From: Argentina anserina
Taxonomy: Eukaryota > Streptophyta > Magnoliopsida > Rosales > Rosaceae
Assembly: GCF_933775445.1 (NCBI RefSeq)
Contig: NC_065874.1
Location: forward strand, 18,247,001 to 18,311,000
Direction of reading: 5' to 3'
Length of the DNA stretch: 64,000 bases
Both the position numbers and the translations under genes were made by a program. The notes under the pieces are model-generated. The model made no database searches. It saw only the letters and a list, made by a program, of their open reading frames with translations, and had not been told where the DNA came from. Shown here piece by piece: positions 1 to 64,000 of the stretch; positions within the stretch are counted from its first letter, which is position 1, and each line of letters starts with the position of its first letter.

Positions 1-1219
1 GTTCTTGGACATTTGCAAGCTCCAATCGATTCATCATCTTTCTCAAGAAGGCTTGAGGTTGCTTTTGTTCCCATTTACCCTTAAGGATGATGCTAAACGT
101 TGGTTGTATTCTTTTCCTGCAGGAATCATCACTACATGGGACGAAATGACTAGGAGGTTCTTGAAGCAATTCTTCCCTGCTCAACTCACGAAAAGACTTA
201 GGAGGAAGATTCAGAACTTCACTCAAAAAGATAGTGATTCACTCTATGAGGCTTGGGAGGAATTTCAGGAACTACAAAGGAAGTGCCCTCACCATGGTAT
301 TTCGTTGGATGACTTGGTGCAATTCTTCTATGAAGGACTCGACACCACCAATAAGAGCATGGTGGATTCGGCATGTGGCTGCACCTTCATGAACAAGACC
401 GGTTAAGAAGCTTACACCTTGATTGATGACTTGGCTGACAACAATCGCCAATTTAGTTCCAAGGAGAAGAGAGGAAGCAAGAGCCGTGGGGTGTATGATG
501 TTGGTGCAAGGAATCAGATGGCTACTTTAGAAAGGAAGCTTGACGTGCTAGTCAAGGCATTCAATGGTTCGAGCATCAACCCTCAAGCATGTGGCATTTG
601 CATCTTCACCTAATTATGATGAACTTTTGAAGTCTCTTGCTCAAGGGCAACAAAATCTAAACTCTGCTACTCAAGCATTAGTTACAGGTCAACAAGCTCA
701 TTCTAAGGACATAACCGAGCTTAAGAAGCAGATGGGACAAGTGATCGATTTCATGGGCAAGATCCATGAAAGAGGGAAGTTGCCGAGCCAAACTGAGCCT
801 AATCCTAACGTAAAGGCCATGATGACACGAAGTGGGAGGATCTTGGATGCTCCATTACAGCAACACAAGAAGGCCGTGCCTTCTAAAGGACAAGAGGCCG
901 AGAATTGCAATGTCAAATACTTAGAGAAGGACCCTGCCTCCTCTAAGGCCAATGATGCCGTGCCTCCACCAAAAGAAGATCATGCCGTGCATGACAAAGG
1001 TAAGGATCCTAACTCTAGTGGTTTGGTTTCAACTAATGATCTTCCTCGTGTTCCCTTCCCTAGTAGATTTGCAAAGCAAAAGAAGGATGGCTCTGATCAA
1101 GAGATGCTCGACATTTTCAAGAAGGTGGAAGTAAACATGCCTCTTATTGAATGCATACAACAGAATCCTAGGTATGCTAAGTTTTTGAAAGAATTGTGCA
1201 CCAACAAGAGGATGACTCG
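1..1219 (+). pseudogene. Athila-type Ty3/gypsy gag fragment (element A)
   Basis: Remnant of a retrotransposon capsid (Gag) gene that enters from the left window edge. The translation is nearly the same as the central part of the gag gene on the other strand at 8120-9605 (only about three differences in the first 220 bases). It is broken in three ways. A TAA stop falls at 404-406. An internal deletion near 598 joins the zinc-knuckle start (QACGIC) directly to the later PNYDELL stretch. Homology ends after residues NKRMTR at about 1219, where LTR sequence begins, so protease and pol are missing. It cannot make Gag. The order gag then LTR on the plus strand fits an internally deleted element. 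Confidence 0.85.
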
Positions 1220-2101
1220 AGACACGCTTGTGAAGAAGGTTTCATCCATAGAAGTCTCGGCTACACTTGTGGATTGCTTGATTTATAAAGTGTAACCATG
1301 ATTCACTCTTGTTTAATTTCGGTTTTGGTTTTATTCTTGTTCTTGGATGAAGCTTGCGATTTGTGTAGTGTAATCTTGTTTCAATTTTGTCTATGAAATA
1401 GCTACTTGATTCAATTTATATAAAGGATTCGAAAATTATATTTTGGTTTTATGAAGTTTCTGTTTTGGTTTCTGCCGAATGTATGTATGATCAAATTTCG
1501 ATTTCTAAGTGTTATGACTATGCTTGTAGCATGATATTTAGGTTGTTGGATTAAAGACTTATGCTAAGAACATGTTTATTCTTTTATATGTGATTTTCGA
1601 ATTGCATGGTTGTTGGTTAAGTAAGTGACATACTTGATGAATTCAATGTGCATGGCTTTGGAATTACATGATGAAGATGAACATGTTAGATTTCGATTAT
1701 GGCTGCTTGGTATTGATCGAATGTGTTAAGTGTCTATGTGTTTAGGTTACTGCTTAGAACCCTAATTGCATGATCCATCCTTGGTTATTCATTACATAGT
1801 CTCGGCATGATTCAATAAGAAGTCATGAAATTTGTTTCGATTCCCTTTATGTGAATTGTTTTGGTGATTGTTTATGTGTTGGTTGGTTGATCACATGTAT
1901 ATATTAGTTTAGGTTTTATCTACTGTTTTTATGATTCAATCCAAAATCTATATCAAACCTTAAAACCTTTATGAATTCGTGTAAGTGATGTGATCCTAAG
2001 CCCTGGCTGGATCCCCGGTTTGTGAACGATACCCTCTTGCTTTATACTACTATGATGTGTTCAGGGTTAAATATTGATGTCGAGTAATCGAGCACTCATC
2101 A
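1220..2101 (+). repeat. 3' LTR portion of element A
   Basis: From about 1350 to 2101 this matches the reverse complement of 10767-11516, the 5' LTR piece of the minus-strand Athila element. It ends in TCATCA at 2101, the expected LTR terminus: in the other copy the same end lies two bases before the primer binding site. The stretch 1220-1350 is probably the middle of the same LTR, since gag homology stops just before it. The start of the LTR is missing. Confidence 0.7.
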
Positions 2102-2702
2102 CGGTTTTAGGATTTCTTGGAAGGGTGAAGGATGAATTCGGCAGAGCTATGCTTGTGTTTGTGTGTAGGGCTGATGATGATCTGAATGGAGAGGCCGCAC
2201 CTCTATATATAGGGGTTTAGGAAGCCTTCTTGCCGTGCCATAAGGAGATAGAAACCAATTGGGAAACTGAAATCCTCTTTGTTATGGATTTGGTTTATGT
2301 ACTCCATATCCAACTTGATGTAGGAAACCCAGTCCAATAGGGAGATCACTTAAGGGCTGCACGGCAACAATCTTGGTCCAACTAGGAGTAGCTAGGCCGG
2401 CCTCCTCTTCTCCTTCTTCAACTCGAATATGATTTCCTTGTTCAACTAGGAATGCAACTCGGCAACTCTTCTTTCTTTCCAAATATGATTTGTCTTTCCT
2501 GAAAAGAAATCGTCGATTAAGGAATAGGAAAGAATGAAAATAGGAAAGTACAATTTCATCATCAATTCATCTAAATTCGAAATAGCTCTCCTTAGAATAT
2601 AGAAATGACAACTATGAACCTAAAACAACTAAATAAGAAGTAACAAAGCATAAGAATAGGGCATATATACATTAAGAACGTCACACTTTGTGCTCCTATC
2701 AA
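2102..2702 (-). repeat. 3' LTR of element B, U3 side only
   Basis: Read on the minus strand it starts TGATAGGAGCAC just after the polypurine motif. It carries a TATA-like CTATATATAG near 2200-2213 and stops at 2102, where plus-oriented LTR sequence of element A begins. The first 250 bases align well with the LTR fragment at 28560-29066, showing one LTR superfamily. The R/U5 half is missing here. Confidence 0.65.
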
Positions 2703-4436
2703 CAACCCCACACTTAGACTTTGCTAGTCCCTTAGCAAACACTAAAAGGGAAATCAAAACAGAAAACAATACAACTAACACTAACGACACAACACTAATG
2801 CCTTCAACATTTTGTCTCAGAGATCTTCAAACTCATAGCATCAAGAATAACACTCAATCGAAATAGATAAGATGAATTCAATGGTTAATAAACATGAAAT
2901 TTCGTTTAACAAGTAAGACATGGCAGAAACAAAGGTGAAATTAAGTTTGACATGTTCAAAACAAGTTCAAATTCAACTCACATAGGATATGCACTCCAAA
3001 TCTTTTCTCTCAAGAACATGTCATATGCTTAAAAGCTTTTCACACACAAGAGTTATGAACATAGTGAAATCGAAAACCTCATGAAACAAACTCCATAGAT
3101 CAAGAGCTACTCATTTTAAGAATCATGCGGATCTTTAGAAAAGGGATGGCTTAGGCTCGGCATGGACATATTTTCAAGGTAAAAGGAATCACAAAGGTCA
3201 TCCTCAAGACTTAGCAGAGCAAAACATCCACCTTATGTCGCCATACTCCATAGAACAAGGGCCAATTATCATCATGTTGGACCCATTCTTCACTTTAAAC
3301 ATTGTGAAAACGAACAAAGGCTAAGTATAACATTATTGAGCCTTCAACAAATACATCACAACTCCAAATTCACATAAACAAGCATGTATGCCGAGATCTT
3401 CTCATTCAATCTTTCATTTTTCCTTTTTCTTGCCGTGTATCATGAATCTTTTCTTTTTCTTTTCACACGGCATCTTACATTTTTTTTTCATACTCTTTTC
3501 ACGGCATAACATACATACAATAGCATAACCCCACACTTGAATCAAATCATCACTCCATATTAATCCCAAGAATCGGCTCTGCCAAGCCTCAAAGACAAGG
3601 TAGAGATATAACTATAATAAGCAAGGATATAACATGTTGGTAATGAAAGAAAAGGCTTAACGTAGGCTCAAAGGGGTTAACACTAAGGTGTCCCAAGCAG
3701 GGCTCAAATAGGGAATACGGCTTTTTGGCTTAAGTGGTGGAAATCCTAAAAAGATCCAACAATCCTTTTCAAAATCAGAGTATATTATGACATAAAGCTT
3801 CGAAAGTTTCACAAAGTAAGTTCTAGCATTCTCTAGTTCATTGCAATTATATGGCATATGAATTGATCAAAATAGATGTAATGAGGTTATAAAGCCAAGA
3901 AACGATAGAATAAACTCTCCAAAGAAAGGCACAAGTATATGGCTCGAATCTCACTTAGGTTACATGAATCAAAACAAGTAAGGAACATGCTCATTCTGTA
4001 CCTAAGTTTCAAAATCCTCATCTACTACATGTTCGTACAAAATCTACACATCGATTAACCATCAAATAACAATGAAGTTCATTTCAATATCATGATCATC
4101 TATCAACCATAAATTCAAAGATCAACTCATCCTAGACAGTTAAAGGCATACCTAGGACTCAAAACAAAACAAAACAAGTCAAAATCGAAAAACAGAACCA
4201 AAATGATACTAAATTTGAGAATCACAGCAAAATTTAAACACATAAGCATCAAACAATAGATTTCAACGAATGATGTATACCCCACCCCACACTTAAAACT
4301 TACATTGCCCTCAATGTACAATATGATAAGCAACGAAAATTAAAAAGAGACAAGGGATAAGAAAATGCAAACACTCGTTGATGGCTCCTTCATTGGCTGA
4401 AGTTTAGAGTCTATAGCCTAGACTATCTCCAAAGCA
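2703..4436 (-). other. 3' noncoding region and polypurine motif of element B
   Basis: About 1.7 kb between pol and the 3' LTR with no supportable gene. On the minus strand the motif AAGTGTGGGG occurs three times, at 4285-4294, 3529-3538 and 2706-2715; the last abuts the LTR and is the probable plus-strand primer. A perfect 7-bp stem with a 4-nt loop lies at 4301-4318. A second 7-bp stem with a 6-nt loop lies at 2720-2739. Each sits just upstream (minus strand) of a motif copy. Confidence 0.7.
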
Positions 4437-7189
4437 TCACTTGCTTGCCGTAGGATCAAGGAGAGAGATCTCTTCCACGTTATGCTCCACGAAATTGTCA
4501 TAGTACGGCTTCAAGCGATGTCCATTGACCGTGAATTCCTTTCCATGCACCATACTTTTGATCTGAATAGCACCAGAAGGAAAAACATTAGTAACAACAA
4601 ACGGTCCAAGCCACCTAGAACGGAGCTTGCCCGGAAACAATCTAAGTCAAGAATTAAACAAAAGAACTCTCTGCCCAACGACAAAGTGTTTCTTCCTAAT
4701 CATGCGGTCATGGAATGTCTTAGTCTTCTCCTTGTAAACCATTGTCGAATCATAGGCCTCATTTCGAATCTCTTCAAGCTCATGCAATTGCAACTTCCTA
4801 TGTAATCCGGCCTCATCAATGTCCGTGTTAAAATTCTTCACAGCCCACCATGCACGATGTTCAAGCTCCACAGGAAGATGGCACGCCTTGCCATAGACTA
4901 ATCGAAATGGTGACATGCCAAGGGGAGTCTTGTATGCCGTCCTATAGGCCCAAAGAGCATCATCCAATCGTTGAGACCAATCCTTGCGTGATGGTCCAAC
5001 AGACTTCTCCAAAATTCTCTTGATCTCACGATTAGATAGCTCCGCTTGTCCACTTGTTTGAGGGTGATAAGGCGTAGCAACCTTATGCTTGATGCCATAC
5101 TTCTTCAACAACGCCTCAATGGTCCGGTTACAAAAGTGAGATCCTCCATCACTAATGATAACTCTCGGCATACCAAACCTAGAGAAAATGTTAGAACGAA
5201 GGAAATCTGCAACAACTCGAGAATCATTAGTCCAGGTGGCCTTTGCTTCCACCCATTTCGAAACATAATCAACACAAACGAGTATGTACAAGAAACCATT
5301 TGAGCTAGGAAAAAGTCCCATGAAATCAATACCCCAACAATCAAAAATTTCAACATATATAATCGTGTCATAGGCATTTGATCTCTAGATCCTAAGTTTC
5401 CCATGCGTTGGCATCTATCACAAGTCATTAAAAAATGATATGCATCTTTAAAAATAGTAGGCCAAAAGAAACCACATTCTAACACCTTAAGAGCAGTCCT
5501 ACGTGAACCAAAATGTCCTCCACATGATTCAGAATGGCAAAAAGTAAGTATAGAATGATGTTCATGTTCAGGGACACACCTCCTAATGATTTGATCAACA
5601 CAATGTTTCCACAAGTATGGTTCATCCCAAACATAATACTTAGCTAATGCCTTGAGTTTATTCTTTTGAGCATGCGATAAAGTATCCGGAAATTGCTTAG
5701 AAACAAGATAATTGACAATATCTGCATACCATGGTTCACTTACCTCAACTCGAAAGAGTTGCTCATCCGGAAAGCTCTCTTGGATAGCCAAGGGCTAGGC
5801 ATCTCTCACCAAATGACTCAAAAGATCCGCCACAACATTGTCACTTCCCTTCTTGTCCTTGATCTCGAGATCAAACTCTTGAAGTAGAAGAATCCATCGA
5901 ATCAATCTTGGTTTGGCATCCTTCTTCATCATTAAATACTTCAAGGCTGCATGGTCAGTGTAAACAATAACTTTAGATTGAAGTAAGTAAGAACAAAACT
6001 TATCTAGAGCAAAGATCACGACAAGAAGTTCTTTTTCAGTTATGGTGTAGTTTTGTTGAGCATCATTGAGCGTTCGTGAGGCATAATAGATGGCGTAGGG
6101 CTTCTTGTCCTTCCTCTGCCCTAGCACGGCTCCAACTGCATAGTCGGATGCATCACACATAAACTCAAATGGCAAGGACCAATCCGGCGGTGCCATGATT
6201 GGTGCCGAAGTTAGGAGCTTCTTCAAAGTCTCGAATGCAAGCTTGCAATCATCATCAAAGTGAAAGGGAACGTCTTTTTGCAGCAATAAACTCATTGGTC
6301 TCGCAATCTTGGAAAAGTCCTTGATAAACCTACGATAGAAACCTGCATGTCCAAGAAACGATCGAACATCCCTCACACTTGTGGGGAGGGGTAAGTGACG
6401 CACAAGATCTATTTTAGACTTATCAACCTCAATTCCTCTAGATGAAACAATATGGCCTAAGACAATGCCTTGCGTGACCATGAAATGACATTTTTCCCAA
6501 TTCAAAACGAAGTTAGTTTCTTCACAATGTTTAAGCACAAGTTCAACATTTTCTAAACAAGTTTCGAAATCTTCACCATAGACAGAAAAATCATCCATGA
6601 AAACTTCAATTTTAGAACCAATATACTCAGAGAAAATGTGATACATGCAACGTTGAAACGTACCTGGAGCATTGCATAAACCAAAGGGCATGCGACGATA
6701 AGCAAACGTTCCAAAAGGGCATGTGAATGTAGTCTTCTCTTGATCTTCTTCCGCAACACTTATTTGATTGTATCCACTATATCCATCAAGGTAACAATAT
6801 AAAGAATGACCGGCTAACCTCTCAAGCATTTGATCAATGAATGGCAATGGCATATGATCCTTCCTTGTTGTCGCATTGAGCTTCCTATAGTCAATACATA
6901 CTCTATAACCGGTCACTGTCCTTTGAGGCACCAACTCATTCTCTTTGTTCTTCACCACCGTGATGCCTGACATCTTTGGCACAACTTGAATGGGAGAGAT
7001 CCACCTACTAACCGAGATGGGGTAGATCACGCCATAATCGTGCAACTTAGTGATTTCATCCTTTACAACTTGCATCATTGGTGGGTGAAGACGTCGCTGA
7101 CCTTCCTTGGTTGGCTTGGCACCATCTTCTAGCAATATTCGATGCACACACATGGTAGGGCTTATTCCCTTGATGTCGGCTAAGGTCCA
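4437..7189 (-). pseudogene. Athila pol of element B (RT, RNase H, integrase), broken
   Basis: Continues the gag-protease frame after a TGA that replaces a Gly codon at the conserved T-I-G-W position (just above 7187). Reverse transcriptase is clear at 5795-7153, with [19 protein letters not shown] and the catalytic FMDDFSVYG, followed by RNase H with [18 protein letters not shown] near 5795 interrupts the link to integrase. Integrase shows the zinc-binding H/H and CDRCQ, then DYVSKW, SDGGSHF and ELSNREIK, the D,D,E triad. A frameshift near 5350 and a TGA near 4647, before the [10 protein letters not shown] tail, complete the damage. It once copied and inserted the element; it is now non-functional. 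Confidence 0.88.
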
Positions 7190-9997
7190 TCATATTGTCG
7201 TCTTATGCCTCTTAAACACTTCAATCAATCTCTCCTCTTGCTCCTCATTGAGTGCAGATGAAATGATCACGGGCAATGTATCCTCATCTCCCAAGAATGC
7301 ATACTTCAAGTGGTCCGGAAGAACCTTAAGATCAAGCTTTGGAGCTTGCACCACAGAAGGAAGATTCTTGTTAGTAGTTAAGAGAATTGGACTAGGAGAG
7401 ACAAAGCTTACCTCACGTGCAACCTCAAGAGAGGTCACGTTCTCAAGAATGAAGGATGGCACGGCATCATTTGTTTCTAACTCCAAAATGTTAGAACCAT
7501 CACTTGTATATCCGGCCCCTTGGGCAATGGTGAGTGCCAACTCGTCATGTGCCAAGGTATCTAGATAGTTATCTGCAAGGGAATCAAGAATGTCAATTGA
7601 AAAACAATCACTTAACTCCGAAAGAGGATACCTCATAGCTTCAAAGATGTTGAAGCTAATCACTTCACCATCGAACTCAAAGGTGAGTGATCCACTAAAC
7701 ATATCAATTTTTGTTCGTGCGGTCCTCATGAAGGGACGGCCCAAAAAGATGGGGACCTTCTTGTCATCTGCCTCCGTTGGCTCCATGTTTATGACATAGA
7801 TGTCGGCAGGAAAGATCAAGCTCGAAACCTGCACAAGAACATCTTCAACATAGCCCAAAGGGACTTTGTTGGAACAATCAGCCAATCGAATCACAACATT
7901 ATCACGTTTCAAATCACCTAGACCTAGGTCCTCATAGATATAGTACGGCATTACATTGATAGATGCACCTAAGTCTAGCATTATTTTTTCAAATGTCATG
8001 TTTCCGATTGTACAAGGGATAGAAAAACTCCCTGGATCCTTAAGCATTGGTGGTAGCTTCCTTTGGAGCACGGCAGAAACCGTCTCACTCATTGTGACAA
8101 CCTCCTTCTCTCGAGTCATCATCTTATTGGTGCACAACTCTTTCAAAAACTTCGCATACCTAGGATTTTGTTGTATGCATTCAATAAGAGGCATGTTCAC
8201 TTCCACCTTCTTGAAAATGTCGAGCATGGCTTGATCAGAGTCATCCTTCTTTTGCTTTGCAAATCTACTAGGAAAGGGAACACGAGGAAGATCATTAGTT
8301 GAAACCAAACCACTAGAGTTAGGATCCTTACCTTTATCATGCACGGCATGATCTCCTTGTGGTAGAGGCACGGCATCATTTGCCTTAGAGGAGGCAGGGT
8401 CCTTCTCTGAGTCCTTGACATTGAAACTCTCGGCCTCTTGTCCTTTAGAAGGCACGGCCTTCTTGTGTTGCTGCAATGGAGCATCCAAGATCCTCCCACT
8501 TCTTGTCATCATGGCCTTCACGTTAGGATTAGGCTCAGTTTGGCTCGGCAACTTTCCTCCTTCATGGATTTTGCCCATGAAGTCGATCATTTGTCCCATC
8601 TGCTTCTTAAGCTCAGTTATGTCCATAGAATGAGCTTGTTGACTTGTAACTAAAGCTTGAGTAGCAGAGTTTAGATTTTGTTGTCCTTGAGCAAGAGACT
8701 TCAAAAGTTCATCATAGTTAGGTGAAGATGCATTATTCGAACCATGAACATTAGAGTTAAAGGGAACAGAACCTTGAGGTACCTGAGGCCTCACAAACAA
8801 ACCTGAAGGACGAGGTCCTTGACCTTGAGCATTGGATGGTTGAGCATTGTTGCTCCAACGAAAATTTGGATGATCTCTAAGTCTAGGGTTGTATGTGTTC
8901 GAGTATGGATCGTACCTAGGCCTTTGTTGCCCCATAAAGTTCAACTCTTCTTCAGTCATTGCACCATTTGGACAATTTTCTGTAGTGTGATCCTTGAAAG
9001 AACAAATACCACATGCTTGAGGGTTGATGCTCGAACCATTGAATCCCTTGACTAGCACGTCAAGCTTCCTTTCTAAAGTAGCCATCTGATTCCTTGCATC
9101 AACATCATACACCCCACGACTCTTGCTTCCTCTCTTCTCCTTGGAACTAAATTGGCGATTGTTGTCAGCCAAGTCATCAATCAAGGTGTAAGCTTTTTGA
9201 CCGGTTTTGTTCATGAATGTGCAGCCACATGCTGAGTCCACCATGCTCTTATTGGTGGTGTCGAGTCCTTCATAGAAGAATTGCACCAAGTCATCCAACG
9301 AAATACCATGGTGAGGGCACTTCCTTTGTAGTTCCTGAAATTCCTCCCAAGCCTCATAGAGTGAATCACTATCTTTTTGAGTGAAGTTCTGAATCTCCCT
9401 CCTAAGTCTTTTCGTGAGTTGAGCAGGGAAGAATTGCTTCAAGAACCTCCTAGTCATTTCGTCCCATGTAGTGATGATTCCTGCAGGCAAAGAATACAAC
9501 CAACGTTTAGCATCATCCTTAAGGGTAAATGGAAACAAAAGCAACCTCAAGCCTTCTTGAGAAAGATGATGAATCGATTGGAGCTTGCAAATGTCCAAGA
9601 ACTCCCTAAGGTGAACATTAGGGTCTTCCATTGAAGAGCTAGAGTACTTAGGCAGCTGCCCAAGCAATTGAACAGGAATGGAGAAGTTAGCTTCGTCAGG
9701 TGGAGTGAAAGCAATGCATGAAGGTGATTCCGGGGTGGTGGGAATGAATGCATTCTTTAGTGCCATTGGAGCACCAACATGAATTATGTCACAGTCCGCA
9801 ATTGTGTCTAAGTCTGAATTGAAGACGAAGGGGAAGGAAAGATCCTCCTCTTCTTCTGATCTAGGTGAAGAGTTTAAGATTGAATTGCTTGGAGATGTTT
9901 CGAAATTTAAAGGTCTACTTATGAAAGAGTTGTTTAAATCTCTAAGTGCTTGAATTCGATCCTTGAGCTCTTGTGTCTTCTTAGAAAATTCGGACAT
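7190..9997 (-). CDS. Athila gag-protease ORF of element B
   Basis: A 935-aa open frame. Retrotransposon Gag capsid domain at about residues 130-270 (LFPFTLKDDAKRWLY, then the QRKCPHHGIS region). A zinc-knuckle-like stretch follows (QACGICSFKDHTTENCP), then a low-complexity Gln/Asn/Pro linker. The aspartic protease of the DLGASINVMPY type lies near residue 670. The frame ends at a single TGA; without it the frame would run on into pol, so gag-pol was one ORF as in element C. The ATG at 9995-9997 opens MSEFSKKTQELKDR, and a 750-base leader separates it from the primer site. The protein belongs to a dead element. Confidence 0.85.
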   Translation of the reverse strand: MSEFSKKTQELKDRIQALRDLNNSFISRPLNFETSPSNSILNSSPRSEEEEDLSFPFVFNSDLDTIADCDIIHVGAPMALKNAFIPTTPESPSCIAFTPPDEANFSIPVQLLGQLPKYSSSSMEDPNVHLREFLDICKLQSIHHLSQEGLRLLLFPFTLKDDAKRWLYSLPAGIITTWDEMTRRFLKQFFPAQLTKRLRREIQNFTQKDSDSLYEAWEEFQELQRKCPHHGISLDDLVQFFYEGLDTTNKSMVDSACGCTFMNKTGQKAYTLIDDLADNNRQFSSKEKRGSKSRGVYDVDARNQMATLERKLDVLVKGFNGSSINPQACGICSFKDHTTENCPNGAMTEEELNFMGQQRPRYDPYSNTYNPRLRDHPNFRWSNNAQPSNAQGQGPRPSGLFVRPQVPQGSVPFNSNVHGSNNASSPNYDELLKSLAQGQQNLNSATQALVTSQQAHSMDITELKKQMGQMIDFMGKIHEGGKLPSQTEPNPNVKAMMTRSGRILDAPLQQHKKAVPSKGQEAESFNVKDSEKDPASSKANDAVPLPQGDHAVHDKGKDPNSSGLVSTNDLPRVPFPSRFAKQKKDDSDQAMLDIFKKVEVNMPLIECIQQNPRYAKFLKELCTNKMMTREKEVVTMSETVSAVLQRKLPPMLKDPGSFSIPCTIGNMTFEKIMLDLGASINVMPYYIYEDLGLGDLKRDNVVIRLADCSNKVPLGYVEDVLVQVSSLIFPADIYVINMEPTEADDKKVPIFLGRPFMRTARTKIDMFSGSLTFEFDGEVISFNIFEAMRYPLSELSDCFSIDILDSLADNYLDTLAHDELALTIAQGAGYTSDGSNILELETNDAVPSFILENVTSLEVAREVSFVSPSPILLTTNKNLPSVVQAPKLDLKVLPDHLKYAFLGDEDTLPVIISSALNEEQEERLIEVFKRHKTTI

Positions 9998-10746
9998 GCA
10001 TAGTACCTGTTGTACGAAAGTTAAAGAGTTAGCATTGAAGAATACACAATGAACACATATAATTCGTGCCTTCCCTTAGTCACACACACGCACACTTATG
10101 GGGAAGGGCACGACAACTATGTCAAGTTTACAAGGAGTTAGTTCTTTATGTTTATAAAAGTTCATACAATTCACAAGTTCTTTTTTGCCATTTCAATGAT
10201 TGAACGATCGATTGATTCTAAGTTGTAAACCAAGGTGGACGTGCGGCCTAAGTATGGATGCCTAGACACAAGATCAAGTCTTTGTTTCAGAAGGCCTTGT
10301 AGCTCAATCAGAGATAGTGAACATGGTAGGACTCATTTGTTGAACTACGGAGAGCGAACTCCCTATCGACTCTATCACCGAGATGTATGTCAGTCATTAG
10401 TTCTCTGAGATCCAATTTTGGTCCCATGCACCAGAGTAATAAGAGAGCGTGCCCCTTACTCAGCTGGACTTAACCTCGTGTGTTAGACAAATCTCCAAGT
10501 GTTAATAAAAGCCGCCCTCGACCTCATGCAAACTCGAGAGCTAGCATGAAGGGTTAAGGCTAATATTAACAAAAGGGACTTTACCTATTCCGTTCGATTT
10601 ACAACCTACAACAATCATTCACTCAAGCACCAAAACAACAACCTAAGATACATTACTATATGTACAACGAAATAAGATAAGAATATACAAATGTACAATA
10701 TACACAATGAATTCGCATTAAAAGTTAGGGATCCATCTCTTATGGA
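9998..10746 (-). other. Leader between primer site and gag of element B
   Basis: Untranslated leader, minus strand. I see no ORF. I also do not see the AAYTACG stem-loop array that the leader of element C carries. Confidence 0.6.
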
Positions 10747-10764
10747 TCCCCGGCAACGGCGCCA
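10747..10764 (-). promoter_or_regulatory. Primer binding site, tRNA-Asp type
   Basis: The minus strand reads TGGCGCCGTTGCCGGGGA, complementary to the 3' end of plant tRNA-Asp. It lies two bases after the LTR end (TCATCA). The same site is present at 31502-31519 in element C. Confidence 0.9.
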
Positions 10765-10766
10765 TT

Positions 10767-11516
10767 TGATGATTGCTCGATTACTCGACATCAATATTTA
10801 ACCCTGAACACATCATTAGTAGTATAAAGCAAGAGGGTATCGTTCACAAACCGGGGATCCAGCCAGGACTTAGGATCACACACTTAACACGAATTCATAA
10901 AGATATAAAAAGTTGATATAGGTTTTCGGATTGAAATATAAAAACAGTAAGTAAAATCTAAACTAATATGTACATGTGATCAACCAACCAACACATAAAC
11001 AATCACCAAAACAACTCACATAAGAGAATCGAAACAAGCTTCATGACTTCCTTTAGAATCATGCCGAGACTATATATTGAATAACTAAGGATGGATCATG
11101 CAATTAGGGTTCTAAGCAGTAACCTAAACACATAGACACTTCACACATTCGATTAATACCAAGCAGCCATAATCGAAATCTAACATGTTCATCTTTATCA
11201 TGTAATTCCAAAGCCATGCACATTGAATTCATCAAGTATGTCACTTACTTAACCAACAACCATGCAATTCGAAAATCACATATACAAGAATAAACATGTT
11301 CTTAGCCTAAGTCTTTAATCCAACAACCTAAATATCATGCTACAAGCATAGTCATAACACATAGAAATCGAAATTGATCAAGAACAATACTCGGCAGAAA
11401 CCAAAACAGAAACTTCATAAAACCAAAATATAATTTTCGAATCCTTTATATAAATTGAATCAAGTAGCTATTTCGTAGACAAAATTGAAACAAGATTACA
11501 CTACACAAATCACAAG
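10767..11516 (-). repeat. 5' LTR of element B, truncated
   Basis: Reverse-complement match to 1350-2101. Homology ends at 11516, where unrelated sequence begins, so the U3 part of this LTR is missing. Confidence 0.75.
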
Positions 11517-12149
11517 CTGATCCAAATTGAGGTTTTGTGTTTGAGCACCTGGGCACTTTGGGGTTGAATCAGACTCCTCGACAAAATTGAGGTTCATAGA
11601 GCTTATTATTATTAGTGGGCAAAGGTGTTCGAATGCATGAAGTTGTGTTCATAGTTGACAATTATGGGCACACAAGCAATAGTAGATAACCAAAACATAA
11701 TTACTTAAACTAAATAAATGAGAGGCAGGTGGCTCAAACCCAGATTACCACCCATCCAAGACGTGGCATCACCACTATACCATCCTTAATAAGACATGTA
11801 CTTTATTGATCTTTATAATAGCACCCCGTATTCCTCCAACTCCATTGTTGGATTCTTCTTGCTTTGATTGATTTGATCACACTATATATCACGAAAAGAC
11901 TCTTATGACATGTACCCAGAAGTCCTCTGCTGCTCAGAGAGTTTTTGTTCATCAAATACCTTTTTTTTATGAAATCACGTCGACTTTCTAGTAACTCTTT
12001 GGTTTACTGTCGTCTTCTCTTGATCATCATTGGCCTTCGCTTATTGGGTTATCGATTCCATTATAAGACACAACTTGAAATACATAATTGAGCTACTAAT
12101 CGAGTAGATGTGGAGGTTGAATGTATAAACCTGATTTTATCTATTTACT
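11517..12149. other. Unassigned spacer
   Basis: AT-rich sequence between the truncated Athila LTR and the LINE. No ORF, RNA gene or recognised repeat was found. Confidence 0.5.
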
Positions 12150-13576
12150 AGAAGTTACATTGTTGCACTCTGATTGGTGACAGTTAAAACTGATTTTATC
12201 AAGTCAAAGGAAGTTCCATGTAAGGTGATTGTGGAACAAGGCTGGGAGTGTGGAGTAGGAAGTGACCCTCTAACTAAAGTGTGTAGTAAGTTGAATAGAA
12301 ATGAGGATTTGCTGGTGGAGTGGAGCAAGTTGAAATTTGGGGGAATTAAAAAGGAGATTGAGGAGGATATTAGAGCCAAGCTTACTGCCTTTTATGGTGA
12401 TTCGTTGTCAGTTCCATTGTCACATGACTGTAAGGAGCTTGAGGAGAGGTTGGAGGGAGTTTCTTCAGCGTGAACAATCTTTCTAGAATCAGAGATGGAA
12501 AGTGTTGTGGCTTTCAGAGGGAGATATGAACACCAAAATTTTCCACCAGAGTGCTAGTAACAAGAGGAAAAATAACATGCTAAAAGGTCTCATGGATGGT
12601 AGGAAATTTGGAGAACTGAAGAAGCGGAGATTAAAAGGGTGGTAGTTTTGTATTATTCGGCTTTGTTCACATCTGGCTCCCCTCGACAACAACACTCACA
12701 AGTTTTTGAGCAGGTTATGTCTCTTATTCTACAAAAGGTGTCTGATAGTATGAATGTGTCACTTGATGAGGATATTACGAAAGAAGAGTGCCCTTATGGC
12801 GATGCATCCATGCAAGGCTACGGGGCTTGATGGATTTGCTCCCTCATTCTATCAACATTTCTAGTTGATTATTAGTGATGATACTGTCGCAGCAGTTCAG
12901 ACTTTTTCTAATAGTGATGAGGCATGCATGCTTTGAATATGACGCATGCTACTTTGATTGCAAAGATGAAAATGCTGAAGTCGGTTGATCAGTTGAGGCC
13001 GATTAGTTTGTGTAACGTGTTATACAAGATTGGATCGATAATCCTAGCTAACAGAATGAAGCCTTTCCTTGAGGGGATAATCTCTTCGACTCAAAGTGCA
13101 ATCATGCCAGGTAGGTTGATAACTCCCTTGTGGCCTTTGAGTTGGCGTACTTCATGAAAAAAGTTCGAGGGGAGAATGATGGTTATTGTGCGCTCAAATT
13201 CGACATAAGTAAAGCGTATGATAGAGTGGAGTGGGATTTCCTTGAAGCAATGTTGTTAAAGCTAGGGTTTGATGGCAGGTGGGTGAAGAGAGTCATGAGG
13301 TGTGTTTGTTCTGTTTCATATTCATTCTTAATCAATGGGGAGCTGAGCAGGCTAGTTACTCCAACTCGAGGGCTCAAGCAAAGAGATTCCATTAGTCCTT
13401 ATCTTCTTTTTTATTATGTTACGGAGGCTTTGTCTGATCTTATTGAGAATGCGGTGTTGCATGGTAGCTTACATGAGATTTCAGTTTGTCGAGGTGTTCC
13501 ATCTATCAGTCATCTTTTTTTTTGCAGATGATTCTTTCGTTTTTTTTAAGGTAGATGAGTCAGAGTGCATGTGTGT

Positions 13577-13607
<31 letters not shown>

Positions 13608-15560
13608 GGGGGGGGTTAAAGAGCTGCTTAATATGTATTCTAAGGTGTCAAGGCAACAAATCAATTTTGATAAGAGTTGTGCTTCTTTTAGTCGAAATGT
13701 TGTTTTGTGGTTCTAGTGGGAGCTTGTGGATATCTTGGGGGTTCTCAGAGTGGAAAAACATGACAAATATCTGGGCCTTCCTATGGAGATGAGTTACTGA
13801 TAGGATTGAGAAGATGACTAAAGGCTAGAGGGATAGATTGCTTCCATGGCAGGGAAAGAGACCCTAATCAAGTCGGTTTTTCAATCCATTCCGACGTATG
13901 TTATGAGCTGTTTTAAGATTCCTTAGTACCTTTTGTCATGCTATGCATCAATATATGGCTAGGTTTTGGTGGGGTGACAAGGGTGAGTCGAAGAAAATTC
14001 ATTGGTTAGTTTGGGATCAATTGTGTATTCCGAAGAGCAATAAAGGTTTAGGGTTTCAGAATATGATTCATTTTAATCAGGCGCTTTTAGCCAAACAAGG
14101 TTGGAGAATGCTAACGAGGCCGGATTCATTGGTTAGTAGACTCAAAGCTTGATATTTTCCTAAGTGTGATTTTCTTCATGCTGAGCTAGGGGAAGATGCA
14201 TTGTATGCTTGGCGAAGTTTACTAGTTGGGAGGAATGTTCTTAAAATGAGGTTGAGATTTCATATTAGTAGTGGGAAATCGGTGTTAGCGTGGTTTGATC
14301 CTTAGCTTCCTTCCCTTACTACCTTTCGGCTGTTTTTGTCTCTAATTGAAGGTACTGAGTCCTTGATGGTGAGTGATCTAATTGATCTTGATGAACAATG
14401 TTGGTTGAGGCCGTTGATTGATGAGCTTTTTATGCATGAAGAAAAGGGAGGCAATTTGTCGAATGTCACTCAGTATGCAAGGAAGTTGACAAATTAGTAT
14501 GACACTATGATAAGAAGGGAGTGTACTCAGTCAAAAAGGGTATCATGTAGCTAATAATCATGCGTAGTTGGGGATGCAGGCTTTTTCATCGAGGCAAGGG
14601 GCTCTGAAGCTCTATTGGGATGTTATTTGGTATGCTAAAGTGCCATCTAAGGTGATATCGTTTGTTTGGAGGTTGTGTAGGGAGGTGATTCCAACTAAAG
14701 CAGCCTTGGCAAAAAAGGTGGGTTTATATGATGTGGTGAGGAGGTGGAGACTAGCCTTCATTTATTTTGTATGTGCTCGATAACAAAATGTTTTTGGCTT
14801 CATGGCCCTTTGAAGTTGAGAACAAAGAAGTTCCATGCTAACTTCATGGAGTGGTTTTGTATGGTGATTGATACATTGGCCAAGCCTCCCAGAGATGTGT
14901 TCATTATGATGTTATGGACTGAACAAAATAACATTTTGTGGAAGGGAGGTGTGAGTGATCTTTTTCACATGGTTGTTTGGGGAATGGAGTTTTTAGATGA
15001 GTATAGGGCTGTGGATCCAAGCTAGGTGAAGGGAGGGAAGAGGCCAGTGGTGAAGTGGAGCTGCCCTCCGCGAGGGAGAGTCAAGCTCAACACTAATGGA
15101 GCTTTTTGTCAAGTTTCTCAATTAGGAGGAGTAAGAGTGATTGTTAGAGACAGTAAAGGGAGGTGTATGGCAGCTTTGGCATGCCACTTTTCCCATGCAC
15201 AAATTGCATTGCACATGGAGGCCGAGGCTCTTAGGGGTGGGCTTCTAATTGCAATAGATCAAAACTATAGTGAGCTTGAAATTGAATGTGATTGTGTTAT
15301 GTTGATCAATGCGTTGAAGAAAAAAAATGAGGATTTACTGAAGGTGAATAATATTTTACAAGATTATCGTCGTTATTTATTGTTTTTCAATTTTATCCCC
15401 TTAAGTATGTTTATAGAGAATCAAATGAAGTAGCTCATAGGTTAGTTACCTTACTAAGAATCCTACTACGTCCCCTCGTTGTACTCAGTACTCACCATTA
15501 TATGAGGAATAATCGATAAACTAATGGGGCATTCGCCCGTTGAAAAAGAAAAGAAAAAGG
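12150..15560 (+). pseudogene. L1-type LINE remnant (RT, zinc finger, RNase H)
   Basis: Non-LTR retrotransposon broken into many frames. Readable pieces in order: the region before RT (12174-12473); RT with LRPISLCNVLYKI and SQSAIMPGR (12960-13120), FELAYFMKK with DISKAYDRVEWDFLEA (13130-13260) and FADDSFVFF (about 13520-13550); the zf-RVT region with MARFWWGDKGESKKIHW (13943-14152); and a plant-type RNase H domain (15026-15433). The first RNase H catalytic Asp appears as Asn (KLNTNGAF); Glu in HMEAEAL and Asp in IECDCV remain. The 5' endonuclease half is absent, which fits 5' truncation. An A-rich tail at about 15541-15558 marks the 3' end. Confidence 0.85.
13569..13615. repeat. (GT)n followed by a 25-base G run
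   Basis: Microsatellite inside the LINE RT region: GT repeats to 13590, then 25 consecutive G at 13591-13615. It adds to the frame breaks of the LINE. Such runs are prone to length error in assembly. Confidence 0.95.
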
Positions 15561-16400
15561 AAGTTCGATCAATGCTTCAATTGACGACGCTACTGGGCGT
15601 AGATATGCGCCGGTGTATTCTATAATAATCCTTTAAAATAAAAAACTCCTAAAAACCTAAAACAGACGCAGGCGCAATTCTTTCTCGCCGTGTTGCATTT
15701 CCAGCCTCTGCTCCTCTTTCTTTCTCTCTTTCACGGCGACTCCTCCTCTGCTCACGGCGGCGGTCTCTCTCATTCTCTCTCTCCCTCTGCTGATGGTTTT
15801 ATCGGTTGTTGATTGAAAAGCTTCTCATATTGTCTCTCTAATTCGATAGAAAAGCAGACAGTTTCGCCGAGTTAACTGGATTTGGACAAGTAGAGTAGAG
15901 CAGCTAATGAACCTCTGATCCTATTGCTTCCTTGGCCAACCACAGGGTGTGTCTGTGGATTGGTTGGCAACCCTCCCCCCTCCCTTATGCACATTCTTCT
16001 CTTTGATGCTGCTGCTCCTGCCCCTCAACTAGTCTGCTCTTTATAGTTATTTCTCAATTGGGTAGGTACTTCTGGTGTATTTCCTTTTGTTGCTCTTGCT
16101 CTTTCTTGTATCTTTGTTTGGATTATTTGTTGAATTGAAGTTCGTTTGATCTTTATACCTTATAAATTATATCATTTATATGCTACCTGTATTTCCTGTC
16201 GCGTTTGAGATTTTGTTCTTCATCATATAACTATTGAGTTTTAAATTCTCTTTTTCTAGATTGAATAGTCTTGATCTGAATATCTTGTATTTCTCAATCA
16301 TTTACTATTACTGCTGTTGTATTATACCATGTATTATATTGTTTTATTTTATGCAAACTTGCAGGAATCTGTCAAGGATTGAATAAGCTAACTATCTTAA
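15561..16400 (+). promoter_or_regulatory. Upstream region and probable 5' UTR of the PPR gene
   Basis: A CT-rich stretch at about 15700-15795 looks like a plant 5' leader. A probable 5' UTR intron runs from the GTAGGT near 16062 to the TTGCAG ending at 16364, leaving a short exon before the ATG at 16401. This is inferred from splice-site form only. Confidence 0.45.
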
Positions 16401-19130
16401 ATGTTCTCAATTCAACATCCATGGAAGTGTCTTCGGAACTTTTCAAGCCTAATAAATCGCTGTATCGCAACCCAAGAAAATCTTTCATCAAACCTTATTC
16501 TTTGCCACGACCCCTCCATGGAACAATCTTACATGCAACTGTCACAAAAATTCTATGAAGCCATGAAAGCTTCTGGATCTGTAAGGTCAGCACCCTTTGC
16601 GCGAAAACTTCATGCCCAACTTATCTCTGTAGGATTGGAATCTGCCATTTTCCTCCAGAACCATCTCTTGCACATGTACTCCCGTTGCAGCTTGATAGAT
16701 GATGCTCGCCGGATTTTCTTTAGTATTCAACATCCTAATGTGTTTAGTTGGAACACAATGATTAGTGCGTTGGTAGACTTGGGTCACATGGAGGAGGCAG
16801 AGAAGTTGTTCAATAAAATGCCTGTGAGAGACTCTGTCTCTTGGACAACAATAATGTCTGGCCATTTTCGTAACGGGCAACCTGAGGATGCAATTAAAGT
16901 GTTTGCTTCAATGGTATGCAATTCTGACAGTTTTGGTGACCCATTTTCCTTCTCTTGTGTAATGAAGGCTTGTGGCAGTATTGGTCACATTAAGTTGGCT
17001 CTTCAGTTGCATACTCTAGTGGAGAAATTAAATTTCGGAGGCAATATGGTTATTCAAAATTCAGTAATTGATATGTATATCAAGTGTGGTGCACTACGAT
17101 TGGCTGAGAAGTTGTTTATGAGGATACCTAACCCTACTTTGTTTTGTTGGAACAGTATGATCTATGGTTGCTCTAAACTTTATGGGGTCAGAAGAGCTCT
17201 CCATATGTTCATTGATATGCCTGAACGTGATTGTGTGACATGGAGTACCATAATATCAATCTTTTCTCAACATGGTTTTGGGGTTGAAAGTCTTAGTATG
17301 TTTGTTGAGATGTGGAATCATGGTTTTAGACCAAATGCTATGATATATGGCACTGTACTTAGTGCATGTGCAAGTATACATGATCTTGAATGGGGTTGTC
17401 ATTTGCATGCTAGGATACTCCGTATGGAATCAAGTATAGATGTTTTTGCGGGTAGCGGGCTGATTGATATGTATGTAAAATGTGGTCAGTTGCATCTTGC
17501 AAGGCAGGTGTTTGACAACATGACAGAACACAATGCAGTTTCTTGGACTTCTATGATCAGTGGAGTCATGCAGTTTGGGTTCAACGATGAAGCCTTTGTA
17601 TTGTTTAACAGAATGAGAAAGGCTTCAGTTGTCTTGGATGAGTTTACTCTTGCAACAGTGCTTGGGGTTTGTTCAGGCCATGATCATGCGTGCTTTGGGG
17701 AGCAGCTCCATGCATATACAATCAAGGGTGGAATGATCTCCTCTATTCCTGTAGGGAATGCTCTGGTTACATTGTATGCAAAATGTGGAAATACTGATAA
17801 AGCTATCCAAGCATTTGAGTTGATGCCTGCTAAAGATATAATATCGTGGACTGCCATGATCACGGCATTCTCTCAAACTGGTAATGTTGAAAAATCCCGA
17901 GAATATTTTGATAAGATGCCAGAGCGAAATGTCATAAGTTGGAACTCAATGTTGGGAACATATTTTCAAAATGGTTTATGGGAAGAAGGCCTAAAATTGT
18001 ATACTACAATGCGAAGTGTAGGGGTTAACCTAGATTGGATCACACTGGCTACTTCAATCAGTGCCTGTGCTGATTTAGCAATGTTGAAACTTGGGGTGCA
18101 GATTGTAGCTCAAGCTGAAAAATTAGGATTTGGTTCTAATGTTTCAGTCGTGAATAGCATTATAACTATGTATTCAAGATGTGGGCGAATTATAGAAGCA
18201 AAAGCAGTGTTTGATTCATTATGCAATAAAGATTTGATATCTTGGAATGCAATTATGGCAGGATATGCTCAAAATGGACAAGGTAGGAAGGTGATTGAGG
18301 TTTTTGAAAACATGTTGAAAATGGACTGCACACCTGATCATATAAGCTATGTATCTGTTCTATCAGGTTGTAGTCATTCAGGGATGGTAACAGATGGGAA
18401 ACACTACTTCAGTTCTATGACTGAAGCATTTGGCGTCCATCCTACATGTGAACATTTTGTTTGTATGGTAGATCTACTTGGTCGGGCTGGATTACTGAAA
18501 GAGGCTAGAAATTTGATTGATGGCATGCCCTTTAAGCCAAATGCTGCTATCTGGGGGGCACTTCTTGGTGCTTGCCGGCTTCACCGCGATTATAATCTAG
18601 CAGAATATGCAGCAAGAAATTTACAAGAATTAGATTTAAATGATTCTGGCAGTTATGTCCTTCTAGCTAATACATATTCAGATTGTGGACAACTAGAAGC
18701 TTTTGCAGATGTAAGAAATCAGATGAGAAAGAAAGGAATAGAGAAAAATCCTGGCTGTAGTTGGATAGAGGTTAATAATAGAGTACATGTGTTTACTGTA
18801 GATGACACTAATCATCCCCAAATCAAGGATGTTTATAAAATACTGGAGGAGATAGTCAAGAAGATTGAAGATACAGGATGCTATGTCAAATCAACTAATG
18901 CAGTTCGTTCTCAGTGCCATCACAGCGAGAAGCTTGCTGTTGCTTTTGGGCTGCTTCAATTGCCTGCTTGGATGCCTATATATGTGATGAAAAATCTTCG
19001 AGTTTGCCATGATTGTCACTTGGTAATCAAGCTGATCTCCCTTGTTACCTCAAGGGAACTTATAGTGCGGGATGGACATCGGTTTCATCATTTCGAGAAT
19101 GGATGTTGCTCTTGTGGAGACTACTGGTGA
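16401..19130 (+). CDS. PLS-class pentatricopeptide repeat protein, DYW subgroup
   Basis: A 909-aa intron-free protein. It is almost wholly made of PPR units of P, L and S type (repeated motifs such as NVFSWNTMISALVDLGHMEE and DLISWNAIMAGYAQNG) from about residue 60 to 690. E/E+ sequences follow, with the PG-box segment KNPGCSWIEV, then a C-terminal DYW deaminase-like domain. The zinc ligands are present: HSE near residue 841 and CHDCH in LRVCHDCH. It ends exactly in DYW. Proteins of this class bind specific organelle transcripts and support C-to-U RNA editing. The N-terminus is plausible as a mitochondrial or plastid transit peptide. Oddity: the stretch between the G-x-Y-V motif and HSEKLA is about eight residues shorter than usual. 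The first ATG was chosen; another lies 40 codons on (16521). The editing target cannot be read from the sequence. Confidence 0.93.
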   Translation: MFSIQHPWKCLRNFSSLINRCIATQENLSSNLILCHDPSMEQSYMQLSQKFYEAMKASGSVRSAPFARKLHAQLISVGLESAIFLQNHLLHMYSRCSLIDDARRIFFSIQHPNVFSWNTMISALVDLGHMEEAEKLFNKMPVRDSVSWTTIMSGHFRNGQPEDAIKVFASMVCNSDSFGDPFSFSCVMKACGSIGHIKLALQLHTLVEKLNFGGNMVIQNSVIDMYIKCGALRLAEKLFMRIPNPTLFCWNSMIYGCSKLYGVRRALHMFIDMPERDCVTWSTIISIFSQHGFGVESLSMFVEMWNHGFRPNAMIYGTVLSACASIHDLEWGCHLHARILRMESSIDVFAGSGLIDMYVKCGQLHLARQVFDNMTEHNAVSWTSMISGVMQFGFNDEAFVLFNRMRKASVVLDEFTLATVLGVCSGHDHACFGEQLHAYTIKGGMISSIPVGNALVTLYAKCGNTDKAIQAFELMPAKDIISWTAMITAFSQTGNVEKSREYFDKMPERNVISWNSMLGTYFQNGLWEEGLKLYTTMRSVGVNLDWITLATSISACADLAMLKLGVQIVAQAEKLGFGSNVSVVNSIITMYSRCGRIIEAKAVFDSLCNKDLISWNAIMAGYAQNGQGRKVIEVFENMLKMDCTPDHISYVSVLSGCSHSGMVTDGKHYFSSMTEAFGVHPTCEHFVCMVDLLGRAGLLKEARNLIDGMPFKPNAAIWGALLGACRLHRDYNLAEYAARNLQELDLNDSGSYVLLANTYSDCGQLEAFADVRNQMRKKGIEKNPGCSWIEVNNRVHVFTVDDTNHPQIKDVYKILEEIVKKIEDTGCYVKSTNAVRSQCHHSEKLAVAFGLLQLPAWMPIYVMKNLRVCHDCHLVIKLISLVTSRELIVRDGHRFHHFENGCCSCGDYW

Positions 19131-19570
19131 TCTGGGTATGTGACACATTCTCTAATTTACTCACGTTTCTTTTTTGTTTTTTGTTTTTATCCAAATATGG
19201 TTATGGAATGAAAACTACACATTTTGGTTGGAAATCCTATTTATTTACATGAATTACTTTATCCATCCACTAATTTTAGTTTCCTATTAAGGGAATCAAT
19301 CATTCTATCAAGTAAGGAGGATCAGAAAGGCCATTTGTATTCTAAATCATTGTCATGACTTCGTTAATCTTATCTGAAATTGTTTAATGCAGAATCTGAA
19401 AAGATACATGTGATATGAACTATGTCATGCTCACGTATATCCTTTGTTTTACTTTAGCCACAAGTATGAGAACAATAAATATATGTAAAATATTGTCAAA
19501 TTTGAAGAGAATCACTCTCAAGTGCATTTATCTTAACATTTTGATTTTATTTGATCCTTTTGTGTCCAGG
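19131..19570. other. 3' flank of the PPR gene
   Basis: AT-rich, with no gene. It probably holds the 3' UTR of the PPR transcript. Confidence 0.45.
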
Positions 19571-21030
19571 TTTTACAACCGGAGAACTCTCATAGAGTCA
19601 AGAACATGGTTTCAATTTTAGTGAGAGGCCTTATCTCTCCTCGCGTTCCTTGGCTTCTTGGAAGGCATGAGTGCATGACCTGCTTCCTCCCTGAATTGCC
19701 TTTTTTCCACTCTTCAGGTAATTGGATTCATTTTTGGTTCAGTTGGCATATTGTTGCATTGGTGTTTTGTAGTTTTTTTAATCATGTTCAATGTTGCTTC
19801 AGTTTTGTGTCATTTTTTTAATTATTTATTCACACAACTACCCAGTACTGTTTTGAAGCAAAATTTATATGGATTTGCCAAATATTATTTGCATACATAT
19901 GTTCCTAGTGCCTAATATATGTTATTATCGGGGATACTTAATTGAACTAATTATAAACATAAATCAGATAAAGAGGGAGGTGTCTGCAATGAAACATGTG
20001 CTTGATATACCTCAAAAAATTGTTTATGCATTGACCAGGCCTATAAGTCACCATGCTCAGTCTCCTTGAGCTGATTGCTACTACTTAACAGTGCTGGTCG
20101 TTCTGTTCAAGTGACTTTACATCCAGGGTTCCCAGCAATAAGAAAGTTTGAGCTTGAAATGATAGTCCTGGTCATTAGCTAAGATTTAAATGACGTAAGT
20201 TTAGTCTTTCTGCTAACTTTTTATCTAAACTATTATTTTGATTATGTAAGTGGCACATCGATACTTCAGATTCCTTGTCTACAATTTATAATATTTATTC
20301 TGTGAAAGAACATGAAGTGAGCGATGCATCTGGATATAATTTAATCTGCTATTTTGCCTCGTTCTGCTATAAATAACCGTAAATAGGTTATAAAGTTATA
20401 AACTACAGGGCAAATAACAGAATAGAATTCAATCTTCAGGGTTCATAATCTTCAGAACTCACACTTCAGATTAGAGCAGAAAATATTCGTTTCTAATAAA
20501 AGTAAGAGTCTCCATGACTTTATGTAGAGGCTTTTGATGATATTAAACTTCATTTTGCCTATGGTATCCAATATAACTACCAGATATGCAGCATCAATCC
20601 CCAATACAGTATGGATTTGATGTTTATGTCTTGCTGCTTTGTAAGAAACTTTTTACTACTAGTGTTAAATTAATTTGGACTAGCTGATAGATATCACTGC
20701 TTATGAACAATTGGATCAATATTGCTTACGCACAGCTGGATCTAAATAGAAGGGAATGTTTGTAAATGGAGTGTTATAAAGGGATTGCCCGGATTGTTTG
20801 CAGCCCGGTGCGTAGGCACTGGTCAGTATTGTAGAAGTCTTCTGGATCTTACAAGGAAGATATGACATGACTTGCTCAGCAGCTGTGCTCAACGTACTGA
20901 TCTCTTTTTTATCCGATGCCAGTGCTTTTACAGTTTTACCTCGAGGAGAGTGATTGCCTGTAGAAGGTATTGAATCCAGTAAAAGATTCCAGAAAGATAC
21001 CCCATTTTTTCTGAGGTGATCAATTTATAC
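19571..21030 (+). pseudogene. Degenerate tandem copy of the HDA8-type deacetylase gene
   Basis: Exon-like blocks follow the same order and spacing as the intact gene next door. Part of exon 1 lies at 19571-19717, including a GT donor after CTTCAG. Exon 2 pieces lie at about 19975-20200 (the AMKHVLD stretch, RPISHHAQSP in place of RPPGHHAQP, and AIRKFE). Exon 3 pieces lie at about 20738-21015 and include the end of the gene. Introns are kept, so this is a segmental duplication and not a retrocopy. The Asp-x-His zinc site region and much of exon 2 are deleted, and several stops and frameshifts are present. It cannot give an active enzyme. Confidence 0.8.
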
Positions 21031-21659
21031 TGTATTATAGTAACTTGTAGAATTCTGTCTAATATACTAATGTTATTGCAGAGAAACTATAGTGATGTAA
21101 CTAATGTTATCGCAAATACTTATTCACTCGTTTGAAAGTAAATATACTGCTTACTTGTATTGTTTGTATGCACATCCCCCATAAAAAAAGAAACAACTGT
21201 CTTCTCTTGTTTATGAACTTGAACTCAAAACAATTCTCAATTCTCATTTCTCATTGTGCACTCTGTAACTTCTCATTTAGAGTCAGCTTTTACAAATTTA
21301 CAAATACAAAACAATGCAATCCTGTCCAACTAAACATCTCAAGAACTCAACAATCAATCAATTTGAGAATTATGAAAGCAACTCACATCTCTAGGAAATC
21401 ATAAGCTGTTGAAATCACTCAAAATCAGCTCTGTCTCACAACTTGAGCAAGTAAACACAAGATTTAAGTCGGTACCATGGAATGTGAGTTGTAATAAATC
21501 ATCGTTTTGAAAAGAAAAAAAAAAGATATTGAAACATAAAAGGTTGAAATACAAAACAAAGCCATTTCATATTTTCATCGCCTCAAAATATTGTACAAAA
21601 AGGTAAACGACTATAAAAGTCTATAACAGAGTTGGGCACCGGCGGCGGCAAGGAGCGCC
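21031..21659 (+). promoter_or_regulatory. Upstream region of the deacetylase gene
   Basis: AT-rich intergenic sequence just before the ATG at 21660. The last 30 bases turn GC-rich. No firm TATA box or other element could be assigned. Confidence 0.4.
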
Positions 21660-23478
21660 ATGGCTGCTTCAACTGAGCGCGTGGATGTGTTCTGGGATTC
21701 CGGCATGCTGAATCATGACTCGGGCACCGGAGTATTTGACACTGGAATGGATCCTGGATTCCTTGACGTCCTAGAAAAGCACCCGGAGAACTCTGATAGA
21801 GTCAAGAACATGGTTTCTATTCTTAAGCGTGGCCCAATCTCTCCCTATATTTCTTGGCTTCCTGGAAGACATGCTCTGCTTCCTGAATTGCTCTCCTTCC
21901 ACTCTCCAGGTTACTCCTTCAATTCCCATATCATTCGAGTTTTGTTGTGTTTAGATTATGTCTTCTGTTGTTTGGATTGTTACATTATGTTGTCTTTTGT
22001 TGTTTGAGTGAAACAAATTCGAGATGAGTTTGTCAAGTATTCATGCTTTTTGCTTGCTTATTTTCAGACATAAGTTATAGTTATCTAATGTCAGTAATGT
22101 GTGTGCAACTTTCCCAGAATACATAAATGAACTAGTTGAAGCAGATGAAGAGGGAGGTAAAATGCTATGTGCCGGGACGTTCTTGAACCCGGGCTCGTGG
22201 GATGCCGCCCTTCTTGCTGCCGGTACTACACTATCCGCAATGAAGCATGTGCTTGATGGAATTGGCAAAATTGCATATGCATTGGTCAGGCCTCCAGGTC
22301 ACCATGCTCAGCCTACTCGAGCTGACGGCTACTGCTTCCTTAACAATGCTGGTCTTGCGGTTCAGTTGGCTTTAATATCTGGATGTGCAAAGGTGGCGGT
22401 TATAGACATCGATGTTCATTATGGCAATGGGACTGCCGAGGGGTTCTATCGGTCTGATAAGGTTCTTACAACCTCCCTTCATATGAATCATGGTACTTGG
22501 GGTCCATCTCACCCACAGAATGGCTCTATTCATGAGCTCGGTGAAGAGGAGGGTTTCGGTTATAATTTGAATATACCTTTGCCCAATGGGACAGGGGACC
22601 GAGGATATGTGTATGCTATGAATGAGTTGGTTGTCCCAGCAATCAGGAAGTTTGAACCTCTAATGATAGTTTTGGTGATTGGCCAAGATTCAAGTGCTGT
22701 AAGTTCTGCTCAACTTTTATTACAGAACATGTCTCAATTTTAAGATTCTGTGTGTTAATCTACAATATGTATAGAATGTGAGAATTTTTTAAGTGCAGTT
22801 TATCTACAATATGCAATCTATGAGAGAACTTTATTCTAATCATAAGCCATCTGTGTATAAAATTGTACTATTATGCCTAGAAGTTTGCTACTATGTACAC
22901 TGAGACTCTGAGAGCTATGCTTATGATTTTCTTGCTATGTAAGTGAGAACTTGTTACTGGTAGTTCAGTTTTGACTAAATAAATTTTGAGTCTAGCAGAA
23001 CCAGAGTTCTCAATGTCTTTGAGTACAGAACTACCGACTATTTTTTTTTTCAGAAAAGTTATTTTTAATTAGACTATCAGCATTAGTCATGAATACAGTG
23101 TGGAAATCGAGTTTGAGGATATCTATGATTAGTACTCAGAAAATTTAAATAGCTTATAGATGCCTGTTTGTGTAGTTTGATCCAAATGGAAGGCAATGTT
23201 TGACAATGGATGGTTATAGAGAGATTGGCAAGATAGTTCGTAGCCTGGTGGATAGGTACTGTGGTGGACGTCTTCTGATTGTCCAAGAAGGTGGATATCA
23301 CATTACATACTCGGCCTATTGTCTTCATGCAACACTTGAAGGTGTGCTCAACCTACCGATTCCTTTGTTATCCGATCCCATTGCTTATTACCCTGAGGAC
23401 GAGCACTTATCTATGGAAGGTATTGAAACCATAAAAAGATTCCAGAAAGATACTGTACCGTTTTTGTCAGGTGATTAA
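21660..23478 (+). CDS. HDA8: Histone deacetylase, HDA8-type (three exons)
   Basis: Coding exons join 21660-21909, 22118-22698 and 23176-23478, all with GT-AG introns and a continuous frame: 1134 bases, 377 aa, the length I recall for Arabidopsis HDA8. It is a zinc-dependent acetyl-lysine hydrolase of the HDA1/class II type acting on histones or other proteins. Visible features: VFWDSGML and DTGMDPGFL near the N-terminus; the catalytic pair in RPPGHHAQP; zinc ligands in DIDVHYGNGTAEGFY and GQDSSAFDPNG; the tail motif EGGYHITYSAYCLHA. No membrane segment or extra domain is seen. Stopping at the exon 2 donor would give only a truncated reading frame, so splicing is required. Two decayed copies flank it (19571-21030 and 23834-23995). 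The intact catalytic residues suggest a working gene. Confidence 0.93.
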
Positions 23479-23833
23479 TTTGTTTTTGTAGTGTGGTACC
23501 TTGTAGAGTTTTCTGTCTGTGATATAGACTTACAGTAATGTTATTGCAAAAAAACTAGTATAGTTTACTTTGTTCTAATTGTGTGATAGAAAACTTGCTA
23601 CGTACAATCCTTATTGTTTTTGTAGTAACATCCTTCTTACTTGTGAAATTAGTGTGGTCTTGGTCTGTTCACATAATTCATTTGAAACTCTAAATTATGA
23701 TATATCTTCCGTCCAAATTCTAGCTACCCAGATCAGACATACTGTTACCTTTTCTCATTTATCTTACCAACTAGTGTGCAAAAGATTAATTATGAGTACC
23801 CTGTAGAAATTGCTCACCACTTCTGCACAAAAT

Positions 23834-23995
23834 TTTTGATTTAAATGGAAGCCAATATTTAACAAGCAATGGCTGTCCAATGTCAAATTCACGTACCTAC
23901 TTCACATACTCAACATATATATTGGGAAATAATTCCGGTCTGCTCACGCTACTAATTCCTTTGGTTTCCAACTATGAAACCAAACGCCGACAATG
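23834..23995 (+). pseudogene. Exon-3 fragment of the deacetylase gene
   Basis: Weak but ordered similarity to exon 3 of the intact gene. It begins at the TTTGAT-TAAATGGAAG block, continues through the CAATGGCTGTCC block, then the stretch matching LNLPIPL with ATTCCTTTGGTTTCC. It is too decayed to code. The sequence between the intact gene and this fragment (23479-23833) resembles the 3' flank of the first pseudogene. Confidence 0.5.
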
Positions 23996-25656
23996 GAATG
24001 ATTTTCGTTCCAATAATGTGTCTCATACCCTGTGAATTAAAAAACGAGTTTTCACAAGAACAATATATCGCAAACCATAAGAACAATCTTGTGCAGGATT
24101 GGACAAATCACGCACATGATATTATTAATAATGCTATTGCTTTTAAGTAAAAAAAAAAAAGGGTGCTTGATGTATTAAAGGACAATCATGACTAGAGCTC
24201 TTACATTATTTATTCAATTTTCTTGTTCTATCAGAAGAAATATTCAGCGAAAATAAGCTAAATGACAGCTGAAATTATGGTCGGTTTCTTCTGTCTATTA
24301 TTATTGATTTTCAAGTTTGGACACATGGGGTATATATCCATGTGAGACCTGGATTGTAAATTTCTAAGGATCCATCCTCATGTTGGACGAGCGCAGCAGC
24401 TCCGACACAGTATTTATCTTCTTTCGTCCAACATGAGGATAGGTGTTATGTTAACTCATGGATAAGAAAACAATTTCGAAGAGGGCAAGGAAATTGTTGG
24501 AGGCTGATTAATTAGAAGTTCTCTAGTTAACTACCTATAGTAGCTGTTTTGTTTTGAACTCAAACACGAATTTTAAAATTGCGTGCGCGGAAGGATCTAT
24601 TACGACGGCAAGAACAAATTTATTATATTTGAGATAGTGCAATATGATGATCGAAGTTGCAGACAGAACTTCCTACAAGTGTAAAACGAAATTAACTACA
24701 ATCTAAAATATATGGCAGCAATTTACAGTAAGCTGTAATAAACAATTTGTTACCGAAGACGAATCATGCTACAGAAGTCCATTTGGTCTTGATCGAAATC
24801 ATGAACGTACTCAAGTAGTCAAGTTATTATATATGTGAGCCTCGTGTAATCGAAAAAAAAATGTGAACCTCGAAATATTTGAGTGATGCCATATAATGGT
24901 AAGAAAATGACCACTCATTCCTAATTTGAAATACAAGCAAACTGACCTTCAAAATATATTCTCAAGACATTGGCAGAGCAGTGACGGAGCTCAATTTCAA
25001 CTATTTTATGCATAACAACGTCAATATGGCATGGTATGCAAAATCAATCGATTTTTATCATAATCTGTACATACAATGATGATCTACAAGTCGGTAACAC
25101 GAATCATCAGTAATCTCATGAAGCATAGATATATAAAAGGGGAAACTAGATTTGAAACTAAGGAGGAAGGTATATGTTGTTGACTAGGGCCAAAACCCTA
25201 AAACCATGGGTACGTAGTAATAGGTATCCATGTTTGACCTGTCCCGGAGTCATATGAAGAAGGCGCCCAGCTCGTTCTGGTGTCTCTCACCAGTCTCACG
25301 TGTAAGTAACCAAAATGCATGGCTCTAGATATATTATCAATTACTTTTGGGTTAATATTTCATTAACAATTGAGAAGAATATTTCTAGAAGAAAGATTTT
25401 AACCACCGAACTTAATTAATTGCCAACTTATATGCTTGTACCTGATCGATAGAGATATATAACATATTTTATGTATGGCAATTTGTCCCATAACGTACCA
25501 CACTTCTTACTTAATATATACACTACTACTTGGCATTGTTCAGTCACACTCGCATTCCTAGACATCTAAACCCACCAAATACTTTACTAGCTAGAGAGCT
25601 GTGATCTCTCTATCTTCTCCTGCAGCTAGATTCCGGCAGCTATAGCACTGACATCC
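23996..25656. other. Intergenic region upstream of ALMT
   Basis: No ORF or RNA gene could be supported. It holds one strong inverted repeat (24374-24440). The ALMT promoter probably lies within the last few hundred bases, which include AT-rich TATATA-like stretches near 25515. Confidence 0.4.
24374..24440. repeat. Perfect 17-bp inverted repeat, 33-nt loop
   Basis: ATCCTCATGTTGGACGA at 24374-24390 is exactly reverse-complemented at 24424-24440. The stem could extend a few bases with one mismatch. Function unknown. Confidence 0.9.
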
Positions 25657-27771
25657 ATGGCGTCTTCAAATTACAACCATGATCAGGTTAAAGCTGCAGG
25701 TCTCTTCGAGAGGTTTTGGGGGAAGATAGTCAGGTTTGGCTTGATGTTGAAGAAACTAGGGCAGGATGATCCGAGAAGAATCGTTCATTCATTCAAAGTG
25801 GCTCTTGCTCTTACATTGGTGTCCGTGTTATTCTACTTTGAACCACTCTTTGAGGGTTTTGGTATTGCTGCTATGTGGGCAATTCTTTCTGTTGTGGTCG
25901 TTTTCGAATTTTCTGTTGGTAAGTTCATATATATCTCATACACGCAATAATCAACCATATTATTTCTCTCTATGCATAAGGATTTAGATTAATCTTAAAC
26001 TCTATGTATTAAATTATTTTGTTCAAAATATTCAGGTGCAACATTAGGACGAGGTTTCAATAGAATGTTGGCAACTATAGTAGCTGCTGCTCTTGGTATT
26101 GGAGCTCACAGATTAGCCACTCTCTCTGGAAATCAAGGAGAGCCTGTACTAATTGCTCTCTTTGTCTTCGTAGAAGGTACTATCTAATTAGATTAAGATG
26201 CATGATATATTATACACTAATTAGTAATTACAGTAATTAGATTATGTACATGCTTCAATATTCTTCAAAGCTTAATTTTGGTTTTTGAACTTGATGCAGC
26301 TGGAATAGTGACATTCTTCAGATTCATTCCCCAAATGAAGGCAAGATACAATTATGGGCTGCTGATATTCAACTTGACATTCTGCCTAGTATCGGTGTCT
26401 GGCTATCGCGACGATGAGGTTATACGAATGGCATTCGAGAGGGTAGGTACCATCATCATCGGAAGCTGTATTGCTGTAGCTGTTTGTGTTTTAATTCGTC
26501 CAGTATGGATTGGAGTGGAACTTCACAATCAGATCGCTACCAACATGGAAAAGCTTGCCAATTTCTTAGAAGGTCAGATATATATCTAGCTATCAGCAAT
26601 CATTAATTATCTAAACTCCTGCAATTTTTCCTTTTTAATTATCAGGTACGTACATAGATTCATGCAATTCATGTGTACTTCGTAAAATATACTTCAAACT
26701 ACACACACACACTGTGACACACATATTTTGTACATGTTTTACTCCTTTTCAGCTACTAAGTTTGAAGTTAATATATATCTAACAATTAGTTTTTGCATGT
26801 AAAATTACCTAATTACAGGATTTGGAGATGAATACTTCAAATTGAATGAGAATGGGCAGACCAGAGACCAGTCATTGAGTCTTCAAGGATACAAAAGTGT
26901 TCTAACTTCAAAAGGCAGTGAAGACACTATGGTAATTAAGATCAAAATTTTCAAGAGAACTAAGAGTCTGAGAATATATATCATATATCGCCTTAAAGCT
27001 AGTTTGCATCCTCCTATTTGATCACTCGCTTCACTCGTAGCAAACGGATTTTAATCAGGTGTACGTACGTTATATATTCTAATTTAATTTTCTTGCTGTT
27101 TCACAGGCTAATTTGGCAAGATGGGAACCACGCCATGGGTGGTTTAGTTTTCGTCATCCATGGAATCAATACTTGAAAGTTGGAAACCTAACTCGCCATT
27201 GTGCAATCAAAATTGAAGCTCTCAACAGCTACCTTACCTCTGAAACCCAAGTACGCTAATGAAACACTTCCCCAAGCTATATATATTGAAAATATATATA
27301 GCATATATATATAATTATATACACACACATATGATCTGACTTATTTGATATTATTTCTTTTAGGCACCCCCAGAAGTTAAGAGCATAATACAAGGGCCAA
27401 GCATGATTATAAGCTCAGAGTGCGGAAAAGCATTGAAGGAGTTAGCAACCTCAATGAAGAAGATGATCAAATCATCCTCATACGAGCCTCACATTGCAAA
27501 CTCAAAAGAAGCCGCGGAAGAACTCAAGGTTGTTATAAGGTCAAGCTTGTGTAAGCATTCAGCTGATTCCCTACATATTATACAAGAAGGTGCAGTGGCT
27601 TCATTACTCTTTCAAATTATCACATGTACAGAGGATATTGCTGAAGCTGCGCATAAACTAGCATCGCAAGCACATTTCAAGGATGTGAAGCCTAGAGTAA
27701 CACCAGACCAGGAAAATTCTGTGAATGATGGGCCACACCATGTTATTACGATTGCGGACACAGCGACCTGA
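25657..27771 (+). CDS. Aluminium-activated malate transporter family protein (six exons)
   Basis: Exons 25657-25918, 26036-26176, 26300-26572, 26819-26931, 27107-27250 and 27364-27771, all with GT-AG borders and a continuous frame: 1341 bases, 446 aa. ALMT proteins are anion channels of the plasma membrane or tonoplast that pass malate and other anions. The N-terminal half has five to six hydrophobic segments (VALALTLVSVLFYF, MWAILSVVVVFEFSVG, TIVAAALGIGAH, VLIALFVFVE, LTFCLVSVSG, TIIIGSCIAVAVCVLI). The cytosolic half has the family WEP motif (ARWEPRHGWFSFRHPWNQY). Total length is at the short end of the family's usual range. A second copy's last exon lies at 60370-60636 on the other strand. 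The substrate and membrane cannot be told from the sequence. Confidence 0.92.
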
Positions 27772-28096
27772 TCTAGCTAACACGAAACTCTGGCAATTAG
27801 TCGAAGAGTAATAGTGTAGAGCTGTGTGGATACTTGAGAGCATTTCTCTCTATCAATAAATAAATTGATGGGAATGCTTCTGTAGGTTTTTTTATTTAGG
27901 TTTCATTTTTCTCTCCCTTCATGCATCGGCTATACCAGGGAGTTCTTAGATATGTTGATTTTCCCTATGAGGTTCCGCTGGAGCTCAGAGGTTCGGACAG
28001 TATTGTACGTTTTGTGATCCTGCAGAAAATGATAAAATGTCACCTTTTGTGATCCTAAGCTTTACCTATCCACTTACAGTGTTAATTATTATCTTA
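27772..28096. other. 3' flank of ALMT
   Basis: Contains AATAAATAAAT near 27855, a likely polyadenylation signal for ALMT. Nothing else was seen before the hAT-like end. Confidence 0.5.
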
Positions 28097-28559
28097 CTGA
28101 TAGACGGTCCTGAGTTTTATGGTGCCCCGGGCGAAAAAAAATTAGGTGCCCAATCACTCTTAAGAGACATCAATATATGATTCTGACTTTCCTAATACTC
28201 ATTTGTACGTAATTCATTTCATCGACTCTTAAACAAAGTTTCTATTAAAAAATCCATGACTATTTCTTTGTTTGAGAAACTTGAATTGAGAGTTGTTTCA
28301 AAAGTATCATCACTCAAATCAATTTTTTTAGAACGAAATAAAGTAAGCGAACATACTAATGTTGATTTTCTCAATTCAGTAGAGCTGACCTTTGTGCCTT
28401 GTTATCACCACACCTCTCGCTAGAAAATAGCTATTGAGTGGATTCCTATTGCATTGGAAAATAGACTTCCGTAGATTTTCATCCATATATTATACGTTGT
28501 CTGAGTCATCGTGAGCTGTTAAGGAGAGTCCGTCAAAGTTGGACTACGAATCCTGACAG

Positions 28560-29066
28560 CTTTCTGATTCTTGCATGGATTGGGCTTCTAAGTGCATATC
28601 TTATTCTCCTTGATAATTTTGATTTATATGCATGAAAATATCTTCATATACACCTTGAAAATCCATCTCCAACTTGGTTTTGAAATCGAACTCCCAATAG
28701 GAAACCATCAATGCCGCATGGACTCTCCTAATCCTACTAGGAAACTGATTTTCAGTCTCTCCTCTTTCCTTGCGCAACTAGGATTGCTTTCATTTTCCAA
28801 CATGGATTTGTCTTTCCTAATAAGAATAAGTACGTTAGAAACAAAGAAATAAGAAAGGATGAATCCTACTCGAACAAGCAATATTATCTCAACAAGGATT
28901 CTTAACACTTAGCACGATTTCATCATCAATTCACTCATAATCGATATAAACTCTACCTAGACACCTATTCATATAAAAGAAACTAAAACATACTAAATAA
29001 GACGTAACAGAGAGTAAGAATAGGGCATAAACGCATTAAGAACGTCACACTTTGTGCTCCTATCAC
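28560..29066 (-). repeat. LTR fragment related to the Athila B LTR
   Basis: On the minus strand it begins TGATAGGAGCACAAAGTG at about 29066 and aligns over at least 300 bases with 2702-2440, with identical opening text. The distal boundary near 28560 is uncertain. It belongs with the gag-like ORF that ends just before it. Confidence 0.6.
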
Positions 29067-29073
29067 ATGGATC

Positions 29074-29415
29074 TTATTCAAAATCAGGAGTGCAATGAGC
29101 CTCATGATCGGCTTTCAATTTCTCCTTTGGTTGAAAGTCCTCAACTTCGAGCTTGATGGTAGCATTAGCATCATGCATCTCCACATCTTCAACATAGTTG
29201 CTTTCATTGGACAAGTATTGCTTGCACTTATCGTGAGCTCGAACAATCTCCTTAGGAGCACGACATTGCTTATGAAAGTGCTTATAACCGCACTTGTAGC
29301 ATGGAAGGTTCAGATTTGGAACCTTTGCCAAGTTGTCAGATTTGGAGGGTCGGGAGGCACCACGGCCTCGAGGGTTAAACGGGCCAGCCCCGGCGCCATC
29401 TTTAGTCCAACTCAT
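29074..29415 (-). pseudogene. Zinc-knuckle Gag-like fragment of an LTR element
   Basis: A 113-aa frame beginning MSWTKDGAGAGPFNPRGRG. It has a nucleic-acid-binding CX2CX3HX4C knuckle (CYKCGYKHFHKQC), then APKEIV and an acidic tail. It ends about 8 bases before the LTR start at 29066, with no clear polypurine tract between. This resembles Gag-only (TR-GAG-like) plant elements, in which the LTRs flank a gag gene without pol. The upstream (higher-coordinate) part is cut near 29526 by insertion of element C. Confidence 0.6.
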
Positions 29416-29526
29416 GTTACGACTAGGCCCTCTGTTTCCTCCAGTTTGGTACGGTGCAGATTAATCCCTTGATTTCTCTTTTCGACTTTCTCTCTTACTT
29501 TCTGATTAGCTTATGGAACTCCTTTT

Positions 29527-31495
29527 TGTTAGGTTAATATTAACCTAGTAATGTTTGCCTTATTCTTATTATTTTGCTTTATATTTTTGTATATTTATTT
29601 ATTTCTTTTTACGTTTCCTACTCATGCTAGGAAAATGTGCAAATGATCGGAAACACGTCAAGAAGAGTGGATTTAGCGCACATTATGGATTCGGGTGAAA
29701 GTTTCAAGCTAAAAAGAGCAAATGTGGAGATTTCATAAGAAAAGAAAAGTCAACGCCGGAAAATGCCGGTTAAACTCCGGCGATGAGAAGGTGGTTGCCG
29801 GAAATGGTGGTGGTTAAAGTCAATAAGTCAATGAAGCATATTGGTGAATTATGAATTGTAAATTTTAATTTACAATTTAAATTCAAAATAGAAGAAGACA
29901 AATGAAGGAGACAATTTCAAGAACAAGATCCTCAATTTGTGCTCCATGAATTGGGGATTTAAATTTAAAATAGAAGAAGACAAATGAAGGGGACCATTTC
30001 AAGAACAAGATCCACAATTTGTGCTTCTACATTTGTCCACCATATCTAACCATTCATCCCCTTACATCTCCACCATTCATTTGTGACCTTAAGGCCTTTA
30101 AATACCCTCATTCTTCACAAATTCGTGCATTCTCCTTCACCACACTAAAACTCCATCAAAACTTCATATTTTCCATAGTTTTAACATAGTTTTCTTAGGC
30201 CTAAGTCATAGATATCAAGTTGTGCAAAGAAAAGTGTAAAGTGTCTTGAGTTTTCACCAAAAACTAAAGATCCTTTACACCCTTGATCAATCACAAACTT
30301 GTTTCATAGATTTGGGTCACTTCACTCTCTTTATCCTCTACTCATACTCTTTCTCAACCCTTGTTCTTTGTTCCTAGATTGTGTGGATAAAGTATGGTGT
30401 TCATGGAGTTCTTCTTTTGTTAGAACCCATTAATACCATACTTAGAAGCATTTTCTTTCTTATTACATCTTTGTGGGTAGTAAGCCTTTAGAGGTACGGT
30501 TTGGTATCATTTGTACCAAACCCTTGGTAATCTCTTCTCTCTTTACTCTACTTCTCTTTTGATGTATTTCATTTTCAAGGGTGTTGTATTTAATGGGTTG
30601 TGAGTAGTTGGATTTGAGGCTAGGCTAGCCCTAGCCAAACTCATGTGCTAATGAATTCATTTTACTTTTAATTGATGTTGATGCATGTTGAATCTATGGG
30701 CTTCTACACTTAAAATGCTTACTAAATGTGTTACTAGTTTTGTCACCTAGAAACATGTTTAGGTAATTAATGAATCGGAATTTGAACTTGACAACTTCTT
30801 GAATCCGTGAGCATGGGTAGCCTTTAGGTGGTGGCTTAGTGTTTCTTACGGGAAATACTAAGTTGCTTGAATTTCTTACCATGAACTTAATGCTTGTTCC
30901 ATGAGTGTAATTACTCTAAGGGGGTGTTATGCTTGTGGTACATAGCCCACTTGTATTATAAGGTAATATAATTGGGACTAAGGTTTTGTGATTTAATTTG
31001 GCTCCAAAAGACTTTGTTAAATTACATGATTAGTTGGTTTCTTGGTAGCTTCACCAAAGCACTAGGGGGAAGTTTGTCAAACATGTTATGCATTAATCTT
31101 GAGTTACATTTGTGCATGAGTAAGGCTAGGTGCAATGCCTAAGTCTCTACTCCTCTTTTGATTCTATCTCTACATTTACCTTTCTTTGTTGTTTTAGTGC
31201 AAGAATTAGTTTACTTAGCTTAATTCTAAAATCAACCAAGTCGATTCACTACCACTTGTTAATACCATCTCCATGATTCTTAGCTTCCAAAGGGCTAAGG
31301 TTGTGAACTTGTAAAAAGTTAGAATGCATGTTTTTCTAGTTTTTCTTGCGAAAATCTAGTTAGAGTTGAGTTTCCCCCAATCCCTTGGGTACGATACTCT
31401 ACACTTTCCCTTACTAAAACTTGACCTCCTATACTTGGGAGTAGGTAGTTTCACCCATAAATACACATAATCATACTTAAGTGATTCAACCAACA
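29527..31495 (+). repeat. 5' LTR of element C
   Basis: 1969 bases, TGTTAGG...CCAACA. It holds a TATA-like CTTTAAATAC near 30097-30106 and a direct duplication of about 90 bases (29880-30030) around AGAAGAAGACAAATGAAGG. A short palindrome, TTGTAAATTTTAATTTACAA, lies just before that. Confidence 0.95.
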
Positions 31496-31501
31496 AGTTT
31501 T

Positions 31502-31519
31502 TGGCGCCGTTGCCGGGGA
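31502..31519 (+). promoter_or_regulatory. Primer binding site, tRNA-Asp type
   Basis: TGGCGCCGTTGCCGGGGA, six bases after the LTR end. Confidence 0.92.
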
Positions 31520-32175
31520 TTGAGGTAAAACTTAATTCCTATTAGGTTTCTAAGGGACTAGAGAACCCATTTTTTTCTAGTTTACTTTTTTTTATGTTTG
31601 TAAATATCTACCTTACTTTTGAAGTTGACACAAGTACTTTTGATAAGTGGAATGGTAGTTGTGGTAAGAAGAAAATAAATTGCATGCATGTTTCAAATGG
31701 AAAAGTAATCTTGCCTAATTATTATTTACTTATTACTTGTGCAAGCTCACATTCTAGTTGGTTAAAATTTGTAAATTTAAATATAAGGTACTCACTTTCT
31801 TTAGAATTAGAGGTTGATTGGAACTTGTAAATTTCAAAGTAAATTGGATTAGGGGCTTTATCCTTGTACCGTCGAGTTTAATCACTCTTCATCGAAAAGT
31901 TGAGTGGTAAACAACACCCAAGGATGGAATTCCTCTTCTATTTTACTAAGTGAATCGGATTTGGATTTTTTTTTTTGTAACGTATTTGTTTATCGCTCTT
32001 CCAAATAGGCGCACCTTAGTAGGATTATGATGTCTAGGTAAGTGGATAGGGATTTTATCCCGGGCGTTGTGCCGTGTACTAAGTGGTCTCACCTACCAAA
32101 GCCGCGCCTACGCTTACCTGGTCATAATTCGAAAAGAGTTACCGAAAAGAAGAATGTTAAGCTAATTAGTGCATT

Positions 32176-32298
32176 GTTTGGAACTACGCCAAACTATTTT
32201 GGAACTACGCCAAAACGCACTTTGTTTGGAACTACGCCAAACTTGGATTGGAATTACGCCAATTTCGTTACACTTGAGTTGGAATTACGCCAACTTGG
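32176..32298 (+). other. Array of five stem-loops with constant heptaloop in the leader of element C
   Basis: Five inverted repeats close on GG-AAYTACG-CC: 32176-32194 (GTTTGG/CCAAAC), 32197-32215 (TTTTGG/CCAAAA), 32224-32242 (GTTTGG/CCAAAC), 32247-32263 (ATTGG/CCAAT) and 32278-32294 (GTTGG/CCAAC, extendable to 32274-32298 with A-U and G-U pairs). The loop is AACTACG three times, then AATTACG twice. The outer pair changes between copies but stays paired. Start spacings are 21, 27, 23 and 31, not all multiples of three, which argues against a protein-coding repeat. It lies between the primer site and gag, where retroelements carry packaging and dimer signals. Function is inferred only. Confidence 0.8.
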
Positions 32299-32514
32299 AA
32301 AATCCTTATCCTTTTTGTTTTTCTCACTACAAGTTTTGATTGGTTTCTAATTTTCTAGAAATTGTTTGCAAGTACCTTGGTAAATTCTTTAAAAAAAAAA
32401 AAACAAAAAAAAATCTAAATAATTATTGTTGCAATTTTAATTTCTTATATATATTTTGCATGTTGTTTTATTGCTATTTACTTACTTGATCTTTAATTTG
32501 TTCCTTAGGTGTTC

Positions 32515-35500
32515 ATGTCCTTATCTCCTAAGAGTGAAAAAGGTTTACAAACGATTCTAGAGCCCACCGATCAAGAGACTCCCATTGGGATTGGACAAAA
32601 GTTCAAGGCTTCTGCATCTACTAGTTTGTTTGGGGAAGATTCAAGTGATTCAAGTGAGAATGTGGAAAGTCCGGAACTAGTGGTTAATGACCTAGCCACC
32701 TTTGAGAGGTTGTTCAATCTTGACAAAGAGGCACGGAAATTGAATCCTAATCTTGGTCCAAGAATATACAAGATAGTCATGGCGGATGGTGAACCAAGGG
32801 ATGAGTTGAGAGAGCAAAGACCTATCCGAGATTGTGCCTTGCCTACAATTTCTACACACTCAAGATGCATAGTGCTTCCTCCATGTGCATCATCTTTTGA
32901 GATCAAGCCTAGTTTTCTTCAAACCTTGCCAACATTCTATGGGTTACCGAACAATGATCCTTATCACCACTTAAGTGAGTTTGAGGATGCATGCGCAAAT
33001 ATCAAACTCAATGGCATGACGGAAGAAGCGCTCAAGCTCCGGTTGTTTCCTTGCTCCTTGAAGGAAAAGGCGAAGATGTGGTTGAACAAGCTCCCATCCA
33101 ATAGTATTGGTTCATGGGAAGATATGCAAAAGAAGTTTATTATGAAGTACTTCCCTCCTCAAAAGGCTAATGCAAGAAGAACCGAGTTGATGACCTTTAA
33201 GGAGGAGCAAGATGAGCTCTTTCATGAGACGTGGGAGAGATTCAAAGATCTTGAGCTTGGTTGCCCTAATCATGGCCAATCTCAAGATATGCTTATGAGC
33301 CTATTTTATCAAGGCTTGACATCGGAGACTCGAAGGAAGGTTGATAATGCAAGCAATGGTGATTTCATGGACTTAGTGGCGGATGAAGCCCATCGCGTAT
33401 TAGAGAAGCTTGCGGAGCGGTCTCAATTGTGGGATAATAACCCGCAAGTTCGCAAGCCTTCTTCTTCACATTTATCTCTAAGGGAAGCAACTCAACCGAA
33501 AACCGGTGGCATATATGAAGTCAAGGCATCAAGCTTGGATGTGCATCAAGAGTTTAAGAGGTTAGAAGAAAGTCTTAATAAGAAGTTTGATATGCTTTTG
33601 AAGCAAGGAAAGCAAGGAGGCCGTGAGAAGGTTAATGAGGTTCAAGGGCCACAAGTGTGTTTAATTTGTGAAGGAGTGAATCATGACACTCTATCTTGCC
33701 CTCATGGAGATTGTTTTCCCGAGATCATTGAAGAATGTAAGCAAATGGCATATTCAAGACCGAAGAATGACCCTTATTCCAACACTTACAATCCCGGATG
33801 GAGAAACCACCCTAATTTCTCATGGGGTGGGAACCAAGGTATGAATTGCAACAATCAAGGGAGTGTCAACTATGGAGGTGCTAGTGGGAGCCAAAGCTTT
33901 CAAGGAAACAAAGGTGCGACTAATGGAGGTTATGGTGGCAATACTTATCCTAAGCCACCTTATCAAGCAAGACCTCCTTTTCAAGCTCCTAATACTCAAG
34001 TGCCACATCCTCCTCAAGTGGATGCTCCTAAATCAAGCCTTGAAGAGATGCTTGCCAAGGTTTTGGCAAATCAAAATGAGCTTATTCAAAGTGTTCGAAA
34101 TGATGTGGCCTCCACTACTCAAGGATTGCATAAGCTTGAAGCGCAAATGGGGCAATTGGCTAATGAGATGAGAGAAAGGAAGCAAGGAGAATTGCCTTCC
34201 ATGACCGAGAAGAATCCACGAATCAACCAAGCCAAGGCCATAAGAACTTTGAGAAGGGGGAAGGTATATGACAATAAGGTTGCTCCTAATGATGACGATA
34301 AGGAGGTGGATGCACCAACAGAACCTTTGTTGAATCCTAAAGTGTCAAGAGTGCCTCCCGGATTTCAAAAGAAGAACAAAGGCATGGAGGATACTTTGGG
34401 ACATGATGGAGTGATCTTGGGGTATAGTGAGGAGTATTTGAAGAGCCAAGGCAAGCCCAACACCAAGAATGACAATATGGGAGCAAGTGGATCTAAGTCT
34501 AGTGTGGAAGAAATGCAAGAAGAAGCGCCACTTCCCTTTCCACAAGCGGTATACCAAGAGAAGGCTTTAAGTAAGAAAGAGAAGAAGTCCATGGAGTGTT
34601 TTGATGTGTTCAAGAAGGTAGAGGTCAATATTCCTCTTCTTGATGCAATCAAGACCATTCCTACTTATGCTAAATTTCTCAAGGACTTGTGCACTCACAA
34701 GCGGTATAAGAGTACATTGAAGAATGATGACAAGGTGTGTTTGAATGAGAGAATTAGTGCCGTGCTTCAAAGGAGGTTACCGCCCAAGCTCAAAGATCCG
34801 GGTTCTTTTACTATTCCTTGCAAGATTGGTGAGAGACCATTTGAGAAGGCACTCATGGATTTGGGGGCTAGCATAAATTTGATGCCATATGGTGTCTACA
34901 AAGATCTTGGGTTGAGCGACATCAAGCCTATACAAATTTCTCTCCAACTAGCCGATAGAAGTGTGAGGTATCCAAGAGGAGTTGTGGAAGATGTGTTAGT
35001 GCAAGTTGACGAGTTGGTCATACCAGCCGATTTCGTTATTCTTGACATGGAGGATGTTTACCAAGATGATCTCCCTATTATCTTTGGTAGAGCTTTTATG
35101 GCCACAGCGGGGACAAAGATTGATGTGAAATTGGGTTTGCTCACCATGACCGTGTATGACACCACAATTGGGTTCAAGATCTTTGATGAATTAAAGAAGC
35201 CCATGAGGTTGCAAAAAGTTTACTCTATTGAAGTGGAAGACAAGATTGATGACTTGGTGGAGCACACTTTTCATGAGACTTCAACAAATGATGCATTTGA
35301 GTCGGCACTAGCACACTTTGGGTTGGATTTTTGTGAGGATGAAACTTTGGAAGCCGGGGATCACCTTGACACTTATCTTGCTTTGCCTTTGCCCACAAAA
35401 GAAGATGGTTACTATTCAAGAGATGAGACTTGTGAGGTGCATGCCACTATCAATTATCTCTCAATGAATGTTAATCCTTCGGTTTTGAGTTCGGCCCCTA

Positions 35501-38412
35501 TTGAATTGAAGCCTCTTCCCGTACATTTGAAGTATGTTTATATTGATGATTCCCGCACCTTGCCCCTCATTATCTCTTCAAGCTTGTCACATGAACAAGA
35601 GACTTTACTTCTTGATGTTCTTCGGAGGCATAAGGGTGCTTTTGGATGGAAGATTAGTGACATAAAGGGGTTGAGTCCCACTCTTTGCATGCACCATATT
35701 TACATGGAGGATGAAGCAAAACCAAGAAGGGAAGCTCAAAGAAGATTGAACCCCAACATGTTAGAGGTGGTGAAGAATGAGATTATTAAGCTCTTTGATA
35801 ATGGAATCATCTATTCTATCTCCGATTCCAAATGGGTGTCTCCAATACAAGTGGTGCCTAAGAAAGGAGGAATGACGGTAGTGAAGAATGACAAGGGTGA
35901 GATGGTTCCACAAAGAATTGCAAACACATGGAGGGTTTGTGTCGACTACCGCAAGTTGAATGCTGCAACAAGGAAGGATCACTTTCCACTCCCTTTCATT
36001 GATCAAATGTTGGAAAGGCTTGCGGGACAAGCATTCTATTGTTTCCTTGATGGCTATAGTGGATATAATCAAGTCCCAATTGCCCCCGAAGATCAAGAGA
36101 AGACAACTTTCACATGCCCATATGGAACTTTTGCTTACCGAAGAATGCCTTTCGGATTATGTAATGCACCCGCCACCTTCCAACGGTGTGTCATGGCCAT
36201 TCTTGCCGAGTTGCTTGAGTTTGTAGAAGTCTTCATGGATGACTTTTCTGTGTATGGGAACTCATTTGAAAAATGTCTTGATCATCTCTCCCTTGTCCTT
36301 AAGAGGTGTGAAGAGACGAATCTAGTGCTTAATTGGGAGAAATGTCAGCTCATGGTGCAAGAAGGGATTGTTCTTGGCCACAAAATATCATCGAAGGGGA
36401 TTGAAGTAGATAAAGCAAAGGTTGAAATCATTGAGAAGTTGCCCCCTCCCGTGAATGTAAAAGGTGTAAGAAGCTTTCTTGGGCATGCCGGTTTTTACCG
36501 AAGGTTTATAAAAGATTTCTCCAAGATAGTGAAGCCTCTTTGTGATCTATTGGCCAAGGAGACTCAATTTATATTTGATGAAGCATGTTTGAAGGCATTT
36601 GAGAGGATAAAGGAGTTACTTACCAATGCTCCTATTATTTGCTCACCGGATTGGACTCTCCCATTTGAAATTATGTGTGATGCAAGTGATTATGCCTTGG
36701 GAGCAGTGTTGGGACAACGCAAGGAGAAACTCTTACATGCCATCTACTATGCAAGCAAGACCTTGAATGATGCCCAAGTAAACTATACTACCACCGAGAA
36801 AGAGTTATTGGCGGTGGTATTTGCCTTAGAAAAGTTCCGAAGCTATCTCTTGGGGTCTAAAGTCATTATCCACACGGATCATTCCGCACTCAAGTATTTA
36901 TTGTCTAAGAGTGATACCAAGCCAAGACTTTTGAGGTGGATTTTACTTCTTCAAGAGTTTGACATTGAAATTGTCGACAAGCCCGGCAAGGTTAACTTGG
37001 TAGCGGATCATCTCTCTCGACTTACTCATCAAAGTGAAGATAATGGGGTGCCTTTGGATGAATCATTTCCGGATGAGAGGTTGTTTTCCATTGTTGAGAA
37101 GAAGCTACCATGGTTTGCACATTTGGTTAACTTCTTGGCAAGTGGGGGGAAATGCTTTCCTAAGACATTTGATTTCCATTCAAGAAGGAGACTCATTAAA
37201 GAAGCAAGACACTACTTTTGGGATGATCCATACTTATTCAAGCAATGCAAGGATCAATTGGTGAGAAGATGCATTCCGGAGGAAGAAATACAAAGTGTCT
37301 TATCTTTTTGCCACGATCAAGCTTGTGGCGGTCACCATGGAGGAAAGAAAACGGCCCAAAAAGTACTTAATTCTGGGTTTTGGTGGCCGTCATTATTTAA
37401 AGATGCACATTCTTATGTGAGCTCTTGTGATCGTTGTCAAAGGGTAGGCAATATTTCCTCAAGAGACCAAATGCCTTTGAACTATATGCTTGAAGTGGAG
37501 ATATTTGATGTATGGGGCATAGACTTTATGGGACCCTTCCCAAGTTCATATGGCTATCTCTATATCCTTGTGGGAGTTGATTATGTAAGCAAATGGGTTG
37601 AGGCCGTGGCCACCAAGGTAAATGACCACAAGGTCGTGCTCAAGTTCCTTAAAGAGCACATCTTCACAAGATTTGGCACACCTAGAGCAATAATTAGTGA
37701 TGGAGGCTCCCATTTTATGAACAAGTCATTTGCGGCCTTATTGAAGAAGTATGGGGTTAAGCACAAAGTCTCGACACCATACCACCCCCAAACAAATGGC
37801 CAAGTTGAAATATCTAACCGGGAGATAAAGAGCATCCTTGAAAAGGTGGTGTCTACAACTAGAAAAGATTGGGCAATGAAGCTTGATGATGCTCTATGGG
37901 CTTACCGTACCGCATTCAAAACACCTATCGGAATGTCTCCATATCGCCTTGTTTATGGAAAGGCTTGTCATTTACCGGTTGAGTTGGAGCATAAGGCTTA
38001 TTGGGCATTGAAGACCCTCAATTTTGACATAGAAAAGTGTGGTGAGGAGCGGAAGTTAGAGCTTTGTGAGCTAGAGGAGCTTCGGATGGATGCCTATGAG
38101 AATGCAAAGATTTATAAAGAGAAAACTAAGGCATTCCATGACCAAAGGATCAAAACCAAGCACTTGGAGGTTGGGAAACTTGTACTTCTTTTCAACTCCA
38201 AATTAAAGTTGTTTCCCGGCAAGCTAAGATCAAGGTGGATTGGGCCATTTAAGCTTGTTGAAGTATTTAGTCATGGGGCGGTCACATTGAAGAACTTAAG
38301 AGATGGATCTACCTTTAAGGTTAATGGTCATCGAGTAAAGCCTTACCTAGAGGGTGCACCAAAAGATACTTATGCGGAGGTGAAGTACTTCGAGGACCCT
38401 CTCACCATTTGA
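32515..38412 (+). CDS. Athila gag-pol polyprotein, intact (element C)
   Basis: One uninterrupted frame of 1965 aa from the ATG at 32515; the frame opens two codons earlier at a GTG. From here, approximate residues: Gag capsid 140-300 ([20 protein letters not shown]); CCHC knuckle near 381 ([16 protein letters not shown]2CX4HX4C); protease near 782 ([12 protein letters not shown]); reverse transcriptase about 1060-1300, with [20 protein letters not shown] and catalytic [10 protein letters not shown] near 1240; RNase H near 1385-1510 ([15 protein letters not shown]); integrase about 1580-1880, with an HX3H-type start, CDRCQ, and the D,D,E residues in DYVSKW, SDGGSHF and [10 protein letters not shown]. 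The tail carries [13 protein letters not shown]. All catalytic residues are intact, so the protein looks functional. Confidence 0.95.
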
Positions 38413-40401
38413 GCAAGCATTATGGACCTTGTTAATGTCCTTAAACTTAAACCCGTCTTGGCGGACTCCAAGGGTTAGCATAATAAGATAGAGCTAAGGG
38501 ATTGCAAGGACCAACGAGCTTTGTGGGTTTTCACCATCCACAATTGGCACTATGGAGCTATATGAGATCTTCAAAGAGTTTGCATTTTCTTATCCTTCAC
38601 TCTCATTTTTCTAAGCATGATTAGTTGTGTTTGTGTTTCGATGTTAATAAATTATGGCAATGAGAGTTTGGATAGTCATTTCATACTTGACCAATGAATG
38701 AAACACAAAAGATTTAGCTTTTATTGAAATGATTATCCAAAGTTTAAGTGTGAGGTGCTTGTTAGGCAATTGTGTTGGTTAGTTTGTATTGACTAGCATG
38801 TGGTAAATAATATACATAGTTTATACCTTATATTTATTTCACCATTGTTCACGGCACATTGAGGACAATGTGTAAATTAAGTGTGAGGTGTAAGGCTAAG
38901 TAATTTCATTCCTTATAATTTTTTTTTATTTTTACTTTATTAAAAAAATCCATAAAAATTGAGATATTTTGAAAAATGAAAAAAACAAGTTTGTTTGTGG
39001 TTTACTTGCTTGGTGCCAATAACAAAACAATCATCATATTTGGATAGATTGATTTTGAGCATGTTTAGCGGTTAAAAATCAATGCTTTGTTAATAGGAGG
39101 ATTTGGCATTTTGTGCTCACATATGTTTAGAGTCATATTGCCTATGTCATTTCAAATGCATTCATGTGTGAAAGATGAGGACTATTTTTGTTGAAACGAT
39201 CTTTGCCTATGTGAGATTTTGAGCCGATGAGAGTGCATAAAAGTTCCTAATGCACTAGTTGTTTCATTGTGCGATCAATTCATTGTGCTTGCAATCTAGA
39301 ACTTGCTTTAAATCTTTCGAGACTTTTATCAAGGCATGAGTTGTTATTGGGGAAGACCAAGGCATTAGGTATCCACCAAGGCCAAATAGCTTTTATCCTT
39401 TAAAAAATTTCCATTAGTAAGCCAATTTGAGCCTATGTAGTTTTGTGTTAGCCTTTTCATTTCTTTACCACCATAAATGTCTACCATTCTTAAACTTAAA
39501 CATTTTTTTTTCTATCCTCTCTAAGCCAAGTGGTAAGCAATGTGAGTCCTATTGTTAGTTTGGTGCTTGTAAATGAGTTTGAGATATTTCAAAAGAATAA
39601 GTGTGAGGTGGGGTAGATTAGTCTTGTGTGTGGCTAAGAAAAAAAGAAAAATGGTGACTCTAGACATGTTCACAATATCAACAGAATCAATCAAAATCAA
39701 ATATGGGCTAGGGTCACCAAAAATTAGTGCTAGTAAAAAAAAAAAAAATTTGTTGCAAAAAAAAAAAATTCCAAAAAAAAAAAAGTGAGGAGAATAATTT
39801 AGTAGTCTAGTTGTACTTGAGTTTGTGGAATCAAGAACTTACAAAGCACATAGAGTTGTGAAAGTGTATTATAGGATCTCAACAAGAGAATTGCTTACTA
39901 TGAGGCTTAGAATTTGTGATATATTTCATTTTATTTCTTAAGCTTCTACCTTAAGCCCTATACAACCAAAATAAAAGACCTTGTGATCCGAGAGAACTCA
40001 TGTAATGATCATGTGGAGAAAAGATTGAAGAACAAGCCTATGGAAAGCGTGTCCATTGAATTGCTTTTGAGTGTAAACACTAACCAAAAACACTTGAGTG
40101 AAAATGAGTGTATCCATGTGAGTTTGATGGTTAGACAAATGTAGTCCAAGTTAATCATATATGGATGACTTTAAGATGACACACATGACATACGCATATA
40201 TATACTTTCTTGAGCATGACATTCCAAATCCATTTATTAGCCTTGCATTTCAAAAATTTAGTTTCTAATCATGCTCAATTGATATCATGGTTCTTTAAAG
40301 GAATTGGTTGAATTCAAGATGGAAGCAAGTGACCCATTTAGTTTGGTTGTGTTTAGTTTTGATTTGCTTGAGGACAAACAAAGTCTAAGTGTGAGGTAGT
40401 T
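38413..40401 (+). other. 3' noncoding region and polypurine motif of element C
   Basis: About 2 kb with no credible gene, and no env-like ORF. AAGTGTGAGG occurs four times: 38746-38755, 38879-38888, 39599-39608 and 40387-40396; the last lies five bases before the 3' LTR. Stem-loops precede them: 38667-38683 with 38725-38741 (17 bp, one G-U), 38855-38872 (perfect 7 bp, loop AGGA) and a weak 5-6 bp stem near 39577-39592. Only a feeble TTG/CAA stem with loop AGGA precedes the last copy. A-rich tracts lie at about 39737-39784. Confidence 0.75.
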
Positions 40402-42370
40402 TGTTAGGTTAATATTAACCTAGTAATGTTTGCCTTATTCTTATTCTTTTGCTTTATATTTTTGTATATTTATTTATTTCTTTTTACGTTTCCTACTCAT
40501 GCTAGGAAAATGTGCAAATGATCGGAAACACGTCAAGAAGAGTGGATTTAGCGCACATTATGGATTCGGGTGAAAGTTTCAAGCTAAAAAGAGCAAATGT
40601 GGAGATTTCATAAGAAAAGAAAAGTCAACGCCGGAAAATGCCGGTTAAACTCCGGCGATGAGAAGGTGGTTGCCGGAAATGGTGGTGGTTAAAGTCAATA
40701 AGTCAATGAAGCATATTGGTGAATTATGAATTGTAAATTTTAATTTACAATTTAAATTCAAAATAGAAGAAGACAAATGAAGGAGACAATTTCAAGAACA
40801 AGATCCTCAATTTGTGCTCCATGAATTGGGGATTTAAATTTAAAATAGAAGAAGACAAATGAAGGGGACCATTTCAAGAACAAGATCCACAATTTGTGCT
40901 TCTACATTTGTCCACCATATCTAACCATTCATCCCCTTACATCTCCACCATTCATTTGTGACCTTAAGGCCTTTAAATACCCTCATTCTTCACAAATTCG
41001 TGCATTCTCCTTCACCACACTAAAACTCCATCAAAACTTCATATTTTCCATAGTTTTAACATAGTTTTCTTAGGCCTAAGTCATAGATATCAAGTTGTGC
41101 AAAGAAAAGTGTAAAGTGTCTTGAGTTTTCACCAAAAACTAAAGATCCTTTACACCCTTGATCAATCACAAACTTGTTTCATAGATTTGGGTCACTTCAC
41201 TCTCTTTATCCTCTACTCATACTCTTTCTCAACCCTTGTTCTTTGTTCCTAGATTGTGTGGATAAAGTATGGTGTTCATGGAGTTCTTCTTTTGTTAGAA
41301 CCCATTAATACCATACTTAGAAGCATTTTCTTTCTTATTACATCTTTGTGGGTAGTAAGCCTTTAGAGGTACGGTTTGGTATCATTTGTACCAAACCCTT
41401 GGTAATCTCTTCTCTCTTTACTCTACTTCTCTTTTGATGTATTTCATTTTCAAGGGTGTTGTATTTAATGGGTTGTGAGTAGTTGGATTTGAGGCTAGGC
41501 TAGCCCTAGCCAAACTCATGTGCTAATGAATTCATTTTACTTTTAATTGATGTTGATGCATGTTGAATCTATGGGCTTCTACACTTAAAATGCTTACTAA
41601 ATGTGTTACTAGTTTTGTCACCTAGAAACATGTTTAGGTAATTAATGAATCGGAATTTGAACTTGACAACTTCTTGAATCCGTGAGCATGGGTAGCCTTT
41701 AGGTGGTGGCTTAGTGTTTCTTACGGGAAATACTAAGTTGCTTGAATTTCTTACCATGAACTTAATGCTTGTTCCATGAGTGTAATTACTCTAAGGGGGT
41801 GTTATGCTTGTGGTACATAGCCCACTTGTATTATAAGGTAATATAATTGGGACTAAGGTTTTGTGATTTAATTTGGCTCCAAAAGACTTTGTTAAATTAC
41901 ATGATTAGTTGGTTTCTTGGTAGCTTCACCAAAGCACTAGGGGGAAGTTTGTCAAACATGTTATGCATTAATCTTGAGTTACATTTGTGCATGAGTAAGG
42001 CTAGGTGCAATGCCTAAGTCTCTACTCCTCTTTTGATTCTATCTCTACATTTACCTTTCTTTGTTGTTTTAGTGCAAGAATTAGTTTACTTAGCTTAATT
42101 CTAAAATCAACCAAGTCGATTCACTACCACTTGTTAATACCATCTCCATGATTCTTAGCTTCCAAAGGGCTAAGGTTGTGAACTTGTAAAAAGTTAGAAT
42201 GCATGTTTTTCTAGTTTTTCTTGCGAAAATCTAGTTAGAGTTGAGTTTCCCCCAATCCCTTGGGTACGATACTCTACACTTTCCCTTACTAAAACTTGAC
42301 CTCCTATACTTGGGAGTAGGTAGTTTCACCCATAAATACACATAATCATACTTAAGTGATTCAACCAACA
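40402..42370 (+). repeat. 3' LTR of element C
   Basis: 1969 bases, matching 29527-31495 with one difference noticed. It is followed directly by the CTTTT target duplication. Confidence 0.95.
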
Positions 42371-42835
42371 CTTTTGTCCCTAATTAGGACAAGATACACC
42401 AAAAATGCATAGGAGATGATTCTCCTCCAACATATATTTGATTTATATCTCATCCTATATTAAAAGAACGGGGAAGAATGTTTACATACGGTAGAAGAAC
42501 AATAAGAAAATAATGGATGGTAAATGATGAAAAGAAAATGAATAATTAAGAATTGTTCAAACTAATATAAAAAGATTTCACTTGACATCAAGGTACGAGA
42601 GAGTAAGACAGGTTGATGAAATAATGGTGGCACGCATTGCAATCGGAAGAAGAAGAAAGACATATACGATGTCTAGAAAGTTGCAAAATATTTATTATTT
42701 ACTTTTAAATGAAAGTTTATATGTATATTACATCCATTAATTAAGGTATACATATATCTTCATTATATATATTAAAGCTCATTTAGATTTGGTGCCCCCC
42801 CTTAAATGTGGTGCCCTGTGCCAAAACCGGGCATG
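42371..42835. other. Remainder of the interrupted LTR/hAT-like sequence
   Basis: Continues the sequence cut by element C and ends with GGTGCC-rich hAT-like terminal sequence. No gene seen. Confidence 0.5.
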
Positions 42836-42842
42836 CTGATAG

Positions 42843-42846
<4 letters not shown>

Positions 42847-42882
<36 letters not shown>
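42847..42882. repeat. (AT)n microsatellite
   Basis: Uninterrupted AT repeat beside the hAT-like target duplication. Similar runs lie at 43250-43282 and 43306-43327. Confidence 0.95.
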
Positions 42883-42889
<7 letters not shown>

Positions 42890-43246
42890 ATCCAGAGTGA
42901 AGTTACACTATGAAATTAAAAAGTGAATTTCCAATGTTGGCACATTTTTCGGTCAACGTTTTTCACCATAAGCAATTCAATATCTAGGTATGTTATTCAA
43001 GATCGTATAGGTATTGAAATTAGATTAAATCAATGAATGAATTAAAACTATTCAACATGAACCGTTCGTGTAAATCTCAATTTTAAAAGGTCAAACCATT
43101 GTCGAATTAGATGAAACTTTGTAGAGATGATCTTGAATAACATACATAAATATTGAATCACTTATGATGAAAAAATGTGACCGAAACGTGGGCTAAAATT
43201 GAAACGTCACTTTGTAATTTCATATTGAACCTTCTTTTTAGATAGA

Positions 43247-43250
<4 letters not shown>
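42883..43250. mobile_element. MITE with long, imperfect inverted arms
   Basis: About 368 bases. The left arm starts AGTCTCTATCCAGAGTGAAG; the right arm, reverse-complemented, starts AGTTTCTATCTAAAAAGAAG. Similarity continues for over 120 bases (ATGAAATTA, TTTCGGTCA, ATAAGYRATTCAATAT, TATGTTATTCAAGATC), so the whole forms a foldback. It sits within AT repeats, which hides the target duplication. No coding capacity. Confidence 0.75.
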
Positions 43251-43284
<34 letters not shown>

Positions 43285-43286
43285 CA

Positions 43287-43343
43287 TCCATTTCAGGTAT
43301 GGGCATATATATATATATATATATATACTCATGCCTGAAATGG
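43287..43343. repeat. Foldback around an AT repeat
   Basis: TCCATTTCAGGTATGGGC and its near-reverse complement on the far side of (AT)n, with two mismatches, form a hairpin. Confidence 0.7.
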
Positions 43344-44100
43344 AGGAGTGTTTAAGGTGCACATAATCCCCTCGATCTCCGTTTGTATTCTCATGATCTA
43401 TTCAAAAGACGTACGTATATATAGCTGATATAAGGGACTTGGGAAAATTTATTTGATTACAATAAAGTGTTAGCTAGATTTGCTTTAGATTATTTCAACT
43501 GGTAGATTACTAGAAGCTGCAGTAGTACTTCCTCGAATTTCTTTGATATCACAGGTTAATTAGTGACGATTCTTCGTCCGCAATAGCATTAGTAAATTGA
43601 CTAAGGAGCTAGGGTTCAGTTGATCAATAAAGTTTTTACAGTAAAATCTCGTTAATTTCATACCTAATTAATTAATAACCTCGCAAAAATAATAATTTTT
43701 GTCGGTCCCGACTCGGGGCTAACGTGCTAAATTAATATTTCACTAAATTTATAAAATAATAAAAATTCGAGACTTCACATGGACCCCATATGATATATAA
43801 ATTAATAATTTCTCATTAGATATAAATAATTTTACATTTATGAGTACTTTATAGAGTACAACCCATTTGTTTTTTTTTTCTTGAAAATGATGTCACTTTG
43901 AATCTCATATTATGCTATTTTCTTAAGATGATAAGAAGTTCTTATGTGTTTTTCTCTTAACACAATAAGAAATTATATATCTATTGTCCTTCTTGTTATG
44001 ATATGTTGTTGAATAATATAGTACATCGAACAAAACGTATATATAATATGAATAATGTAATACATCGAACAAAGTAATACATTTATTCTCTAAAAAATAA

Positions 44101-44211
44101 TGTTTTTTCCGAGAGAATTATTATTATACTCTTGTGTGTGTCTTAGTCTTATTAGGTTTCCTGTTAGAGATAGATTCGCATCTCTATAATACATTTATTC
44201 ATCCTGCAACA
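44101..44211 (+). repeat. 5' LTR of the copia element, internally deleted
   Basis: 111 bases against 184 in the 3' LTR. The deletion removes the segment between TCTCTATAAT and TTCATCCTGC. Confidence 0.75.
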
Positions 44212-45771
44212 CGTTATCATGCACTTTGTTCTACAATGTCTAAGCGACGAGGCCACCAGAAAAAATTAACCCTAGCATGTCTGGCAGCCTTCTCTTTTAG
44301 CATAGCCAGTAAAGCTGAGAATTACCGACAAAATTGTCGTCGTAAAGCATAACAAAAATAAAACCCAAAATCGGTTTTGACCTAGGACACCCAGAAATTC
44401 GCTCTGGGCATCCCGCCTTCTTCTCCTGTTGAACTGCCGGCGAGCCCCCACCCCCCCCCCCCCCCACGTCTAGATCGCATCGCATCTCCATCGCCGAGAG
44501 ATCTAGGGTCGTCAATCCGGAAAATCAACCATGTGCGCGCCTCCCTCTGCAGCTAAACCCAGAACCCGACGACAACGGCCCGAGCGTCACAGCATGGACT
44601 GTAATAACCCTAGTTTTTATTCAAGACAATATTTGACTTGATTAAATTCTATAAAGTTGTGAAATTTAATTACATGAATTGAATTGGTTGCGTCTTTACG
44701 AAACGAAAACAGAAATGTTTTCGTAACGTTTTAATTAGAAAAACGTTACGTTTCCGAACTAATATATCGACTTTTATTCTATTACTCGGTTACGAAAACT
44801 TCCTTCACGAAAGTTGTAGAGCTCGTCGATACGAGTTCGTGAGTATGTGACGCGTTCGAATCGGACATCGTACGTAAAAGTTATTAACGTCGGAAGTTAG
44901 TTTCCGATTTTGGATACTAGTATATAAAGGGATTTTTAGCAGTTAGGGTTTCCAGAATTGGAAACTCTCTCTCTCTCTCTCTTCACTTCCGCCTCCCTCT
45001 CTTCTCTCTCCCCGAGTTCGTCCTCTCCACCCTCCGAAAAACCTTGCACCGACGATCTCCACCTCCGTTCGGCCGTGTTCCTCACCGCCACTCCCTACGG
45101 CGTCACAAGGTCCTCCGCAAGCGACCCCTAACTCGCCGCAACACGCCTCGCCGCCATGAGCTTCCTCGAGACAACCCGAAGCTCGGAGGCAACCTCACCC
45201 CGTCATCGCAACCGCTCTCCTCTCACTTCCCTCCACCTTCTGACGCCACCACTGTTAATTGCAGCCCAAATCGAACCATGACACGCCTTCCACGAGAAAT
45301 CGACACGATCGGCGATTCGTTCCTCTCCGACGACTTTCGAAGCCTCCACCGTCCAATCTAGGTATGAAATGATGAATTTGATGTTTGTGTGAGATTGTGT
45401 GGTGATTTGAATCGATTTTGGGAGATTTGGAGGAGGATCGGAGGTAGAGGCGGAGTGTGGAACACCGCCGCCTTAGGCGGCGCGTGTGGACACGTGGGGG
45501 TGGCTAGGCACGGTGTGACGTCGTGGGAAGGAAGAGGGGAGGAAGGAGTAGATTTTTGGGGCGGCGGTGGCGTGCTACGCGCCGGTTTTGGGCTCGGCGC
45601 GTGGTCCCCACGCGCTGCCACAGTGAGTGGCGCGTGAGCCCCACGCGCTGCCACAGTGAATGGCGCGTGAGCGCCACGCGCGGCCTGCCGGAGGTGGCGC
45701 GTGAACCCCACGCGCCACCACGTGCGGCGGCGTGAACAGTGATTCCGAGAAGGGTAATTTTATAATTTATT

Positions 45772-45898
45772 TTTACGTACGGTAAATGTAAATTTTATTT
45801 ACGTACGGTAAATGTAAATTTTATTTACGTACGGTAAATGTAAATTTTATTTACGTACGGTAAATGTAAATTTTTTTTACGAACGGTAATTGTAAATT
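45772..45898 (+). repeat. 26-base tandem repeat, five copies
   Basis: Unit built on TTTACGTACGGTAAATGTAA plus a T-rich tail. ACGTAC recurs every 26 bases from 45775; the last copy has ACGAAC. It lies inside solo LTR 1 and is absent from solo LTR 2. Confidence 0.9.
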
Positions 45899-46832
45899 TA
45901 AATTACTTTTACTAAAGGTAAAAAGTAATTTTGGAAGAGTAATACGGTAATGATTATTTACTGAGACAGTACGTACTTTTGAATAGTATTTATGCGTACA
46001 GAAATACATAAATAGTATGTACTCGTACAACGATACGTATTGAATATGTATTTGTACATTAATACGTGAATAGTAACTGTGAATAGTAACAGTTAACAGT
46101 AACCGTGAATAGTAACAGTTAACAGTAACACTGAATACTAACGGTGAACAGTAAATTCGTAAAACCGAAAATTGCTGAACAGTAACCGATTATTACTGTT
46201 TCGGCATTTAAAGGTTTACGAAATGTTTCTAAATTCTTTTCTTATCTTTTCAAGGTGATCGACAAATCAAGGAAAGGAATTATCTCCGGAACTTGTGGAA
46301 TTACGCTCGAGTCGATAAGGTGAGTAAAATCTCACTTATTTACGAATCTACCCTTGCGGTGATTCCAAGATTTTTGCAAGAGTTTTTAATATTGAATTAC
46401 GACACGTATACAATATAGTAGATTACGTATATATCGTATAAATGGTAATAAGTACATATATATATAGTTTGCTATATGATATATTGTTACTAATTCATTG
46501 GAATTGGTCATTCCGAATGACGAGAATTAAATGTTGAGCATGTGATTTGATTTTTTGTACAATATGAGGTGTGATTATTGTACGTGGTTTTAACATGAGT
46601 TTGTTAAAATGTTTTGTCTTCGGACGAGTTTTGTCTTCGGACGAGTTTTTGTCTTCAGACGTGTTTATGAAATATGACATGTATACGATATAATGTATTA
46701 TATATATATTGTATAAATGGTAAATATGTACATATATATATAGTTTGCTATATAATATACTGTTATGATTTTATCGTGATTTATGTCATTTCGATGACGA
46801 GATTTAAATATCGAGCATGTGATTTTGATTTG

Positions 46833-47027
46833 TATAATATGATGTGAGATTATTGTACGTGATTTTAACATTGAGATTGTTAAAATGTTGATTTGTCTTC
46901 GGACATGATTTTTGGTACAATATGATGTGAGATTATTGTACGTGATTTTACCATTGAGATTGTTAAAATGTTGATTTGTCTTCGGACGTGATTTGGTACA
47001 ATATGATGTGAGATTATTGTACGTGTT
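46833..47027 (+). repeat. 81-83-base tandem repeat
   Basis: Unit runs from TACAATATGATGTGAGATTA through TTGTCTTCGGAC. About two and a half copies lie here and the same array recurs in solo LTR 2 at about 52667-52860. Confidence 0.9.
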
Positions 47028-47799
47028 TGGCAAGTCGGAACCTAGCCTTTGGCCGGGCGAAAGTTACGATACAGTTAGAGCTCTAGTCTGTCTGCCTTAG
47101 TACTGCATGTGAGGTAACGGGTGGTTATCTGCTCATGGGTACTCAGATTGTTTTGGATGTTGGGTAGCGGGTGGCTATCCAATATCGGCGGTGTATTACG
47201 AGAGGGGTAACAGATGTGTACCAGCGTTCTTGGTACCCGTATTATAAATGCATTTGGGTAACCAGAAGGGTTACTTAATTTCTCATGAGCGCTTTTTTTC
47301 ATATTTCTTTGGGACAACCAGATGGGCCGTCCATTGACTCATGAGTGCATTTATATTTGTTTGATTTGTGGATTTTCGTATATATATTAATATGCGAGTT
47401 ATATTTTCATTTTACTCATACGAGCTGTAAAGCTTACCGGGTTTGTGTTTACAATCCCGGTGCACCAATTCGATGGTGTAGTGGATAACTCCGCAGGTGT
47501 GGATTAGCGGGAATTGACGGACCGCTCAGAGGACTTGAAGTTATTTATCTCCAGCTTGTGTGAGGATTTTGTGTGACTATCTTGTGAGTTTGTTGTGAGG
47601 ATTGTAATAATTGGTTATAATATTGAATATTGAATTATAATTTGGGTTGTAATAATTGGTTTTTCTGAGTTGTATTGAGAACTCAGTAATGATCCGCTGT
47701 GCATTTTAAATGATTTCGATTTCATTGAAATTGTTTATTGTTTAACGACTTTGGAATTTTGAGTTTTTAAGCTTGAAATTTTAGGGTCGTTACATGGAC

Positions 47800-49879
47800 G
47801 ACCCCCGCACCGCAACCCAGGCGATGACAATGCACCGACGATGAAACCGCTCCCAGATCGGAGCTCGCGCCTTGACCTCGACGTTGGCCGAGCCTCCACG
47901 ATCGTCGCCACGCTCTTCGCCATCTCCGACGCAGACTGACGACCCGGATTTGCAGGATCCGACCCATGTACCGGTTCCCATACCCGACTGAGCCCAGCAG
48001 CCCCTTTTGGGCCTATGGCATGCCGAGCCCAATAGTCATTTGGGCTTTATACTATATTTTCTCTTCCTTTTCTTTTTTTCCTATTTCATTATTTTAATGT
48101 TCATTGGCACGTTTTTATTTCTAACGATTATTCACGTGCTCGTATAGGAAAAATCATTGCTCGTTGTACTATGGTGATGACATTCATGCCGAGATTGACG
48201 ATACTTTTGTCATCTACATACGATTTCGATCGTATCCTCACAAGATTTTTCTGTCATCGAACGAAGATCGAAAAGGATTTCATCAAGCAACTTCCTGCAT
48301 GACGATCGATTTGCAGAACAATTTAATTATATGTGGTCTATTTGGTAGACCAATAAGTATGTTTTTCTTAACGTTTCTGCTTCTGAACATATATATATAA
48401 ATTATCGGGCGCTATTAGCCTTCTTCATGTCTATTTTCCGGCCTTTCTTATAACGCCGATGAGACCAAAGAGGGATATGATTCCCCTCTTGGTCGACGTT
48501 TTCCGTGTGACAATCCTGGGGGAGTCACGTTATTATTTAAAGGGAAGAAATTGATTACGTGTAGTTGTCTGAGTACACCGCTGTTTTGGGTGCGATCATG
48601 AGCATCGCCGATATGCATCGATTATTTTGTGACCATACATCACAACTCTTTTCATTCCGGTTACATACTTGAATAGTTTCGATCATTCGAAACCTATACA
48701 ACCCTCGTTTCTTATGGATGCGTCGACATCGCGACTGTTAGTTGAATGTTTGAGTTTTCTTAAACTCATGTCTATAAATGATAACCCAAGGTCTACGTAC
48801 TCATTTATTTGAGTTGAAATCTATTACTTGGAAGAAGCACTAATTGCTGACAAAAGATCCCAAAAATAACGAATTCTATAGGACACACTTAAAGTGATTC
48901 AATAAATATCTATGACGTTGTTTTACCAGAGTTGACCTTGAAACATGCTCCACATCCGAGAAACACATGTCATTTTTGGCACCTGTATCTATTTCTTGAG
49001 GGAATTTCGGAGATGGAAACGTAACATTCTTCAATTCTCAAGTAAGCACATTTTTGAGCCTCAGGTTAAGGCTCCGCCCGATCTAATATACAAGATTTTT
49101 GTTGCTACAGACTTTTGATTAGTCAATCTATTTTCACTATGTTTTCTGCTTACAATTTTTCAAGTATGACGTTGGCCGCCTTCCCATTAACAGTAGATTT
49201 TTCAAGCTTAGACAGTAGCTTTGTTAGCCTGCAGACATAGCTTTGCTTACCTGCAGCAGTAGTTTTAGGTAACTCAAGAATCTTTGAATCATGGGTTCAG
49301 TTTTGTTGTCTCCTCGGTTTTGACATGATCATTTTTTGGTCATTTTGAACGAGATATGATGATTCGAGTTCTTTGAAATTCACATGATCATCTATTTTTC
49401 ATGTTCACGAAGCGATTAGAGGACCACCTCACCCGTGCTCCACACAGTGAGGCCGAGCTTGCCCCTCTCGGCGGCGCCATAACATTCCGGCCGTCAGTGG
49501 CGGCATCCCCTCCTTCACAGGAGCTTGTGATTCCTCCCGTGTTTTCTAATGCCTCCATGCCAATCTCTGATGCCCATCGCTCATTTTGCAAAGCTTGTTA
49601 TCTTGCTAGATTTCAAGGAAGTCCTTATTTTCTAAGGCTCTAACCGAGAACATTCCATTCTTAGAAAATATTGAAGGTGACATTAGTGGACCATATCTAA
49701 CCTAATGCGGACATTTTTCGGTATTTTTATGGTATAGGTTAAGAGCATCGACGCGTTGGTCACACGTCGCTTTGCTTTCCACATTGAACGCGGTATTTGC
49801 TAAAGTTTTTAGCTATGATCATCATACTAAGGGCTCACCACCTTTCCTATCCACTCAAATCTATTTGATTGGATACCGT
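47800..49879 (+). other. Copia internal sequence, unassigned
   Basis: Internal part of the decayed copia element. Only short, unsupported frames; I could not assign gag or protease. Open stretches such as the one near 49401-49643 do not resemble a known protein. Confidence 0.45.
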
Positions 49880-50480
49880 TGGAGAGTTCACCTCCACGAT
49901 TTTTGATGATTTTGTTTTGCATGTCTACTAGGATCGTCGTTGAACATATTATTCCTCATGTTCATTCACTGCACGATCTAGCAGAGCTCGGACTTGGTTA
50001 TGGGTACTAACCTGCCAATTTTTGCATGGAGATATGTAATGATGTTGCATGCAGCGACACTTATTCGTTTCACACCCACAACTTGCCAAGCGTTTAGTGC
50101 GTACCAGATGGTTACTAGATACGATCCCAACGTTTTTTTCACTAAACACCTATTTGGTTAAAGTTGTTTATGTGCCTCTATTGTAGTAATCTCAATGGGT
50201 CTACTTGAAACGATTTAGTATTTTGGTTGGTTATGATTTATGAATCACCAACACTTGTCCGCTATTTCCAATCTACAACCATGAATCTCTATTCTGCGAT
50301 TTTAGCAGACGGTCACTTTGTTAAGACATACTTCCAGTCGTTAGGGGGAGATATGGAATGCTCCCATTCCGGTTTTAACACCAGGAATTGACGTGGTGTG
50401 GCACTATGTCTCATTAAGATCCCGCACTACTCAAAGTGAGCAAAAGTGGAACGCATTATCAACCTCCAGAAAGTCAAAGA
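49880..50480 (+). pseudogene. Copia integrase and linker remnant
   Basis: Across several frames the translation follows the copia integrase C-terminal region. Recognisable text: a weak match to the HTQNGLAES-type region, then LHAATLIRFTPTT and PNVFF. Further on there is a Y-E-S-P-T block with LVRYFQS, ADGHFVKTYFQSLGGD, and SEQKVERIINLQK. Frameshifts and stops occur every few tens of codons. This supports the copia identity of the host element but cannot give a protein. Confidence 0.7.
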
Positions 50481-50968
50481 TTCGATACTCAATGACTTTA
50501 CTGATATTGCGAAAGTGACGATATCGCACATAAATGTTGTGATATGCCAGTAAGGTTGGAACTCTCATAATATGGGATAATTTCATTTGACCTGATCCTA
50601 GCACCGTTGGAACCATCCCTGATAGTGGGAAGGAAGCCGGCGATGGCACCATCGTACGCTGTGATGTTGTCGGCGCACATGGTATTGCACTACAAAACAA
50701 GGGCGGCAAATGCAAAGATGGACTAGCAAGGGGCATAGCTTCAATCTTGGCTCCTACCTAGATGAGGGGGAGATCATTATTCTCTGGAATAAAAAACCAG
50801 AAAGAAGCGAGGTGGTAGGCACAAGTATTTCGCCCATCATTAAGAGATATTCTCTAAACATGTGTATCAACTAAGTTTCTGTAGGATGCTACAGACTCCT
50901 TTTGTTGATGTTAGAGAAGAATAGAAATTTCACGAATTGATCGTATACAGCGCACGCATGTGTTTAAT

Positions 50969-53625
50969 TGTAATAACCCGAATTTTTAGAAACTAAATGT
51001 CGAGTATTTTTAAAGTGTTAAACTTGTGAAATTAATTCAAGACGACAATTGGAGGTTTGCGACATTTCGAAACGAAAACGGAAACATTCTCGGATCGTTT
51101 AATTAGAAAACGTAACGTTACCGCAATGTATAGATCGACTTTTATTCCGTCACTCGGTTGCGAAAACTTCCTTCACGAAAGTCGTAGAGCTCATCAATAC
51201 GAATTCGTGCACACGTCATGCGTTCGAATCGAACGCAAAAGTTATTAACGTCGGAAGTTCGTTTCCGATTTCGGAAATAGTATAAAAGGAAGGAGATGAG
51301 ATTAAAAATCAGATTTTTTCTAAAAATCAGCTCGGGTACTGTTCACCCGAGCTTAGGTACTGTTCACCGACCCAAAAACCTTCTCCAGCCGATTTCTCCA
51401 CCATCCGACATCGCCTCGTGTCGTGCCACCTATCAAAGTGACGGGGTCGACGATCTCCATCTTTTGGGCTACGCCTTGCACTCCGGCGACAACCACACAC
51501 CGTGTAGCAACCGCCGGAAGTTACTGCTGTGTCGGCATCGCCTCCTCCGGCCACCATAGCTCGAGACTCTTGGGGGGTTTTGCTTGTCTCAGTCCCAGCA
51601 ACATTCCCACAAAAAGAATCGAGCCAAATCGAAGTGTAAGTACCCGAATCAAAATTTCAATTTCTAGGGTTTGTGAATAGTGCCGAATTTATGTTCTTCG
51701 TTGTTTGGACTGTTTAGGCTCGGATTTAGATCTTGGTGTCAACTAGAAAGTTGTTGGAAATGTTTTTTAGGTTGTGGTGGTGAAATTTGGTGATGATTGG
51801 TGGCGGTCTGTGAACAGTAAAACCGCATGAACAGTGGTTGTAAATAGTAACGCCGTGTGAATAGTAACAGTAGATGTGAACATTGTCATGGTAAAAACAG
51901 TACATGTGAACAGTGTTGTGGCAAAAACTGTTGCTGTGAACAGTGCCGTGGTAAAACAATAACTGTGAACAGTGGCATGGTAAAAACAGTGATTAGTAAA
52001 CATGAACAGTGTTCCCGTGAACAATGTTTTATGAACAATATTTAGCAGTGCTGAACTCGCCATCTAATATTTTAAGTATCATTTTCTAAGTATTTATCGT
52101 GCTATTAGGTGACTGACGAAATGAGTGAGGAAATTACTTTCAGGGTCGTGGAAGTTGCACGTAGGAAAGAAGGTTGAGTAAAATCTCACATATTTACGAA
52201 TCTACCCTTGCGGAGATTCAAGATTTTATAAGAGTTTTTAATATTGAATTACGACATGTATACGATATAGTGGATTACATATATATTGTATAAATAGTAA
52301 TAAGTACATATATATATAGTTTGCTATATTATATAATGTTATGAATTCATTAGAATTGGTCATTTCGATGACGAGAATTAAATATTGAGCATGTGATTTG
52401 ATTTTTGTACAATAAGATGTGTGATTATCGTACGTGGTTTTAACATGAGTTTGTTAAAATGTTTTGTCTTCGGACGAGTTTTTGTCTTCGGACGTGTTTT
52501 ATGAAATATGACATGTATATGATATAATGGATTATATATATATTGTATAAATGGTAAATATGTACATATATATATAGTTTGCTATATAATATACTGTTAT
52601 GATTTTATCGTGATTTATGTCATTTTGATGACGAGATTTATATATCGAGCATGTGATTTTGATTTGTACAATATGATGTGAGATTATTGTACGTGATTTT
52701 AACATGGAGATTGTTAAAATGTTGATTTGTCTTCGGACTTGATTTTTGGTACAATATGATGTGAGATTATTGTACGTGATTTTAACATTGAGATTGTTAA
52801 AATGTTGATTTGTCTTCGGACTTGATTTGGTACAATATGATGTGAGATTATTGTACGTGTTTGGCAAGTCGGAACCTAGCCTTTGGCCGGGCGAAAGTTA
52901 CGATACAGTTAGAGCTCTAGTTTGTCTGCCAGAGTCCTGCATGTGAGGTAACGGGTGGTTATCTGCTCATAAGTACTCATATTTTTGGATATTGGGTAGC
53001 GGGTAGTTGCCCAATATCGGCGGTGTATTACGAGAGGGGTAACAGATGTGTACCAGCGTTCTTGGTACCCGTATTATAAATGCATTTGGGTAACCAAAAG
53101 GGTTACTTAATTTCTCATGAGCGCTTCTTTTCATATTTCTTTGGGACAACCAGATGGGCCGTCCATTGACTCATGTGTGCATTTATATTTGTTTGATTTG
53201 TGGATTTTCGTATATATATTAATATGCGAGTTATATTTTCATTTTACTCATACGAGCTGTAAAGCTTACCGGGTTTGTGTTTACAATCCCGGTGCACCAA
53301 TTCGATGGTGTAGTGGATAACTCCGCAGGTGTGGATTTGCGGGAATTGACAGACCGCTCAGAGGACTTGAAGTTATTTATCTCTAACTTGTGTGAGGATT
53401 TTGTGTGATTATCTTGTGAGGTTGTTGTGAGGATTATACATTTCTATTTTGTTATAATGTTGAATTATAATTTGGTTTGTAATAATCGGTTTGACTGAGT
53501 TGTATTTTGAACTCAGAGATGATCCGCTGTGGCATTTTAAATGATTTCGATTTCATCGAGATTGTTTGGTGTGTAACAACTTTGAAATTTTGAGTTTTTA
53601 AGCTTGAAATTTTGGGGTCGTTACA
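50969..53625 (+). repeat. Solo LTR 2, 2657 bases
   Basis: Same family as solo LTR 1: TGTAATAACCC start and GGGGTCGTTACA end, with perfect flanking TTAAT (50964-50968 and 53626-53630). TATA-like GTATAAAAGG near 51283. It has its own run of GTGAACAGTG words (51785-52030) and shares the 81-83-base array, but lacks the GC-rich block and the 26-base repeats, which explains most of the 538-base length difference. Confidence 0.82.
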
Positions 53626-53630
53626 TTAAT

Positions 53631-54120
53631 GGATTGTTCTCCCATGATTGATGATGTATTCGTTTATGCTCTTATTTCGTTGTAAAGTATCAATGATAAG
53701 CAACTTGACCGAAGTGGAAAAGAATCAATACAGGTTGAACTAGACTTGTTATGTTGGTCGTTGTTCGTAAGTGTAATGAGAAAGATGAGGTCATGATATA
53801 TTTGCAGAATTTATGGCGTAAAGATTGTCTCATTGTCCTAGTATTGACTACGATGAGTTATATTTTTCGTTATGGACATAATTAATTTCCGCTACTTGAT
53901 CAGTAGTAGTGTCCATGAAAACTGATTTGTAGCATATGATAGTGGTCATTGCATATCTGTAAAGGGATCTTGATGCAGGTATGAGAATGCCTGAGGGAAT
54001 TTAAATGCCTCCAGACCACGGAGAGCTTATGTAATCAGATTGCGACGTTCAATAGAACGTAGTACAATCGATTGCAAGAACTCATACCCATATGTGTTCA
54101 TATGAAAATTAATTCTTGAT
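53631..54120 (+). pseudogene. Copia reverse transcriptase remnant
   Basis: Broken frames follow the copia RT order: a KDEV motif, then the IDYDELYF stretch equivalent to DYDETYSPV, then a YMRMPEG block, then RLRRSIE. Many stops and frameshifts are present and the catalytic YVDD region was not found. Confidence 0.65.
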
Positions 54121-55249
54121 TCTCTATTCCGTCTAAGTAAAGATGATGAAGAGCTTCAATGTGCTATAGATTCATATATGTAAGTGTTGTTGGGACACTA
54201 TTGCTTTCATTATGATGTGATTAACTATGCGCCTATGCATTGTTATTGGACTTGCATTGCTCATTTGACATGGGTTTAGTTCTACACTTAGTGAACCAAT
54301 ACAAATCATATCCACACCAACGTTGTCAACAGCTCCATCAACATCAACGTACGCCTTGGTGTAGCAGTCGACACTGGTAGTGTAAAGGATGCGTATGGTT
54401 CCGTCTCGGACCAAAATTAGTCCTTCATTGGTCCATTCCCCCATTCCTTTGTGAAAAACACATTGAATGTGACAAATCAGAATCTGTCCAGTTTTGTAGG
54501 TCAACTTCAACGAGACTTATAGGACAGCTCGCTCAATGAAATATGGTGAAGTTGAAACCGTTGGAAAGGTCTATGTGTTTACTTTCTAGGGACACCAACC
54601 ATTTGTTCATAGCCATCATATTGAGTGAGATATGGTCGTTTTAGCAAAGTATGACAGTTCTGTCCAGAAATTTGTAAGTCATTTAACTTCGAGAGAGTAC
54701 TGTGAACTGCTCCGTTCGAATGAGGTTGTGAATTTATGTCACTGCAAAGCCACGGGTGTCTACTTTCCAGAAAATTTTACGGTTCGCTGATACCTATTTT
54801 GACAAAAACGTTATGGCCGTTTAAGTGAGTGAAGGTCATTCTACCCGAGAATCTGATTTTCATTGCAAACTCTTGTTTTGAGTTCTTATGCAAACTTGTT
54901 TCCTAATATCTAAGTTTGGCTAAGTATAGCATGGATGATCTAAGGATGTGTGGCTACATTAATGATTAATCATTAGCCCAAGACTACGTTTGAGAAACAT
55001 GTAATGAACGTTGTATACGTTGTTCTTTGTACTCCATGATTATGGCACTAATTATGAGGAGTTGTTTCGTAGACTTTAGGGGGAGTCTACCTCACATGAT
55101 GCTATCAAATGTAGGCGGTGCGTTGTGCTATTTTTCTCTTCGATCAAGCTTTTGTTTTTACCCAAGAGGTTTTTATTTTGCTTGACAAGGTTTTTACCGT
55201 GGCAACGATGTGTGCACCATGCAACCTAGGCATGCGACACAAGGGGGAG
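54121..55249 (+). other. 3' part of the copia element and polypurine tract
   Basis: No readable RNase H frame. The last 150 bases have the usual copia pattern of GAGGTTTTT, AAGGTTTTTACC and GGCAACGATG, then ACAAGGGGGAG just before the LTR. Confidence 0.6.
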
Positions 55250-55433
55250 TGTTCTAAGAGAATTATTATTCTACCCTTGTGTGTGTCTTAGCCTTATTAG
55301 GTTTCCTGTTAGAGACAAATTCGCATCTCTGTAATAGATTAGGACTCCGAATCCTGCGGGATTCAGGTGATGTAATGCCTATATATATAGGTCTACATAT
55401 CATTCAATAATACACAATTTTCATCCTGCAACA
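55250..55433 (+). repeat. 3' LTR of the copia element
   Basis: TGTTCTAAGAG...CCTGCAACA, 184 bases, with a TATATATAG box near 55381. Confidence 0.75.
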
Positions 55434-55575
55434 TGTTTATTATACTTTGATAAAATAATAATTTATTAATTTATTAATAAATTAACAAATATTAATTTAT
55501 AGATATAGTAATAACGCGCTAAATTAATAGTTTTTACTGGTTCTGAGACTATTAATTTATAGAGATTTTACTGTA

Positions 55576-55832
55576 ATAGGGTTCTGCAAGACAATTTTTT
55601 ATATTGGTAAATGGTTTCATTTCAAGGTGATTATTTACCTTTAATGGATATACTAATTGAGACGAAGATGGTTAATTGATACGTACTAAAGTTGAGATTA
55701 GCTAACTAATGTGTCATTAACCACAAGTGTATATATTCTAAATATTGTCATGACTGCTGTCTCATCAGCTAATTCCATTTATTCTTGGTGGAAAACGAAT
55801 TTCTTGTCTTGACCATAATCAACGTACAAGTC
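55576..55832. other. Short intergenic spacer
   Basis: Nothing recognised. Confidence 0.4.
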
Positions 55833-55840
55833 CATGACCT

Positions 55841-58800
55841 TAGGGGTGGACACGGGTCCATTCGGTTCGGTTTTGGACAAAACCCATAACCCAACCCAAA
55901 TTTTAAATTCGGTTCGGTTCGGTTCGGTTTTTCTATTTTAGAGACTGTGACCCATAACCCAACCCAACCCGTACGGTTCGGTTCGGTTCGGTTTTTTTTT
56001 TCGGTTTTACCCGTAAGTAAAATACGTAATATTATATATTAATTTTAAAAGTACAAAATTTAACATAAAGATGAAAAACTAATGGTCTAATGATTATTCC
56101 ATACCTAATTGACTTATCCCTCATCATTTAGCCCGTGGATCCGAAAATCTCGCCGAGTCCCGCAAGCCCGATGGGCTTTTATCCGAAAACAACACTAATA
56201 TGTTATAAGGGAAGACCCATTACCAAAATGCGAACACTAAAAGCCGTTTGCATATATGAAATCACCTAATTTTTGTCACCGATTGTGTGTTGTCGCACCA
56301 AAAAAACCCATTTGGGAAAGTCCCGGTCAATGAGGATTTTAATATGTCAAAACGCCTTTTTTTTTGTTGACCAAAGGTACGGACTGTCATCAATATCCAA
56401 AACAGACGAAATTTTTACGGGTTCCCTAAATATATATACTAATCACATCTATTGGTGTCAATCGACCATATTTCGAACTGTAGTTATCGACCGCCGAAGT
56501 GCCCACTAATGTATCATACATTTATATTAGATTTATAATAAAACTATCGCATTATGAAGCGACTATATGATTGAAACTTCTCGGAATCAATCGATATTAT
56601 CTGATATCATCGGTATATATATTTAGTGACCCTATAAAAATTTCATCCAATTCAGAGCTCATTTAACCGTTGAAATTTTCGGTAAATCGAAAACACCACT
56701 ATTATGCCCTAAGGGAGGACCTATTACAAAGATGCGAACACCGAAATCCGTTTGGATATCTGAAGCCACCTAATTTTTGTTACCTATCATGCGTGGTCGC
56801 ACTGAAAAAATCTATTTGGAAAAACCCCGATCAATGAGGTTTTATTATGTGAAAACGCATCTTTTTTGGTTGACCGTATGTACGAACGGTCAAACAATGT
56901 CCAAAACGAACGAAATTTTTACGGGGTCCCTAAATATATATACCAATCACATCTGATGGTGTCGATCGACCATATTTCGAATTAGAGTTGACGATCACTT
57001 AAGTGTCAACTAATGTATCATAACTTTTATATTATGTTTAAAATAAAACTATCGCATTATGAAGCGACTGAATGAAGAAGAGTTCTAGGGATCGATCGAC
57101 ACCAGCCGATGTCATCGGTATATATATTTAGTGACCCTATAAAAATTTCATCCAATTCAGATCTCATTTAACCGTCGGAATTTTCGGTAAATTGAAAACA
57201 CCACTATTATGCCCTAAAGGGAGGATCCATTACAAAGATGCGAACGCCGAAAGCCGTTTGCATATTTGAAGTCAACTAAATTTTGTTACATATCGTGCGT
57301 GGTCGCACTGAAGAAATCTATTTGGAAAAACCCCGGTCAATGATGTTTTATTAAGTGAAAACGCCTCTTTTTTGGTTGACCGTAGGTACGAACGGACAAA
57401 CCATGTCCAAAACGGAAGAAATTTTTACGGGGTCCCTAAATATATATACCGATCACATCTGCTGGTGTCGATCGATCATATTTCGAATTAGAGTTGACGA
57501 TCACCTAAGTGTCAACTAATGTATCATAACCTTTATATTAGGTTTAAAATAAAACTATCGCATTATGAAGCGACTATATGAAGAAAACTTCTAGGGATCG
57601 ATCGACACCAGCCGATGTGATCGGTATATATATTTAGAGACCCTATACAAATTTCATCCAATTCAGACCTCATTTGACCGTCGGAATTTTCGGCAAATTG
57701 AAAACACCACTATTATGCCCTAAGGGAGGATCCATTACAAAGATGCGAACGCCGAAAGACGTTTGCATATTTGAAGTCAACTAATTTTTGTTACCTATCG
57801 TGTGCGGTCGCACTAACGAAATCTATTTGGTAAAACCCCGGTCAATGAGGTTTTATTATGTGAAAATGCCTCTTTTTTGGTTGACCGTAGGTACGAACGG
57901 TCAAACCATGTCCAAAATGGACGAAATTTTTACGGGGTCCCTAAATATATATACCAATCACATCTGCTGGTGTCGATCGACCATATTTCGAATTAGAGTT
58001 GACGATCACCTAAGTGTCAACTAATGTATCATAACCTTTATATTAGGTTTAAAATAAAACTATCGCATTATGAAGCGACTATACGAAGGAAACTTCTAGG
58101 GATTGATCGACACCAGCCGATGTGATCGGTATATATATTTAGTAACCCTATAAAAATTTCATCCAATTCGGACCTCATTTAACCGTCGGAATTTTCGGTA
58201 CATCGAAAACACCACTATTATGCTATAAGGGAGGATCCATTACAAATATGCGAACGCCGAAAGCCGTTTGCATATCTGAAATCACCTAATTTTTGTTACC
58301 TATCATGCGCGGTCGTACTAAAGAAATCTATTTGGCAAAGCCCCGGTCAATGAGGTTTCAATATGTCAAAACACCTATTTTTTAGTTAACCGTAGGTACG
58401 ACCGGTCAAACCATGTCCAAAACGGACGAAATTTTTACGGGGTCCCTAAATATATATACCGATCACATCTGCTGGTGTCGATCGACTATATTTCAAATTA
58501 GAGTTGGCGATTACCTAAGTGTCAACTAATGTATCATAACCTTTATATTAGGTTTAAAATAAAACTATCGCATTATGAAGGAAGCAAGACGGCTAAATAA
58601 GGCGCCTCTTATACAGTTGGTCAATTAGGTTAGAAATTAGGTGCGGCTGTGAGGCCGACTACATTATTTTTTTAATTAAAAATAATAATAATAATAATGT
58701 AAAATTATAAATATGACAAAATGATGTCGTTTTGTAACGTTTACCATTGACTTCGGGTTGTTCGGGTCGGTTCGGTTTCTAAGGGACTGAACTCAAAACC

Positions 58801-58913
58801 CAACCCAAATAAAATCGGTTCGGTTCGATTTGATTCGGATTTCGATTTTTTCGGATTCGGTTTGGATTCGGGTCCGGTTTTTTTCGGTTTTCGGGTCAGT
58901 TTGTCCACCCCTA
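55841..58913. mobile_element. hAT-like non-autonomous element with internal tandem repeats
   Basis: Perfect 8-bp duplication CATGACCT at 55833-55840 and 58914-58921. The ends are TAGGGGTGGACA left (after a T shared with the duplication junction) and its near reverse complement TGTCCACCCCTA right, followed inward by GGTTCGGTTCGG-rich subterminal sequence on both sides. These are standard plant hAT marks. The interior holds a 505-base tandem array (56181-58579) and no transposase; the open frames inside are short and shift between repeat copies. Confidence 0.88.
56181..58579 (+). repeat. 505-base tandem array, about 4.75 copies
   Basis: The marker CCCTAAATATATATAC falls at 56424, 56928, 57434, 57939 and 58444: spacings 504, 506, 505 and 505. 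Each unit also holds TATCGCATTATGAAG, TTTCATCCAATTC, ATTTTCGGTAAAT and a TTTTTGGTTGACCGTAGG block. The first copy is the most diverged; copies three and four are closest. Homology starts near 56181 and ends at 58579. Confidence 0.93.
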
Positions 58914-58921
58914 CATGACCT

Positions 58922-60369
58922 ACCATACATAGTTCAACGCAGTCCACCTCAACATAGAGCTAGCTCTCTTTGTTCTTATTATGCCACTGCTGTATTGTAT
59001 TATTATTTCCCTATGTTTTCGTAGTTCTGTCAAGTGATAAGGAAATTGAACATGCATTTGTGATGATTGATCCTCAACATCAGCCATGTTTCATATATAT
59101 TAAGTCAGTATTCACTGTTAAACGTCTAGCGGTCTATAAAGAAGTCAACTTTTTTCTTAATTAAATCCATCAAATGATCAAATGCTGGGGAGCCAAGGCT
59201 ATCACTTTATGAGTTTATGTTCTGTATCCATGCCCAGGTAAATAATCTGAAATCTCTCCTGATTTGTTTTGTAGTAACGATTAATTAATTATGTACCAGA
59301 TGCATCTAGATATATATATATATATATATATATATATCTGTAATATATAATGTTAAGTACGTATGTAGGTAGATGCGTGCTGACCAAGAGATTAATTAAG
59401 AGCGAGGGTGTTCTCAGAATTTCTGGTATCTTTCATTTGGCAAGAATCTTGTCATGGTGGTTGAGCAAATTCTACATTCTCTGGTGATATTTTGGATACG
59501 TTAGGTAATGTAGAGATCTAGAAACATATATAAAAAAAATGGGGGAAATCAAGAAGACAACATAACTGTAAAAATTGTCAAATAAACTGTCAAAAAAAAA
59601 AAAAGATGATCAAATATCCTAAAATGCGCTACATGAATGTGCTTAGAATTTCGGAGTTGTTCTAAGTTAGAGTTCTCGACTTTGGTAGATCTGCCTTGCA
59701 GGTTTCTAATTGACACGGGGCCAACCCTGTGAATTAGGAGGACGTCCTAGAAGAACGACATTTAGAGGCTCACAGTTTATCACTAGGGACTGGTGCCTTG
59801 TAGGTAGATATTGTGGCTGAATATTCCTCACTACGGACTAGTGGCATGCATAAAATTACTTTATACAAAACAATAAAATTAGTGATCGATCCATATGATA
59901 ATATTTGTTCTCAAAAGTGTAAGATTTTAATCGGTTACCAAAAGAGTCGTGCGATTAAGTGGCAAATGAGCTTGATAAACTGATATGATTTGTCCTCGAT
60001 CAAAAGAGTAAAAATAGATGATGTACGTATGAGAAACATATATTAAGTATATATAAAATCATTCCTAGCTTTGGACTTTTTCTTATTTATGATGGTGCTA
60101 CTATATTACACATACACATTAATACATAATATATATTCACAAATCTTGAAAAAGGATTCCAGACCCCTTGTTCTGATAGGAAGAGATTTCCTTTGACCAA
60201 GCCAGAACGCATACATAACTAGTTAACTACTAAACCTAGCTAGCTACTATTTGAACTTCCATATTTTAACATTTGTAGTAATGCCATCTGATGAATTTCC
60301 ATTTTCTGGTATCCGATCAGTAGAACCATTAATTATCAATTGTAATAGCAACAAGTGATTCTTCAGAAA
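58922..60369. other. Intergenic region
   Basis: AT-rich, with an (AT)n run at about 59310-59337. No gene, RNA or recognised element was found. It includes the 3' flank of the truncated ALMT exon. Confidence 0.45.
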
Positions 60370-60636
60370 TCATTTCTCGCTCCTGATTCCTGAAGTAGTT
60401 GTACGTGTTTGTTCAGTCATAAAACTGGCGACTGATGCTAGTTCGTGAACTGCTCCAGCAATCTTTTCAACACAAGCTACGACTTCAATAAGAAGCAGAA
60501 CCACCGGAACGGATGGTATTGTTTCCTGCCAATTAGCATCTTCCCCCCATACTATGCCTCTTTTAAGAAACGATTTGAGGCTCTCAGCTGTTTGTTTTGA
60601 GTGAGCAATGTGGTGATAGTCAAATAAGACGAGATT
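60370..60636 (-). pseudogene. Last coding exon of a second ALMT copy, cut by copia
   Basis: Reading on the minus strand, the frame is open to a TGA at 60372-60370. It gives HIAHSKQTAESLKSFLKRG, then a VPVVLLLIEVVACVEKIAG block and VHELASVASF. This parallels the end of the intact ALMT gene (IANSKEAAEELK, LLFQIITCTEDIAEAAHKLAS). The 5' side ends at about 60636, where the end of a copia LTR begins, so the exon is interrupted inside its coding sequence. The missing upstream exons may lie beyond the copia element outside the window. No stop or frameshift is seen in the remaining piece, so the insertion may be fairly recent. Confidence 0.75.
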
Positions 60637-60799
60637 TGGAGAATGAATTACTCTGATATTTATTCATCTTACATTAGAGGCTACATATAGAGTTACATCG
60701 TACTACAATAGTACAATTATATACTACCATATACATAATAGGTAAGTACTAACTACATGATATACATCTATAAATTACATTCTATGACTCACGTTGACA
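60637..60799 (-). repeat. 3' LTR of copia element D
   Basis: On the minus strand it begins TGTCAACGTGAG just after the polypurine tract and probably ends ATTCTCCA at 60637, about 163 bases. The far end is set by the CA and by the start of ALMT homology, so it may be off by a few bases. Confidence 0.65.
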
Positions 60800-60806
60800 C
60801 TCCACC

Positions 60807-62459
60807 TCAAGTTGGCGCATACACATCAACCATATCCAACTTGCTAAGTGAGTCATCAAACACTTTCTTAGATACTTCTTTAATGAGTATATATGCAAGC
60901 TGCTCTTTAGTATAGACAAAAGGGAAGCTAATAATCTTTGCATCTAGCTTCTCTTTTATGAAATGATGATCCACATCCACGTGTTTAGTACGATCATGTT
61001 GTACTGGATTTTGTGATATATCAATTGCTGCTTTGTTGTCACAATACAATTGCATAACACTTTTCAATTTAAAACCCAAATCACGTAGTAGATTTCTCAG
61101 CCACAACAATTCACACAGTCCATAGGCCATATCTCTATAATCAGCCTCAGCACTCGATCTGACCATAACTTTCTATTTCTTACTCTTCCATGTGACCAAA
61201 TTACCTCCAATAAAGGTAAAGTAACCTGATGTTGACCTCATGTCTGTAATATTTTCAGCCCAATCTGCATCTGTAAAACCACTGACCTCACTAATGTTGT
61301 TGTGTTTAGAGAACATTACTCCTCTCCCTGGAGCTGACTTCAAGTACCTCAAAATTCTTACAACAGTATCCATGTGACTCTCACTTGAATTATGCATAAA
61401 TTGGCTCACTACACTCATTGCATAAGCAATATCTGGTCTAGTATGGGTCAAATAAATCAAGCGCCCAACTAACCTCTGATAGCGAGCTCGATCAGTTGGT
61501 GCTGGTCTGGATACTCTGCTAGACGATGGTTTTGCTCAATAGGGGTATCAATAGGTGTGCAATCTAACATACATGTCTCTGTCAACAAATCAAGTATGTA
61601 CTTACTCGGGCACAAGTAGATCCCGTCTCTCCCCCTTGCTACCTCAATCCCTAAGAAATACTTGAGATCACCCAAGTCCTTCATTTCAAACTCAAAAGAC
61701 AACTGTCTCTGCAACCGATCAATCTCTATAGTATCATTGCCCAGTAATCACCATATCTTCAACATAAATAATCAAAGCTACTACCTTCCCTTACTGATGC
61801 TTAAGAAACAGGGTATGATCTGAATTACTCTGTTTGTAACCAATCTTCCGCATAAACTATGAGAACCTCCCAAACTAGGAACGAGGTGATTGTTTGAGAC
61901 CATATAAAGACTTTCTCAATTTGCATACAAAATCACTAGAAGAAGTAGTTACATACCCTGGAGGAAGACTCATATACACTTCTTCAGCTAACTCTCTATG
62001 AAGAAATACATTCTTGACATCAAACTGTCGGAGTGGCCAATTCAAACTTGCAACAAATGAAAGAAGAATTCAGATAGTGTTCATCTTTACAACAAGAGAA
62101 AAAGTCTCATCATAATCGATACTATATGTCTAAGTAAACCCCTTCACAACAAGACGTGCTTTATACCTGCTTATTGATCCATTCGCATTATGCTTCACAG
62201 TGAACACCCAGCGACACCCTATAGCCTTCTTGCCATGTGGTGGAGGCACAAGGTCCCAAGTATCCTCATTTTGAATCTCCAATGCATCTTGTACTTTATT
62301 AGGTACTATTACAGCAGATATTTGATTCATAAAAGATTCATATGACTTTGATAATCTCCTAGTGGACATATAATTGGCTACTAGATATTTTGATTTGGCC
62401 TGTAAACTAGGTTCATATCGTTTGGGGGATTGACCTCTAGTAGATCTGTTTGGTAACAC
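60807..62459 (-). pseudogene. Copia D reverse transcriptase and RNase H, broken
   Basis: RNase H (60807-61166) has SSAEADYRDMA and LYCDNKAAIDISQNPV and ends in RTKHVDVDHHFIKEKL plus a short tail. A TAG separates it from the upstream WKSKK. The next block (61173-61460) has LTHTRPDIAYAMSVVSQF; another (61469-61714) has MKDLGDLKYFLGIEVA. Near 61760 the catalytic box reads YVED where YVDD is expected, and one extra base nearby shifts the frame. The start of RT (62130-62459) has DTWDLVPPP, IGCRWVFTVK and YKARLVVKGFT. It cannot make an active enzyme. Confidence 0.82.
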
Positions 62460-62763
62460 ATATTGCCCACTATCAGACTCACAACTAGTACTCGTAGATG
62501 GACATACCTCAAATGACTGATCTTCTGCACCAGTTCGTTGTTGGTCGGGGGTTTAAGTGATGGTGGGAGGGGAAGTTGTTTCTACTATTGATTCTCCTTT
62601 TGGAACCTGGGTGTTTGATGTTTTTACCTCTGGTGGAGCTTCTGCCACTCCTGGTACCTGATTATCTGAAGTTTTCACCGCAAAATGAGTGTCTGCTACT
62701 TCAGTCAAAGTATCTCTAACAATGACTCTGTCTGTTTCATCCCCCTCGCCATAATACAGCTCT

Positions 62764-63683
62764 TCAAAAAAAAAATGAATTCTCCCCCTGAAGGATTGGA
62801 TCAGAAGAGGTAAAATAACTCATGTCTTCAAAGAAAGTAACATCCATAGTGACATAGTACTTTCTGGTGGGTGGATGGTAACACCTGTAATCTTTCTGAT
62901 TGCTTCCATATCCAACAAACACACACTCGATGGCCCGGGGATCCAACTTCAACTGTCTCTGGCTCTTAGGGACATGAACAAAAGCCACACAACCAAAACC
63001 ACGGGCATGTATATTGTGAAAAAGGGAATGGATACATGAGATGCAAGAACCTGAAGATGAAATTTTCCCTGAAGGACACTAGATGGAAGACAATTGATAA
63101 GATGAGCTGAAGATGCTACAACATCACCCCACAGATACTTAGGCATATGAGCACTAAAATGAATGGAATGAGCCATATCAAGGAGATGACGGATTTTCCT
63201 TTTGAATATCCCATTTTGCTCTGGTGTTCGTGGACATGTGGTTTGGTGAATAATCCCATGATCTTTCAAAAATTGCTGAAAAACATGACTAACATACTCC
63301 CCCCATTATCGGAACGAAGAATCTGAATGGTACTATTATACTGTGTTTGGACATGAGTGTGAAAGGCTTGAAAAGCAGGAAAAATCTCATCTCTGGTTTG
63401 AAGAAGAACAACCCATGATGACCCTAGTGCAATCATCAATAAAAGACACATAATACCGCATACCCGTGAATGTAGGCTCTTTGGAAGGTCCCCAAACATC
63501 AGAATGAATTAAGTCAAAATGAGTATAACTCTTAGAAAAACTCGGAGAATAGGTAGAACGATGACTCTTAGCAAGGACACATATTTCACAACGCAAAGAT
63601 GACTCATCCACACCAATAAACAAAGAAGACATGTTTTTTTTCATAACATGGAAAGATGAATGTCCCAATCGACGATGCCACAA
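62764..63683 (-). pseudogene. Copia D integrase and pre-integrase, broken
   Basis: The pre-integrase zinc region at 63387-63683 (MWHRRLGHSSFHVMKK, then CEICVLAKSHR) leads into the integrase core with DLIHSDVWGPS and a second block with RSDNGG (63266-63499). CPRTPEQNGIFKRKIRHLLD holds the third catalytic position (62949-63269). The C-terminal part has CVFVGYGSNQKDYRCYHP (62764-62988). The pieces are in at least four frames. Confidence 0.82.
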
Positions 63684-64000
63684 TCAAATTTCACTTAGCT
63701 GATTAGAACCTACTGTCAGAGCGATGGGTGACTGTGCTCCTGGTTTCTATCATGCATATGTCAGATCCAGGTGAAACAATTTGCCCCTTAAATCCCCCCG
63801 ACCGAGTATCTCCCTAGTGAGAAGATCCTGAAAAATCACATACATGGGAAAAACGCTACAAAGCATCGAGACTCAGTGTTCAACTGGGGAACAGATAACA
63901 AGTGATGTGATAAATCAGGTACATATAGAATATTATAAAGTTCTAAAGTATGAGTGATACGAACTGACCCTCTCCCTAACACTCGGAAAGCCTCACCATT

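What the first reader, a model, noticed from the sequence alone, without database searches (positions are those of the whole stretch)
32176..32298. Array of five covarying stem-loops with a constant AAYTACG heptaloop in the Athila leader
Between the primer binding site and gag of an intact element, the same small hairpin occurs five times. The GG/CC pairs closing the loop and the loop itself hardly change, while the outermost stem pair goes G-C, U-A, G-C, A-U, G-C: changes on one arm are matched on the other. The spacings do not keep a reading frame, so selection looks RNA-based. Position suggests a packaging, dimer or Gag-binding signal. The loop is not self-complementary, so loop-loop kissing of identical copies is unlikely; a protein or trans-RNA ligand is more plausible. 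I do not know of a description of this motif.
Basis: partly seen in the sequence, partly recalled or inferred. Interest (0 to 1): 0.78.

Follow-up and report, generated by a model that had tools for sequence, protein, structure and literature searches.

The report
Five-hairpin array in retrotransposon leader
A young plant retrotransposon carries five copies of one small RNA hairpin with the same seven-base loop just ahead of its first gene, most likely a docking signal on its RNA, although what binds it is not shown.

Summary
Confirmed: five same-strand hairpins GG-AAYUACG-CC (32176-32296) lie between primer site and gag of a young, intact Ty3-type element (LTRs differ at 1 of 1969 positions). 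Each 5' arm fits its own 3' arm (24 outer pairs; 2 of 120 arm re-dealings reach this). In its own 237-Mb genome TTGGAAYTACGCCAA occurs 104 times; the 100 listed all lie in the 31 places of this family. Qualifications: covariation lies between the five units, hardly between copies of one unit (one multi-state position, unit 2, where most copies are unpaired); units 1 and 2 prefer another fold; 11 of 31 copies have fewer units; two sister-type leaders, one old relative and two copies of another family lack the array. Best reading: a repeated RNA docking signal, most likely for Gag (which has a CCHC knuckle), i.e. packaging-like; inferred, not shown. Rivals: another RNA partner or dimerisation, a DNA-site array as in Drosophila gypsy, a neutral repeat. 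By-product: a 9-10 bp hairpin overlapping the primer site, kept with different arms in three families. No other plant genome could be searched.

The parts
29527..31495 (+). 5' LTR, TGTTAGG...CCAACA; flanked upstream by target duplication CTTTT (29522-29526)
   Evidence: 1969 bp, differs from the 3' LTR at one position; matching CTTTT at 42371-42375
31502..31519 (+). primer-binding site TGGCGCCGTTGCCGGGGA, 6 bases after the LTR
   Evidence: tRNA-Asp type by recall and by the description of Diaspora/Calypso in PMC1142308 (passages)
31515..31540 (+). 10-bp hairpin overlapping the last 5 bases of the primer-binding site (side finding)
   Evidence: same place, different arms, in L102, L103, L111, L106, L061 and the second element of the window
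32022..32130 (+). long hairpin; its 5' arm holds a splice-donor-like AG|GTAAGT (32036-32043)
   Evidence: fold z -1.75, 9 of 200 shuffles as good; AGGTAAGT kept in 28 of 30 other copies; use as a splice site not shown
32168..32221 (+). predicted stem AGUGC (32168-32172) / GCACU (32217-32221) enclosing units 1 and 2
   Evidence: minimum free energy folds
32176..32194 (+). unit 1: GUUUGG-AACUACG-CCAAAC
32197..32215 (+). unit 2: UUUUGG-AACUACG-CCAAAA
   Evidence: outermost pair is an unpaired C.A in 15 of 25 copies
32224..32242 (+). unit 3: GUUUGG-AACUACG-CCAAAC
32245..32265 (+). unit 4: GGAUUGG-AAUUACG-CCAAUUU (two G.U pairs)
32276..32296 (+). unit 5: GAGUUGG-AAUUACG-CCAACUU (one G.U pair; extendable by further G.U)
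32498..32514 (+). splice-acceptor-like TTGTTCCTTAG|GTGTTC directly before gag ATG
   Evidence: similar TAG|GTGTTTATG in L102 and L103; use not shown
32515..38412 (+). single gag-pol ORF, 1965 aa, with CX2CX4HX4C zinc knuckle at residue 382
40402..42370 (+). 3' LTR

Best explanation
The array is a cis-acting RNA element of the full-length transcript: five copies (three or four in some relatives) of one hairpin present the heptaloop AAYUACG on a short stem as a repeated docking site, most likely for the element's own Gag through its zinc knuckle, so that Gag gathers on genomic RNA and starts packaging into particles. Shown: the array, matched arms, restriction to one family in this genome, position between primer site and gag, a Gag with a zinc-knuckle motif. 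Inferred: RNA rather than DNA, selection for repeat number, Gag as ligand, packaging as outcome. A further unproven inference is that a splice-donor-like site about 140 bases upstream makes the array a mark of unspliced RNA, as in retroviruses.
For: Arms fit their own partner (24 outer pairs, 2 of 120 re-dealings reach it). Pair 5 is U-A, U-A, U-A, A-U, G-C in units 1-5 and is a standard pair in every copy with letters: 24 of 24, 29 of 29 (one U.G), 28 of 28, 25 of 25 and 28 of 28. Same-loop hairpins 5 against at most 3 in 100 shuffles. The asymmetric loops all face one way. TTGGAAYTACGCCAA: 104 matches in the own genome, reversed-pattern control 0; the 100 listed fall in the 31 family places and touch all 31. 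Unit 2 pair 6: C-G in L060 (early-branching on a tree that I rooted on L061), C.A in most copies, U-A in the window clade, a path that ends in a restored pair. Unit loss is frequent (11 of 31 copies; the fusion of units 1 and 2 needs 5 changes on the tree), yet 20 of 31 copies keep five, among them all 7 with leader identity of 0.993 or more to the window. Gag holds CX2CX4HX4C. [quoted passage not shown]
Against: No binding, probing or transcript data. Array fold only mildly better than shuffles (z -2.14; 6 of 200 fold as well); units 1 and 2 prefer an alternative fold, and on 14 distinct full arrays the drawn form of these two gets probability 0.0. Within the family, loops are only slightly less variable (0.020 substitutions per site) than upstream leader (0.029), and GG (0.047) and CC (0.047) are more variable. 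Decay hits pair-breaking G>A about as often as pair-keeping C>T (8 and 11 cells, counted by me). The clade L053, L054, L056 has four units, one of them with only one outer pair. Two sister-type leaders lack the array. A viral contig, L065, has four repeat units of the same 11-mer with four outer pairs each, so matched stems as such can come from multiplying one palindromic unit; only the differences between units argue for selection. No copies outside this genome were available, so there is no independent covariation test.
Confidence: 0.42

Rival explanations
1. RNA-level element with another partner: a host RNA-binding protein, genome dimerisation (loop-loop contact through the ACG/CpG, or the alternative fold in which units 1 and 2 pair with each other and leave two AACUACG strands facing), or a contact with the primer tRNA.
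For: Same evidence for RNA selection as above. Units 1+2 are predicted as one long interrupted hairpin. Ty3 dimerises through a short palindrome at the top of a hairpin in its 5' end (PMC11381356, passages); GACG loops act in retroviral packaging and heterodimers (PMC516450, passages).
Against: Loop not self-complementary beyond CG. No complement CGTARTT on the + strand of the element. The tRNA idea rests on recall only and was not tested.
Confidence: 0.25
2. DNA-level array: near-palindromic sites TTGG-N7-CCAA bound by a dimeric host DNA-binding protein, acting as enhancer or insulator in the transcribed leader.
For: The Drosophila gypsy 5' UTR holds 12 su(Hw) sites in about 350 bp; copia and ZAM have repeats there, ZAM's with enhancer function (PMC7168160, passages). 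A constant core of TTGG/CCAA fits a dimer site.
Against: Pairs 5 and 6 vary in letters between units but keep complementarity; units 4 and 5 use G.U, which is no DNA symmetry. The asymmetric loop is kept and all units face one way. The 15-mer was listed only inside the family (100 of 104 matches shown), unlike a usual host factor site.
Confidence: 0.15
3. A neutral tandem repeat: a hairpin-shaped unit multiplied by slippage and template switching that hitch-hikes with the element.
For: 11 of 31 copies have fewer units, nearly always by fusion inside two units (one loss in L059 has its junction in the linkers), as repeat-driven exchange would give. Sister-type leaders do without it. Substitution rates in the array are near those of the flanks. 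L065 shows that repeats can carry matched stems by descent.
Against: Arms of units 4 and 5 have diverged from unit 1 yet stay complementary; linkers are unlike each other while loops are constant; five units persist in the copies nearest the window although loss is frequent.
Confidence: 0.16

Closest known systems
Athila-lineage plant elements (OTA/Athila), above all Diaspora of soybean
   Same: Single gag-pol ORF, no envelope ORF of size, zinc knuckle, primer site described as complementary to tRNA-Asp a few bases after the LTR, unusually long leader (873 bp in Diaspora, about 1 kb here), splice acceptors predicted around the start codon (PMC1142308, passages).
   Different: The passages on Diaspora mention no leader repeats; a term search of its text for 'hairpin' gave 0. 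Its sequence could not be read here, so absence there is not shown.
Retroviral packaging signals (HIV-1 SL2/SL3, GACG stem-loops of alpha- and gammaretroviruses)
   Same: Small hairpins with exposed loops between primer site and gag; here also a splice-donor-like site in a hairpin upstream. HIV details recalled; GACG role from PMC516450 (passages).
   Different: Five near-identical heptaloop units instead of one or a few different hairpins; Gag binding unknown.
Ty3 of yeast
   Same: Same superfamily; sequences for tRNA annealing, dimerisation and packaging lie in the structured 5' end (PMC11381356, passages).
   Different: No repeated hairpin array is mentioned in the passages seen.
Drosophila gypsy insulator and copia/ZAM leader repeats
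   Same: Array of repeated motifs in the leader of an LTR element (PMC7168160, passages).
   Different: DNA-binding sites; matched stem arms are not part of their description in the passages.

Membership tests
Athila lineage of Ty3/gypsy | Ty3-type domain order gag, protease, RT, RNase H, integrase | tested here: met
   gag 176-269, protease 767-846 (22.3 bits, below its cut-off 24.3), RT 1126-1291, RNase H 1379-1482, integrase 1665-1758
Athila lineage of Ty3/gypsy | no chromodomain | tested here: met
   none among the 7 Pfam families found at E up to 0.001
Athila lineage of Ty3/gypsy | primer site matching tRNA-Asp | tested here: inconclusive
   sequence seen; match to tRNA-Asp rests on recall and on PMC1142308; no tRNA was aligned
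Athila lineage of Ty3/gypsy | RT/RH/IN phylogeny inside Athila | not tested
   no reference sequences at hand
Athila lineage of Ty3/gypsy | Athila ORF-1 domain PF03078 (in 16% of Athila elements per PMC6317226, passages) | tested here: not met
   not found (at E up to 5 on the first 662 residues); held by a minority of Athila elements, so not a defining feature
Retroviral-type packaging signal | lies in the leader between primer site and gag | tested here: met
Retroviral-type packaging signal | lies behind a used splice donor | tested here: inconclusive
   AG|GTAAGT at 32036, kept in 28 of 30 other copies; no transcript data
Retroviral-type packaging signal | conserved stem-loops by covariation | tested here: inconclusive
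   between units yes; between copies only unit 2 pair 6, unpaired in 15 of 25
Retroviral-type packaging signal | binds Gag and is needed for packaging | not testable with these tools
   Gag has CX2CX4HX4C; no binding data
Leader insulator/enhancer array (gypsy type) | repeated motif in the leader | tested here: met
Leader insulator/enhancer array (gypsy type) | DNA bound by a host factor | not testable with these tools
   none

The most novel reading that the evidence does not exclude
The array is a multivalent packaging code of a plant retrotransposon: near-identical heptaloop hairpins, each a weak Gag site, count as a set, so that only unspliced genomic RNA with enough units nucleates a particle; it would be the first such signal that I know of in the Athila lineage.
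Probability: 0.3. Interest if true: 0.75.

Novelty: new variant of a known kind. Interest (0 to 1): 0.52.

Why it matters
How plant LTR retrotransposons pick their own RNA for packaging is, as far as I know, largely undefined; even for yeast Ty3 the signals are 'not precisely defined' (PMC11381356, passages). A short, countable, repeated hairpin in a young, recently multiplied family gives a directly testable candidate, with natural copies holding three, four and five units for comparison.

Tried and rejected
Viral contigs: the paired 11-mer is found in 10 stretches, all periodic repeats of 15, 27 or 33 bases that look like coding repeats (by eye). Nine have 0-2 outer pairs per unit; L065 has 4 in four of its five units, near-identical copies of one repeat; no sign of kinship to the leader was seen or tested further. 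RT/RNase H region of the element against viral contigs: no relative. Prokaryote genomes: 1 stretch, open in one frame as a protein repeat. Rfam: 3 matches up to E 5 in 31400-32700, all below gathering, none on the array. Coding origin: the only ATG ORF of 20 aa or more on the + strand between LTR and gag ends at 31830. Translation block: units of -3.5 to -7.5 kcal/mol are too weak by general knowledge. MicroRNA-like precursor: stems of 6-7 bp are too short by general knowledge. Splicing footprint: three array-less copies (L107, L108, L110) looked like possible spliced cDNAs, but their junctions (32059/32521 with TTATC microhomology, 32040/32831, 32128/LTR) are not at the donor and acceptor. 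TTGG-N7-CCAA pairs with any loop: 78 places, control 5; of about 50 places listed before the list was cut, those at five spots lie outside the family and look unrelated by eye. The P of 3.7e-8 assumes independent units and is not used. (alignment with gapped rows) did not recover most of the array; one search used the 14 distinct full arrays.

Paper searches behind 'I know of no description' (open PMC papers only; 9 of 10 searches used and answered). Papers seen as passages only: PMC2829016, PMC3735527, PMC5902531, PMC12392961, PMC11381356, PMC3276544, PMC1142308, PMC6317226, PMC7168160, PMC516450; all others only as search listings. Subscription papers on Athila and Calypso were not available.

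Full report
What is there. The window holds a Ty3-type LTR element, 29527-42370, with LTRs of 1969 bp that differ at one position, a CTTTT target duplication on both sides and a primer-binding site six bases behind the 5' LTR. One ORF of 1965 aa (32515-38412) carries gag, protease (weak), RT, RNase H and integrase domains and a CX2CX4HX4C motif at residue 382. With the rates 7e-9 or 1.3e-8 per site and year (recalled) the single LTR difference means about 36,000 or 20,000 years. The only other ATG ORF of 50 aa or more between pol and the 3' LTR has 71 aa, so there is no envelope gene of size. The lineage name Athila fits but was not tested on a tree.

The array. Five units GG-AAYTACG-CC start at 32180, 32201, 32228, 32250 and 32281, spaced 21, 27, 22 and 31. 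Pair 5 reads U-A, U-A, U-A, A-U, G-C and pair 6 G-C, U-A, G-C, G.U, A-U. Arm re-dealing gives 2 of 120 at or above the observed 24 outer pairs. Same-loop hairpins number 5 in this leader and never more than 3 in 100 shuffles. The energy signal is mild: z -2.14, 6 of 200 shuffles fold as well. Units 3 and 5 are firmly predicted, unit 4 less so; units 1 and 2 compete with an alternative in which the arms of the two units pair with each other inside an AGUGC/GCACU stem.

Relatives in the same genome. The 301 bases around the array match 31 places; all 31 were held as loci. Twenty keep five aligned units, eleven have fewer (L058 keeps five aligned units but only three recognisable motifs). Losses are mostly fusions inside two units that leave one whole unit; in L059 one of two losses has its junction in the linkers. 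The fusion of units 1 and 2 is seen in 7 copies and needs five changes on a tree made from leader columns outside the array (31 rows; 5 of 28 inner branches well supported). Fused units keep 2-4 outer pairs, the intact ones of the window 4-7. The clade L053, L054, L056 lost a unit and has a unit 4 with one outer pair, so fewer than five units are tolerated, unless these copies were made by duplication of DNA (L053 and L054 lie 27 kb apart).

Specificity. TTGGAAYTACGCCAA occurs 104 times in the own genome, 0 for the reversed pattern; the 100 listed matches fall in exactly the 31 family places and touch each of them; four are not listed. Pairs of the 11-mer occur 64 times, control 0. So the hairpin belongs to this family and no listed match lies outside it. 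L102, L103 and L111 are one short-leader type, L104 and L105 are old and damaged, L106 belongs to the large second family that also lies on the minus strand of the window; none has the motif with up to 2 mismatches. L111 covers only the start of its leader and L105 has its primer-site match at the end of the stretch, so these two say little.

Evolution of the stems. Because most copies are dead, their differences are mainly decay: substitutions per site against the window are 0.029 upstream, 0.034 downstream, 0.020 in loops, 0.047 in GG and in CC, 0.042 and 0.020 in the outer 5' and 3' arms, 0.037 in linkers (30 copies). The one informative position is unit 2 pair 6: C-G in L060, U.G in the fused unit of L061, C.A in 15 of 25 copies, U-A in 8, among them the window clade of five near-identical young copies. 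With the root on L061 this reads as loss and later repair of a pair, essentially one event, and proves nothing alone; most copies, young ones included, live with the unpaired C.A. Among the five units themselves the matched but different arms are the main evidence. A caution comes from a control: L065, a viral contig without known kinship, has four units of a repeat with the same 11-mer and four outer pairs each, so stems can be multiplied with a repeat; there the units are copies of one another, here the arms differ.

How it may work. A set of equal loops in one direction, specific to the element, between primer site and gag, in an element whose Gag carries a zinc-knuckle motif, is best explained as a repeated RNA docking site for Gag. 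The upstream hairpin 32022-32130 carries AG|GTAAGT, kept in 28 of 30 other copies, and AG|GT stands right before the gag ATG here and in L102 and L103; if used, the array would mark unspliced RNA. Spliced cDNA traces were sought in three array-less copies and not found. PMC1142308 reports predicted acceptors around the start codon of Diaspora, but its predicted donors lie in the LTR (passages).

Against. No RNA data exist here; no second species was available; sister-type elements do without the array; statistics within the family are weak. DNA-site arrays in leaders are known in Drosophila (PMC7168160, passages).

Side finding. Directly at the primer site a 9-10 bp hairpin, whose 5' arm begins with the last five bases of the primer site, was found in 8 of the 10 loci given to (window, L001, L061, L102, L103, L111, L106 and the second element); L104 and L060 gave no primer-site match within 3 mismatches and were not folded. 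Inner arm letters are of GAG/CUU, GGG/CUC, GGA/UCC and CCA/UGG type, energies -8.9 to -16.1 kcal/mol; in L001 and L111 one pair is broken. In the window leader 10 of 982 overlapping stretches of that size fold at -9 or better. Across families this is clearer covariation than the array itself shows.

Noticed in passing
31515-31540; also L061, L102, L103, L106, L111 and minus strand near 10730-10766: A 9-10 bp hairpin overlapping the 3' end of the primer-binding site is kept across three families with different arm letters, suggesting a structured primer site in the whole group.
   Followed up: partly
32022-32130 and 32498-32514: Splice-donor-like AG|GTAAGT inside a long hairpin and an acceptor-like AG|GT right before gag; possible leader intron.
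   Followed up: partly
L107, L108, L110: Three copies lost the array by deletions whose upstream ends lie inside or at the base of the long hairpin 32022-32130, as if reverse transcriptase jumped there.
   Followed up: partly
7190-9997 (minus), 10767-11525, and 1-2101: A second, different Ty3-type element with its own gag on the minus strand, and an inverted partial copy of it at the window start.
   Followed up: no
56184-58580: Tandem array with a period of about 505 bp, nearly five copies, self-matches 83-91%.
   Followed up: no
46317-47795 and 52170-53626: Direct repeat of about 1.5 kb, 93% alike, with a shorter internal repeat; perhaps LTRs of another element.
   Followed up: no
L102:2-120, L105:182-509: More than 1 kb upstream of the primer-site match these loci carry a 19-20 base tandem repeat around GATCACCCACTTC.
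   Followed up: no
L065: A viral contig carries a 27-base periodic repeat with the same 11-mer and matched stems in four units; looks like a coding repeat.
   Followed up: partly
whole genome G000: Seven large contigs of 24-37 Mb and 237 Mb in all resemble a diploid strawberry (Fragaria) assembly; from recall, not tested.
   Followed up: no
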